DNA of 47,048 nt from Chloroflexota bacterium. Lineage in GTDB: Bacteria > Chloroflexota > Limnocylindria > Limnocylindrales > CSP1-4. The stretch is taken from NCBI GenBank assembly GCA_029778235.1, contig JAKOQS010000124.1, positions 1 through 47,048 of the forward strand, read 5' to 3'. Shown here piece by piece: positions 1 through 47,048 of this stretch. The notes below the pieces were generated by a model, which worked only from the letters and a program-made list of their open reading frames with translations, was not told where the DNA came from and searched no databases. The first letter of the stretch is position 1; every line of letters starts with the position of its first letter. Both the position numbers and the translations under genes were made by a program.

Positions 1-18
1 GACCAGGCGGCAACGGAG

Positions 19-50
19 GCGGCGGCCGCAGCGCGGCCGCCGCAGCTCTT
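19..50 (+). terminator. GC-rich hairpin, probable terminator or leader stem
   Basis: An 11-bp perfect inverted repeat (19-29 pairs with 33-43, loop AGC) is followed by a short pyrimidine run ending in TTT. It lies just before the ribosome binding site of the MFS gene. It may terminate an upstream gene outside the window or act as a leader stem for the transporter mRNA. The T-run is weak, so termination is an inference. Confidence 0.4.
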
Positions 51-65
51 TCGGGAGGCCCACAC

Positions 66-1253
66 TTGATCCCCGCGCCGCCGTCCGCCGACGCGGGCGC
101 CCGCCCCTGGCCCGTTCTCGCCGTTGCGCTGTTCGCGAGCGTCGCCGCCGCGATGGCCCAGTTCACCGTGCCGCCGCTGATGCCGCTGCTGGCAGCCGAG
201 TTCGGCGTCGATCCCGCCGCCGCGGGGGGCCTGATGTCCGTGTTCAGCCTCACGGGCCTCGCGCTGGCCCTGCCGGCCGGCCTCATCGTGCGCCGGAGCG
301 GTCCCCTCGCCGTCGGGCTCGTCGCGCTCGGGTCCGTGGTCGTCGGGTCCGCCCTCGGGGCGCTGGCCCACGACTTCGGCGTCCTTCTGCTGAGCCGGGC
401 GGTCCAGGGCGTCGGCGTCGGGCTGATCGCCGTGGTCGCGCCGGCGCTCATCGCCGCGGTGTTCCCGCCCGACGCCCGCGGGATCCCGATGGGCATCTGG
501 GCGACGTGGGCCCCGCTCGCCGGCGTCCTGATGTTCAACTTCGCCGGTCCGATCGCCGGAACCTACGGCTGGCGCGGCGCCTGGTGGTTCGTCGCGGGCG
601 CTGCCGCGGTCGCCGCCGTCGTCTTCCTGCTCGTGGTGCGCGGGCTCCCGCGCACGGAGGCGGGACGGTCCGCCGATGCCCCGCCGCCCTCATCGGCCGC
701 GCTCAGGCCGGGCCCGCTCTGGACCCTGGCCGCCACGTTCGCCATCTGGTGCCTCGGGTTCGCGGCACTCAACACCTTCCTGCCGACCTACCTCGTGGAG
801 GTCCACGGCTACGACCTCGGCGCGGCCGCCTCGGTCACGAGCCTCGTCCTCGTCGCGTTCATCGTGGGCTCGCCGCTCGCCGGCGTCCTGTCGGACCGCA
901 TCGGGTCGAGGCGCCTCGTGTTCACGGCGGCGATCCTGCTCCTGGCCGTCGCCTGGCCCGTCGTGTTCGCCGTCGACCCGGCCGCCCTCCCGGCCGTCCT
1001 GATCGCGATCGGGCTCGTCGTCGGCGCCGTCCCGCCGACCGTGTTCGCGGCCGCCCCCGAGCTGGTCGGCGACCCGCGTCTCGCCCCGATGGCGATGGCG
1101 GTCGTGATGGTGGGCCAGAACGGGGGGCAAGTGGTCGGCCCGCCGCTCTTCGGCGCGACGCTCAGCGCCACCGGCTGGGGGACCGCGGCCCTCGTCCTCG
1201 CAGGCGTGACCGCGCTCGGTGCCGCCACGGGGTGGCTGACGAGGGCCCGATAG
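66..1253 (+). CDS. MFS transporter (CynX/NimT-like)
   Basis: A 395-aa protein with about 12 hydrophobic helices, the normal size for a major facilitator. The motif GVLSDRIGSR after the central loop is the second-half copy of the MFS motif A (GxxxDRxGxR). The first-half copy is degenerate (GLIVRRSG). A long RAVQGVGVGL helix and the WATWAPL segment resemble the CynX/NimT group of anion and drug exporters, but the substrate cannot be read from sequence. The TTG start at 66 is supported by GGGAGG at 53-58 with 7-nt spacing. The gene stands alone and is convergent with the SGNH hydrolase downstream. Confidence 0.85.
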   Translation: MIPAPPSADAGARPWPVLAVALFASVAAAMAQFTVPPLMPLLAAEFGVDPAAAGGLMSVFSLTGLALALPAGLIVRRSGPLAVGLVALGSVVVGSALGALAHDFGVLLLSRAVQGVGVGLIAVVAPALIAAVFPPDARGIPMGIWATWAPLAGVLMFNFAGPIAGTYGWRGAWWFVAGAAAVAAVVFLLVVRGLPRTEAGRSADAPPPSSAALRPGPLWTLAATFAIWCLGFAALNTFLPTYLVEVHGYDLGAAASVTSLVLVAFIVGSPLAGVLSDRIGSRRLVFTAAILLLAVAWPVVFAVDPAALPAVLIAIGLVVGAVPPTVFAAAPELVGDPRLAPMAMAVVMVGQNGGQVVGPPLFGATLSATGWGTAALVLAGVTALGAATGWLTRAR

Positions 1254-1350
1254 CCGCCGTCGCCGGGACCCTGTAGGCGGCAATGAGGCCGCCGGGTGGC
1301 AGGCAGCGCGTGGCGCCTCGAGCCGCCGGCGCTGGGCCGTCGCTCCCCGG

Positions 1351-2025
1351 TCAGGTGGTGCTGGCCGGCCGTGCGGTCTGCGTCGGATGAGCCGGAACGA
1401 CCGCGAACGGAGCGAGGTGCGGCCGGAGGACATCGGACCATGCGCGGTAGCCCGGCGGCGTGAGGTGCAGGTTGTCGACGGTGTACTCCCGGCGCAGCGC
1501 TCCCCGCGCATCGGCAAGCGCCGGCCAGAGGTCGAGGTACGTGCTGTCGGTCTCCGCGGCCACCTGACGATACCGCTCGTTCAGCGACTGGATCCGCGGC
1601 GCGAAGTGGGGCGTGCGGGGCAGCACGCTGTTGAGGATGACCGTCGTCTCGGGCGCGCGCCTCCGGATGCCCGCGACGATGTCCCTCGCGCGCCGGGCGA
1701 TTCCATCGAGGTCGTGGAGCCGACGGCTCCCGTGGAGGTCGTTGGTGCCGATCAGCAGCGACACCGCGGCAGGCTCGTTGATGGCGCTGCCGAGGCGGCG
1801 GGCGACGTCCTCGGTCGTGTCGCCGTTGATCCCGCGGTTGCAGGTCGGCAGCTCCGGGAACCAGCATTCCCACAGGCCGCCCGCCGTGATGCTGTCCCCG
1901 AGGAACACGACCCGACCGGGCGGCAGGGGTGTGCCCTCGAACTGCTCCCGCCGACGCCTCGCCGCCGTCGTGGTGACGGGGCGGAGGAGCGGCACCAGCA
2001 CGAGGTAGATCCGGTCGGTGTTCAA
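1351..2025 (-). CDS. SGNH/GDSL-family hydrolase
   Basis: A 224-aa esterase or lipase-like hydrolase of the SGNH fold. Block I GDS with the nucleophile near residue 45 (FLGDSITAG), the block III GTND motif at 93-96 and the C-terminal catalytic Asp184/His187 pair (VDNLHL) are all present. The family hydrolyses ester bonds in lipids, acyl groups or carbohydrate esters; the substrate is unknown. The start chosen is TTG at 2025: the reading frame continues 57 codons upstream but that part is Arg/Pro-rich and not protein-like, while GAGG lies 8 nt before this TTG. A short hydrophobic stretch near the N-terminus (IYLVLVPLL) could be a weak membrane association. It is divergent from cassette A. Confidence 0.82.
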   Translation of the reverse strand: MNTDRIYLVLVPLLRPVTTTAARRRREQFEGTPLPPGRVVFLGDSITAGGLWECWFPELPTCNRGINGDTTEDVARRLGSAINEPAAVSLLIGTNDLHGSRRLHDLDGIARRARDIVAGIRRRAPETTVILNSVLPRTPHFAPRIQSLNERYRQVAAETDSTYLDLWPALADARGALRREYTVDNLHLTPPGYRAWSDVLRPHLAPFAVVPAHPTQTARPASTT

Positions 2026-2161
2026 TGTCGCATCCTCGCTCGCACGGCCCGGACGATGGCCCGACCCGGGGGGACGCACCGGCGGGCGCAGGTCTCGCGG
2101 CAGCCTACCGCAAGCGGACATGGACCAATCGGCCAACGAGAGCGGCGCCGACCGCCGGCGC

Positions 2162-2413
2162 GCTTGAGGGCATGACGGCGCGCGGGTCCGATCCACACCG
2201 ACTCGCGGTCCCCTCGGTCACTTGACCGATACCCACGCGGTCCGCGCGGGTCCACTCTCGGGGCGTGGTCCGCCCTATCGCTCCGATCGGTCCCGCCGCG
2301 GCGGGGCCCCGCCTACTGGTCGGCCGCCCCCTCCCCGGTGCCGACCCGGCCCGCCCCGTCCGAGATCGGGGCACCTTCCCGTGGCCGGTAGTCGGCGCCC
2401 GATGGGACCGGCC
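2162..2413 (+). repeat. Conserved leader, copy A (second copy at 37663-37958)
   Basis: This non-genic stretch is repeated upstream of the paralogous gene at 37959. From 2222 to 2413 the two copies align without gaps over 192 nt with 21 differences counted by eye (about 89% identical). Similarity resumes further upstream (2162-2204) after a 45-nt insertion in copy B. In the frame leading into the next gene the 21 differences fall 10, 8 and 3 on codon positions 1, 2 and 3, which is not the pattern of protein-coding conservation. It contains an identical palindrome (2214-2229) and a GC palindrome CCCGCCGCGGCGGG (2292-2305). It may be a promoter/operator region or a structured 5' leader. Confidence 0.7.
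2214..2229. promoter_or_regulatory. 16-bp palindrome TCGGTCACTTGACCGA, operator candidate
   Basis: Seven-base arms TCGGTCA and TGACCGA are separated by CT. The identical 16 bp occurs at 37759-37774 at the same distance (184 nt) from the anchor gene. Sequence just upstream differs between the copies, so the palindrome marks the left edge of the gap-free block. TTGACC within it also resembles a -35 hexamer. Role as an operator is inferred. Confidence 0.5.
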
Positions 2414-2758
2414 GTGAGCGGCGACGTGCCCGACGCGACCGGCCTCAGCCAGCGCGAGCTGCTGATGGAGATGCGCGAGGACATCAAGGGCCTTCGGGCC
2501 ACCGTCGACGCGATCGCCCGAGACCAGGCGCTCGGGGTGGAGCGACGCGCGAGCATGCAGCGCTCGGCCGACTCGATCTACGCCCGCCTCGACGGGCACG
2601 ACCGCGACCTCGACCGCATGCTCGCTTGGCAGAACCGCGCCGACGGCGCGCTGGTCCTCGCCCGCTGGGCGCTCGGCGCGTCGCTCGTCAGCCTCGTCGC
2701 CGTCGCGCTCCAGGTCGTCGCGACGGTCGGCCACGCCATCAACGCAGGCATCCCGTGA
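2414..2758 (+). CDS. Small coiled-coil protein with C-terminal membrane helix (cassette A anchor)
   Basis: A 114-aa protein. Residues about 12-70 are charged and helical with heptad-like spacing (RELLMEMREDIKGL, then RLDGHDRDLDRM). Residues about 80-108 form one membrane helix (RWALGASLVSLVAVALQVV). By eye 93 of 114 residues match the copy at 37959, with the C-terminal half almost invariant. Many nucleotide differences inside the gene are third-position silent changes, so it is under protein-level selection. The start is uncertain: an in-frame ATG at 2402 aligns with GTG in the other copy, and GTG 2414 is conserved in both. Its stop overlaps the protease start (GTGA). It resembles small phage coiled-coil/holin-like proteins in layout only; function unknown. 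Confidence 0.72.
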   Translation: MSGDVPDATGLSQRELLMEMREDIKGLRATVDAIARDQALGVERRASMQRSADSIYARLDGHDRDLDRMLAWQNRADGALVLARWALGASLVSLVAVALQVVATVGHAINAGIP

Positions 2759-3501
2759 GCGGCGGCATCGCCGCCCACGGCCTCGGCTGCCTGCCGCCCA
2801 CCTTCGACCCGCGCGACCAGGACTACCACCTCTCGACGCTCGCCCTCCCGCCGGTGAAGGCGGTCCAGCTGCCCGTCCAGGCGCCGCTCCCACCGTGGCA
2901 CCCCCTCGACCAGAACGGGTACGGGACGTGCACCGCCGAGGCGACGCTGCTCGCCCTCGTCGTCGCGTGGCACAAGAAGACCGGCGTCTGGCTCTACACG
3001 AACGCCGCCGAGGCGCAGCACGCCGCCCACACGCTGTACGTCGAGGCGACCGGCGATCACACGCTGCAGCGGGGCGCCGAGCTGCGGACCCTGATGAAGG
3101 CGGCGCAGAAGACCGGCATCGTCCTGCGGGACGGCAGCCGAGTGAAGGCGGCCTCGTACCACTGCCTCCTGCCGTCGGCCGACGTGCGCGGCGCGATCGA
3201 GTCGGCCATCGCCGCAGGGATGATCGTCGTCACCGCGTGGCGCTGGCCGCAGGTCTGGATGACCGACCCGGCGTTCGACACGTACCCGAACCCGCCCGCG
3301 AACGCGCCCCTCGCGGGCGGACACGCGATCGGTGCCTTCCGGGCGGTGCTCAAGCACCCGTCCGCGGGGTCAAAGGCCCTGCGTCGAGATCACGCACTCG
3401 AACAGAGCTGGGGCGACTTCGGGAACAACGGGACCGTCTATGTCAACGCTGCCCTCGAGACGAAGGGCTGGCTGTTCGACGCCTGGGTGATCCAGTGCTG
3501 A
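2755..3501 (+). CDS. Papain-like (C1-type) cysteine peptidase, cassette A
   Basis: A 248-aa protein of the papain fold. The oxyanion-hole Gln and nucleophile lie in DQNGYGTCTAEA (Cys59), and the His in GGHAIG (His190). Where papain has Asn in an NSWG motif this protein has EQSWGDFG, that is Gln217. The N-terminal signature GLGCL...DPRD parallels GLGWL...DERD in the cassette B protease, so both belong to one subfamily, but overall similarity is low. There is no signal peptide. GTG start overlaps the anchor gene stop by 4 nt, so translation is coupled. It may process a partner protein, act in phage-like lysis or morphogenesis, or be an effector; sequence does not decide. Confidence 0.75.
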   Translation: MSGGIAAHGLGCLPPTFDPRDQDYHLSTLALPPVKAVQLPVQAPLPPWHPLDQNGYGTCTAEATLLALVVAWHKKTGVWLYTNAAEAQHAAHTLYVEATGDHTLQRGAELRTLMKAAQKTGIVLRDGSRVKAASYHCLLPSADVRGAIESAIAAGMIVVTAWRWPQVWMTDPAFDTYPNPPANAPLAGGHAIGAFRAVLKHPSAGSKALRRDHALEQSWGDFGNNGTVYVNAALETKGWLFDAWVIQC

Positions 3502-3514
3502 CGAAGGAGACGCG

Positions 3515-3739
3515 ATGATCGCAGGACGCAGTGCCAACCTCTACCTCGGTGTGGCGAGTGCCGCCATCGCCCTCGTCTGGGGCGTGGCGGCTGCGGTGGG
3601 CACGCCGTTCCCGCCCGAGCTCGCGGCGGTCGTCCTCGCGTTCATCGGCGCGGTCATCGCCCTCCTGGCGGGCAACGACTCCCTCGCCGTTCGCAAGGGC
3701 GACGCCGCGGCACGCCGACTCGCCACGCGGCGCTCGTGA
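3515..3739 (+). CDS. Small two-helix membrane protein, cassette A
   Basis: A 74-aa protein with two hydrophobic segments (about residues 8-27 and 34-52), a short PFPPE turn between them and a basic C-terminal tail (ARRLATRRS). ATG at 3515 has a strong GAAGGAG site at 3503-3509. It follows the protease by 13 nt and is the third gene of the cassette. Size and topology are those of phage holin-like proteins, but there is no family motif. The equivalent gene in cassette B (39262) has the same layout but little sequence similarity. Confidence 0.65.
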   Translation: MIAGRSANLYLGVASAAIALVWGVAAAVGTPFPPELAAVVLAFIGAVIALLAGNDSLAVRKGDAAARRLATRRS

Positions 3740-3891
3740 ACGGACCGGGTAGGGGGGTCAGATTCCCCGCGGATGGCCGTTCGGCGTGTACCGCTGCCCC
3801 GCACTTCTCACGCGCGGCCGAAACTCGCCCAACTCGGGGGCAGTGATCTGATGCCCTGGGCGCCTCTAGTCCTACCCGACCGAGGCCGCCG

Positions 3892-4470
3892 TCAGGATGC
3901 CGTCCCGGGCTTGCTCTCCGACGGCCACAGCCAACTAGCGCCGACCGATGCGACCGCGAGGCTTGCGAGCATCACGAGCCACGCCGCCGCCGCGAGGAGG
4001 AGGATGTTGTCCTCCTGCCGCTCGACCTCGCTCAGAGACCGGCCGGCCATGACCGTCCCGCCTCTCCACGGCACGGTGACCGTCGCGACCCTGATCCCCT
4101 CGCGCGGCTGCCACGTCACCCGGTTCGGCGGATCCTGCCGGGCAGCGTCGAGGACGCCGAGAGGTGGGATCGGATCACCGCCGTCGAGCCGACCATCGGT
4201 CGCGAGGACCGCGCCCGACGCGTCGTAGATGGCGACGAAAGGGGCGAGGCTGACGGCGACATCGACCTTCGTGGACCCGACGAGCGACGACGCCTGCACG
4301 CCCGCGTCGAGCGCGCGGGCGGCATCCTCCGCGAGCTGGAGCTGCGGGTCGTTCGCCCCCATGCGCAGGTCCTGCTGGACCGCCACGTAGACGAGGCCAC
4401 AGCACAGGGTCGCGAGGACCGCGACCGGCAGGAAGATCGCGACCGCGCGGCTGATGACCGGCTGCCACAT
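3892..4470 (-). CDS. Membrane protein with single extracytoplasmic sensor-like domain
   Basis: A 192-aa protein with an N-terminal membrane helix (about residues 9-31), a 115-residue external domain and a second helix near 153-176. The arrangement is that of the input half of a sensor kinase or chemoreceptor (external segment FVAIYDASGAVLATDGRLD is PAS/CACHE-like) but no HAMP, kinase or signalling output follows. It lies 10 nt downstream of the zinc-ribbon gene, so the two are probably co-transcribed. Function unknown; it could be a truncated receptor or a stand-alone ligand-binding membrane protein. Confidence 0.6.
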   Translation of the reverse strand: MWQPVISRAVAIFLPVAVLATLCCGLVYVAVQQDLRMGANDPQLQLAEDAARALDAGVQASSLVGSTKVDVAVSLAPFVAIYDASGAVLATDGRLDGGDPIPPLGVLDAARQDPPNRVTWQPREGIRVATVTVPWRGGTVMAGRSLSEVERQEDNILLLAAAAWLVMLASLAVASVGASWLWPSESKPGTAS

Positions 4471-4480
4471 GGACGGCGAC

Positions 4481-4747
4481 TTACGTAACAGGCTGGATGG
4501 ACGACCCGTTGCGGCGTCGCGCGAGGCGCCGGATGAGCATCGTCATGACGATGCTCATCACGATGCTTGTCACCATCGGTGCCCACTTCGGAGGTTGGCC
4601 CTTGCGCCCGCTCCGCATCGCCTCTACGTCGAGGAATACACCCTTGCATGTCGGGCAGCGGTACGCACCGCCACGTCCCCGTCGCCCCATCGGTTCCATC
4701 GCCGTCGCATCCTTCGGGCACGCCCACGCGCTCGCCGTCTCGGTCAT
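4481..4747 (-). CDS. Small zinc-ribbon (TFIIB-type) membrane protein
   Basis: An 88-aa protein. The N-terminal half has ACPKD followed by YRCPTCKGVFLD, the pattern of the zf-TFIIB domain, with Cys10, Cys31 and Cys34 visible and the usual fourth ligand missing or replaced. The C-terminal half has a hydrophobic helix (MVTSIVMSIVMTMLI) then RRLARRR. The helix-encoding DNA contains a 28-bp perfect palindrome. ATG at 4747 is preceded by GGGAGACGGTGA. Probably co-transcribed with the sensor-like protein downstream. Small proteins of this type are widespread and mostly uncharacterised. Confidence 0.62.
   Translation of the reverse strand: MTETASAWACPKDATAMEPMGRRGRGGAYRCPTCKGVFLDVEAMRSGRKGQPPKWAPMVTSIVMSIVMTMLIRRLARRRNGSSIQPVT
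4532..4559. repeat. 28-bp perfect palindrome inside a coding sequence
   Basis: Every base from 4532 to 4545 pairs with 4559 to 4546 (centre CGTCA/TGACG); symmetry breaks at 4531/4560. It encodes part of the membrane helix of the zinc-ribbon protein. A partial repeat of the CGATGCT unit follows at 4562-4570. It could form a hairpin in mRNA or bind a dimeric protein. Confidence 0.7.
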
Positions 4748-5049
4748 TGGTCACCGTCTCCCCGACTCGACCCCTACGTCCCTGACCTCGGGATCATCCT
4801 CCTTCGTCACCTCACGCGGTAGGCGACGGTCACCGGAGGCGATAGGCGACTGCGGTGCCACGACGTGCGGCTGCACCTGGGACAACCGCCGGCCCACGAC
4901 CACCGTGAAACCTCGGCATGGTGGACTGCGACGGACAGTAGCTGGGGAGGAGCGGAGGCAGCACCGAAGGGACCACACGGTGTGCCGGTCGCGCGCCCAT
5001 CCGTCGGGGAAGCCCCGTTAGCTCCGAGAGATCGTCTTGTCTACTCGTC
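4748..5049. other. Intergenic stretch, no gene seen
   Basis: About 300 nt between the zinc-ribbon gene and the end of uppP. Open frames here are short and Arg/Ser-rich and have no convincing ribosome binding site. It should hold the promoter for the two small minus-strand genes and the terminator of the uppP operon, but no strong element stands out by eye. Confidence 0.5.
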
Positions 5050-5931
5050 CTACACGAACCGGATGAGCGCGAGCACCCCCACGACCAGGCTGTAGATGGC
5101 GAAGGGCAAGAGGGTCCGGGTCGTGAACCAGCGCGTGAGGAATCGGACGGAGAGGTACGCGGCGACGGCCGCCGCGATGCTCCCGACGAGGATCTGCGGG
5201 CGGACGCCGTCCCCGTTGTGGCCGAGGAGGTCGGGCAGCTTGTACACGCCGGCCGCGAGGATGATCGGCGTCGCGAGGAGGAAGCTGAAGCGCGCGGCAT
5301 CCTCGTGGTCGAGCCCGCGGGCGAGCCCCGTGACCATCGTGATCCCCGAGCGGCTGATCCCCGGCAGCAGGGCGAAGAGCTGGGCGACGCCGATCCCCGC
5401 GGCCTCCCCGACCTCGAGGGTGTCGAGGCGGCGGTCGCCGGCGTCCGTCCGGGCGTGCGTCCGCACGACCCGGCGCACCTCGGCCCGCCGGCGGACCCAC
5501 TCCCCGAACAGGAGGATCAGGCCGTTCGCGAAGAGGAACGCCGCGGCCGCGAGCGGCTTCGCGAAGACGACGCGGAGGGAGTGCTCGAGGAGCAGGCCGG
5601 CGAGCCCCGCCGGGATCGTCGCGACGACGAGGAGCCAGCCGAGGCGCGCGTCGGGCGTCTCGACCCTGCGCGTCCGCAGCGAGGCGAGCATGCCCCGCGC
5701 GATCCGCGCCCAGGTCGCGCGGTAGAAGAACAGCAGCGCGAGCGCCGTCGCGACGTGGAGCCCGACGAGGAACGCGAGGAAGTACGACTCCTGCGCCGAC
5801 TGCGCGGCGACGACGTCCGACCAGCCGAGGAGCTGCGGAAGGATCACGGAGTGGCCAAGGCTCGAGACCGGGAAGAGCTCCGTGATGCCCTGGAGGACGC
5901 CGAGGACGATCGCCTGGAAGTAGGTCAGCAC
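5050..5931 (-). CDS. uppP: Undecaprenyl-diphosphatase
   Basis: A 293-aa integral membrane phosphatase, normal length for BacA/UppP. It recycles the lipid carrier by converting undecaprenyl diphosphate to the monophosphate for cell-wall synthesis and gives bacitracin tolerance. The two signature regions are present: GITELFPVSSLGH (residues 15-27), with the catalytic glutamate, and PGISRSG (190-196). About eight hydrophobic helices are visible. The start is GTG at 5931; no clear Shine-Dalgarno is seen, but the stop of the upstream permease is only 25 nt away, so it probably depends on the ABC operon message. That places it with a regulated envelope-stress module. Confidence 0.93.
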   Translation of the reverse strand: MLTYFQAIVLGVLQGITELFPVSSLGHSVILPQLLGWSDVVAAQSAQESYFLAFLVGLHVATALALLFFYRATWARIARGMLASLRTRRVETPDARLGWLLVVATIPAGLAGLLLEHSLRVVFAKPLAAAAFLFANGLILLFGEWVRRRAEVRRVVRTHARTDAGDRRLDTLEVGEAAGIGVAQLFALLPGISRSGITMVTGLARGLDHEDAARFSFLLATPIILAAGVYKLPDLLGHNGDGVRPQILVGSIAAAVAAYLSVRFLTRWFTTRTLLPFAIYSLVVGVLALIRFV

Positions 5932-5956
5932 CGGTGGAGGGTACGCGACATCTCGA

Positions 5957-8680
5957 TCATCGCTCGCGCAGCTCGGCCACGACGCTGAGGCGCGACAGCC
6001 CCCGATCGGCCACGGCGAGCGCCGCGAGAATCGCGAGGGCGATCGTCCCGGTCAGCGCGCCGATGAGGACGAGTGGGATCGCCGGCGAGTCTGCCGGGGG
6101 GTCGAAGACCCCGGCGAGGATCTGGAGGAGCGCGAACCCGACCAGGGCCCCGGTCAGGAGTCCGGTCGCCAGGCCCGCAACGCCGACGAAGAGCGCCTCG
6201 CCGGCCATCGACGCCCGCACCTGCCGGGGCTCCGCGCCGATCGCGACGAGCGTCGCGAGCTCGCGTCGGCGCTCGGCGAGTCCGGCGAGGAGGAAGAGAG
6301 CGACCCCGACCGCCGCGATGAGCACGGCGAAGGCGGCGTCGAGCAGCACGAGGCTCGAGAGGTCGACCGAGGTGATGCTGTTCGCGAGGCGGGCGGTGGC
6401 CGTCCCGAGATCCGCTACCTGCCATCCCGTCCCGAGGCGACGGGCGAGCTGGGGGGATGCCCCGCCGACGTCACCGTCCGCGCGGGCGAGGACGAACGAG
6501 ATCCGGTCGCTGCCGGTCTGCGCGATGACATACGGGAGGTTCGCGACGAGGAACGCATCCTTGGGCGCGGTCGGGAACTCTAGCGCGATCCCGGCCATCG
6601 TGAAGTCCACCGTCTTGAGGGCCCCCGTCGCATCCGGCACGCGGATGCGGATGCGGTCGCCAGGGACGATGCTGTAGTCCTTGGCGGTCTCGGCGGACAC
6701 GAGGATCGCGTCGGGCCGAGCGCGGAGGGCGTCCATCGCCGCGGCCGCGGTCGAACCTGAGAAGAACGAGTCGGCGAGCGGAGCGACCGCGGGCAGAGTC
6801 GACGCATCGATCGCGAGGAGGTCCTGCGCCTCCGGGCCGACGTAGACGACCCGGTCGACGAACGGCGTCGCGGCGGCGATCCCGGGACCCGCGAGATGGG
6901 CGACGGCCGACGCGGGCGTAGCCGCCGTCGGGATCGCCTTGAGGTCGGCGCCGAGCGTGAGCTGTGCGTCGATCCGCTGCTGCTGCCGGTACGTCGCGTC
7001 AAACACGAGGACGCTCGTCGCGAACCCGACCGCGAGCGCGAGGACGACGATCGCGCGTGACGCGGCCGTCGCCCGTGCCGTGAGTGAGCGGCCGGCAAGG
7101 TCGCCGCCCGGGCCGAGGAGGCGGCCGAGGAGGCCGGCGAGGCGATGGCTCCGCCGGAGGACCGCGCCCACGACGCGGAGCAGGAGCAACGTCCCGCCGA
7201 GCCAGAACAGGAGTGGCGCGACGAACGAGGTGAGCGCGAGGGTGACCGTGGGGTTCCCCTCGGCGTTGAGGACCGGGTGGATCCCGGAGCCGCCGGCGAT
7301 GACGTAGACGACGGCGCCCGCGATGAGCGCGAGGACGTCGAGGTAGAGGCGCTGCCAGAGGGGCGCCCGGCCCCGTTGGATCTCCTGTCGGCCGGATGCG
7401 ATCTCCTCGGCGAGCTGGGCTCGGAGCGGCATGATCGCCGCGAGAGTCGCGAGGACCGTCGTGAGCACGATCGCGATGACGCTGCCCCGGAGGATGGCCT
7501 CCGGCGCGCCCGCGGAGACGAGGTCCGCGCCGAACAGCGCGAGCCCGATCCCCACGCCGGCCGCCGCTCCGAGGATGGCGCCCGCGAGAGCCGTGAGGAT
7601 CGTCGCCCCGATAAAGACCGTGCGGAGTTCGCGTCTGGTCGCGCCGCGCGCACGGAGCAGCGCGGCATGGCGGCGGGTCGTGTCGGCGGTCGCGTCGGCG
7701 GCGAGCCGGGAGAGCGCGAGGGCGAGGAGGATCCCGGGGAGCGCGAGGAAGATGAAGAGGACCTGGCCCCAGGCGAGGTCCGCCGCGAGCGGTTCGAGGG
7801 ATGCGCTCGCGTCGTCGACCCAGGTGAAGGCCCCCGCGCCCTGGCGCTCGACGCGCCGCCGGACGCCGTCGAGCCAGCTCTGCGCGGCGACCGGGTCGCC
7901 CGGCAGCTGCGCGTGGTCGAGCCGGACGTGGAGCTCCCGCCGGACCGCGGGGTCCGGGGCGAAGACCGGCGTCGTCGTGCCCGAGGGCGACGATCCGGCG
8001 GTCGCCGGATCGGCGGCGGTCACGCCGGCCGGGATCTTCGGCAGGACCAGGGATGCGAGATCGGCCCGGCTCATGACCGCGACGTTGACCGGCGGGTTCG
8101 CGCCGGCTGCGCGATGTGCCGCGTCGATCGGCCCGAGGACCAGGTCCGCTCCGGCGATCGAGACGACCCCCGAGACCGGTAGGGCGACGGTGGCGCCGCC
8201 GGGCAGCGCGAACGTGATGGTGTCGCCGGGGACCACGCCGAGGTTCGAAGCGAGGTCGCGGCTGATCGCGACCCCGCCGGGGGCGAGCGAGCCCGACGAG
8301 AGGCCGAAGAGCCCGGTCGTCGCGGTGTAGGAGGGATCGAGCCCGAGGATGACGCCGGTGCTCGTCTGCGTCGCGGTCCCAGCCTTCGTCGCGGCCGCGC
8401 TGTCGAAGTGGGCGAGATCGAATGGCAAGACCGACCGGGCGGCGGGATCGGCCGCCAGGAGCGCGAGGGCGGCGGAGGCATCCGCACCCGGGGTCAGCAC
8501 GACCTGACCGTCGACCGGGAGGCCCGCGAGTGCCCGCCGGGTCACGGTGCTGCCCGACGCGGTCCCGAAGAGGAGGACGCTCGTGATGAGGGCGGAGGCG
8601 ATCGCGACGCCGGCGAGTGCCGCGAGCGATCGACGGGGCTCCCGGACGACGAGATGGATGGCGTGGCGCAGCAGGATCAT
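5957..8680 (-). CDS. ABC transporter permease, FtsX/MacB type
   Basis: A 907-aa permease. It has an N-terminal helix (about residues 17-40), a long external domain, a first FtsX domain with helices near 305-325, 355-385 and 400-417, further helices near 448-505 and 540-560, a second external domain, and a C-terminal FtsX domain with three or four helices ending near residue 895. This is the duplicated-FtsX architecture of lipoprotein or antimicrobial-peptide exporters that work on periplasmic or membrane substrates. ATG at 8680 overlaps the ATPase stop (ATGA). Both ATPase genes and a lipoprotein lie directly upstream. The substrate is unknown; the neighbouring uppP and two-component pair suggest cell-envelope defence. 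Confidence 0.88.
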   Translation of the reverse strand: MILLRHAIHLVVREPRRSLAALAGVAIASALITSVLLFGTASGSTVTRRALAGLPVDGQVVLTPGADASAALALLAADPAARSVLPFDLAHFDSAAATKAGTATQTSTGVILGLDPSYTATTGLFGLSSGSLAPGGVAISRDLASNLGVVPGDTITFALPGGATVALPVSGVVSIAGADLVLGPIDAAHRAAGANPPVNVAVMSRADLASLVLPKIPAGVTAADPATAGSSPSGTTTPVFAPDPAVRRELHVRLDHAQLPGDPVAAQSWLDGVRRRVERQGAGAFTWVDDASASLEPLAADLAWGQVLFIFLALPGILLALALSRLAADATADTTRRHAALLRARGATRRELRTVFIGATILTALAGAILGAAAGVGIGLALFGADLVSAGAPEAILRGSVIAIVLTTVLATLAAIMPLRAQLAEEIASGRQEIQRGRAPLWQRLYLDVLALIAGAVVYVIAGGSGIHPVLNAEGNPTVTLALTSFVAPLLFWLGGTLLLLRVVGAVLRRSHRLAGLLGRLLGPGGDLAGRSLTARATAASRAIVVLALAVGFATSVLVFDATYRQQQRIDAQLTLGADLKAIPTAATPASAVAHLAGPGIAAATPFVDRVVYVGPEAQDLLAIDASTLPAVAPLADSFFSGSTAAAAMDALRARPDAILVSAETAKDYSIVPGDRIRIRVPDATGALKTVDFTMAGIALEFPTAPKDAFLVANLPYVIAQTGSDRISFVLARADGDVGGASPQLARRLGTGWQVADLGTATARLANSITSVDLSSLVLLDAAFAVLIAAVGVALFLLAGLAERRRELATLVAIGAEPRQVRASMAGEALFVGVAGLATGLLTGALVGFALLQILAGVFDPPADSPAIPLVLIGALTGTIALAILAALAVADRGLSRLSVVAELRER

Positions 8681-9363
8681 GCGGGGACTCCAGCGGTCAG
8701 GTGACCGTCGTGCATCCGGTAGACGTGGTCGGCTCGCGCCGCGCTCGCCGGGTCGTGGGTGACGAGCACGAGGCTGGCCCCGCGCTGCCGCACGGCCTCG
8801 ACGAGGAGCTCGAGCACGCCGCTCGCGTTCTCCTCGTCGAGGCTCCCGGTGGGCTCGTCGGCGAGGATGACGGCGGGCTCGATCACGAGGGCGCGAGCGA
8901 CGCCGACCCGCTGTCGCTCGCCGCCGGAGAGCTCGTCGATCCGCGCCCCGAACGCCGAGCGGAGGCCGACCTCCTCGAGCACGGTCCGCGCCCGCACCTC
9001 GCGCTCGGAGGCGGACACGCCAGCGAGCGCGAGCGGAAGCGCGACGTTCTCTCCGGCGCGGAGGCTCGCGATGAGGCCGAACGACTGGAAGACGATCCCG
9101 ATCCGGCGCTGCCGCAGCCGGGCACGCTCGGCCGCCGAGAGCCGCGCAAGGTCGTGGCCGAGGACGGTGATCTCCCCGTCGTCGGGTGCCTCGAGGCCGG
9201 CGAGGAGGCCGAGCAGTGTCGTCTTGCCCGATCCCGACGGCCCTTCCACCGCGACGAAGCTCCCCTCGTCGATCTCGAGGTCCACCGCGTTCACCGCGGT
9301 GACCGGATCGATCCCGTGTCCGGCGTACCGCCGGGTGACGCCGCGGCACGCGATGACGGTCAT
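8677..9363 (-). CDS. ABC transporter ATP-binding protein (MacB/LolD type), second of pair
   Basis: A 228-aa ATPase that drives the FtsX-type permease. Walker A GPSGSGKT (41-48), Q-loop Gln93, signature LSGGERQR (145-152), Walker B with catalytic Glu in VILADEPT (165-172) and the switch His in VTHDP are all intact. Size and motifs fit the LolD/MacB/FtsE class. ATG at 9363 overlaps the stop of the first ATPase (ATGA), and its own stop overlaps the permease start. With a separate homologous ATPase next door, the transporter may use an ATPase heterodimer. Confidence 0.92.
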   Translation of the reverse strand: MTVIACRGVTRRYAGHGIDPVTAVNAVDLEIDEGSFVAVEGPSGSGKTTLLGLLAGLEAPDDGEITVLGHDLARLSAAERARLRQRRIGIVFQSFGLIASLRAGENVALPLALAGVSASEREVRARTVLEEVGLRSAFGARIDELSGGERQRVGVARALVIEPAVILADEPTGSLDEENASGVLELLVEAVRQRGASLVLVTHDPASAARADHVYRMHDGHLTAGVPA

Positions 9364-10088
9364 CGGAGCCGCCGATCGGAGGACACGCGACCGTCGCGGA
9401 GCTCGACGATGCGATCGGCTCGCCCGGCGACGTCGGGATCGTGGGTCGCGAGGATGAGCGTCATCCCTTCGGCCCGGTGAACCTCGACGAGCAGATCGAG
9501 GAGCAGCTCCGCGTTCGTCGAGTCGAGCTCGCCGGTCACCTCGTCCGCGAGCATGATCGGTGCTTGGGTCGCGATTACCGCCGCGACGGCCGCGCGCTGC
9601 TGCTCGCCGCCGGAGAGCTGCGCCGGTCGATGGCGCTCGCGACCCTCGAGACCCACCCGCGCGAGGACGCCACGGGCACCGGGTCCGTCGACGGACCGCC
9701 CAGCGAGCTCCGCCGCGAGCCGGATGTTCTCCACCAGGTCGAGGAACGGCACGAGGTTCCCGCTCTGGAACACGATGCCGACATGCGTACCGCGGAGGCG
9801 CGCCCGCTCGTCCTCGTCGGCCCGCGAGAGTTCGACGCCGTCGACGACGACGCTCCCGGCCGTCGGTCGGTCGGAGCCGGCGAGGAGCCCGAGCAGGGTC
9901 GACTTGCCCGATCCCGAGCGACCCATGATCGCAACGAACTCGCGGGCGGCGATCCCGAGGTCCACCCCGCGCAGGGCGATCGTCTCGATGTCCGCCTCGC
10001 GGTAGACGCGGATCACGTCGGTCAGGGCGATGATCGGCGCAACCGCTGCCTCTGCGGATGCGGCGGGCGCCGCGGCGATCACGACCAC
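9360..10088 (-). CDS. ABC transporter ATP-binding protein (MacB/LolD type), first of pair
   Basis: A 242-aa ATPase with Walker A GRSGSGKS (56-63), Q-loop Gln108, signature LSGGEQQR (158-165), Walker B and catalytic Glu in IMLADE (178-183), and the switch His in ATHDPD. An N-terminal Ala-rich extension of about 18 residues precedes the domain; the GTG start at 10088 lies inside the upstream lipoprotein gene (10-nt overlap), so a slightly later GTG is possible. It forms an operon with a second ATPase and a single large permease. Confidence 0.9.
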   Translation of the reverse strand: MVVIAAAPAASAEAAVAPIIALTDVIRVYREADIETIALRGVDLGIAAREFVAIMGRSGSGKSTLLGLLAGSDRPTAGSVVVDGVELSRADEDERARLRGTHVGIVFQSGNLVPFLDLVENIRLAAELAGRSVDGPGARGVLARVGLEGRERHRPAQLSGGEQQRAAVAAVIATQAPIMLADEVTGELDSTNAELLLDLLVEVHRAEGMTLILATHDPDVAGRADRIVELRDGRVSSDRRLR

Positions 10089-10780
10089 CGGAAACTCTCA
10101 ATCATCTGGCGGAAGGCATCCACGTTGTCCACGCCGTCGGGGCTCGCGAGACTGATGATCGCCAGGCCGCCCGGCCCGGGCACGTAGTAGCGGTCGACCG
10201 TCATGGGGACCTGTTTGCCGGTCACCGGGTCGGGCGACGACGTGACGTGATAGGCGACATGGCGGTACTTCGCGCCACCTGCCTGGACCGTGTCCTGCGT
10301 GGTGAGCGAGAACCCGGCCTGTGCCCCAAGGGCGGGGAGGTCGGTGGTGGTGACGTAGCTGGCGACGTCGGCCTGGGAGGCCACGACCGCTACGGTCTCG
10401 CTGCTGTCCTTGTCCCGAATCACGACGCCGGCGAGCTGCGGCGTCACCTGCCAGCCTTCGACGTACTGGATCGAGAAGGCCGGATTCGTCGCGTGGTAGG
10501 TCAGGAAGACGGCGTTGTCGGGGATGTCGCCACCGGCCGGGGCGCCGCTCGCCTCGGGCGCAGACGAGCCGCTGGGGCTCGAGCCCGCTGTGGATGCCGC
10601 CCCTGAAGTGGGCGCTGCCGCCGATCGGGCCGGCGCGGCCGTGACCGTGGCATTGGATCCAAGGGACGCGGTGCCGGCGCCGCAAGCTGCGACGGTGAGA
10701 CCGATCACCGGGATGATGAGGAGCCGGGCGAGCCGGCGGGTGGGGTCGGGAAGGAGCATCCGCTGGAGACCTCGCGTCAT
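10079..10780 (-). CDS. Lipoprotein with Ser/Ala-rich linker
   Basis: A secreted lipoprotein of about 233 aa. A basic N-terminus and hydrophobic core end in the lipobox LTVAAC (Cys33 from the ATG at 10780). A 50-residue Ala/Ser/Gly/Pro linker follows, then a folded domain of about 140 residues (FLTYHATNPAFSIQYVEGW ... SFRWS) like the small PsbP-like or LpqN-type domains seen on actinobacterial and Chloroflexota lipoproteins. The start could also be GTG 10792 or ATG 10759; ATG 10780 has GGTGA 8 nt before it. Lying between the histidine kinase and the ABC genes, it is a candidate substrate-binding or sensing partner of the transporter. Confidence 0.8.
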   Translation of the reverse strand: MTRGLQRMLLPDPTRRLARLLIIPVIGLTVAACGAGTASLGSNATVTAAPARSAAAPTSGAASTAGSSPSGSSAPEASGAPAGGDIPDNAVFLTYHATNPAFSIQYVEGWQVTPQLAGVVIRDKDSSETVAVVASQADVASYVTTTDLPALGAQAGFSLTTQDTVQAGGAKYRHVAYHVTSSPDPVTGKQVPMTVDRYYVPGPGGLAIISLASPDGVDNVDAFRQMIESFRWS

Positions 10781-10833
10781 GGAGTCGGTCACCGCGACCG
10801 ATCAGCGCGAGTTGTCGCTCCCGAAGATGAACC

Positions 10834-11799
10834 TCACCTGAACAGCGGCAGCGACAGGCGGAACGTGGCGCCCTCGCCGGGGTGGCTCGTCACGGTGAGC
10901 GTGCCGCCGTTGCGACGCGCGAGGCTGCGTGCGATCGCGAGCCCGAGGCCGCTACCGTCGGGCGTGTCCGCTTCCGCGTGGAGCCGAGCGAACGGCTCGA
11001 AGATGCGCTCGAGGTCCGCGGCCGCGATTCCCGGGCCGTCGTCGCCGACCTCGACGACCGCGTGGTCGTCGACGAGTCGCGTGGCGATCCGGGGCGGCCG
11101 GACCGTCGGCGCGCCGTACCTGTAGGCGTTGTCCACGAGGTTCGCCACGATCCGCCCGATCTCGTCGGGATCCGCGGCCACAGGGAGATCGGGAGAGAGC
11201 GTGGCGCGGGCCCGGGGCAGATCGGGGTGCGCGCCGACGAACGCGACGAGGGTCTCGGCGACGACGACGGACATGTCGACCTGAGCGCCGCGGCGATCCG
11301 GCGGCAGCTCGTCGGCGCGCGCGAGGAGGAGCAGGTCGTTCGTCAGCCGCGACAGCCGGTCGGCCGAGTCCACGACGACGCCCAAGGCGTTGCGGAGCTC
11401 GTCCTCGGATGCCGGCCCGGCCAGCGCCCCCTCGGCCGAGGCCCGGATCGCCGCAAGCGGGGTCCGCATCTCGTGCGAGGCGTCGGCGACGAAGCGACGC
11501 TGACGGGCCTGTGCCTCGCCGATCGGGCGCAGCGTCCGCGTCGCGAGGATCCACGCCGCGCCGCCGACGAGGACGACGACGGCGAGGTCCGCAACGACGA
11601 GCGCGATGCGGATCTGGTCGAGCGTCGCCTGGTAAGCGACCTCGGCGGCCTGCTCGTTGGTGAGCTCCGGGCCCAGGTCGAACGTCGGTGCAAGGGCTGT
11701 TCCGATCCCGATGTAGAAGACGACGCTGAAGACGCCGAGCACGATCGCGAAGAGGGCGATGTACAGGACCGTCAGGCGGATGCGCGTCCGGGTGAACAT
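10834..11799 (-). CDS. Sensor histidine kinase of envelope operon
   Basis: A 321-aa kinase. Membrane helices lie near residues 8-32 and 65-85 and enclose a short external loop. There is no clear HAMP domain. The phosphoacceptor His109 is in FVADASHEMRTPLAA. The ATPase part has the N box (NLVDNAYRYG), G1 (DDGPGI) and G2 (GSGLGLAIA). The short sensor loop and loss of a large input domain recall kinases that sense through a partner, here possibly the adjacent lipoprotein or permease. TGATG junction: ATG at 11799 overlaps the regulator stop by one base. A GTG directly before it is an alternative start. Confidence 0.9.
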   Translation of the reverse strand: MFTRTRIRLTVLYIALFAIVLGVFSVVFYIGIGTALAPTFDLGPELTNEQAAEVAYQATLDQIRIALVVADLAVVVLVGGAAWILATRTLRPIGEAQARQRRFVADASHEMRTPLAAIRASAEGALAGPASEDELRNALGVVVDSADRLSRLTNDLLLLARADELPPDRRGAQVDMSVVVAETLVAFVGAHPDLPRARATLSPDLPVAADPDEIGRIVANLVDNAYRYGAPTVRPPRIATRLVDDHAVVEVGDDGPGIAAADLERIFEPFARLHAEADTPDGSGLGLAIARSLARRNGGTLTVTSHPGEGATFRLSLPLFR

Positions 11800-12479
11800 C
11801 ACGACGATCCAGCTGCCCGGAGACGGTAGCCCGACCCGCGGACCGTTTCGATCAGGCCGTCACGACGTCCGTCGTCCACTTTGCGGCGCAGGCTGCGTAT
11901 GTAGACCTCGACGATGTTCGACTCGGGAGCGAAGTCAGCGCCCCAGAGCGCCTCGATGAGGCGTTCCTGGCCGAAGATCTGGCCGGGGTGGCGCGCGAAG
12001 AGCTCGAGAATGGCGAACTCGCGCGCGGTGAGGCGGATCGGGCGCCCGGCGCGCAGGACGGACTGTGTCGACGGGTCGAGCTCCAGGTCGGCGACGTGGA
12101 TCATCGCAGCTCGATCCTCGAGTCTCCGCCGCCCAAGAGCGCGGACCCGGGCGCGGAGCTCGTCCATGCTGAACGGCTTGGCGAGGTAGTCGTCGGCGCC
12201 GCGATCGAGCCCCTTGATCCGATCTTGGACGTCGTCGAGGGCGGTAAGCATGAGGATGGCGGAGGCGAAGCCGGCGGCGCGCAGGGCTGTACAGACGGCG
12301 AACCCGTCGAGGCCGGGCAGGATGACGTCGAGGATGACCAGGTCGTAGGGGTAGGTCGCAGCCCAGTCGAGGGCATCGCGTCCGTCTCCCACCGCGTCCA
12401 CCGCATGGCCGTCGGCGGCGAGGGCCGCCTTGACCGCGTCGGCGATCGCATTCTCATCCTCGACGATCAGGATCCGCAG
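11799..12479 (-). CDS. OmpR-family response regulator, apparent CTG start
   Basis: A 226-aa regulator: receiver domain with phosphoacceptor Asp51 (LVILDVILPG), LTAL and YLAKPF conserved positions, then a winged-helix DNA-binding domain ending YIRSLRRKVDDG...GYRLR. The receiver begins properly with RILIVEDEN at CTG 12479. In frame between this point and an upstream TGA there is no ATG, GTG or TTG, while GGAGGG (12486-12491) lies 6 nt before the CTG. The next in-frame conventional start (GTG, 12401) would delete the first beta strand and acidic pocket. A CTG start is the simplest reading. It controls, by inference, its own operon; a candidate site lies at 12591-12609. Confidence 0.88.
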   Translation of the reverse strand: MRILIVEDENAIADAVKAALAADGHAVDAVGDGRDALDWAATYPYDLVILDVILPGLDGFAVCTALRAAGFASAILMLTALDDVQDRIKGLDRGADDYLAKPFSMDELRARVRALGRRRLEDRAAMIHVADLELDPSTQSVLRAGRPIRLTAREFAILELFARHPGQIFGQERLIEALWGADFAPESNIVEVYIRSLRRKVDDGRRDGLIETVRGSGYRLRAAGSS

Positions 12480-12590
12480 GTGTCGCCCTCCATCCGCCGT
12501 ACCGCATCCGGTGATGCCCAGCTGCTCGATCGTATCCCTACCTGGTGCTCATGTCGGGTGCGGCCACTCACGGACACGGTCGCGGCGCGA

Positions 12591-12609
12591 CATGAATCCA
12601 GGATGAATC
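12591..12609 (-). promoter_or_regulatory. Response-regulator half-site pair upstream of the envelope operon
   Basis: On the minus strand it reads ATTCAT-N5-ATTCAT, two identical 6-mers spaced 11 bp apart. Direct repeats one helical turn apart are typical of OmpR-family binding sites. It lies about 115 nt upstream of the CTG start at 12479. The same spacing and core occur in front of the second two-component pair. Confidence 0.5.
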
Positions 12610-12631
12610 GCGCGGACCGGTCGTCGATGGG

Positions 12632-12668
12632 GACGCACCGGCCCCGTCATCGACGGGGCCGGTGCGTC
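12632..12668 (-). terminator. 17-bp perfect hairpin, probable terminator
   Basis: Bases 12632-12648 pair perfectly with 12652-12668 across a 3-nt loop. It starts 23 nt past the stop of the secreted Ala/Pro-rich gene on the minus strand and precedes the promoter of the envelope operon. There is no U-run on either side, so it may instead be an mRNA-stabilising stem. Confidence 0.6.
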
Positions 12669-12690
12669 TGTGCTCAGTGGGAGAGGCCGG

Positions 12691-13065
12691 TCACTCGTTC
12701 CCGTCGAACTGATGGTCGACGTTGTCGCCCGCAGGGTCCGCGTGGCCGCCGGGGCCGTCGGACTCGGTGGAGGCAGCTTCGGGGGCTCCGGCGGCCTCGG
12801 ACGAGGTCTCTGCCGGCTCGGCGGCGCCGGTGGCATCCGGCGTCGTCTGATCACCCTCCTGGAGGATGTCGGTGTCCGGCGCGGTCGCCTCGACCCCGGT
12901 GGCGGGTGCCACCGGGGCGACGACGATCGGCGCGGCCGGGGTGACCGGCGCCACAGGCGTGGGGGCTGTCGGCGCGGGGCTCGCGGCGAAGGCGGTGGCC
13001 ACGCCGGAGATGAGGAGGACCGCGGTCGCAGCGAGCGCCGGGGCCCGGAGACGGTCGAGCTTCAT
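12691..13065 (-). CDS. Secreted Ala/Pro-rich acidic protein
   Basis: A 124-aa protein with an N-terminal signal peptide (MKLDRL, a hydrophobic core, cleavage after ATAFA near residue 29). The mature part is low-complexity: first Pro/Ala/Val repeats (VAPVTPAAPIVVAPVAP), then Glu/Asp/Ala/Ser-rich, ending DNVDHQFDGNE. ATG 13065 has AGGAG 8 nt upstream, which argues against the longer frame. No catalytic motif. It is divergent from a two-component pair, with candidate regulator sites in the shared 136-nt spacer, so it may be a target of that pair. Function unknown. Confidence 0.65.
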   Translation of the reverse strand: MKLDRLRAPALAATAVLLISGVATAFAASPAPTAPTPVAPVTPAAPIVVAPVAPATGVEATAPDTDILQEGDQTTPDATGAAEPAETSSEAAGAPEAASTESDGPGGHADPAGDNVDHQFDGNE

Positions 13066-13130
13066 GATGAAGTCTCCTGTCAGGTGTCGGGCCATCTGCC
13101 CGATCGCCGGTCCACCATGCGCCGCCGGTC

Positions 13131-13147
13131 ATGAACCTCCGGCGAAT
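13131..13147. promoter_or_regulatory. Candidate response-regulator site (weaker copy)
   Basis: ATGAAC-N5-GCGAAT on the plus strand: two related 6-mers with 11-bp spacing, in the opposite orientation to the site at 13163. It matches the ATTCAT-N5-ATTCAT pattern imperfectly when read on the minus strand. Confidence 0.35.
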
Positions 13148-13162
13148 CGCCATGCGCGCCCG

Positions 13163-13179
13163 ATTCATCTGCCATTCAC
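13163..13179 (+). promoter_or_regulatory. Response-regulator half-site pair before the second two-component operon
   Basis: ATTCAT-N5-ATTCAC with 11-bp spacing, ending 22 nt before the GTG start of the regulator at 13202. It nearly repeats the pair at 12591-12609. Probably an autoregulatory or cross-regulatory site. Confidence 0.5.
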
Positions 13180-13201
13180 ATCGACGCTCCACGCTCGAAC
13201 C

Positions 13202-13894
13202 GTGAAGATCCTGATGCTCGAGGATGATCAGCGCCTGCGCGCGGTCGTCGTGCGAGGCCTCCAACGCTCCGGTCACAGCGTGGACGTCGCCGGGACGATC
13301 GAGGAGGCCCGCTGGTTCCTGTCCGAGACCGACCACGACGTCCTCATCCTCGACGTGATGCTGCCCGACGGCGATGGGTTCACGCTCTGCCGTGAGCTGA
13401 GGGCCGCGGGCGACTGGAGCCCGGTCCTCATGCTGACCGCTCGGGATGCCGTCGCGGATCGGGTCCGGGGCCTGGACGTGGGGGCGGACGACTACCTGGT
13501 CAAGCCCTTCGCATTCGCCGAGCTCGAGGCGCGGCTCAGGGCGCTTGATCGTCGCGGCCCCAGCGACCGGCCGACGACCGTCATCGTGGGCTCGCTTGAG
13601 GTCGACCCAGCGTCGCACCGTGCGACGATCGGCTCGCGGGAGCTGGACCTCCCTGCGAGATCGTTCTCCCTCCTGGAGTTCTTCGCGCGCCGCGCCGACC
13701 AGGTCCTCACGCGCGCGCAGATCCTCGACCACGTGTGGGACTGGGCGTTCGACGGGGATCCGCGGATCATCGATGTGTACGTCCGATCGCTCCGCCAGGC
13801 GCTCGGCGATGAACCTGGGTCGCCCCGGATCGAGACGGTGAGAGGCGTGGGCTATGCGCTTCGTCCACCTCGCGTCCCCGGACCGGCGGTGTGA
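13202..13894 (+). CDS. OmpR-family response regulator
   Basis: A 230-aa regulator. Receiver domain: acidic pair in LMLEDDQ, phosphoacceptor Asp51 (LILDVMLPDGDG), LTARD and YLVKPF. C-terminal winged helix: ILDHVWDWAFDGDPRIIDVYVRSLR then TVRGVGYALR. GTG 13202 gives the standard receiver N-terminus (KILMLEDD); the frame is open further upstream but that part is shadow sequence. The stop overlaps the kinase start (GTGA), so the pair is translationally coupled. Likely targets are its own promoter and the divergent secreted protein gene. Confidence 0.93.
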   Translation: MKILMLEDDQRLRAVVVRGLQRSGHSVDVAGTIEEARWFLSETDHDVLILDVMLPDGDGFTLCRELRAAGDWSPVLMLTARDAVADRVRGLDVGADDYLVKPFAFAELEARLRALDRRGPSDRPTTVIVGSLEVDPASHRATIGSRELDLPARSFSLLEFFARRADQVLTRAQILDHVWDWAFDGDPRIIDVYVRSLRQALGDEPGSPRIETVRGVGYALRPPRVPGPAV

Positions 13895-15246
13895 GCATCC
13901 GGTCTCGCCTCGCCGTGGCCTACGGTGTGGGAGTCATCGTCACCCTCGTCGTCGTTGGCGCGGTGGTCTGGTGGCAGATGGGCGCGGCCCTCGAGGCGTC
14001 GCTCGTGACCACCCTGGAGACGCGTGCGGCCGGCATCGTCACGGCGATCGAGAACACCGGCCAACCGGGGCTCCAGGATGGGGACCAGACCGCGCCAGGG
14101 ACCTTCGCGATGCTCTTCAGCTCGGATGGAGTCCTCGTGGATTCGACCTCGAGCGCACCGTCGGGCGTCCGACCGGTCGACGGGGTCTTCTCGATCGCCG
14201 GGCACGAGTTCCTCGTGCGGACGCTGCGGGCGTCTGACGGGACGGTGGTGGTGACCGGCGCGGACCTCCAGCCCATCGTGAACTCCCAGGCCGCCCTCGC
14301 GCGGCTCCTGCTTCTCATCGGGGCCGTGGTCAGCGCGGCGTCGCTGTGCGGCGGATGGGTCCTGGCTGGTCGAGCACTCCGGCCGGTCGACCGGCTCATC
14401 GAACACGCCGCGACGCTGGGGCCAGCGGACCTCGGGCGGCGGCTGGCTCCACCGGCCCGGATGGACGAGGTCGGACAGCTCACGGTGACGCTCAACCAGA
14501 TGCTCGACCGGATCGCCGAGTCGGTCGAGCGTCAGCGCGTGTTTGTCGCGATGGCCTCGCACGAGCTGCGGACGCCGCTCGCCTCGCTCCGGGCCGAGCT
14601 CGACATCGCCGATCGCGACGGCGCGAGCCTCGACGAGTACCGGCAGGCAGTCCGGGAAGCCCACGGCGACGCCGTCCGTCTCACATACCTCGCGACCAGT
14701 CTGCTGGAGCTCGCCACAACGCAGGAGGACGCCCGGCAGGTCGACTGTCGCCTTCACCGCCTCCGCGAGGTTGTGGCAGCCGTCGTGCGCGGCGTGGATC
14801 CCCTCGCGCACAGGGCGTCCGTCACGATCGACCTCGACGTACCCAACGCGGTCTTCACATTCGACGGAACGCGAATCGAGCACGCCCTCGGGAACCTGCT
14901 CGCCAACGCCGTGGTCCACGGCGGTCGCGAGAGGCGGGTCCTCCTGCGGTGCCAGATCGAGGGAGAGCCGGGCGCGCGGACAATGCTGGTCGAGGTGCTC
15001 GACGAGGGGCCGGGCCTCGGGGGAGACGCGCCGGAGCGGCTCTTCGAGCCATTCGTCCGGGGATCGTTGGCGTCGCGCGGCGGGTCCGGCCTCGGCCTCG
15101 CCACCGTCGCGAACGCCGTCGTGGCGCATGGCGGGACGTTCGGCGCGGCCAATCGACCGGGCGGGGGCGCGCGGTTCTGGTTCACCATCCCGGAAGGCGG
15201 GGCGGCACTCTCGCGGCGAACGGCGAGAAGGAGACCGGCGACATGA
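13891..15246 (+). CDS. Sensor histidine kinase
   Basis: A 451-aa kinase. Helices near residues 9-30 and 137-160 flank an external domain of about 105 residues (contains LFSSDGVLVDSTSS, PAS/CACHE-like). A HAMP domain follows (ALRPVDRLIEHAATL), then the phosphoacceptor His224 in FVAMASHELRTPL, N box NLLANAVVHGG, DEGPGL and GSGLGLATV. The GTG start at 13891 overlaps the response regulator stop. The external domain is similar in style to the stand-alone sensor-like protein at 3892-4470, though not obviously homologous. Ligand unknown. Confidence 0.92.
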   Translation: MSIRSRLAVAYGVGVIVTLVVVGAVVWWQMGAALEASLVTTLETRAAGIVTAIENTGQPGLQDGDQTAPGTFAMLFSSDGVLVDSTSSAPSGVRPVDGVFSIAGHEFLVRTLRASDGTVVVTGADLQPIVNSQAALARLLLLIGAVVSAASLCGGWVLAGRALRPVDRLIEHAATLGPADLGRRLAPPARMDEVGQLTVTLNQMLDRIAESVERQRVFVAMASHELRTPLASLRAELDIADRDGASLDEYRQAVREAHGDAVRLTYLATSLLELATTQEDARQVDCRLHRLREVVAAVVRGVDPLAHRASVTIDLDVPNAVFTFDGTRIEHALGNLLANAVVHGGRERRVLLRCQIEGEPGARTMLVEVLDEGPGLGGDAPERLFEPFVRGSLASRGGSGLGLATVANAVVAHGGTFGAANRPGGGARFWFTIPEGGAALSRRTARRRPAT

Positions 15247-15445
15247 CTCCGGGCGCCCTATATGCGCATGCGGCGAAATCTTGGGCCTGCCTAGAAGCGA
15301 GGCGTGAGCGACGAGAGGGCCGTGCGCGCGAGTAGCCGTGGCTGCGGGGACGCCGGGCGAACCACTGCACGTCGCACGTGATTGCTGAGTCGGGCCTGCT
15401 CCGCCGGGTTGTGTCCGAGGACGATGGACCCCCGACCTCGCAGCC

Positions 15446-16807
15446 CTACCAGCGGCCGTCGTCTGGCCCACGGGGGCTCCAGCCGTCGAGGTAGGGCTTG
15501 AGGTCGTCCGGCTCGGGCTCCCTGACCCGCGGCAGCAGCAGGTCGGGATGCCCCAACGGGTCTGCCTCCTCGAGCCGCCGCTCCGCGAAGTCGAGGTGCG
15601 CCACGAGCTCGGCACGGCGCGGCCCGTCGAGCGTGTTGGCGGCCTCCCGGGCGGCCGCAAGGAACTTGCGGTGGCGCCGGGTCGCATGCCACTCACTGCA
15701 AGCCTCCTCGAACGCCTCCCAGCGTGCCTGCTCGTCGTACCTGGCCCTCGCCGCTGCCATGGCAGCCTCCCACCGGCGCCGGCGCTCGGCGGCAGCCCAC
15801 TCCCGCTCCTGCGCCCGGTGCTCAGCGTCGAGACGGTGTATCTCGATCCGCCGGAAGACGCGGGGCAGCCGCTCGTCGAGCGCCATCGTTGCCGAGTCGC
15901 GGATGCGGTAGCCGTCGCCGTACCCCATCCCGGGACCCTCAACGACCAGCTCGAGGAGCCCGGTACTCACGAACTCGAACTGGCGGGCGTCCAGCCATGC
16001 CGGGCGCGTGGATCGCTGGCCCCTCGGGCGCCGCGGTACGGGCGCTTTGCTCGGGCTGGACGCCTCCTGGATGCAGAGGCTGTAGGTCCCGGAGGGCGCG
16101 CGCAGGGTGAGGTGGCCGCGGTCGGCGTTGCGCCTGCCGTACGCGTCGACAGCCGGGGGCCGTCCAGAGGACTGAGGCGGGACGACCTCCACCCCGCGCC
16201 GGGGCGCCTCGTCCGCGATCGCCTGAAGGATGCGGCCGGCGCGCGCCACGTGCTCCCGACTGACCGCCAGCCAGTCCCGGTCGTCGAGGTACGCCCTGAC
16301 CGCCGGGTGGTAGCGCGCGACGCGCTCGGGTACCGGCACTGGGCGCTCATCGACGAGGTCCTCGAAGTGCCGGACGAGCACGACCTCGTACGCGGGGTGA
16401 GACCAGGAGCCAGCGTTCCTGACCTCGAGGCGCCAGCCATTCGGCCGGCTGGCCGAGTTGCGGCTGAGGCGCACGACCTGCTCGTGGGCGAGCCGGGCTT
16501 CCTCGTCGCCGCCGATGTCCAGGCGCCCGTCCGCGGCGAGCACGCGGGCGATCAGGCCCTCCGGGCCGCCGACGGCCTCGGCCACCGTCCTCGGGTGCGC
16601 CTCCAGCCACCCGCGCCCCGCGGGCGTGATCGACGCGCTCCAGGTCGCCCCGGCGCCCTTGACCTTCACGAGGCCGCGGGCGCGCAGCGACGCGGCGCTG
16701 ATCTTGCGGCTGAGCTCCGTCTCGCCGTCGACTGCCGGGCACCCGTCGCGGATCCACTCGAGCGTCGCGATCTGCTTCTCGCTGAGCGCGTCCTTGGTCC
16801 TGCCCAT
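15446..16807 (-). CDS. Winged-helix protein of unknown function next to type I RM genes
   Basis: A 453-aa protein. Residues 8-80 look like a winged helix (LSEKQIATLEWIRDGCP ... LRARGLVKV ... ITPAGRGWLE). A middle region of mixed strands includes GHLTLRAPSGTYSLCIQE, and residues about 335-430 form a long charged helix/coiled coil rich in Arg/Ala/Glu. From memory, similar proteins (N-terminal LTERQ...GCPDGV, C-terminal RRRRWEAAM helix) are scattered through actinobacterial genomes, often near mobile or defence genes, without known function; this link needs a search. ATG 16807 follows GAGG. It lies 56 nt after hsdR on the same strand and is probably part of the locus. Confidence 0.6.
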   Translation of the reverse strand: MGRTKDALSEKQIATLEWIRDGCPAVDGETELSRKISAASLRARGLVKVKGAGATWSASITPAGRGWLEAHPRTVAEAVGGPEGLIARVLAADGRLDIGGDEEARLAHEQVVRLSRNSASRPNGWRLEVRNAGSWSHPAYEVVLVRHFEDLVDERPVPVPERVARYHPAVRAYLDDRDWLAVSREHVARAGRILQAIADEAPRRGVEVVPPQSSGRPPAVDAYGRRNADRGHLTLRAPSGTYSLCIQEASSPSKAPVPRRPRGQRSTRPAWLDARQFEFVSTGLLELVVEGPGMGYGDGYRIRDSATMALDERLPRVFRRIEIHRLDAEHRAQEREWAAAERRRRWEAAMAAARARYDEQARWEAFEEACSEWHATRRHRKFLAAAREAANTLDGPRRAELVAHLDFAERRLEEADPLGHPDLLLPRVREPEPDDLKPYLDGWSPRGPDDGRW

Positions 16808-16863
16808 TTCCTCACCCTGATTGGGCCGCGCCCTGCCTGGGAGCCATCGTGAGCGCCTCGCGT

Positions 16864-19800
16864 CTAGGCGACCGCCCAGAGCTCCGACAGCACCTCGGCC
16901 TGCTCGAGCACGAGCTCCGTCGCCCGGGCCTGCTTGTCGGGCGGGTAGCCGTGCTTGCGCAGGATTCGCTTGACGAGCACCCGGAGCTGGGCGCGGACGT
17001 TCTCGCGGACGGTCCAGTCGATCGTGACGTTGGCCCGGACCTGCTCGGTGAGCTCCCGAGCGATGGCGAGGAGCTCCGGCTCGCCGAGCACCGCGACCGC
17101 ACTGTCGTTCGTCTCGAGCGCGTCGTAGAAGGCGAGCTCGTCGTCGGTGAGGCCGAGCGCCCCGCCGCGCGCGGACGCCTGGCGGATCTCCCTCGCGAGC
17201 GCGATCAGCTCCTCGATCACCTGGGCAGTCTCGATCGCCCGGTTCTGGTAGCGGCGGAGCGCCTGCTCGAGCAGGTCGGCGAAGGACCGCGCCTGGACGA
17301 CGTTCCGCCGGCTCCGCGAGCGGATCTCGCCCGCCAAGAGCTTGCGCAGCAGCTCGACGGCCACGTTGCGCTGGGGCAGACCGCGGACCTCGGCGAGGAA
17401 CTCGTCCGACAGGATCGAGATGTCGGGCTTCTGCAGGCCCGCCGCCGCGAAGATGTCGATCACCTCGTCGGACACAATCGCCTGGCTCACGATCTGGCGG
17501 ATGGCGTGGTCGAGCTGCTCGTCGGTCCGCCGCTCGCCCGCGGCGCCCTTGGCGAGCACGGCGCGGACCGCCTGGAAGAAGCCGACGTCGTCGCGGATCG
17601 CGAGCGCCTCGTCCGCCGGCACCGACAGGGCGAACGCCGCCGAGAGCTCGGTCACGGCCTGGAGCAGCCGCGGCTTGCCGTCCTCCTGCGCGAGGATGTG
17701 CTCCTGCGCCGCGGGGAGCAGCGCGAGCCGCTCCTCGGCCTCGCCGGTCACCCAGGCGCGGTGGTCGAAGCCGTGGAACAGCCCAGCGCAGACCTCGTGC
17801 TTCTCAAGCATGAGGGCGACCGCCTCGGCCTGGTCGATCGCGGCCCTGCCGGTGCCGCCGGACTCCGTGTACGCCGCGAGCGCTCGGCGCAGCTCGTCGG
17901 CGATCCCGAGGTAGTCCACGACGAGGCCGCCCGGCTTGTCGCGGAACACCCGGTTCACCCGGGCGATCGCCTGCATGAGGCCGTGCCCGCGCATCGGCTT
18001 GTCGAGGTACATCGTGTGCAGGCTCGGTGCGTCGAACCCGGTCAGCCACATGTCGCGCACGATCACGACCCGGAACGGGTCCGCGGGGTCGCGGAAGCGG
18101 GCGGCGAGGGCCTCGCGCCGCGGCTTGTTGCGGATGTGGTCCTGCCACTCGAGCGGGTCCGAGGCCGACCCCGTCATGACGACCTTGAGCGCGCCGTCCT
18201 CGTCGCCGGTCCCGACCCACTCGGGCCGGAGCGCCGCGATCTCGCGGTACAGGTCGACCGCGATCCGCCGGCTCATCGCGACGACCATCGCCTTGCCGTC
18301 CATCGTCGCGAGGCGGTCCTCGAAGTGCGCGACCAGGTCGGCGGCGACCAGGCGGACCCGGTGCTCGGCCCCGACGAGCGCCTCGAGCTGCGCCCAGCGG
18401 CTCTTGAGCCGCTCCTTGCGGTCGACCTCCTCGCCCTCGGTGACCTCCTCGAAGGCGGGGTCGATCCTGGGGCGCTCGGCCTCCGCGAGGGTCAGCTTGG
18501 CGAGCCGGCTCTCGTAGTAGATCGGGACCGTGGCGCCGTCGCGGACCGAGCGCTCGATGTCGTAGACGCTGATGTAGTCGCCGAACACCGAGCGGGTGTT
18601 GGCGTCGGTGAGCTCGATCGGGGTGCCCGTGAAGCCGATGAACGAGGCGCCGGGCAGGGCGTCGCGCAGGTGGCGCGCGAAGCCGTCGATGAAGTCGTAC
18701 TGGCTCCGGTGCGCCTCGTCCGCGATGACCACGATGTTCCGCCGGTCGGACAGGACCGGGTGCGTGTCGCCCCGCTCGTCGGGCAGGAACTTCTGGATCG
18801 TCGTGAACACGACCCCGCCCGAGCCCACGGCGAGCATCGCGCGCAGGTCGGCGCGGTCCTGGGCCTGGACCGGCTCCTGGCGCAGGAGGTCGTGGCAGCG
18901 AGCGAAGGTCCCGAACAGCTGGTCGTCGAGGTCGTTGCGGTCGGTCAGGACCACGACCGTCGGGTTGGCCATCGCGGGTTCGAGGACGATCCGCCCGGCG
19001 TAGAAGGCCATGGTCAGGCTCTTGCCCGACCCCTGCGTGTGCCAGATGACGCCGACCCGGCGGTCGCCCGCCTCGCCGCCCGGGCTCGAGGGCGTCTCGT
19101 AGCGGCCGCGCTCCTCGGCGGCGCGCAGATGGCCGGCCGTGTGCGCGCCGGTCGCGCGGATCGTCTCCTCGACCGCGGCGTTGACCGCGTGGAACTGGTG
19201 GTACCCGGCGAGCTTCTTCGCAATCGCCCCGCCGCCGGCGTCCTCGAACACGACGAAGTGGCGCAGTAGGTCGAGGAACCGGCCGTGCTCGAAGACGCCC
19301 TCGAGCAGCACCCGGAGCTCGGGCATCGCCGCCGGTGCGTCGGCGCTGCCCTCGATCGTCCGCCAGGGCTTGAACCACTCCTCGCCCGCGCCGAGGGCGC
19401 CGATCCGGGCCGTGGTCCCGTCCGAGGTGACGAGGACGGCGTTCGACTCGAACAGCGCCGGAACCTGAGCCTGGTACGTCACCAGCTGGCGGTACGCGGT
19501 GTGGATCGTCGCCTGCTCGTCGGCCGGGTTCTTGAGCTCGATCACCGCGACCGGCAGCCCGTTGAGGTACAGCGCGACGTCGGGCCGGCGCTCGTGGCCG
19601 CCATCCACGACGGTGAACTGGTTGACCGCGAGCCAGTCGTTCGCCTCTGGCTGCTCGTAGTCGACGACCTGGGCCTGCGCCCCGGCGATGGAGCCGTCCG
19701 GCCGGCGGTACTCCACCGTCACGCCGTCCACGAGCATCCGGTGGAGTGCCCGGTTGCGCTCGATGAGCGTCGGCCCGGCCACCCGAGTCACCTTGCGGAA

Positions 19801-20016
19801 CGCGTCGTCAACGGCCGCGGCCGGCACCCCGGGGTTGAGACGGGCGAGCGCGGCCCGCAGCCGACGCTCCAGGATGACGTCACGGTACCCCGGGTCGGAG
19901 CGCTCGGCGGCCGCCGTCCCGGCCGCGATCTCGGGGCCGTGGAGGACCGCCCAGCCCAGCCGCCTGAGGACGGCGAGCGCAGCCTCCTCCACGATCGACT
20001 CGGTGAAGGACGTCAC
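16864..20016 (-). CDS. hsdR: Type I restriction enzyme, R (endonuclease/translocase) subunit
   Basis: A 1050-aa full-length HsdR. The PD-(D/E)xK nuclease core has Asp146 and ELK (160-162) in the pattern [10 protein letters not shown]...VIELK. The SF2 translocase has Walker A GSGKS (329-333), DEAH (432-435), FTGTP, and motif VI-like [16 protein letters not shown]. The C-terminal helical region (about 800-1050) binds the M/S core. In the complex it cleaves DNA after translocation from unmethylated sites. GTG 20016 overlaps the stop of the AlbA_2/ATPase gene by 4 nt. All catalytic motifs are intact, so it should be active with HsdM and HsdS upstream. Confidence 0.95.
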
Positions 20017-21773
20017 GGTTCGGGCTCGTCCCAGAGGGTCGCTCCGTCAGCCTTCGGCGCCTGGCTCCTCCGGCCCGCGCGGGCGCGATGCGGGAACTTG
20101 GGCCCCGGTCCGTACTCCACGCCGGGTCCGCGCTGCTGGACGGACGTCTTGACGAGGATCTCCCGGCGCACGAGATCGTCGATGATGGCGTTCGCCGGGT
20201 GCACGGTCACGTCGAACAGGTTCTGGACCGTCCGGTTGGTGATCTTCCCGTACTCCACCACGTGGGCGACGACCTTCCGGTCGGTGTCCGAGATGCTCCG
20301 CACCTGGTACGCCACTGCCGGGCCGAGGGCGGCCAGGGCGGCGCCCGACAGCTTGTACGCGGGCCCGGCGCCGCCACGCGCGGGGCGCGTCCGCTCGATC
20401 ATCGCGGGCGGATCCACCGCGAGCCTGCCGAGGATCGTCGCGGCCTCGGCCTCCGACCGCTGGAGGAGCGGCGCGACCGTCAGCGGCGTGACCACGCGGG
20501 TCGAGCACAAGCGGTACAGGACCAGCAGGGCGTCGGTGTCGTCCCGCTCCACCGACGGCAACGACGCCACGTACCGCGCGATATGCACGTTCGGCGCGCC
20601 GCCGACCATGCGGACCGCGACCTGGCCCGGATCGCTCTCGATGACCGGAAGGCCCCGCCCGGCCCGGATCAGCGAGATGTAGATCCGGTCGATCCCGCGC
20701 CCGAACTCCTCCGCGAACCCGAGCTTGCGGGCCGCGTTCGCGAGCGTGCGGTTCCGCGGCTTGGGCGGGTGGGTGAGGATGTTCTCGGGCGTCACGCCCG
20801 ACACGAGCGGCCCGGGCGATGTGACCGCGAAGACCGCCGGCGAGTGCTCGATCGCGACGGCCCCCGGAAGCCGGTAGTCGCGGTGCACGAGACCGTTCGC
20901 GATCGCCTCGCGGGCTGCCAGTTCCGGGAAGTCCTGGAGCTGGATCTGCTGCCCATCGGGGAGGTTGAGGGGCGCGCTGTTGAGCCGGGTCCGCACGACC
21001 TCCATCACCCGCGCGAACGACGTCACGAGCGGGCCCTCGAGGCGCTCGGAGAACGTCGGCTCGCCGCCGGGCGTTGGGCGGAACTGGTAGACGAGGCGGG
21101 GCCGCTCCGCCTCCGCCGGCAGCAGCAGGAGCGCCCCGGCGCGGTTCAGGCGGTCGCCGGCCAGCAGGTCCAGGGCGCGGAGCATGTCGAGGTCGCTCAG
21201 GGAGATGAGGCGCCGGCGCTCGTCGGGCAGCGCGGAGAGGACCGACCTGACTGCCTCGAGCGTGGCGGCGGAGACATCGCTCGGCGCTCGATCCGACGCC
21301 TCGGCCGACCAGTCGTGCCCGAGCCGCTCCTCGCGCAGCCGCGTCGCCTCGGCGACCGGCATCGGCTGGCACTGGTTGCCGATGCGCTGGTACGGGCGGC
21401 CCTTCGAGTCGGCGTAGACGTCGACGCCCTCGGGCACGCGGACGACGAGCAGGCGCACCCCTCGGTGGACGAGCTCCTGGACCTCGACGAGCAGCCCCGG
21501 CTGCGTCGAGGCGTAGACGGACTGGCGGAGCTGGTCGATCGCGAGCGACGTTCCGAGGAACGCCTGCGGGCCTGTCCCGCGATCGGCGACGCCGAGCACG
21601 ATCGTCCCGCCCGCCCCGTTCGCGAAGCACACGGCGACCTCGACGATGAGCCGCTCGGTGTCTTCGGGCAGGCGCTTGTCCTGCTTGAACTCCAGGGTCT
21701 GGCTCTCGAGCTCAGCCGGGGTTCGCCCGCTGTCGATCTCGGCCAGGATCCGTGCGACGTCGACGGCCACCAT
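20013..21773 (-). CDS. AlbA_2 (Schlafen-like) DNA-binding protein with GHKL ATPase-like domain
   Basis: A 586-aa protein. The N-terminal AlbA_2 domain is marked by [13 protein letters not shown] (residues about 22-34) and [22 protein letters not shown]-type region follows ([15 protein letters not shown], then [16 protein letters not shown] and [13 protein letters not shown]). The last 150 residues carry winged-helix-like segments ([26 protein letters not shown]). Such proteins are annotated as ATP-binding or transcriptional regulators and are often found inside type I RM loci; their job there is unclear. The gene has its own 125-nt upstream region with a palindromic operator candidate, and its stop overlaps hsdR. 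It could regulate the locus or add a defence activity. Confidence 0.85.
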
Positions 21774-21795
21774 CCCCTCGCAGGCAGTTTCGCTG

Positions 21796-21836
21796 GAGTT
21801 TAGCGAGCCTGCGTATCATGCGCAACTGCTAAACTC
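21796..21836. promoter_or_regulatory. Nested inverted repeats, operator/promoter candidate
   Basis: Outer 9-bp perfect arms GAGTTTAGC (21796-21804) and GCTAAACTC (21828-21836) enclose an imperfect inner palindrome TGCGTATCATGCGCA. The spacer is markedly richer in A/T than the surroundings. It lies 23-63 nt before the ATG of the AlbA_2/ATPase gene (21773), between it and hsdS, where a second promoter of the locus would be expected. Confidence 0.5.
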
Positions 21837-21898
21837 GGGACAAACCCCGCCGGTGGTCGAACCGGTGCGCCGTGATCCTGGGCTCGACAACCAGGGAC

Positions 21899-23105
21899 TC
21901 ATGCCAAGGCAGCCGGCGTGATCCCCTCCGCTTCTGGGAGCAGCTCTCCTGCCAGGAGCTTCGGCAGCAGGGCGTCGCGAATCGCGCCGAGGGTGTTGGA
22001 CTCGTCGGCCGCGATCGCGGCTCGCTCGAGAAGCGGGGTGGCTGCCGCGGAGAAGACCTCCAAGGTCCGATCGTCAGGCACGACAACCGGGGTAGCGGCA
22101 ACCAGAGCGGGCCGAACAGCCGGATAGGCTCCGCCGTCGGCGAGGTGAGCGAGCGCCTCGATGTTCGGGCGTGCGGTCGCCGCCAGATAGGTGAACGCCG
22201 CATCGCGCGGCCGCTTCGGCCGCAGCTGCGCAAAGCCGGTGCTACCAGTCAGGCCGTCCCGCGTGACCAACGCGTACGAGCCGTTTCCTGGACGGACGGT
22301 GCCGAGGATGGTGTCGCGAGGCCGAAGGACCCGTTGGGCTCGGCTCGGCGCTTCATCAGCCGGGTAGTCCGTGACAGCCCCAATCCTCCCCCACTTCGTA
22401 CTGGACAGGTCGACGTAGCGAAGCACTGAAGGCCGATCACGACTCGGCCATACCTCGGGATTGAGGTCAGCGAGATCCTCGAGGGTCCCGTCTACCCAGT
22501 CGTCTGTGCCCGACACACGGGGACTGTCGAGGTCGACGAACCAGGACCGGAAGAGGGTTCGTGCTGTCGCCTCCAGAGTCTCGGTCATCCGGCGATTCAG
22601 CTCGATCTTGTCGTCCAGCGCGCCCAGGATCTCAGCGATGCGGCGCTGCTCGGCGAGCGGCGGTATAGGGAGGCGGAAGTTCGGAACGTCCGCGCACTTC
22701 AGGCTGTCGAAGACGGCGCCCACGTTCAGGAACCGCTCGATCTGGCCCCACCAGGCGGGCCCACGTACTAGCCACCGGAGGAATGGCGGGTAGACGGTCC
22801 GGCCGTCCGATCGGAGCAGCACGAGGTTCTGGCCGAGCGCGAACTCCAAGCCCTCCGGCACGAAAGCGGTGACGCCGGGGTTCGTTCGCCGAGACAGGAC
22901 CACGTCGTGCGGGACCGGGCGCGCCTTCCGGGTCCACGACTCGAAGTCCGCGCGACTGATCCGCCTTGCCGTGGAGACGTCGATGTGGCCGTCACGCAGC
23001 TGCGGTATCGCCACGTACGGGTAGCCGCTCGGGATGGCGGCCGGCGTGCGATGGTCACAGTCGATGAGGGCGACGCCGGCCTCCTCCAGCGACAGCGTGG
23101 GCCAC

Positions 23106-23113
<8 letters not shown>
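21899..23113 (-). CDS. hsdS: Type I restriction enzyme, S (specificity) subunit
   Basis: A 404-aa specificity subunit with two target-recognition domains. The first is residues about 1-150. The central conserved spacer is [25 protein letters not shown] (about 152-176) followed by an [11 protein letters not shown] helix. The second is about 205-365, and ends in the second helical repeat ([15 protein letters not shown]). It binds the bipartite DNA sequence and directs both methylation and cleavage. The GTG start at 23113 overlaps the hsdM stop by 8 nt. The second conserved region is degenerate ([21 protein letters not shown] in place of P...EQ..I), which is common in this family. Confidence 0.9.
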
Positions 23114-24674
<1,561 letters not shown>

Positions 24675-25014
24675 TTCTGTCGGTCAACCGAGTCTAGCCC
24701 GGAGCGCTCAGCCACTTCCGCCCGCTCGCGCCGTGAGAAGTCGGAGTCGACCTCGCAGCCTCCACCGACCATCCCCATCGCCGCCCAACATGTGGACAAC
24801 GCCCCACCCACCGGCTGGATCTCGTGGATAGAACACCTGTTCACACGGCGGTCCAACGCCTAGACTGGACTGCTCGAAGCACTCCTGCTCGCCGGCCAGC
24901 CTCTTGGCTGAATGACCAACCCCGGAGGGCCTCACCCTTGTTCAATCCCCTCGTCGGGGCGACCCTGCCCCGCGCCATCTGCGCTCGCCTTCGGAGGCGC
25001 AGGGAAGTCGGCCG
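24675..25014. other. Divergent intergenic region between hsdM and the element genes
   Basis: About 340 nt with no convincing gene. It holds the hsdM promoter region, a GAAC-N4-GTTC palindrome (24831-24842), a possible minus-strand promoter TTGGAC-N17-TTCTAT that straddles that palindrome, and a small hairpin CGGGGC/GCCCCG at 24955-24972. It is the likely junction between the RM locus and the plus-strand integrative genes. Confidence 0.5.
24831..24842. promoter_or_regulatory. LexA (SOS) box candidate GAACACCTGTTC
   Basis: A perfect match to the gram-positive type SOS operator GAAC-N4-GTTC, with the wider 12 bp palindromic except for its centre. Established knowledge: LexA of Gram-positives, and of at least one Chloroflexota member (Dehalococcoides), binds this pattern. 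It sits within a possible hsdM promoter and could also serve the plus-strand genes starting at 25015. A 12-bp word can occur by chance, so this is moderate evidence. Confidence 0.45.
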
Positions 25015-25275
25015 ATGAGCCGGTCGGACCCGCTGCTGATGCTCGCCGACATCGCGCGCCTGGCGTTCGAGAACCCGGACCTCGACGAAGCGATCGTCCG
25101 GGCGATCTACCAGCACCAGGTCATCACCAGCGGCCGGCAGCCGACGCTCCGCCAGGCGCGCGAGTACGTCGGTCACCTGACCTCGCACCTCGATGACGCG
25201 ACGATCCGGGTGACCCTGGGCTGCCGCCGGCGACGGCCGAGGTGGTCGCCGAGACGCCTGCCGTCCCCAGCGTGA
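25015..25275 (+). CDS. Small helical protein, first of a possible frameshifted gene
   Basis: An 86-aa reading frame. Residues 1-65 look protein-like and helical (DPLLMLADIARLAFENPDLDEAI, by position 5-27). The last 20 are Arg/Pro/Trp-rich (CRRRRPRWSPRRLPSPA), like out-of-frame GC-rich DNA. In the next frame the DNA from 25197 onward reads DDPGDPGLPPATAEVVAE and runs into the HTH protein below. So 25015-25481 may be one gene of about 155 codons broken near 25197-25225, or two overlapping genes. No recognised family. It starts the plus-strand side of the hsdM divergent region. Confidence 0.5.
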   Translation: MSRSDPLLMLADIARLAFENPDLDEAIVRAIYQHQVITSGRQPTLRQAREYVGHLTSHLDDATIRVTLGCRRRRPRWSPRRLPSPA

Positions 25276-25481
25276 AGACGCGGCGGCCCGGCCGGGGTCG
25301 CCCGAGGGGCACGGGCCTGCTGACCGTGGCGAACGTCCGGGAGGCCTGCACGGCGCTGCGCTCGGAGCACCCGCGCCATGCGGTGACCCAGGAGGCGCTC
25401 GCGGAGCGGCTCGAGGTCTCACGGCGGACGCTTCAGGGCTTCCTCAAGGCGAACCAGCTGAGCTGGCCCCTCGCGGACTGA
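25242..25481 (+). CDS. Small DNA-binding protein with AT-hook-like motif and HTH
   Basis: A 79-aa frame from GTG 25242. Residues 14-23 (RPGRGRPRG) have the GRP core of an AT-hook. Residues about 46-70 form a helix-turn-helix (TQEALAERLEVSRRTLQGFLKAN). It is probably a regulator of the neighbouring element or RM genes. No strong ribosome site precedes it and its sequence continues smoothly upstream in the same frame to 25197, which supports the idea that it is the C-terminal half of the preceding gene after a frameshift. A later GTG (25272) is an alternative start. Confidence 0.6.
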   Translation: MVAETPAVPSVKTRRPGRGRPRGTGLLTVANVREACTALRSEHPRHAVTQEALAERLEVSRRTLQGFLKANQLSWPLAD

Positions 25482-25518
25482 GGCGGCGCTTCGGGGTGGC
25501 GCCGCCGCGGTCACGCCG

Positions 25519-26358
25519 CTACTGGCCGCCCTTCTCCTTCCAGCGCTTGTAGACGCCGTAAGCGAATGCGTAGTCGACGCCGACAGCGCGGGCCGCATCC
25601 GCAATCGAGACCCCCTGCCGGAACAGGCGCCTCATCTCCTCTGACTTCCAGCCCCGCTGCTGCCCGGCGAACCCGGCGTCCGCCGAGGCGACGGCAACTG
25701 CGATCGCTGGAGAGCGCCCTGCCCGACCATCCAGCTCGATCCATTCGGGCGGGTCGAACTCGGGCAGCTTGAGGGTGAACCGGCAGAAGCTCAACTCGTC
25801 CAATCCCTTGACGACGTTCGCACCGGCCGCCCGTTCACCGCCGACCATCTGCACCTGTGCCTTGATCGCGGTCATGAAGCGCCAGTACGCGCGGCCATCG
25901 CGTCCCCACACGTGGAACGCGTCGAGGATGTAGTTGTCGAAGATCGGGAACCAGCGCGGCGCGAGCAGGTGCAGCGACTTCGCGCTGCCGACGGGGCCGA
26001 GCACCGCGGCAAAGCGACCGAACAGGCGCTCAACCACGGCTTGGTCACCGTCCGCCAGCGTCTCGATCGGTCGCTCGCGGAGACGGGCGAGGTCGTCCTG
26101 GTTGCTCTTGAGCAGTTCGCCGATCGCCTCGTAGTGGGCCTCGTCGAAGCGGTGGCCGGCACGCCGGTAGTAGCCGAGGTTCCACGACTGAAGAAGCACC
26201 GCCAGCCCTTCGACCACCGTGAACGGTCCGCGACCGGCCTCGGCATCCGCCATGAGCGCCAGTGCGACGCGGTAGAACAGATCGCGTGGCTCACCGCGTT
26301 CGTAGGCGACGCGCGCGTGTGCCAAGTCGTCGAGGGTGACGGCGTAGTAGCGAGACAT
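25519..26358 (-). CDS. Hypothetical protein with C-terminal HTH
   Basis: A 279-aa protein. Most of it is helical; the core segment GPVGSAKSLHLLAPRWFPIFDNYILDAF (residues about 121-148) resembles the helix-hairpin-helix-like pattern (K-x-L-H-L-L-x-P-x-x-F-P-x-x-D) of a family of uncharacterised bacterial proteins. The last 30 residues look like a homeodomain-like HTH (GVSIADAARAVGVDYAF...YKRW). It is transcribed against the element genes and ends near the HTH gene at 25242-25481, tail to tail. Function not known; position between an RM locus and an integrative element suggests cargo. Confidence 0.6.
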   Translation of the reverse strand: MSRYYAVTLDDLAHARVAYERGEPRDLFYRVALALMADAEAGRGPFTVVEGLAVLLQSWNLGYYRRAGHRFDEAHYEAIGELLKSNQDDLARLRERPIETLADGDQAVVERLFGRFAAVLGPVGSAKSLHLLAPRWFPIFDNYILDAFHVWGRDGRAYWRFMTAIKAQVQMVGGERAAGANVVKGLDELSFCRFTLKLPEFDPPEWIELDGRAGRSPAIAVAVASADAGFAGQQRGWKSEEMRRLFRQGVSIADAARAVGVDYAFAYGVYKRWKEKGGQ

Positions 26359-26420
26359 CAGAGGTCAATGGTGCCCAACCGGTACCCGCTCGTGTAGGCG
26401 TGCGGAGCAACCGGGACTGA

Positions 26421-26503
26421 GGGCACACGTCGGGCACGGACCTGACGACTAACTCGCGCATTACCTGCGCATTCATTGCGCCTTTCCCTCGTTTATCTTG
26501 CGC
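26421..26503 (+). repeat. 11-bp-phased short repeats (iteron or operator array)
   Basis: GGGCAC occurs at 26421 and 26432. GCGCATT occurs at 26456 and 26467, GCGCC at 26478 and GCGC again at 26500. The steps are 11, 11, 11 and 22 bp, so all copies lie on one face of the helix. The stretch is locally A/T-richer (TTTATCTT at 26492-26499). It lies just before the ribbon-helix-helix gene and the replication genes, so it may be an operator array or part of a replication origin. Confidence 0.5.
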
Positions 26504-26527
26504 GGCCCGCGGCCGTTCAATCGGGCC

Positions 26528-26761
26528 ATGCCTGCCCTCACGATCCGCCTCCCCCACGACGCTGCCGCGGCCCTCCGCGATCTCGCAGCGGTGGAGTGCC
26601 GCACGCCGCGGGACCAGGCGGCCTTCCTCGTCATCCAGGGTCTGCGAGGTCCCGCGCCAAGCCAAACGCCAGCCGGATTGCGGCGACGGCGCGTCCGCCC
26701 GCCTGGATCGTTGGCAAGCAGCGACGCCGTGGAGGAGGTGCTGCCCGCGAAGCGACGGTGA
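26528..26761 (+). CDS. Ribbon-helix-helix-like small DNA-binding protein
   Basis: A 77-aa protein whose first 43 residues fit an Arc/MetJ-type ribbon-helix-helix domain: strand PALTIRLP, helix HDAAAALRDLAAVE, turn, helix TPRDQAAFLVIQGL. The remaining 34 residues are basic and unstructured. ATG 26528 gives the strand at the very N-terminus as in the family; the frame extends ten codons further but without support. It directly follows the 11-bp-phased repeats, which are candidate binding sites, so it may autoregulate the replication operon. Confidence 0.7.
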   Translation: MPALTIRLPHDAAAALRDLAAVECRTPRDQAAFLVIQGLRGPAPSQTPAGLRRRRVRPPGSLASSDAVEEVLPAKRR

Positions 26762-26803
26762 CCTCCGCCCCTGCCTCCCGCACACCAGAAGGACGAGACA
26801 GCC

Positions 26804-27280
26804 ATGCCCGACGACATCACCATCACCGCCGGAGCCGCCCAGGTCGACATCGAGCCCGGCACCTACGAGGTCACGCTCACCGAGATCAGCGAGCCCCGCA
26901 CGATCGTCCCGCGGACCGGCCCCAACGCCGGCAAGGAGGTCACTCTCCGCGACTGGACGTTCGCGCTCGAGGACGGCAGGGAGATCCGCGGATCGGCGAG
27001 CACCTCATCGCACCCGAAGTCCAAGACCGTCGCCTGGCTGACGGCGCTGCTCGGCGGCACGCCCCCCGTTGTCGGGCAGTCCTACCCGCGCTCCGGGCTC
27101 CTCGGTCGCGTGGCACTCGCGACCATCGAGATCGACGCCGACGGCTGGCCGAGGATCACGAACCTCTCGGCACTCCCGAAGGCGCGCGCGGTGGCTCCTG
27201 GCGCGGCTCCGGTCGCGGCTCCCGCGAGGCGGGCGGTCGCGCAGCCGGTCGCGGTCGACACCGACTCGTTGCCCTTCTGA
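26804..27280 (+). CDS. SSB-like/OB-fold DNA-binding protein of the element
   Basis: A 158-aa protein. Residues 1-125 alternate short strands (ITITAGAAQVDIEPGTYEVTLTEI, described by position 5-28) as in phage proteins of the same size that precede replication genes. An Ala/Pro-rich linker follows and the C-terminus is VDTDSLPF, which resembles the acidic tip ending in (L/I)PF used by single-stranded DNA-binding proteins to recruit partners. Next to a primase-polymerase this supports a single-strand DNA-binding role. The OB fold itself is inferred, not seen. AAGGA lies upstream of ATG 26804. Confidence 0.6.
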   Translation: MPDDITITAGAAQVDIEPGTYEVTLTEISEPRTIVPRTGPNAGKEVTLRDWTFALEDGREIRGSASTSSHPKSKTVAWLTALLGGTPPVVGQSYPRSGLLGRVALATIEIDADGWPRITNLSALPKARAVAPGAAPVAAPARRAVAQPVAVDTDSLPF

Positions 27281-27284
27281 CGTG

Positions 27285-29405
27285 ATGCCCGCTCCGGAGT
27301 CGGTCGTCGCCCGCGCGCTCGAGCAGATCGAGCAGGGTTTCGCCGTGTTCGCCCTGCGGGCGGACGCGAAGGTCCCGGTGACTGAGCACGGCTTCAAGAA
27401 CGCGACGACGCGCCCGGACGGGATCCGGCGGCAGCTCGAGTCTCCGGCCGCCGGCAACTACGGCCTCGTCTGGCCAGCCGACAGCCCGGAGCGCGTCGTC
27501 GTGTTCGACCTCGACGACGGCGGCGGCGCGGACCGCCCCTGGCGCGAACGGATGCTCGACCTGGTCGCAGTCCACGGGCCGCTCCCCGCCACCAAGACGA
27601 CGACCACGCCCTCGGGCGGCCGCCACGCCTTCTACCGCTGGCCGGCTGACGCGCCGATCCCCGCGGGCGACGAGCTCTTCGGCTTCACCGTGCGCTGGCC
27701 CGGGCGCGGCTACCTCGTCGGACCCGGCAGCCGCATCGGGGACCGCGAGTACACGGCGGGCCCGGTGGCCGAGATCGCCGAGCTGCCCGCCCGATGGGTC
27801 GAGGCGGCCCTCGCAGAGCGACCCGGTCGCGGCCAGGCGGCGCCCGCCGGCGACGCCATCACCGTCACGCCCAGCTTCTCCCTGCCCGACCGGATCCCCG
27901 CCGGCCGCCGGTATGCCGCCGTCCGCGATTACGTCGCCAGCCGCTACAACGCAGGGCTCGGGCTCGACGAGCTGTGGGAGCTCGTCCGCACCCAGGTCGC
28001 CCCCCGGTTCGAGGTCGCCAAGACCGAGCCGGAGCTCCGGGCCGACTTCGACCGGGTGACCGAGAAGATCGGCGAGCGTCTCGGCGCGCCGGCGCACACG
28101 CCCGAAGTGCGCCGTGCCCCAGGCCCCGGCATGGACGCAGCCGACCTTCTGGGCGTCGACCTGCCGCCCCTGCGCTGGATCGTGCCGGGCCTGATCCCCG
28201 AGGGGACGACGATCCTCGCCGCGCCACCGAAGGTCGGCAAGAGCTGCCTCGTCTACCAGGTCGCGGTCGAGGCGTCGATCGGGGGCGACCTGCTCGGCCG
28301 CCGCGTCGTGCCCGGGAGCGTCCTGTACCTCGCGCTTGAGGACGGCAAGCGCCGCGGACAGCAGCGGCTCCTCGCCGCCCTGGCGGGTCGCACGATGCCC
28401 CGCGGTCGTCTCGAGATCCGGTGGGACGCCCGCAACATCGGAGCCGGGCTCGAGGAGGACATCGCCGACTGGCTCGAGGGCCATCCCGACGCGGTCCTGG
28501 TCGCGATCGACACCCTGGGCAAGGTCCGCGGCGCGTCCGACGGCAGGCGCAATGCCTACGAGGTCGACGTTGCGGCGATGGCCCGGCTCCAAGACCTGTT
28601 CCGCGATCGGAGCGTGGCGCTCCTCATCGTCCATCACGCCCGGAAGGAGTCGACCGACGACTTCCTCACGAGCGTGTCGGGTACCTATGGGATCACCGGG
28701 TCGGCCGACACGATCGTCGTGATCCGCCGCAAGCGCAACGAGGCCTTCGGGACGCTGCACGTCACCGGTCGCGACGTCGCCGACGAGCAGGTCACCGCGC
28801 GGTTCGACCACCTGACGTGGACGGCGGCCCCTGGCGTCCTGTCGGCGGCCTCGTTCGAGCGGGCGGAGGTCTACCGTGTCATCGAGGCGCGCGGCCCGGT
28901 GTTCGCCAAGTCGATCGCCGACGAGCTCGGCATGGAGCGGACCGCGGTCCAGCACCTCGTCGCCGGGCTCGTCGCACAGGGTGCCGTGGCTCGGGTCCGG
29001 GGCGGCTACGTCCCGGCCGAGGTCGTCATCGACACCGCGGAGCCCCTTTCTCTCCCCCTTCACTCCACTCACTCAAAGAGTGAAGAGAGAGATGGGGGAC
29101 ACCCGCCCGCGGGCACGCCCGCACGCGAGGCCGTTTGCACGGCATGTGGCCGGGTGGTTGAGGTCGACGCGACCGGGTTGCTTCGGCCCCATTACCGCGA
29201 AGCCGATCTCGCCACCGCGAAGTGGGGCCGAGGCCCCTGCCCGGGCGTACCTGAGGCCGGTCCACCTCTGCGCGTCGTCCCGGCCGACTCGACCGGCTGG
29301 GTCAACCGCTGCCGATGGTTCCGCGACCACCAGTCCGCCCACCGCCAGACGCCGTCCGGTTGGACGTGCGACGCCTGCTACCCCGAGGAGGGAGATCCCG
29401 CATGA
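27285..29405 (+). CDS. Primase-polymerase / RepA-like helicase fusion
   Basis: A 706-aa replication protein. The N-terminal bifunctional primase/polymerase (prim-pol) domain (residues about 8-180) shows GFAVFALR, the metal-binding VFDLDD (Asp75, Asp77) and SGGRHAFYRW. An AAA_25/RepA-type ATPase follows with Walker A APPKVGKS (313-320), Walker B in VLVAIDT (404-410) and IVHHARK. A winged helix lies near 530-585 (DELGMERTAVQHLVAGL). The C-terminus has two Cys pairs (CTACGR; CDAC) suggesting a zinc finger. It should prime and unwind element DNA. Start ATG 27285 or GTG 27282, 1-4 nt after the upstream stop. Confidence 0.88.
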   Translation: MPAPESVVARALEQIEQGFAVFALRADAKVPVTEHGFKNATTRPDGIRRQLESPAAGNYGLVWPADSPERVVVFDLDDGGGADRPWRERMLDLVAVHGPLPATKTTTTPSGGRHAFYRWPADAPIPAGDELFGFTVRWPGRGYLVGPGSRIGDREYTAGPVAEIAELPARWVEAALAERPGRGQAAPAGDAITVTPSFSLPDRIPAGRRYAAVRDYVASRYNAGLGLDELWELVRTQVAPRFEVAKTEPELRADFDRVTEKIGERLGAPAHTPEVRRAPGPGMDAADLLGVDLPPLRWIVPGLIPEGTTILAAPPKVGKSCLVYQVAVEASIGGDLLGRRVVPGSVLYLALEDGKRRGQQRLLAALAGRTMPRGRLEIRWDARNIGAGLEEDIADWLEGHPDAVLVAIDTLGKVRGASDGRRNAYEVDVAAMARLQDLFRDRSVALLIVHHARKESTDDFLTSVSGTYGITGSADTIVVIRRKRNEAFGTLHVTGRDVADEQVTARFDHLTWTAAPGVLSAASFERAEVYRVIEARGPVFAKSIADELGMERTAVQHLVAGLVAQGAVARVRGGYVPAEVVIDTAEPLSLPLHSTHSKSEERDGGHPPAGTPAREAVCTACGRVVEVDATGLLRPHYREADLATAKWGRGPCPGVPEAGPPLRVVPADSTGWVNRCRWFRDHQSAHRQTPSGWTCDACYPEEGDPA

Positions 29406-30160
29406 CCGCCACCGCCACCCGCCCCGTCGGGGTCGTCCGGACGAAGACGCACCAGTACTACTTCAACGGCGCCGGCCCCTGGCCAGGCGTGACATCGGTC
29501 ACCCGTGTCCTCGACGCACCGGCGTTGACCTCCTGGAAGATGAACCAGGTTGCCCAGGCGGCGATCGCGAGTGCGGAGCGCCTCATCGAGGACCGCGAGG
29601 CGGGCCGGGTCGACGCCGCGGTGAAGTACCTCACCACCCTCTCGACGACCGCGATGGACCGCGGTTCGCGGATCCACGCGTCGATCGAGCAGATCCTCCG
29701 CCGGGAGCCGGCGTCGATCGACCCGCGCGACGAGGCGGCCGTGGCCGGCGCCCGTGCCTGGCTCAACGCGCAGGTCCGCGAGCACGGCCTGCGGCCGCTA
29801 GAGGTCGAGGCGTGCCTCCTCCACGAGACCCTGGGCTACGGGGGGACGTGCGACCTCATCGCCGAGCTCGACGGCGAGGTCTGGCTGCTCGACTGGAAGA
29901 CCGGCTCCTCGGTCGCGACGCCGGACGGCGCCGTGTACCGCGACCACCGCCTGCAGCTCGCGGCGTACGCGAACGCGGAGTTCATCGCCCGGGTCAACGA
30001 TCCGGAGCGGTACCCGCTGCCGGCGATCCCCCGGTACGGGATCGTCCACGTCACCGACGGCGGCACCCGTCTGTACGAGGCGATCGTCACCCCGCGCGAC
30101 TGGGTCGCGTTCCGGGCCGCGCTGAACCTCTACGCCTGGTCGAAGGAGAAGGCGGCGTGA
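29402..30160 (+). CDS. RecB-like PD-(D/E)xK exonuclease
   Basis: A 252-aa nuclease. The Cas4/RecB-type core is visible: GSRIHASIE (His92), then GGTCDLIAELDG (Asp151), LLDWKTG (Asp164, Lys166) and the QLAAYA helix motif near residue 190. Phages use such proteins in recombination and DNA processing. ATG 29402 overlaps the primase stop (ATGA), and its own stop overlaps the RuvC-like gene, so the genes are tightly coupled. Confidence 0.85.
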   Translation: MTATATRPVGVVRTKTHQYYFNGAGPWPGVTSVTRVLDAPALTSWKMNQVAQAAIASAERLIEDREAGRVDAAVKYLTTLSTTAMDRGSRIHASIEQILRREPASIDPRDEAAVAGARAWLNAQVREHGLRPLEVEACLLHETLGYGGTCDLIAELDGEVWLLDWKTGSSVATPDGAVYRDHRLQLAAYANAEFIARVNDPERYPLPAIPRYGIVHVTDGGTRLYEAIVTPRDWVAFRAALNLYAWSKEKAA

Positions 30161-30615
30161 CGAGCGTCCTCGCGATCGACCCTGGCTCCGCCCAGTCCGC
30201 CTGGCTGCGCTTCGACGGCGACCGGCCGCAGGGGTTCGGGATCACCGCCAACGACGTGCTCGTCCGGGCCCTGCGCTCGGGCGGACTCCCCGACGTCGTC
30301 GTCATCGAGAAGGTCGAGTCGTATGGGATGGCAGTCGGGGCCGAGGTGTTCGACACGGTCCTGTGGGCCGGGCGCTTCGCCGAGGCCGCCCATCGGGTGC
30401 CGGTGGTCCTGCTGCCGCGGCGGGCGGTGAAGCTCGCTCTGTGTGGCGACTCGCGGGCGAAGGACGCGAACATCCGCCAGGCCCTGATCGACCGCTTCGG
30501 CGGCAAGGACGCCGCGGTCGGCCGGAAGGCGGCCCCGGGGCCGCTGTACGGGATCTCCCGCGACGTCTGGTCGGCCCTGGCGATCGCCGTCACGTACACG
30601 CTGCAGGCCGCATGA
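30157..30615 (+). CDS. RuvC-like Holliday junction resolvase
   Basis: A 152-aa protein of the RNase H-like fold. Acidic residues are seen at Asp8 (LAIDPGS), Glu51 (VVIEKVESYG) and near the C-terminus in RDVWSALAIAV, matching the RuvC active site order. The length fits phage-type resolvases. It would cut branched DNA formed during replication of the element. GTG 30157 overlaps the nuclease stop; the stop overlaps the next gene (ATGA). Confidence 0.82.
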   Translation: MTSVLAIDPGSAQSAWLRFDGDRPQGFGITANDVLVRALRSGGLPDVVVIEKVESYGMAVGAEVFDTVLWAGRFAEAAHRVPVVLLPRRAVKLALCGDSRAKDANIRQALIDRFGGKDAAVGRKAAPGPLYGISRDVWSALAIAVTYTLQAA

Positions 30616-30824
30616 CCCCGCGCCACCCGGACCTGAGCCCACGCCAGGAGCAGGTGCTGGTCCTGCTCGGCGACGGGCTGGGCCTCGGTGAGATCGCGGC
30701 GCGCCTTGGCATCTCCGAGTGGACCGCCCGGACATACCGTGACGAAGGGCGCCGGCGTCTGGGCGCCCGTACCACGACGCAGGCGGCCGTCCTCGTCCGT
30801 GAGCAGCGCGAGCGGGCGCGATGA
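30612..30824 (+). CDS. LuxR/GerE-type HTH protein
   Basis: A 70-aa protein that is almost entirely one GerE-like HTH: LSPRQEQVLVLLGDGLGLGEIAARLGIS (by position 8-35), WTARTYRDEGRRRLGA, then TTTQAAVLV. No receiver domain. Part of the four-nt-overlap chain. It shares the pattern (R/K)-x-L/V-G-A-x-T-x-x-Q-x-V with the frameshifted HTH gene after the integrase (32613-32854), so the element carries two related regulators. Confidence 0.78.
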   Translation: MTPRHPDLSPRQEQVLVLLGDGLGLGEIAARLGISEWTARTYRDEGRRRLGARTTTQAAVLVREQRERAR

Positions 30825-30994
30825 CGGACTCCCTTCCTCCGGCCCCGCCCCGGACCGACCCGCTCGCGGCGGCCCTCGCGTTCGCGATCCGCGAGGCCGT
30901 GCGCCTGGAGGGGGAGCGCGGACGCTTGCCTGCGGCGCCCGACAGAGCGAATGTCGTCCCCATGAAGCCGAAGCCCGAGGCCCGGGTGGCGTGA
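30821..30994 (+). CDS. Small protein between HTH gene and integrase
   Basis: A 57-aa frame beginning ATG 30821, overlapping the HTH gene stop (ATGA), and ending TGA 30992-30994, overlapping the integrase GTG (GTGA). The junctions on both sides are the same 4-nt overlaps used throughout this operon, which is the main reason to call it. The sequence has a central amphipathic helix (LAAALAFAIREAVRLE) and a basic tail (MKPKPEARVA). No family is recognised; an accessory factor of recombination is possible from position only. Confidence 0.6.
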   Translation: MTDSLPPAPPRTDPLAAALAFAIREAVRLEGERGRLPAAPDRANVVPMKPKPEARVA

Positions 30995-32616
30995 CCGCCC
31001 GTGCCCTGCCTCGCTCCCTCGAGGACCTCCGCGGTCGCCGTGCGGCGCGCTGGATCCGCGAGTCCACGGCAGGGCAGGCCGACAACTTCGGGCCCGACGC
31101 GCAGGCCGAACAGCAGGCGAGGGCGATCGAGCGCTGGGGCCTCGTTGAGACGCCCTGGGCCTGGCAGGTCGCGCACTCCGGGCGGACGATCGCGGCGACC
31201 GGCCAGTGGGCCGAGATGCTCGAGGGCGCCGGGCACGACTGGGACGTCCTCGTTGTCGGGTACGTCTCCCGCTTCGCCCGGGACCTCCGCACCGCGGTGA
31301 ACGCCCGCCACGACCTCCACGCCCGCGGGGCGGTGATCCTGTTCGCCGACGAGCGGGTCCTCTCCTCCGACGAGGACGAGTGGGAGCGCTGGGCGCGGGA
31401 GGCGGTCGAGGCCGAGGCGTACAGCCGCCGCCTGGCGAAGCGGATCCGCGAGGGGTACGCGGCGAAGCGGCGACGGCTCGGCGTGCCGGGCGGCAACAGG
31501 GCGCCCTTCGGCACGGTCCGCGACGGGCGGACGCTCCGCGTCGACGAGCCGTCGCTCGCCGTCGTCCGCCGTGTGTACGAGCTCGCGTCGGCCGGCCTCA
31601 CCGACCGCGAGGTGGCCGGGGCAACCGGCCTCGCGCTCAAGCACGTCGCCGAGATCCTCACCAACCCGTTCTACATCGGTCGGCTCTGGTCCGGCGAGCC
31701 GTCCGCCCTCGGCCCGCTCGTCGACCCCTCGACCTGGGACCACGTCCAGGAGCTCCGCGCCCGGTACAGCCGGAGGCACCGCGGCGCCGTGACCCGACGC
31801 CAGTACGGCCTGGGCGGCCTGCTGGCCTGCGCCGCCTGCGGAAGGCGCCTCATCGGGCACGTGGGCCGCTACCGGCACCAGGACGCCTGCGAAACCTTCA
31901 AGGCCGCGGCGCCCAAGCGGGTCCAGGCCGACGGCGAGACGCTCGACCCCCGGGTGCGGGGCGAGTCCTACAAGGTCGCGGTCTACGAGGACGCGATCGG
32001 CCTGGCGCTCGGGCACGTCGCGGTGTCGGCCCGCCTGAAGGCCGCGGTGGTCCCGCTGGCCACGCGGCCGGCACACGAGGGCCCGGACGTCCTGGCGCAG
32101 GCGCGCATCCGCCGGGAGCGCGAGCGGGCGGCCGTGCAGTACGCGCGGGACCGGGACCTCGGGAGGCTGGAGGCGACGATGGCGCGCCTCGACGCCGAGG
32201 CCGCCGCGGCGGCGGAGCGCCCGTCGCGCCTTCCGACGGCGGCCGAGGCGCGCGCCTACCTGGAGTCGCTGCCCGAGCTGTGGGAGAAGACCTCGGACGC
32301 CGGCCGTCACGCGATCGCAGAAGCCGTGTTCGAGCGCATCGACGTCCTGGGGGCCAGCGACTACACCTTCACGCTGACCGCCGCGGCGAAGGCCCGGGGA
32401 TGGGACGCGGCCTTCGGGCCGGGCGTGCTGCGCCTCGAATCACAAGGTGGTCGGGGCAAGACCTCGCACTCGGACGCAGCCTCAGAAGAGGGGGTCCTGA
32501 GCACGAAAGAAGGTCAGTCTGGTCGGGGCGAGAGGCATTGCCCCGCGACCACCGACCTTCTCGTAATGCGGCTCGCCGAGCCGCCCGAGCCGTGCGAGTG
32601 GCTGCGGAGCGCGTGA
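30991..32616 (+). CDS. Large serine recombinase (integrase)
   Basis: A 541-aa site-specific recombinase. The resolvase domain starts with RWIRESTAGQ (nucleophile Ser25 with Arg20/Arg23) and has YVSRFARDL. The recombinase domain follows (GYAAKRRRLGVPGGNRAPFG, then NPFYIGRLWSG), a zinc ribbon (CAACGRRL ... CETF), and a coiled-coil (about 370-420). It would integrate and excise the element at att sites that need not be tRNA genes. The final 50 residues (from about SQGGRGK) are Ser/Gly/Glu-rich and encoded by repeat-containing DNA, unlike the rest. GTG 30991 overlaps the small upstream gene. Confidence 0.92.
   Translation: MTARALPRSLEDLRGRRAARWIRESTAGQADNFGPDAQAEQQARAIERWGLVETPWAWQVAHSGRTIAATGQWAEMLEGAGHDWDVLVVGYVSRFARDLRTAVNARHDLHARGAVILFADERVLSSDEDEWERWAREAVEAEAYSRRLAKRIREGYAAKRRRLGVPGGNRAPFGTVRDGRTLRVDEPSLAVVRRVYELASAGLTDREVAGATGLALKHVAEILTNPFYIGRLWSGEPSALGPLVDPSTWDHVQELRARYSRRHRGAVTRRQYGLGGLLACAACGRRLIGHVGRYRHQDACETFKAAAPKRVQADGETLDPRVRGESYKVAVYEDAIGLALGHVAVSARLKAAVVPLATRPAHEGPDVLAQARIRRERERAAVQYARDRDLGRLEATMARLDAEAAAAAERPSRLPTAAEARAYLESLPELWEKTSDAGRHAIAEAVFERIDVLGASDYTFTLTAAAKARGWDAAFGPGVLRLESQGGRGKTSHSDAASEEGVLSTKEGQSGRGERHCPATTDLLVMRLAEPPEPCEWLRSA
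32509..32560. repeat. Compound inverted repeat in integrase 3' end
   Basis: GAAGGTC (32509-32515) pairs with GACCTTC (32554-32560), and inside it GGTCGGGGC (32521-32529) pairs with GCCCCGCGACC (32540-32550) with one bulge. The inner left arm with flank (GGTCGGGGCGAGA) is also a direct repeat of 32449-32461 (12 of 13 bases). It could be an attachment-site element, a recombinase accessory site or a terminator. Confidence 0.5.
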
Positions 32617-32854
32617 AGCGCCGGCCTTTCCGCCCTGCCGAGCGAGCCACCAACCATGAGGTCGGTGTGGTTGCCGCCGTCCTGGTGGCCGGGTCGGAGA
32701 AGGCGGCCGCCCAACGGCTCGGGCTGCCCCACTCGACCGTCACACGTCTTGTGGCGAGCGCGCACCCGAAGGTAGGGCCGAGACGATGGCGCAGCTGGTG
32801 TGGATCCTGGCGCCGAGGCTGCCCGATCCCACTCGCCGTGGCCCCGTGACTTGA
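32613..32854 (+). pseudogene. LuxR-type HTH gene, apparently frameshifted
   Basis: GTG 32613 overlaps the integrase stop (GTGA). The frame reads an HTH (SEKAAAQRLGLPHSTVTRLVASAHPKVG) and then Arg/Trp/Cys-rich shadow sequence to a stop at 32849. In the neighbouring frame the DNA after 32777 reads AETMAQLVWILAPRLP and ends at 32854. Joining HPKVG to AETMAQLV gives the usual end of a GerE-like HTH (compare LGARTTTQAAVLV in the gene at 30612). One missing base in the GGG run at 32775-32777 explains it. It may be a real mutation, a programmed shift or an assembly error. Confidence 0.6.
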
Positions 32855-32997
32855 CCCACCATCCCCAAGCTCGCGCCAGCCGGCGGTGCCTGGTTATCGC
32901 CTCGCCTGCTCGCGCGGCCACGAGGCGGGCCCTCAGCCTCTTGCGCCTTGGACGGCGGTCCTGTGCAACGGCGGCCGGATGGGCGAGCTCGCGCGGC

Positions 32998-33870
32998 TCA
33001 GGCGCGACGCCGCGTGTGGTCGCGACGTCCAGCAGCGTGTGGCCCGCCACCGGGCTCTGGCAGCGAGGCGAGCGCCGCCCACGACTCGGCATCGCTCGGG
33101 ATCCACTCCTGCCAGCTCAGCTCGTTCCAGATGTCGCAGACGGTGTGGAGACCGATGAAATGGATCGTCGGGCCCACCCCGCGGTAGCTCCACGCCACAC
33201 GGTACTGGTGCCGGATCCGATGCGAGATCGGTTGGGCCTTCTCCCATGCATCGAGCAGACGCCGAAGCTCGCCCGGGTCGCCGTCCGCGAGCTGTCCCAC
33301 GGCATCGCGGTGCCATGGTGCCGGGACCTCGAGATCCGCCTGGATGCGTGGGTCGCCCTTGATCATCCCGAGGAAGAACGCCATCGTCTCCTCGTAGTTC
33401 GCAATGCAGCGCGCGAAGCGGGCGATGCTCGCGCCCGCAAGGAGGTTGCGGGACATCGGGTCGGGGTACTCGCGCTCGACGTCGACGTCCCAGAGGCGCT
33501 CGAACGCGCGGTTCCAGTGCACCACGTAGGAGGCCTGGTTGGTGATGAACGCCGGCCAGGGCAGCTCGTCGGCCTGGCGCCGCAGCTCCCCGGGCTCGGC
33601 GACGTACCGGCGCTCGAGCACGCCTTGCCAGTCGATCGCGTATCCGGCGCCGGCGCGGATCGGGTTCGCCTCGTCGTGGGCGAGCCCGATCGCCTCGATC
33701 ATCTCGTCGAGGGCCCTGGCGCTGGGGCGGCGATCTCCCCGTTCGTAGGCCTTGACCGCTGAGAGCGAGAGGCCGGCGCGGCGGGCGACCTCGGCCTGCG
33801 ACAGGCCGCGCTCAAGGCGGTGCGCTCGGAGCTCGGCGCGCCAGTCGAGCGCATCCCGGAACGATTGCAC
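32998..33870 (-). CDS. XRE-family regulator with MmyB-like ligand-binding domain
   Basis: A 290-aa regulator. The N-terminal HTH_3 domain spans residues about 8-62 (ELRAHRLERGLSQAEVARRAG, abbreviated; then SAVKAYERGDRRPS). The rest (about 85-270) has the layout of the MLTR/MmyB ligand-binding domain, a PAS-like fold (PAFITNQASYVVHWNRAFERL, then EETMAFFLGMIKGDPR). GTG 33870 is preceded by GAGG with 6-nt spacing; the frame is open upstream but not protein-like. It is divergent from the large secreted hydrolase, with two inverted repeats in between, so it probably regulates itself and perhaps that gene. Confidence 0.85.
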   Translation of the reverse strand: MQSFRDALDWRAELRAHRLERGLSQAEVARRAGLSLSAVKAYERGDRRPSARALDEMIEAIGLAHDEANPIRAGAGYAIDWQGVLERRYVAEPGELRRQADELPWPAFITNQASYVVHWNRAFERLWDVDVEREYPDPMSRNLLAGASIARFARCIANYEETMAFFLGMIKGDPRIQADLEVPAPWHRDAVGQLADGDPGELRRLLDAWEKAQPISHRIRHQYRVAWSYRGVGPTIHFIGLHTVCDIWNELSWQEWIPSDAESWAALASLPEPGGGPHAAGRRDHTRRRA

Positions 33871-33895
33871 GCGCCACCTCTGCGTCCACCGCCTC

Positions 33896-33913
33896 TGGTG
33901 CAAGGGCGCACCA
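33896..33913. promoter_or_regulatory. Inverted repeat TGGTGC-N6-GCACCA
   Basis: Six-base perfect arms with a 6-nt spacer, 26 nt upstream of the XRE gene start. XRE regulators commonly bind such dyads at their own promoter. Binding is inferred. Confidence 0.4.
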
Positions 33914-33933
33914 AGGGGACACTGATTGTGACC

Positions 33934-33969
33934 AATTCGTGCTTGTCCGCCTACCCCTGGCCACGAATT
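33934..33969. promoter_or_regulatory. Inverted repeat AATTCGTG-N20-CACGAATT
   Basis: Eight-base perfect arms (33934-33941 and 33962-33969), A/T-rich for this genome, in the 192-nt spacer between the XRE regulator and the secreted hydrolase. The 28-bp centre-to-centre distance would put two half-sites nearly three helical turns apart. Candidate operator or paired promoter elements. Confidence 0.45.
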
Positions 33970-34062
33970 ATCTCGCACTACCACGCTACACGTTTCACGG
34001 GCGACGCCGCGGTAGGGGCCCATGGCGCAACCCGGATGCCGGACGACACTGGGAGGGTACCG

Positions 34063-36630
34063 ATGGGGTCTGTCGCAGGGATCACCCCTCGGAGGATCGG
34101 CGGGGTCGTGGTTGCGTTGAGTCTCGCGGCCAGCATCCTCGCTGGCGCGGTGCCTGTCTCCGCAGTGGCTCCAGCGGCCGCATTCGACTGGTCGATGCCG
34201 CCGCGCACCGGGCTGGACACGGACCACGACGACGTCATCGACGTGATCCCGGACGACGCGATCAACCCGGGCACGTTCCGGGTCGACTTCGACGCCTGCG
34301 GTTCGACGGGCGCGAGCCAGTACCGGTGGACGATCGACGGCGAGCTCGCGGGCGAGACAGCCTCGTGCTCGGGATTCTCGAAGCAGCTTCCCGAGGGCGT
34401 CTACACAGTGGAGCTCGAGACGATCGCAGGAGACGGCTCGACCGGCATCGTCACGAAGCAGGTCACGGTACAGGATTGGCTGATCGTGGCCGTCGGGGAT
34501 TCCTTCGGTTCGGGCGAGGGCAACCCGGACATCCCTGCCACGTACAGCTTGTCCGGTGGGACGGCCCCGACGTGGCAGAGCAAGCGCTGCCACCGCAGCT
34601 CCATCTCGGGCCAGGCCCGGGCCGCGAAGAAGCTCGAGAACGCCGACCCGCACACGTCGGTCACGCTCGTCCATCTCTCCTGTTCGGGCGGAGAGATCCT
34701 CATGGGGCTGGTCGACACCTATGGTGGGATGGAGCCGAACGACACCGCGCACCCGCTGCCGCCGCAGCTCGACGAGGTCAAGAGCCTGGTCGGCGACCGC
34801 GAGATCGACGCCCTAGTCGTGTCGATCGGGGGGAACGACGCACACTTCGGCGACATCGTGATCGGCTGCATGGTCTCCGAGCCGTGCCACCTCGACTCGG
34901 CCGCGTACGTGGGCGGTCTTGAGGTGGCCACGCTGGCTGCGGCGTTCTGCCCGACACTCGACGCGTTCGGGCTCGGCGACGGATGCATCGCCTTCCTCCA
35001 GTCGATCGCCTGGCCGGATCCGAACGCGGCGGGGCTGTTCGCGGACGGACTGGGGGCTCTTGACTCCCGCGCCGGGGCGCTGCACGACCGGGTCGACGAG
35101 CTGTTCCCGATCCTGGCCGCCCACCCCTCCCGCGTCTACTGGACCGAGTACCCGAACGCGACCGAGGACGACGACGGCTCGGTCTGCACGTTCGACCTGA
35201 TGAATCCACTCGCCACGCTTCCCGGTGTCTCGCTGGACGAGGGGACGTGGGTGCGCGGCTGGATGACGCCACGGCTCAACCAGGAGATCTCCGGGAAGGC
35301 GCAGGCGTTCGACTGGACCTACGTGGGCGGCATCTTCGACGCTTTCCACGGGCACGGGTACTGCGCCGACGGCCACTGGTTCCGGCGGCTCGACGAGGCG
35401 TTCCTGATGGAGCAGCACCCCAACGGTGCGGTGCACCCCACCGGGGACGGCCACGCCGTGTACCGCGATGCCATCTACGAGGCGTTGTTCGCGGACTTCT
35501 ATCCCAGCGGCGACATCGGCTCGCCGCGGCCACCGCTAGAGGCGGTGCCGCCGGTGGTGACCGGCGTCCCGGACCGCGTGCCGGACCACGCAGGCTGGTA
35601 CTCGGGCAGCGTGACCATCGACTGGCGAGCGATCGACCCATCTCCGAGCTCTGGGCAACCCACCGATCCGCAGGACACGATCGCAGACCACGAAGGGGCG
35701 AACGTCGTCTACACGAGCGGCGAGAGCTGCGATCCGGCTGGGAACTGCGCGACCGGCTCGCTCACGCTCTCCATCGACAAGACCGCGCCGGTAGTCGCCC
35801 GTGACACCGGCTCGGATGTGTGCTCCCTGCCGGGGAATGACGGCTGGTGCCGCGGCACGCAGACGGCCGGCTTCACCGCCGCCGACGCCACCTCCGGGGT
35901 CTCGTCGCCGTGCAGCGCGACAGCTGGTGTCTCGTGCGCCTACACCCGGGCGACATCGACCCAAGGAGCCGCGGTGATGGTCCCGTCCGGCCATGCGTGC
36001 GACGTGGCCGGCAACTGCGCCCCAGGCTCCGCCGGCGGACCCTTCAAGGTCGACACGACCCCGCCGGCGGTGGCCTGCCGGGCCCCGGTGCCGATGTTCG
36101 ACCTGCAAGCGCCCGGGGCCTCCGTGTCGGCCACGGTGGCGGACGGGGTGTCCGGTCCCGAAGCGGTGACGGTCGCCGGGCCTGCCGACACCTCGAGCGT
36201 GGGCGCGAAGTCGGTCTCGCTTACGGGCCGAGATCAGGCCGGAAACGCGACCACCATCAGCTGCCCGTACTTCGTCGCATACGTCTTCGCGGGATTCGCG
36301 CAGCCGGTCGACAACAGCGGCGTGGTCAACGTTGTCAAGGCCGGGCGAGCGATCCCGCTCCGGTGGCGGCTCACTGACGCGAGCGGACAGCCGGTGACGA
36401 ACCTCGCCACGGCCGGCATCAGCGTCCAAGGTCTCTCCTGCGCCGCGGGGACAACCGAGGACCTGGTCGAGGAGACGACGTCCGGGGGCTCGGGCCTGCA
36501 GAATCTCGGCGACGGCAACTACCAGCTCAACTGGAAGTCACCGACGAGCTACGCCGGCTCCTGCAAGACACTCCGTCTCGACCTCGGTGAGGGAATCTTC
36601 CGGACGGCCCTGTTCCACTTCAAGAGCTGA
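34063..36630 (+). CDS. Large secreted SGNH hydrolase with Ig-like and PxKF-type C-terminal domains
   Basis: An 855-aa exported protein. Signal peptide: residues 1-40 with cleavage near VAPAAAFD. Residues about 45-138 form an Ig/PKD-like domain. The catalytic domain (about 139-490) is a SEST-like SGNH hydrolase with GDSFGSGEG (Ser147), GGND (256-259), many cysteines and the catalytic His in HPTGDGH. Then come two Ig-like repeats with paired cysteines (SCDPAGNCATGSLTLSIDKT; HACDVAGNCAPGSAGG) and a C-terminal PxKF-like domain (GFAQPVDNSGVVNVVKAGRA ... ALFHFKS). ATG 34063 has GGGAGG at 34051-34056. It probably acts on extracellular lipid or polysaccharide esters. Confidence 0.88.
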   Translation: MGSVAGITPRRIGGVVVALSLAASILAGAVPVSAVAPAAAFDWSMPPRTGLDTDHDDVIDVIPDDAINPGTFRVDFDACGSTGASQYRWTIDGELAGETASCSGFSKQLPEGVYTVELETIAGDGSTGIVTKQVTVQDWLIVAVGDSFGSGEGNPDIPATYSLSGGTAPTWQSKRCHRSSISGQARAAKKLENADPHTSVTLVHLSCSGGEILMGLVDTYGGMEPNDTAHPLPPQLDEVKSLVGDREIDALVVSIGGNDAHFGDIVIGCMVSEPCHLDSAAYVGGLEVATLAAAFCPTLDAFGLGDGCIAFLQSIAWPDPNAAGLFADGLGALDSRAGALHDRVDELFPILAAHPSRVYWTEYPNATEDDDGSVCTFDLMNPLATLPGVSLDEGTWVRGWMTPRLNQEISGKAQAFDWTYVGGIFDAFHGHGYCADGHWFRRLDEAFLMEQHPNGAVHPTGDGHAVYRDAIYEALFADFYPSGDIGSPRPPLEAVPPVVTGVPDRVPDHAGWYSGSVTIDWRAIDPSPSSGQPTDPQDTIADHEGANVVYTSGESCDPAGNCATGSLTLSIDKTAPVVARDTGSDVCSLPGNDGWCRGTQTAGFTAADATSGVSSPCSATAGVSCAYTRATSTQGAAVMVPSGHACDVAGNCAPGSAGGPFKVDTTPPAVACRAPVPMFDLQAPGASVSATVADGVSGPEAVTVAGPADTSSVGAKSVSLTGRDQAGNATTISCPYFVAYVFAGFAQPVDNSGVVNVVKAGRAIPLRWRLTDASGQPVTNLATAGISVQGLSCAAGTTEDLVEETTSGGSGLQNLGDGNYQLNWKSPTSYAGSCKTLRLDLGEGIFRTALFHFKS

Positions 36631-36654
36631 CCTGCCGCAGGGAGGGCCGCACTG

Positions 36655-37551
36655 ATGGTCGACCGGGACGACGGAGCCACGTACCTTGCAGAGTTGGCCC
36701 GCCTGGCGCGGAGCCTGGAGGCCGGCGGCATCTACAACGGCGCCAAGCTGCTGCGTGCGCTCATCGACCGGGAGCTCGCTCGCGCAGGCGTGGCCCTGCT
36801 CGACACCGGGGAAGCCGGAGCGGGCGTCGCCCGACTCGCCGATCGACTCGAGGCCGCGGTCGAGGACCCGGCGTTGGTGGCGGCCCTGCGCGCGGCGGCC
36901 GCCGCCGCCGTCGATGAGCGGACGCTGCCCCAGGCGGAGGCGCCACGGACCTGGACCTGCCGGACCTGCGGCCGGATCTCCCTCGGGAGCGTCCCGGAGT
37001 GGTGTCCCGACTGCGAGGCCCCGGCAGCGGCCGCACGCGAGCAGATCCCGGTGTGGTACCTGGAGCCGATGGACCCGGCCGACGCCGTCGCCGGACTGGC
37101 AGCCGGCCTGGTCACGCTGGAGGGCCTCCTGCAGGGACGGCCCGACGACGCGCTCGCCATCCCCCCGCGGCCGGGCGAGTGGTCGGTCCGGGAGACGCTC
37201 CAGCACCTCGTGGCAGCGGAGCGGCTCCTGGCGACGCGGATCCCCCGCCTCCTCGAGGAGACCGATCCCGAGCTGTCCGCCGTCGCCGCCTGGGTGCTGC
37301 CCCCTTCTGACGAGGCGACGACGCCGACCGAGCTCCCGGCCTCGGTGCTGCTGGCCCAGATCCGGGAGATGCGCAACGGGACGCTCGAGCGCCTGCGCGG
37401 CCTCGAGCCCCGGGACTGGGCGCGGACGGGTCGGCACCCCGAGTGGGGCACCGTGACTGTCACCTCGCAGGCCGCCTACTTCACCCGCCACTTGTGGTCG
37501 CATCTCGCACAGGTCCGCGCTGCCGCAGAGGGCCGGGTCCCGTGTCGGTAG
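36655..37551 (+). CDS. Rubredoxin-like zinc ribbon fused to a DinB-like domain
   Basis: A 298-aa protein with three parts. Residues 1-95 are Ala/Leu-rich helices. A rubredoxin-like ribbon (WTCRTCGRI ... PEWCPDCEAP, near 99-123) has two CxxC pairs. Residues about 135-298 are a DinB_2-like four-helix bundle with metal-ligand positions His (LQHLVAAE) and HxxxH-like RHLWSHLAQ, plus HPEWGTVTV. DinB-fold proteins are metal-dependent thiol transferases or of unknown role. The first half also resembles rubrerythrin-type helices, so an electron-transfer or peroxide-related role is possible. GGGAGGG lies 8 nt before ATG. It is 24 nt after the secreted hydrolase, possibly co-transcribed. Confidence 0.78.
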   Translation: MVDRDDGATYLAELARLARSLEAGGIYNGAKLLRALIDRELARAGVALLDTGEAGAGVARLADRLEAAVEDPALVAALRAAAAAAVDERTLPQAEAPRTWTCRTCGRISLGSVPEWCPDCEAPAAAAREQIPVWYLEPMDPADAVAGLAAGLVTLEGLLQGRPDDALAIPPRPGEWSVRETLQHLVAAERLLATRIPRLLEETDPELSAVAAWVLPPSDEATTPTELPASVLLAQIREMRNGTLERLRGLEPRDWARTGRHPEWGTVTVTSQAAYFTRHLWSHLAQVRAAAEGRVPCR

Positions 37552-37662
37552 GGTTGATCGAATGGCCCTCCAGGGTGTGACTGCCTTTCGCGACGTCCCG
37601 ACCTAGCCGCTGCGAGGGTGGCGACGACGCCTTCCTCGCGGCGACGAGCCGCCGCCTGCACC

Positions 37663-37958
37663 CTTGAGGACATGACCGCGCGCTGGTCCGATCCGCGCCG
37701 GCTCCTAGTCCTAGAACACGACCAAGGGCCATCGACGCCTCTCTGGCCGCCTCACCCCTCGGTCACTTGACCGATACCCGCGCGGTCCGCGCGGGTCCAC
37801 TCTCAAGGCGTGGTCCGCCCCCTCGCTCCGATCTGCCCCGCCGCGGCGGGGCCCCGTCTACTGGTCGGCCGCGCCCTCCCCAGTGCCGACCCGGCCCGCC
37901 CCGTCCGACATCGGGGCACCTCCCCTTGCCTGGTGGTCGGCACTCGGTGGCAGCGGCC
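37663..37958 (+). repeat. Conserved leader, copy B (first copy at 2162-2413)
   Basis: Bases 37767-37958 align gap-free with 2222-2413 (21 differences in 192). Further upstream 37663-37704 matches 2162-2204, separated by a 45-nt insertion relative to copy A. The GC palindrome is longer here (CCCCGCCGCGGCGGGG, 37836-37851) because one of the substitutions extends it. No gene is supported in the 400 nt between the DinB gene and the anchor gene apart from this leader. Confidence 0.7.
37759..37774. promoter_or_regulatory. 16-bp palindrome TCGGTCACTTGACCGA, second copy
   Basis: Identical to 2214-2229 and at the same distance from the downstream anchor gene. Conservation of all 16 bases at the very edge of the alignable block, beside an insertion, argues for function, most simply as a repressor or activator site. 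Confidence 0.5.
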
Positions 37959-38303
37959 GTGAGCGGCGACGAGCCCGGGACCGTCGCCATCACCCAGCGC
38001 GAGCTGTTGCTCGAGCTGCGGGAGGACATCAAGGGCCTCAAGGCCACCGTCGACTCGATCGCCAAGGACCGGGCGGCGGGCGTCGAGCGGCGGGCCGCCA
38101 TGCAGCGTTCGGCGGACTCCATCTTCGACCGGCTCGACGGGCACGACCGCGACCTCGACCGGATGCTCGCCTGGCAGAACCGCGCCGACGGGGCGCTCGT
38201 CCTCGCCCGCTGGGCACTCGGCGCGTCGCTCGTGTCCCTGGTCGCCGTCGCGCTCCAAGTCCTCGCCGTAGTCGGCCACGCCGTGAACGGAGGCATCCCG
38301 TGA
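37959..38303 (+). CDS. Small coiled-coil protein with C-terminal membrane helix (cassette B anchor)
   Basis: A 114-aa paralogue of the protein at 2414-2758 (93 of 114 identical by eye). From SADSI to the membrane helix (RLDGHDRDLDRMLAW, then ALVLARWALGASLVSLVAV) only one or two residues differ, whereas the first 20 residues vary. One membrane helix near residues 80-108. GTG start conserved with copy A; an upstream in-frame GTG (37947) aligns with ATG 2402. The stop overlaps the protease start (GTGA), as in cassette A. The strong conservation of the coiled coil and helix suggests a fixed partner or homo-oligomer. Function unknown. Confidence 0.72.
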   Translation: MSGDEPGTVAITQRELLLELREDIKGLKATVDSIAKDRAAGVERRAAMQRSADSIFDRLDGHDRDLDRMLAWQNRADGALVLARWALGASLVSLVAVALQVLAVVGHAVNGGIP

Positions 38304-39265
38304 CAGACGACCTGCTCCCCGGCCTGGGCTGGCTCGAGTCCTCGCCAGACGAGCGCGACTGGGGCGTCGACGCCCTGTACGCGGCCACCGGCACCGAGCC
38401 GCCCGCCGAGCTCCCCGCGGCGTACCACGTGCCTCCGCCGCTGTACCCGGTGGTCGACCAGGGCAGCAGCCCGATGTGCGTGGCGTACAGCGCCGCGGGC
38501 GAGCAGGGCTGGTACGACCTGCGGGACACGGGCCTCGCGCTGTTCGACGAGCCGCTGTTCTTCCGCCAGATCGGGGGGACCTCGAGCGGCGCGGTCATCC
38601 GCGACGCGCTGAACCAGCGGCTGGCTGCCGGCTACCCGGTCGCCGGTCACGCCGACCAGGCCGGCTCTCACCGCATCGCCGCGTACTACGCGGTCCCGGT
38701 GGCTCCGTCGGACCTGTGCGCCGCGATCCTGTCCTTCGGGCCGGTCGTGATCGGCACGCCCTGGGCGAGGGCTTGGTTCCACCCGGTCGACGGCGTGCTC
38801 CCAGCGTTCGACACGGCGGTCGGGGGCCACGCGATCCTCGCCGTGGGCTGGGACGCGGCCGGCCTGCGACTGCGCAACTCGTGGGGCGCCGACTGGGGCC
38901 AGGGCGGCGAGGCGACGCTGGCGTGGTCGCAGCTCCCGCACGTCCGCGAGGCGTGGAAGGCGGTCGACCGGATCGAGCCCAGGCCCGTCCCGGCCTGGCG
39001 CATCCGCGTCGCCCACGGCGCGACCGTCGTCCACTACGCCGTCGACGCGCACGGCCGCCTCACGGACACGCGGCGGTACGCCTGGAACGGTCATGACAGC
39101 GGCGCCCCCTGCGGCCAGCCGGCCGTGAAGCGGGGCGCGTCGAGCGGGCAGGCGACCGTCGCCCACGTCACCGCGGGCGTGTTCAAGGGGCGCTGGGTGC
39201 GGATCGGCGCCGGCGTGACGGCGTCGAGCACGCTGGCGAGAACTCCCGAGGAGGTCCCGGCATGA
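38300..39265 (+). CDS. Papain-like (C1-type) cysteine peptidase, cassette B
   Basis: A 321-aa papain-fold peptidase with complete active site: Gln and Cys60 in DQGSSPMCVAY, His177 in GGHAIL, Asn193 in NSWGADWGQGG. It is about 70 residues longer than the cassette A protease, with a C-terminal domain (residues about 225-321, VPAWRIRVAHGATVVHYAVDAHG by position) that looks like a small beta-rich binding domain and is absent from copy A. No signal peptide. Start and stop overlap both neighbours by 4 nt. Outside the active-site motifs and the N-terminal GLGWL...DERD signature, similarity to the other protease is low. Confidence 0.82.
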   Translation: MTDDLLPGLGWLESSPDERDWGVDALYAATGTEPPAELPAAYHVPPPLYPVVDQGSSPMCVAYSAAGEQGWYDLRDTGLALFDEPLFFRQIGGTSSGAVIRDALNQRLAAGYPVAGHADQAGSHRIAAYYAVPVAPSDLCAAILSFGPVVIGTPWARAWFHPVDGVLPAFDTAVGGHAILAVGWDAAGLRLRNSWGADWGQGGEATLAWSQLPHVREAWKAVDRIEPRPVPAWRIRVAHGATVVHYAVDAHGRLTDTRRYAWNGHDSGAPCGQPAVKRGASSGQATVAHVTAGVFKGRWVRIGAGVTASSTLARTPEEVPA

Positions 39266-39447
39266 AGGTCTCCGGCACGTTCGCGCCGGCTGCGTTCGTC
39301 ATCGTCATCGGCTGCGTGGGCGGCCTGCTCGCGGCGCTCTTCCCGTCCGACGCCAACCCCTGGGTCGTGCCCGTGACGGCGGCGATCACCGCGTTCGCCG
39401 CCCTGGTGCGCACCGAGTTCCACGTGCCGGAGTCGGACGCGCCGTGA
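39262..39447 (+). CDS. Small two-helix membrane protein, cassette B
   Basis: A 61-aa protein with hydrophobic segments at about 9-27 and 33-48, separated by FPSDANP, and a polar tail. GAGGAGG precedes ATG 39262, which overlaps the protease stop. It is the positional equivalent of the 74-aa protein at 3515 and has the size and topology of small holin-like proteins. It ends in a GTGA overlap with the HNH gene. Confidence 0.65.
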   Translation: MKVSGTFAPAAFVIVIGCVGGLLAALFPSDANPWVVPVTAAITAFAALVRTEFHVPESDAP

Positions 39448-39872
39448 TCCGCACCTGCGAGGCGGGGCACCCGCCCATTCGCATCCCCTCGGGGACGAGG
39501 TGCCCGGCCTGCGCGCGCGCCCGGGAGGAGCGACGCCCCTCGCGCGAGGCGCGCGGGTACGGGCGCGTGCACGCGGCGGCGCGGCGGGCGCTCGTCGAGA
39601 TGTGTCGCGAGCGGGGCGCCGTGGCCTGCGCGTACGGGTGCGGGACGCTCGTGACCGCGGAGACGGTGGTCGCGGCGCACGTCGTGGACGGCCGTCCAGA
39701 CCTCGGCTGGATGCCGTCGTGTGCGCGGTGCAACGAGCGCGCCAAGCACGCCGACCGGGGTGGGGGTAGGCCTCAGGAGGGCGCGGATCGCGCCACACCC
39801 GCGCCCTGGCAATCCGAAGTCCGCCCGGGTTTTTGCGTTTTTTGGCTTACCGATGCTCCGTTGGGCTGCTAG
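39444..39872 (+). CDS. HNH endonuclease-like protein
   Basis: A 142-aa protein. An N-terminal zinc pair (CEAGHPP ... CPAC) is followed by a basic helix, then the HNH-like core: CAYGC, the His in VVAAHVVDGRPD, and CARCNERAK with the Asn/Lys end. Phage HNH proteins of this kind usually lie near packaging or lysis genes. The last 35 residues run through a T-rich terminator-like stretch (CVFWLTDAPLGC) and overlap the M24 gene on the other strand by 4 nt, so the natural C-terminus may have been lost. GTG 39444 overlaps the preceding stop. Confidence 0.72.
   Translation: MIRTCEAGHPPIRIPSGTRCPACARAREERRPSREARGYGRVHAAARRALVEMCRERGAVACAYGCGTLVTAETVVAAHVVDGRPDLGWMPSCARCNERAKHADRGGGRPQEGADRATPAPWQSEVRPGFCVFWLTDAPLGC
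39804..39843 (+). terminator. Probable rho-independent terminator of cassette B
   Basis: CCCTGGC (39804-39810) pairs with GCCCGGG (39823-39829) with one mismatch, followed by T5, GCG and T6. It is one of the few homopolymer T runs in the window. It lies inside the last codons of the HNH frame. Confidence 0.5.
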
Positions 39873-41005
39873 CGGGTCACGACAGGGTCCACCGGGTACG
39901 GGTGGAGGACCTCGCCGCCGCTGGGAGTCACGCGGTAGACGTCCTCGGTGCGCACCCCGCCGAAGCCCGGCATCGCGAGCACCGGGTGGCCGATTGTGAC
40001 GGTCATGCCCTCGACGAGCGGCACGTTGCGGTGCGGCGGGATGATGGTGGACGCGGGCACCTCCTCGAACCGCAGCCCGATTCCGTGGCCGATGCCGTTG
40101 ACGTGGTGCGCCTCGAGGCCGTGCGCGGCGCACACGCGCCGCGCCTCCTCGTCGAGGTCGGCGACCGTCGCCCCGGGCCGCATCGCCACGCGGACCGCCT
40201 CGACGAGCTCCGCGTAGGCCGCCAGCAGCCCCGCCTGGCGGGCGTCCGGCTCGCCGAGGACGAAGGTCCGGGCCAGGTTGGCGCAGTACCCCTCGACCAT
40301 CGGGGTGAGGTCGATCACCGCCATCTCGCCGGCCTCGAGCGGCTTGGGGCTGCGGCGGCCGTGGAGCATGCAGGTCTCGACCCCGAAGTTCGCATACACG
40401 GGGGTGCTCGTCCGCTCGGCGCCCGCCCGCATCATGGCGTACAGCGCCTCGGTGGCCACCTCGTGGGCGGTGGCGCCGGGCCGGAGCAGCTCGCGCGCCC
40501 GGTCCATGCCGATCCCGGCCACCCGCTGGGCCTCGCGCATGAGGGCGAGCTCGCCCTCGTCCTTGACCATCCGGAGCGGGTCCATCACCGGGTCGGACGA
40601 GACGAGTTCCACCCCCGGGTTGACCCGGCGGAACAGGTCCACCAGGAACGCCGGCGTCTCGAACCACAGCTGCATGCCGACCCGCGGCCTGCCGCCGCCC
40701 GCCGGGGCGCCGCCGGCGGTGACGACCTCGCGCAGGCGGCCGACGATCTCGTGGATCTGGCCGCCGACCGAGCCGAACACCAGGACCTGGCCCTCCGGGT
40801 ACAAGGCCCGGAGCTCCGGCTCCTCGCCGGTGAACGCGATCAGCCCGGGCGGCCCTTCGGCGGGGATGATCGCCCGCGGCTGGGTGCGGTCCTCGCCGAA
40901 CAGGTAGCGGTAGTCGTCGTGGTTCATGACGACGATGGCGGCGAGGCCCGCCTCGCGCATCCGCTCCTGGACCCGCTCGATCCGGTCGTGCCGGACGTCC
41001 ATCAT
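39869..41005 (-). CDS. M24-fold protein (Xaa-Pro peptidase/creatinase-like) with altered metal ligands
   Basis: A 378-aa two-domain protein: creatinase/prolidase N-terminal domain (residues about 1-150) and pita-bread C-terminal domain. Canonical M24 aminopeptidases use Asp, Asp, His, Glu, Glu. Here the first Asp is kept (AVIDLTPMVEGY) and the His is kept (NGIGHGIGLRFEE), but the second Asp position reads ANLARTF (Asn), the TIEPG-type Glu reads TIGHPV, and the last Glu (VRTEDVY) remains. So metal binding is probably lost or changed, as in creatinase. ATG 41005, or ATG 41002 with GGGAG 7 nt upstream. Small-molecule amidinohydrolase or lyase activity is possible. Confidence 0.83.
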   Translation of the reverse strand: MMDVRHDRIERVQERMREAGLAAIVVMNHDDYRYLFGEDRTQPRAIIPAEGPPGLIAFTGEEPELRALYPEGQVLVFGSVGGQIHEIVGRLREVVTAGGAPAGGGRPRVGMQLWFETPAFLVDLFRRVNPGVELVSSDPVMDPLRMVKDEGELALMREAQRVAGIGMDRARELLRPGATAHEVATEALYAMMRAGAERTSTPVYANFGVETCMLHGRRSPKPLEAGEMAVIDLTPMVEGYCANLARTFVLGEPDARQAGLLAAYAELVEAVRVAMRPGATVADLDEEARRVCAAHGLEAHHVNGIGHGIGLRFEEVPASTIIPPHRNVPLVEGMTVTIGHPVLAMPGFGGVRTEDVYRVTPSGGEVLHPYPVDPVVTR

Positions 41006-41148
41006 CCCGCTCCCTTCCATCGGCAGGCGCGATTCTAGGCTCAACCGCCGCGCCGTCGCCGTGCGGCCCCCCAAGTCTCAGCGCGAACAGCCTGCTCCCG
41101 GCCCATCCCGGCGCGCCCGAGGCCCGTGCGTGCTGTCGACGGCGCCGG

Positions 41149-41466
41149 CTACTCGGGACCGAGCCGCACGCCGAGGAAGGCGAACCTCGTCTGGGCCTCG
41201 AAGCCCCGCGTCGCGCCGGCGGGTGCGACGACGATCGCGCCAGCGGCGAACGGCAGCGGCGTGCCGTCGAGCAGCAGGGTCGCGTGGCCCTCCAGCGCGT
41301 GGTAGACGGCGCGCGGCCCGGGGTGCGGCGGGATGCGGCCGCCCGGCTCGAGGCCGGCGACGAGGACGCGGAGTTCCGGCTCGTCGAGGATCAGGTGGGG
41401 CTGCGGGCCGGGGAAGCCGTAGGTCACGACGGACCGCCAGTCGGCGGCATAGGCGGGGTCGGCCAT
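41149..41466 (-). CDS. Small cupin-domain protein
   Basis: A 105-aa single cupin barrel. Motif 1 is GGRIPPHPGPRAVYHALEG and motif 2 AAGAIVVAPAGATRGFEA; metal-ligand His positions are partly kept (HPG, YHALEG), the second-motif His is replaced. AAGGAG lies 6 nt before ATG 41466. It lies 106 nt downstream of the ArsR-like regulator on the same strand. Function unknown; cupins of this size are often small-molecule binding or metal enzymes. Confidence 0.8.
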   Translation of the reverse strand: MADPAYAADWRSVVTYGFPGPQPHLILDEPELRVLVAGLEPGGRIPPHPGPRAVYHALEGHATLLLDGTPLPFAAGAIVVAPAGATRGFEAQTRFAFLGVRLGPE

Positions 41467-41572
41467 CGGGTGCTCCTTGTGCTCTTGCGGTGGGCAGGGG
41501 TCTCGGCGGACGGGCGACGGGGCGGGGTTTGGGCGGTGGGGTCGGGCGAGTTGCACCTGAGCCGGTATCGGG

Positions 41573-42268
41573 TCAGCTGGCGCGGCGGAGGTGGACGGCG
41601 CAGGCCAGGGGGCGGTCCGAGCGGAAGGGCTCGAGGCCATCGACGGTGATGCCGCCGCCGATCGACGCGGCTGCCCGCTCGACGAGGCCCAGGTGGACCT
41701 CGCAGACAACCGACCGGTGCTCGCGCGCGACGGCCTCGAACGGGCACGAACGGAGGACGATCTCGTTGTCCGCCGAGGCTGGCTCGGGGGAGAAGCCGAG
41801 GCCGTCGAGCATGTCGGTCAGGGACCCCACGGCGGCATCGGCGTCCGTGGCTGGCGCGAGGCTGCCGCTCGGGACCGCCTCGGCCCACCGCCGGCCCGCC
41901 TCGCGCGCTGCAGCGGCCGCGCCGGCCCGCTCGTCGAGGCTGGCGGCCAGAACGCTGGCGAGGGCCTGGTAGCCGTCCGGGGCGCCCGGCGCGGCGGCCG
42001 CCTCGGTCGCCGCCCTCTCGTGCGCCGGCTCATATCGCCATGACGGGCGGCCGGCCGTCGCCCGGCGGACCGGCGTGCGCACGACCTGGCCCGCGCTCAC
42101 GAGCAGGGAGAGGTGGAACCGCGCCGTCGACTCGGCCGTGCCGATCGCTGCGGCCGCCTCGGCGACGTCCAGCGGGCGACCGGCATCCCGGAGGGCGGCG
42201 AGGAGGGCCGGACGCCGGTCCGGCTGGCGCGTGCGGCGTTGCTGGGGGCGGGATTCGCTAGTCGGCAT
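41573..42268 (-). CDS. ArsR-like/SufR-like regulator with C-terminal cysteine site
   Basis: A 231-aa regulator. Winged HTH near residues 20-85 (LDVAEAAAAIGTAESTARFHLSLLVSAGQV, by position). The C-terminal domain has Cys and His clusters: RSCPF, VVCEVHLGL, and PLACAVHL, in the spacing C-x13-C then a distant C-x-x-H, as in regulators that hold an Fe-S cluster or metal. ATG 42268 is chosen because a TATAAT -10 box lies 7 nt upstream, so the transcript would be leaderless; ATG 42274 and 42277 are inside or next to the box. It is divergent from DUF59/NnrS-like genes and may sense NO, O2 or iron-sulfur status for the nitrate-respiration region. Confidence 0.8.
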   Translation of the reverse strand: MPTSESRPQQRRTRQPDRRPALLAALRDAGRPLDVAEAAAAIGTAESTARFHLSLLVSAGQVVRTPVRRATAGRPSWRYEPAHERAATEAAAAPGAPDGYQALASVLAASLDERAGAAAAAREAGRRWAEAVPSGSLAPATDADAAVGSLTDMLDGLGFSPEPASADNEIVLRSCPFEAVAREHRSVVCEVHLGLVERAAASIGGGITVDGLEPFRSDRPLACAVHLRRAS

Positions 42269-42275
42269 TTTCATC

Positions 42276-42283
42276 ATTATAAT
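42276..42283. promoter_or_regulatory. Palindromic ATTATAAT, shared divergent -10 element
   Basis: ATTATAAT contains TATAAT on both strands (plus 42278-42283; minus 42281-42276). It is among the few perfect -10 boxes visible in this GC-rich sequence. It serves, by position, both the ArsR-like gene (minus) and the DUF59 gene (plus). No good -35 is seen on either side, suggesting activator dependence or an extended element. Confidence 0.6.
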
Positions 42284-42327
42284 CCAGCCTGCGGGCCCTC
42301 CGCTCCACCAACTTCGGGAACACGCCG

Positions 42328-42654
42328 ATGGACCTCTCGCGCCTCCTCCCCGCCGCCGACCCGGTCGACCTCATGGCGCGGCTCCGGTCCGTCGTCGACC
42401 CGGAGATCGGCGTCAACATCGTCGACCTCGGGCTCGTGTACGAGTGCGATGCCCACGCCGGCGTCGTCCACGTTCTTATGACGACCACGACGCCCGCCTG
42501 CCCGATCGGCTCGTACCTGGAGGACCAGATGCGCTGGGCGCTCCTCGACGTGCCCGGCGTGGTCGACGTCGAGGTCGAGGTCACCCACGACCCCGCCTGG
42601 ACGCCCGCGCTCATGACGCCCGCGGCGCGGACGGCCCTGGGGCTCCCGGCATGA
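42328..42654 (+). CDS. DUF59/MIP18-family metal-sulfur cluster assembly protein
   Basis: A 108-aa protein of the SufT/PaaD/MIP18 family. Signature: VVDPEIGVNIVDLGLVYECD (residues about 22-41) and TTTTPACPIGSYLEDQM with the conserved Cys, then VDVEVEVTHDPAWTPALM. It helps mature Fe-S or other metal-sulfur centres. Divergent from a cysteine-bearing regulator and upstream of nitrate reductase genes that need several Fe-S clusters. The stop overlaps the next gene (ATGA). Confidence 0.88.
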   Translation: MDLSRLLPAADPVDLMARLRSVVDPEIGVNIVDLGLVYECDAHAGVVHVLMTTTTPACPIGSYLEDQMRWALLDVPGVVDVEVEVTHDPAWTPALMTPAARTALGLPA

Positions 42655-43793
42655 GTCTCGGCCTGGTGGCCCGGGCGACGCCGGGCCGCACGCTCGGCCC
42701 GGGCCGGTTCCTGCTGCTCGCCGTCGGCGGCCTCGCGCTCCTGTCGGGCCTGACGGGCGCCCTCGTGCTCCTCGGGGTGCGGATGCCCGCGGCCGCGACG
42801 CGGCTCGCCGCCTCGCACGGGGAGCTGATGACCCTCGGCTTCCTCGGCACGGTCATCGCGCTCGAGCGGGCCGTCGCCCTCGGGAGGCGCTGGGGCTATC
42901 TCGCGCCGGTTCTGTCGGGCCTCGCCGCGATCGCCCTCGTCGCCGGGCAGGCGTCGCTCGCCGGCCTCGGCTTCGTCGGCGGCGCTGTCGTGCTGATCGC
43001 CGTCTACCTCGCGTTCGCCCGCGGCGAGCGCTCGCTCCAGCTCGGCGTCCAGGCGGCCGGCGCGGTCGCCTTGCTCGTCGCGGCCCTGCTGCTCACCGGC
43101 GAGCCGATCCTCGACGTCGTGCCGGTGCTCGCCGCCTTCCTCGTGCTCACCGTCGTCGGGGAGCGGCTCGACCTCGCACGGCTCGGCGGCATCGGCAAGG
43201 AGGCCCGGCGACAGCTTACGGTGGTCCTCGCGGTGTTTGTCGCGGGCGTCGCCGCAACGCCGGTCGCGCCTGACGGGGGGACGCGTCTCGCGGGGCTCGC
43301 GCTGCTCGCCGTCGCCGCGTGGCTCCTCCGCAACGACCTCGCGCGCCGCACCGTCCGGATCCCCGGCGTGACCCGGTTCGTCGCGCTGTGCCTGCTCGCC
43401 GGCTACGCCTGGCTGGCCGTCGCCGGCCTGGCGTGGGCGGTCACGGGCACGACGCTGGGCGCTCCGTACGACATCCGGCTCCACGCGCTGTTCCTCGGCT
43501 TCGTCATCTCGATGGTGCTCGGCCACGCGCCGGTCATCGTCCCGGCGGTCCTGCGCGTGCCGATGCCGTACCGCCCGTGGAACTACGCCGCGCTCGGCCT
43601 GCTGCACGCCGGGCTGCTCATCCGGATCGTCGGCGGCGACATGCTCGCGTTGCCGAACGGGCTGCTGGTCGGCGGCGTCGTCAACGTGACCGCGATGCTC
43701 CTGTTCGTCGCCGTGTCGATCGCGTCGGCGGCGGTCGAGGTCCGGCGGCGGCGCGTCATCGGGGCGCGGCGGGCCGCCGCGGGCGCATCGTGA
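42651..43793 (+). CDS. NnrS-like integral membrane protein
   Basis: A 380-aa protein with about 12 hydrophobic helices. His-bearing helices include SHGELMTLGFLGTVIALERA and RLHALFLGFVISMVLGHAPVIVP, as in the NnrS haem/copper membrane family that protects cells from nitric oxide metabolites. The first helix-rich part is shorter than classic NnrS, so this is a family-level call. ATG 42651 overlaps the DUF59 stop by 4 nt and its own stop overlaps the YwiC-like gene (GTGA). Located beside narGHJI, a role in NO handling during nitrate respiration is plausible. Confidence 0.75.
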   Translation: MSLGLVARATPGRTLGPGRFLLLAVGGLALLSGLTGALVLLGVRMPAAATRLAASHGELMTLGFLGTVIALERAVALGRRWGYLAPVLSGLAAIALVAGQASLAGLGFVGGAVVLIAVYLAFARGERSLQLGVQAAGAVALLVAALLLTGEPILDVVPVLAAFLVLTVVGERLDLARLGGIGKEARRQLTVVLAVFVAGVAATPVAPDGGTRLAGLALLAVAAWLLRNDLARRTVRIPGVTRFVALCLLAGYAWLAVAGLAWAVTGTTLGAPYDIRLHALFLGFVISMVLGHAPVIVPAVLRVPMPYRPWNYAALGLLHAGLLIRIVGGDMLALPNGLLVGGVVNVTAMLLFVAVSIASAAVEVRRRRVIGARRAAAGAS

Positions 43794-44584
43794 CGTCCGA
43801 GCCGCGGTTCCTCGCAGGCGCGCTCCCCGCTCCCCAGGCGCGGGGCCGCCACTGGCTGCCGCACCAGCACGGCGCGTGGGCGATGCTCGCGGTGCCGCTC
43901 CTGCTCGGGGTGGCGGCCAGCCGGCCGAGCGCCTGGCAGCTGGTGCTCGCGGCCGCAGCGGTGCTCGGGTACCTCGCCTCCGCGACCGCGCAGAGCTGGC
44001 TCCGCACACGGCGCCGCGAGGCGCTCCCCCTCCCGCCCGCCGTGTACGGCGCCGGCTTCGGCGTCCTCGGCCTCGCGCTGGCCGTCGCCTTCCCGGCCCT
44101 CCTGCTGGCGCTCCTCGTGCTCGTCCCGACCGGCGCGCTCGTCATGACTGGCGCCAGGCCGGGGACGCGGCGCGACGTGGTGAACAGCCTCGCCCAGGCC
44201 CTGCAGGCGCTCGTGCTCGTGCCGGCGGCCGCCTGGGTCTCCGGCGCCTTCGACCCCGGCCGCGTCGCCATCGCGAGCGGGGTCGGGGCGGCGTTCCTGC
44301 TTGGAACCGTGCTCGTGGTCCGCTCGGCGCTCCGCCAGCGCGGCTCCACGTCGTTCGCCGCGCTCTCCGTCGGCTTCCACGGTGCGCTGCTCGTCCCGGC
44401 GGCCCTGCTCGGGGCGCCGTGGGTGGTCCTCGCGATCGGCCTCACCGCGCGGGCCGCTGGGATCCCCTATCTCGCCTGGAGGCGGACAGGGACCCCGCGC
44501 CCGCTCAAGCCCGTGCACGTCGGCGCGGTCGAGGCCCTGGCGTCGATCGCCGTGGTGGTCGTGGCGTGCGTCGCGATCCCGTAG
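43790..44584 (+). CDS. YwiC-like integral membrane protein
   Basis: A 264-aa protein with about eight membrane helices. The N-terminal motif WLPHQHGAWAML is the hallmark of the YwiC family; further helices include RRDVVNSLAQALQALVLVPAA. ywiC lies near the nar/fnr genes in Bacillus subtilis, so proximity to narGHJI here matches a known association, though the biochemical role is not established. GTG 43790 overlaps the NnrS-like stop. It converges on narI, with 141 nt between. Confidence 0.82.
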   Translation: MTSEPRFLAGALPAPQARGRHWLPHQHGAWAMLAVPLLLGVAASRPSAWQLVLAAAAVLGYLASATAQSWLRTRRREALPLPPAVYGAGFGVLGLALAVAFPALLLALLVLVPTGALVMTGARPGTRRDVVNSLAQALQALVLVPAAAWVSGAFDPGRVAIASGVGAAFLLGTVLVVRSALRQRGSTSFAALSVGFHGALLVPAALLGAPWVVLAIGLTARAAGIPYLAWRRTGTPRPLKPVHVGAVEALASIAVVVVACVAIP

Positions 44585-44620
44585 GCCGGCCAATGGGGGC
44601 CCGTCGGCGGCCCGCGACCC

Positions 44621-44637
44621 CGGCGCCGGCGGCGCCG
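44621..44637. terminator. Hairpin between convergent ywiC-like and narI genes
   Basis: CGGCGCC pairs with GGCGCCG across GGC, in the 141-nt gap between two convergent genes. There is no T-run. It may be a weak bidirectional terminator; in DNA this GC-rich such stems also arise by chance. Confidence 0.25.
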
Positions 44638-44725
44638 TCGCCGCGTCCCTGCGTCCTCGTCGGGCGGACGGCGGTGCCGGCCTGGCGACCGTCTTGGTCG
44701 ACCTCGCCGGGGGCGCCGCCGGCCG

Positions 44726-45448
44726 TCAGCTCCCGGGCGGCTCCCAGCCCCGTCGGGGGGCGCGCACGCCGGGCCGGGGGTCGCGGGTCCGGTAGAGGAT
44801 GTACGGCCGGGCGACGTAGCCCAGCGGCACGCTGAAGACGTGGACGAGGCGCGTGAACGGCCACATCGCGAACAGCGCCATCGCGGCCAGCGCGTGCGCC
44901 TGGAAGGTCGGCGGCGCGGCGGCCATCAGGTCGGGCTGCGGCTGGAGCAGGAGGACGCTCCGGACCCACACGGAGACGTCGGCGCGGTAGTCGTGGCCGA
45001 TGCCGAGCGCGTTGAGCCCCACCGTGTTCACGAGCCCGATCGCGATCACCAGGCCGAGCACGACGTACATCGCCTTGTCCACTGGGGTGGTGACCTGGAG
45101 GATCGAGCGGGTCAGGCGCCGCCTGGCCACGAGCATGGCGAGGCCGGCGGCCGCCGCGATCCCCGCGACCGCCCCGGCGAGCGCCGCCACGGCGTGGTAC
45201 ACCTCGTTCGGGATGCCGAGCGCGGCCGTCCAGGAGGCCGGCACGAGCAGGCCGATCAGGTGGCCCCCGAAGGCGGCGAGGATCCCGAAGTGGAACAGCG
45301 GGCTCCCGATCGCGAGCTGCCGCCCCTCGTAGAGCTGCGAGGACCGCGTGGTCCAGCCGAACTTGTCGTACCGCCACCGCCAGAGGAGGCCGACGATGAA
45401 GGTCGTCAGGCACACGTAGGGCAGGACCACCCACAGCAGCGTCGTCAC
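44726..45448 (-). CDS. narI: Respiratory nitrate reductase, gamma (cytochrome b) subunit
   Basis: A 240-aa membrane protein with five helices, normal for NarI. It binds two b haems and passes electrons from quinol to NarH. Haem-ligand His residues are visible in FHFGILAAFGGHLIG and in QAHALAAMALFAMWPFTRLVHVFSVPLGY. The C-terminal YVARPYILYRTR is typical. GTG 45448 overlaps the narJ stop by 4 nt. Last gene of the narGHJI operon. Confidence 0.95.
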   Translation of the reverse strand: MTTLLWVVLPYVCLTTFIVGLLWRWRYDKFGWTTRSSQLYEGRQLAIGSPLFHFGILAAFGGHLIGLLVPASWTAALGIPNEVYHAVAALAGAVAGIAAAAGLAMLVARRRLTRSILQVTTPVDKAMYVVLGLVIAIGLVNTVGLNALGIGHDYRADVSVWVRSVLLLQPQPDLMAAAPPTFQAHALAAMALFAMWPFTRLVHVFSVPLGYVARPYILYRTRDPRPGVRAPRRGWEPPGS

Positions 45449-46080
45449 GGGCGCGCCTCCGTCCCGGGCATCGCGTACCCGTCGAGGCCGACCGACTCCA
45501 CGGGCGGGCCCTCGGCGACGAGGCGGTCCACCGCGTCGAGAGCCGACCGGGTGGGCTCGGGGAGCGCCAGCTCGACCGCGCGCACCGCGTCGGCGTACGG
45601 CGAGCCGTCCTCCTCGAGCGAGCGGCGGAGCGCGATCACGCTCGGCAGGTGCTCGGCGATCGCGTCGACGACGCCCGTGTCCGCGGCGTCGCAGCCGGCG
45701 GCCAGCTCGAGCACGGCCGGCAGGAAGTCGCCCAGCTCGCCCGCGGCCGGCTCGCAGCCGCGCGACCGGTAGAGCTCGCCGAAGCGCCAGATCGCGAGGC
45801 CCCGCCGCCGCGTGTCGCCGTTGAGGTGGTAGGTCAGGTACAGCGCGTTGCGGCGCCGGAGGTCGAACGTCGCGACGTACTGCGCCTGGAGCTCGATGAG
45901 CGGCCGCGAGCCCAGGTGGCCCACGACGCGCGCCAGCAGGGCGCGGGCGGCGGCCGGAAGCGCAGCCACGGCCTCGTCGAGGACGGGCAGGCTCGCGGCG
46001 AGCTCCTCGTCGGGGTACTGGAGCACGCGCGCCGCGACGGCGAGGACGAGCGCGCGGTCGGCGCCGACGATCCGGGTCAT
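45445..46080 (-). CDS. narJ: Nitrate reductase molybdenum cofactor assembly chaperone
   Basis: A 211-aa TorD/NarJ-type chaperone. Family pattern: LQYPDEELAASLP near residues 19-31, LQAQYVATFDLRRRNALYLTYHLNGDTRRRG (by position 63-93) and FLPAVLEL. It binds NarG during cofactor insertion and holds NarGH until membrane assembly. ATG 46080 overlaps the narH stop (ATGA), and its stop overlaps narI. Confidence 0.93.
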   Translation of the reverse strand: MTRIVGADRALVLAVAARVLQYPDEELAASLPVLDEAVAALPAAARALLARVVGHLGSRPLIELQAQYVATFDLRRRNALYLTYHLNGDTRRRGLAIWRFGELYRSRGCEPAAGELGDFLPAVLELAAGCDAADTGVVDAIAEHLPSVIALRRSLEEDGSPYADAVRAVELALPEPTRSALDAVDRLVAEGPPVESVGLDGYAMPGTEARP

Positions 46081-47048
46081 CGGTCGCCCCCCTCTCGGCC
46101 GGCCGCGTCGCCGCCGCCCTCGGGCGCGCGCGCCACGGCGCCGCGCACCTCAGGGAGGTCGGCGTACCGCTCCGCGGCGGCGCGCTCGCGGGCCAGGTGG
46201 AAGGACTCGACGGAGATCGGCGTGGACGGGGGCTGGCCGAACGCGCCGTAGCCGCCCATGCCCGGCCCGCCCTCGAAGTCCAGGCTGCAGGCCGCCTCGT
46301 CGAGCGAGGCGGCGAGCTCGACGTGGGCCGCGGGGATGACGTAGCGGTCCTCGTACTTCGCGACCGCGAGCAGCCGGAACAGGTCCTCGAGGGCGCGCGG
46401 CGTGAAGCCCACCGACGCCGCCTCCGCCTCCGCGTCACCGTCGGGCTCGCCCAGGTTGAGCCGGCGCATGTGCGACCGCATCGCCGCCAGGACCCGCAGG
46501 CTGTGCTCGACTGGGGCGAGGTCGCCCGCCGAGAACTGCTCGGCGAGGTACCCGACCGGGATCCGCAGGGCGCCGATCGCCGCGAACAGCGTCGCGCGGT
46601 CCTCGCCGTCGAAGCCGCTAGCCGAGACCGCGTCCACGACCGGCGAGAGCGGCGGGATGTACCAGACCATCGGCATGGTGCGCCACTCGGGGCGGAGCGG
46701 GAGCGCGACCCGGTACCGGTTGGTGAGCGCGTAGACCGGCGAGTGGCGCGCGGCCTCGATCCAGTCCTCGGCGATGCCCGCGGCGCGCGCGCCCGCGATC
46801 ACGGCCGGGTCCTCGGGGTCCAGGATCACCGAGCGCTGCGCCTCGAGCAGGCCCCGCGGGTCCTCGACGGACGCCGCCTCGAGCACCCGGTCCGCGTCGT
46901 ACAGGAACAGCCCGATGTAGCGCAGCCGCCCCACGCACGTCTCGGCGCACACGGTGGGCTGGCCCGCCTCGACCCGCGGGTAGCAGAAGGTGCACTTCTC
47001 GGCCTTGCCGGTCTTGTGGTTGAAGTAGACCTTCTTGTAGGGGCAGCC
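46077..47048 (-). CDS. narH: Respiratory nitrate reductase, beta (iron-sulfur) subunit, 5' end outside window
   Basis: The C-terminal 323 residues of NarH. The frame is open to the window edge and begins GCPYKKVYFNH, then EKCTFCYPRVEAGQ and TVCAETCVGR, which are cluster-binding cysteines of the ferredoxin-like domain. The nitrate reductase beta C-terminal region follows (WYIPPLSPVVDAVSASG; ALRIPVGYLAEQFSAGD). The protein carries one [3Fe-4S] and three [4Fe-4S] clusters that link NarI to NarG. The start and narG lie to the right, beyond 47048. An internal GTG at 46952 is not the start. Confidence 0.95.
   Translation of the reverse strand, partial: GCPYKKVYFNHKTGKAEKCTFCYPRVEAGQPTVCAETCVGRLRYIGLFLYDADRVLEAASVEDPRGLLEAQRSVILDPEDPAVIAGARAAGIAEDWIEAARHSPVYALTNRYRVALPLRPEWRTMPMVWYIPPLSPVVDAVSASGFDGEDRATLFAAIGALRIPVGYLAEQFSAGDLAPVEHSLRVLAAMRSHMRRLNLGEPDGDAEAEAASVGFTPRALEDLFRLLAVAKYEDRYVIPAAHVELAASLDEAACSLDFEGGPGMGGYGAFGQPPSTPISVESFHLARERAAAERYADLPEVRGAVARAPEGGGDAAGREGGDR

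Follow-up and report, generated by a model that had tools for sequence, protein, structure and literature searches.

The block that occurs twice in the window (the whole stretch of DNA analysed, 47,048 nucleotides) is, with a probability of about 0.87, the lysis cassette of temperate tailed phages of this Chloroflexota group that carry a large serine integrase, and its copies A and B would be the remains of two related prophages. This reading is drawn from sequence comparisons and is based on relatives of the block in phage genomes, on copies that contain an Amidase_2-LysM enzyme and a holin, and on the SH3 domain of some of the phage proteases. The gene order of these phages runs from an integrase with an attachment core in its 3' end through variable cargo to the leader, an XhlA-like membrane protein, the endolysin and the holin, and from there through an HNH-like gene (and ParB-like and methyltransferase genes) to TerS, TerL, portal, capsid, tail and early genes.

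Two blocks in one contig and their leader

The source genome is a metagenome-assembled genome (MAG) of 366 contigs, and the window is one entire contig. Copy A (about 2117-3739) and copy B (about 37646-39872) lie on the plus strand, 35 kb apart (Table 1), and no copies beyond these two were found in a DNA-level search of the source genome. A pre-leader block is common to both (2117-2209 in A, 37646-37705 in B), the leaders (2210-2413 and 37755-37958) are identical at 183 of 204 positions (89.7%) with no gap, and the gene for a 114-aa membrane protein (hereafter the anchor) is 83.3% identical in DNA and 82% in protein. The protease genes that follow are 51% identical in DNA, and the 500 bp further upstream of the blocks are at background level (49%). 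These values confirm what an earlier note on this DNA had described, i.e., two same-strand blocks in which a common leader and anchor are nearly fixed and are followed by differing, divergent enzymes. The possibility of an assembly artefact, raised in the same note, was not borne out: with a difference of about 15% between the blocks, and with unlike enzymes, an assembly duplicate is ruled out. Both proteases start in a GTGA overlap (2755 in A; 38300 in B). The next two genes of copy B overlap too (ATGA at 39262, GTGA at 39444), and the small membrane gene of copy A begins 13 nt past the protease stop.

Table 1. Positions of the features in the window (Pfam models are named where they gave the label).
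Feature	Position	Strand	Evidence
Copy A, pre-leader block and leader	2117-2413	+	DNA comparison with copy B
Copy A, 114-aa membrane protein	2414-2758	+	Sequence, hydropathy, identity to copy B
Copy A, papain-like enzyme, proposed endolysin	2755-3501	+	Motifs; no Pfam match
Copy A, small two-TM protein, proposed holin	3515-3739	+	Homologue in G000:C166; weak holin matches only
Early region of the same phage type	24791-30615	+	Identity to 42-kb phage contig G177 (L063)
DUF669-like gene	26804-27280	+	Label by inspection
Primase/helicase	27285-29405	+	Pfam Prim-Pol, AAA_25
PD-(D/E)XK exonuclease	29402-30160	+	Pfam PDDEXK_1
RuvC-like gene	30157-30615	+	Label by inspection
Large serine recombinase (integrase)	30991-32616	+	Pfam Resolvase 1.8e-11
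Attachment core TGGTCGGGGCGAGAGG (32520-32535) and conserved tail, 3' end of integrase ORF	32520-32616	+	Unsplit, attP-like
Variable cargo, integrase tail to cassette	32830-37645	.	HTH regulator, GDSL-like, DinB-family protein (Pfam)
Copy B, pre-leader block (37646-37705) and non-coding leader (37755-37958)	37646-37958	+	Palindrome CGGTCACTTGACCG, GC-rich hairpins
Copy B, 114-aa membrane protein, XhlA-like architecture	37959-38303	+	Phage homologues
Copy B, papain-family C1 enzyme, proposed endolysin, Q/C/H/N motifs intact	38300-39265	+	PF00112, phrog_16701, model
Copy B, small two-helix membrane protein, proposed holin	39262-39447	+	Position, hydropathy; no HMM support
HNH-like gene after copy B	39444-39872	+	Conserved in relatives; weak HMM support

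The leader is GC-rich and more conserved than the coding sequence downstream of it. A coding leader was ruled out, because the differences show no excess at third codon positions and one relative has a broken frame. At its start the leader has a palindrome (CGGTCAACTGACCG or CGGTCACTTGACCG), and several GC-rich hairpins can form in it; in one sequence, one of the helices shows a compensatory change. Such leaders were found at the two positions in the window and in L004, L005, L006, L044, L009, L010 and L049, and in the genomes searched the palindrome is essentially confined to these leaders and their remnants. There is a second leader type, different in sequence, in which much the same succession of hairpins seems to be kept; the cassettes of L003 and L029 have the pre-leader block without the leader. 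A regulatory role is plausible, and the leader is possibly an unrecognised regulatory RNA or operator; an Rfam search gave no match. A mobile unit bounded by the palindrome alone was rejected: nearly every locus with enough flank has an integrase tail, equally oriented, at a distance of 2.6-7 kb upstream, which places the cargo between integrase and leader within the phage.

Phage relatives and the enzymes behind the anchor

Searches with the anchor found it in IMG/VR contigs and in two further MAGs of Chloroflexota, and nowhere in the named phage collection. In the IMG/VR loci L008, L010 and L029 the cassette is followed within 1-6 kb by the late genes TerS (Terminase_4), TerL (phrog_9) and portal, and a similar order was found in G007:C85 and in contig C320 of the source genome itself. 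The order in L008 and L010 is cassette, HNH-like gene, ParB-like gene, cytosine methyltransferase (the latter two labelled by inspection), Terminase_4, TerL phrog_9 and an SPP1-type portal. The 42-kb contig with L029 reads integrase, cargo, cassette, TerS, TerL, portal, head/tail genes, tape measure, accessory genes and early genes, and also holds a primase; because the gene upstream of its integrase recurs at its far end (overlapping ends), it is, as judged from its sequence, a nearly complete siphophage. Of the two origins that the earlier note had considered, phage lysis genes are thereby upheld: on intact phage contigs TerS, TerL and portal come directly after the block. A papain-like enzyme together with TM genes and a terminase was also found in L072, L076, G007:C85 and C320. 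The defence genes PbeA and PbeC adjoin the early region of the 42-kb phage (L063, 6691-10962, plus strand).

The anchor has a charged N-terminal helix and a single C-terminal TM segment, as seen from sequence and hydropathy. XhlA of PBSX has the same topology, an N-terminal helix and a single C-terminal TM segment, and the anchor shares its architecture as a short protein of this build in a predicted lysis operon. The XhlA model was not matched in a Pfam scan at E <= 1, and we therefore call the anchor XhlA-like and not XhlA. Its comparison with Pfam, PHROG, NCBIfam and PADLOC gave no significant family match, so that the proposed role in lysis rests on position and architecture.

Listing the gene behind each anchor, a check proposed in the earlier note, gave C1 or papain-like enzymes in some copies and an Amidase_2-LysM enzyme in others. 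A GTGA-coupled papain-like enzyme stands behind the anchor in L006, L008, L009 and L010, and an amidase-type gene in L003, L004 and L005. Pfam found Amidase_2 and LysM in L003 (5e-16) and L005 (8e-14); the enzyme of L008 combines Peptidase_C1 with SH3_3 (8e-6), both just below the curated Pfam cut-offs. Cassettes of this type thus carry predicted wall-hydrolase genes (Amidase_2 plus LysM in L003 and L005, C1 plus SH3_3 in L008), those of A and B being C1-like.

Protease B belongs to peptidase family C1. Its motifs DQ-x5-C, GGHAI and NSWG are all intact, with the catalytic Q, C, H and N; it scores 24.0 bits against PF00112 (cut-off 20.7, Pfam) and 3e-18 against phrog_16701 ('peptidase'), and the modelled fold agrees, the catalytic domain (residues 9-225) being mostly above pLDDT 80 with xylellain and papains as structural matches. 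Among viral structures, the model matches phage proteins labelled as peptidase, 'Peptidoglycan binding-like' and 'N acetylmuramidase'. Protease A had no match in the Pfam scan and aligns with protease B at E = 0.013 (BLASTP). It has DQ-x5-C and GGHAI, while NSWG reads QSWG (catalytic N to Q), and NSWG is intact in a relative that the source genome also encodes (G000:C166; 46% identity); the assignment of protease A to the papain-like family is supported by these motifs and this relative. Nothing was found with protease A in named phages or IMG/VR, and neither protease contains a CHAP, NlpC-P60 or C39 domain in Pfam. The earlier description of both as GTGA-coupled papain-like proteases stands for the coupling and, with PF00112, for B; for A it is based on the motifs and on the relative in G000:C166.

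Papain-type and amidase-type predicted endolysins are interchangeable behind a fixed membrane protein and leader, in agreement with the earlier idea of a constant leader and membrane protein carrying exchangeable enzymes; the slot holds either C1 or Amidase_2-LysM enzymes. The 'interchangeable effectors' of the earlier note are most likely endolysins exchanged between phages. Named phages have cysteine proteases in their lysis cassettes, one of which is described as a predicted endolysin. In the source genome, contigs C166 (L105) and C320 (L062) have a near-identical small TM protein before two different papain-like enzymes, so that an exchanged enzyme is seen once more behind a membrane protein that stays the same; in C320 the terminase genes come after the enzyme.

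The third genes of A and B encode small hydrophobic proteins. They are unrelated to each other, as the earlier note had stated, but that of copy A has a clear homologue, a 74-aa two-TM gene behind the related enzyme in G000:C166. A PHROG/HMM search gave no above-noise holin match for either protein; the small gene after the amidase of L003 matches the holin family phrog_9752 (4.2e-11). In all 15 loci with C1 or papain-like enzymes the enzyme has an adjacent small same-strand TM gene (15/15; background 22%), and in 9 of the 15 on both sides (background 5%), the background being taken from the remaining genes on the contigs; since neighbours were compared in related contigs, full independence of the counts is not given. 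The HNH-like gene that the earlier note had placed after copy B is present and conserved in relatives, and its HNH label has weak HMM support (phrog_2323, E = 0.17). The phage homology of copy B stops at about 39842, inside the 3' end of this gene, and the same right end is common to the solitary cassettes of L003, L006 and L046; we suspect a packaged genome end (cos) at this place.

Integrase, attachment core and cargo

The larger early genes upstream of the integrase in the window are 68-89% identical in protein and 77-84% in DNA to those of the 42-kb phage contig G177 (L063), and a small gene at 25015 has 63% protein identity to it. Type I restriction-modification genes lie directly left of this early region (16864-24662, minus strand) and may be phage cargo or belong to the host. 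The window contains no structural phage genes.

Homologues or fragments of the integrase were found in many cassette loci. Four arrangements of the core are found in relatives (integrase-core-tail, host-core-tail, integrase-core-host and host-core-host), which we classify as the attP, attL, attR and attB types to be expected, respectively, and the junction of integrase and cargo in the window is attP-like and not a clean attL or attR. Integration would alter the C-terminus of the integrase, because the core lies inside the 3' end of its ORF. The core resembles the 3' end of a tRNA, and a tRNA attachment site was considered and rejected, ARAGORN finding no tRNA at any locus.

Each cassette locus has unrelated genes between integrase tail and leader. 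The interior of the cargo in the window has no DNA in common with relatives, and conserved blocks are present on both of its flanks. These boundary blocks are repeated in the cargo slot (window 32616-37760; L003, L006, L010, L029), e.g., the left block three times in L003 and the right block twice in L029, which suggests that cargo genes have been captured repeatedly. A protein with a match to TmtA, a defence model of PADLOC, is the cargo in L010 (1253-5848, minus strand) and L008 (465-5246, minus strand).

Alternative readings, known systems and a possible mechanism

The earlier note had favoured an unnamed, possibly domesticated system of anchor and protease effectors. A corresponding reading of the solitary cassettes, as a host membrane-plus-protease device (for programmed lysis, particle release or competitor killing), would explain why the ORFs of A, B, L003, L005 and L006 are open with no structural phage genes beside them, and the dN/dS of the anchor between A and B is about 0.33. 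This purifying selection could, however, have acted within phages, and the flanks contain the integrase and attachment-type remnants. The anchor is present in 9 of the 177 genomes of the class and absent from the other three genomes of the genus. Decay is evident in many host copies: L007 has a frameshift and a truncated leader, the leader is fused to the enzyme end in L045 and to the HNH-like gene in L047, L050 contains insertion sequences, and the enzymes of L049 and L052 are truncated or frameshifted. The decay and the absence from the other genomes of the genus argue against domestication, which we consider very unlikely; the picture fits decaying prophages, not a device that the host conserves. 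With an Amidase_2-LysM enzyme found in the slot and a holin after it, the unnamed system gives way to a block that belongs to ordinary phage modules with a predicted holin/endolysin role, the very outcome by which the earlier note would have abandoned it.

Papain-type proteases have other roles in viruses generally, and the C1 enzyme could be a protease of virion maturation or DNA entry, the real endolysin being encoded elsewhere. L106 (G070:C315, 1894-8373) has a relative of protease A together with small membrane and capsid-like genes with no Pfam matches; it looks like a non-tailed virus of Chloroflexota, and its separate lysozyme-like gene would suit such a role. We nevertheless regard a virion protease as unlikely, since an Amidase_2-LysM enzyme occupies the same slot, some C1 forms have an SH3 domain, a small TM gene adjoins the C1 or papain-like enzyme in every locus, and the viral structures matched by the model include the peptidoglycan-related proteins named above. 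A membrane-tethered toxin or defence module with exchangeable effectors would likewise combine a constant membrane protein with variable enzymes, and the phage cargo adjacent to the cassette includes defence genes such as TmtA; it is extremely improbable, because no cassette protein had a PADLOC match (E <= 0.01) or an above-cut-off NCBIfam match, the cassette sits in phage late regions, and a peptidoglycan amidase, accompanied by a holin, is likewise encoded in the slot.

Under the lysis-cassette reading, the leader would drive late expression after induction, the membrane protein and the small holin of two to three TM segments would permeabilise the membrane, and the soluble enzyme would then reach and cut the cell wall. 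The enzyme slot would be exchanged by recombination between phages and may therefore hold a papain-family C1 peptidase or an Amidase_2-LysM amidase, the former acting presumably on wall peptides or wall-bound protein. That the papain-type protease is the sole lysis enzyme, cutting envelope protein or peptide and not glycan bonds, and that the structured leader switches the slot on, is a speculative extension that we consider rather doubtful.

Among the closest known systems is xhlA-xhlB-xlyA of PBSX (Bacillus subtilis), an operon that encodes a membrane protein working together with the holin (XhlA), the holin itself (XhlB) and an endolysin (XlyA), all three of them required for lysis-linked vesicle release (PMC5589764). 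The gene order differs from PBSX, the endolysin being second in this cassette, the anchor lacks the Pfam XhlA match, and the enzyme can be a C1 papain and not an amidase. A papain-like cysteine protease stands beside holin or membrane genes in the Gordonia phages Lilbeanie (where it adjoins the holin) and BetterKatz (gp29, described as predicted endolysin; PMC4982276) and in Arthrobacter phage Mufasa8 (where it is near lysin A). In these phages the protease accompanies a lysin A or glycosyl hydrolase, whereas none was seen within the present cassette, and their lysis cassettes come after the tail genes while this one precedes the terminase. In Thermoanaerobacterium phage THSA-485A the gene of a GH25 endolysin is immediately followed by that of a C1A papain, so that two enzymes stand side by side, and this papain is 25% identical to protease B. 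Xylellain and the papains/cathepsins (Peptidase_C1) share fold and catalytic motifs with the enzymes of the slot but are about 16-22% identical, and the phage forms differ in their SH3 or other C-terminal parts and their viral lysis context. Cysteine proteases are thus already annotated in phage lysis cassettes (Gordonia, Arthrobacter and Thermoanaerobacterium phages), and in most named phages they occur alongside a classical endolysin and do not replace it; the slight novelty lies in a cassette whose sole recognisable wall hydrolase is a papain of the C1 type, interchangeable with an amidase.

What was a puzzling duplicated cassette can now be read as a phage module, which provides lysis genes together with an integrase and sites of attachment type for phages of the poorly studied, mostly uncultured Chloroflexota. 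If it were true that the C1 enzyme alone lyses the cells, the catalytic types of endolysins would extend to classical papain-family peptidases, and this would be informative on the envelope of these bacteria.
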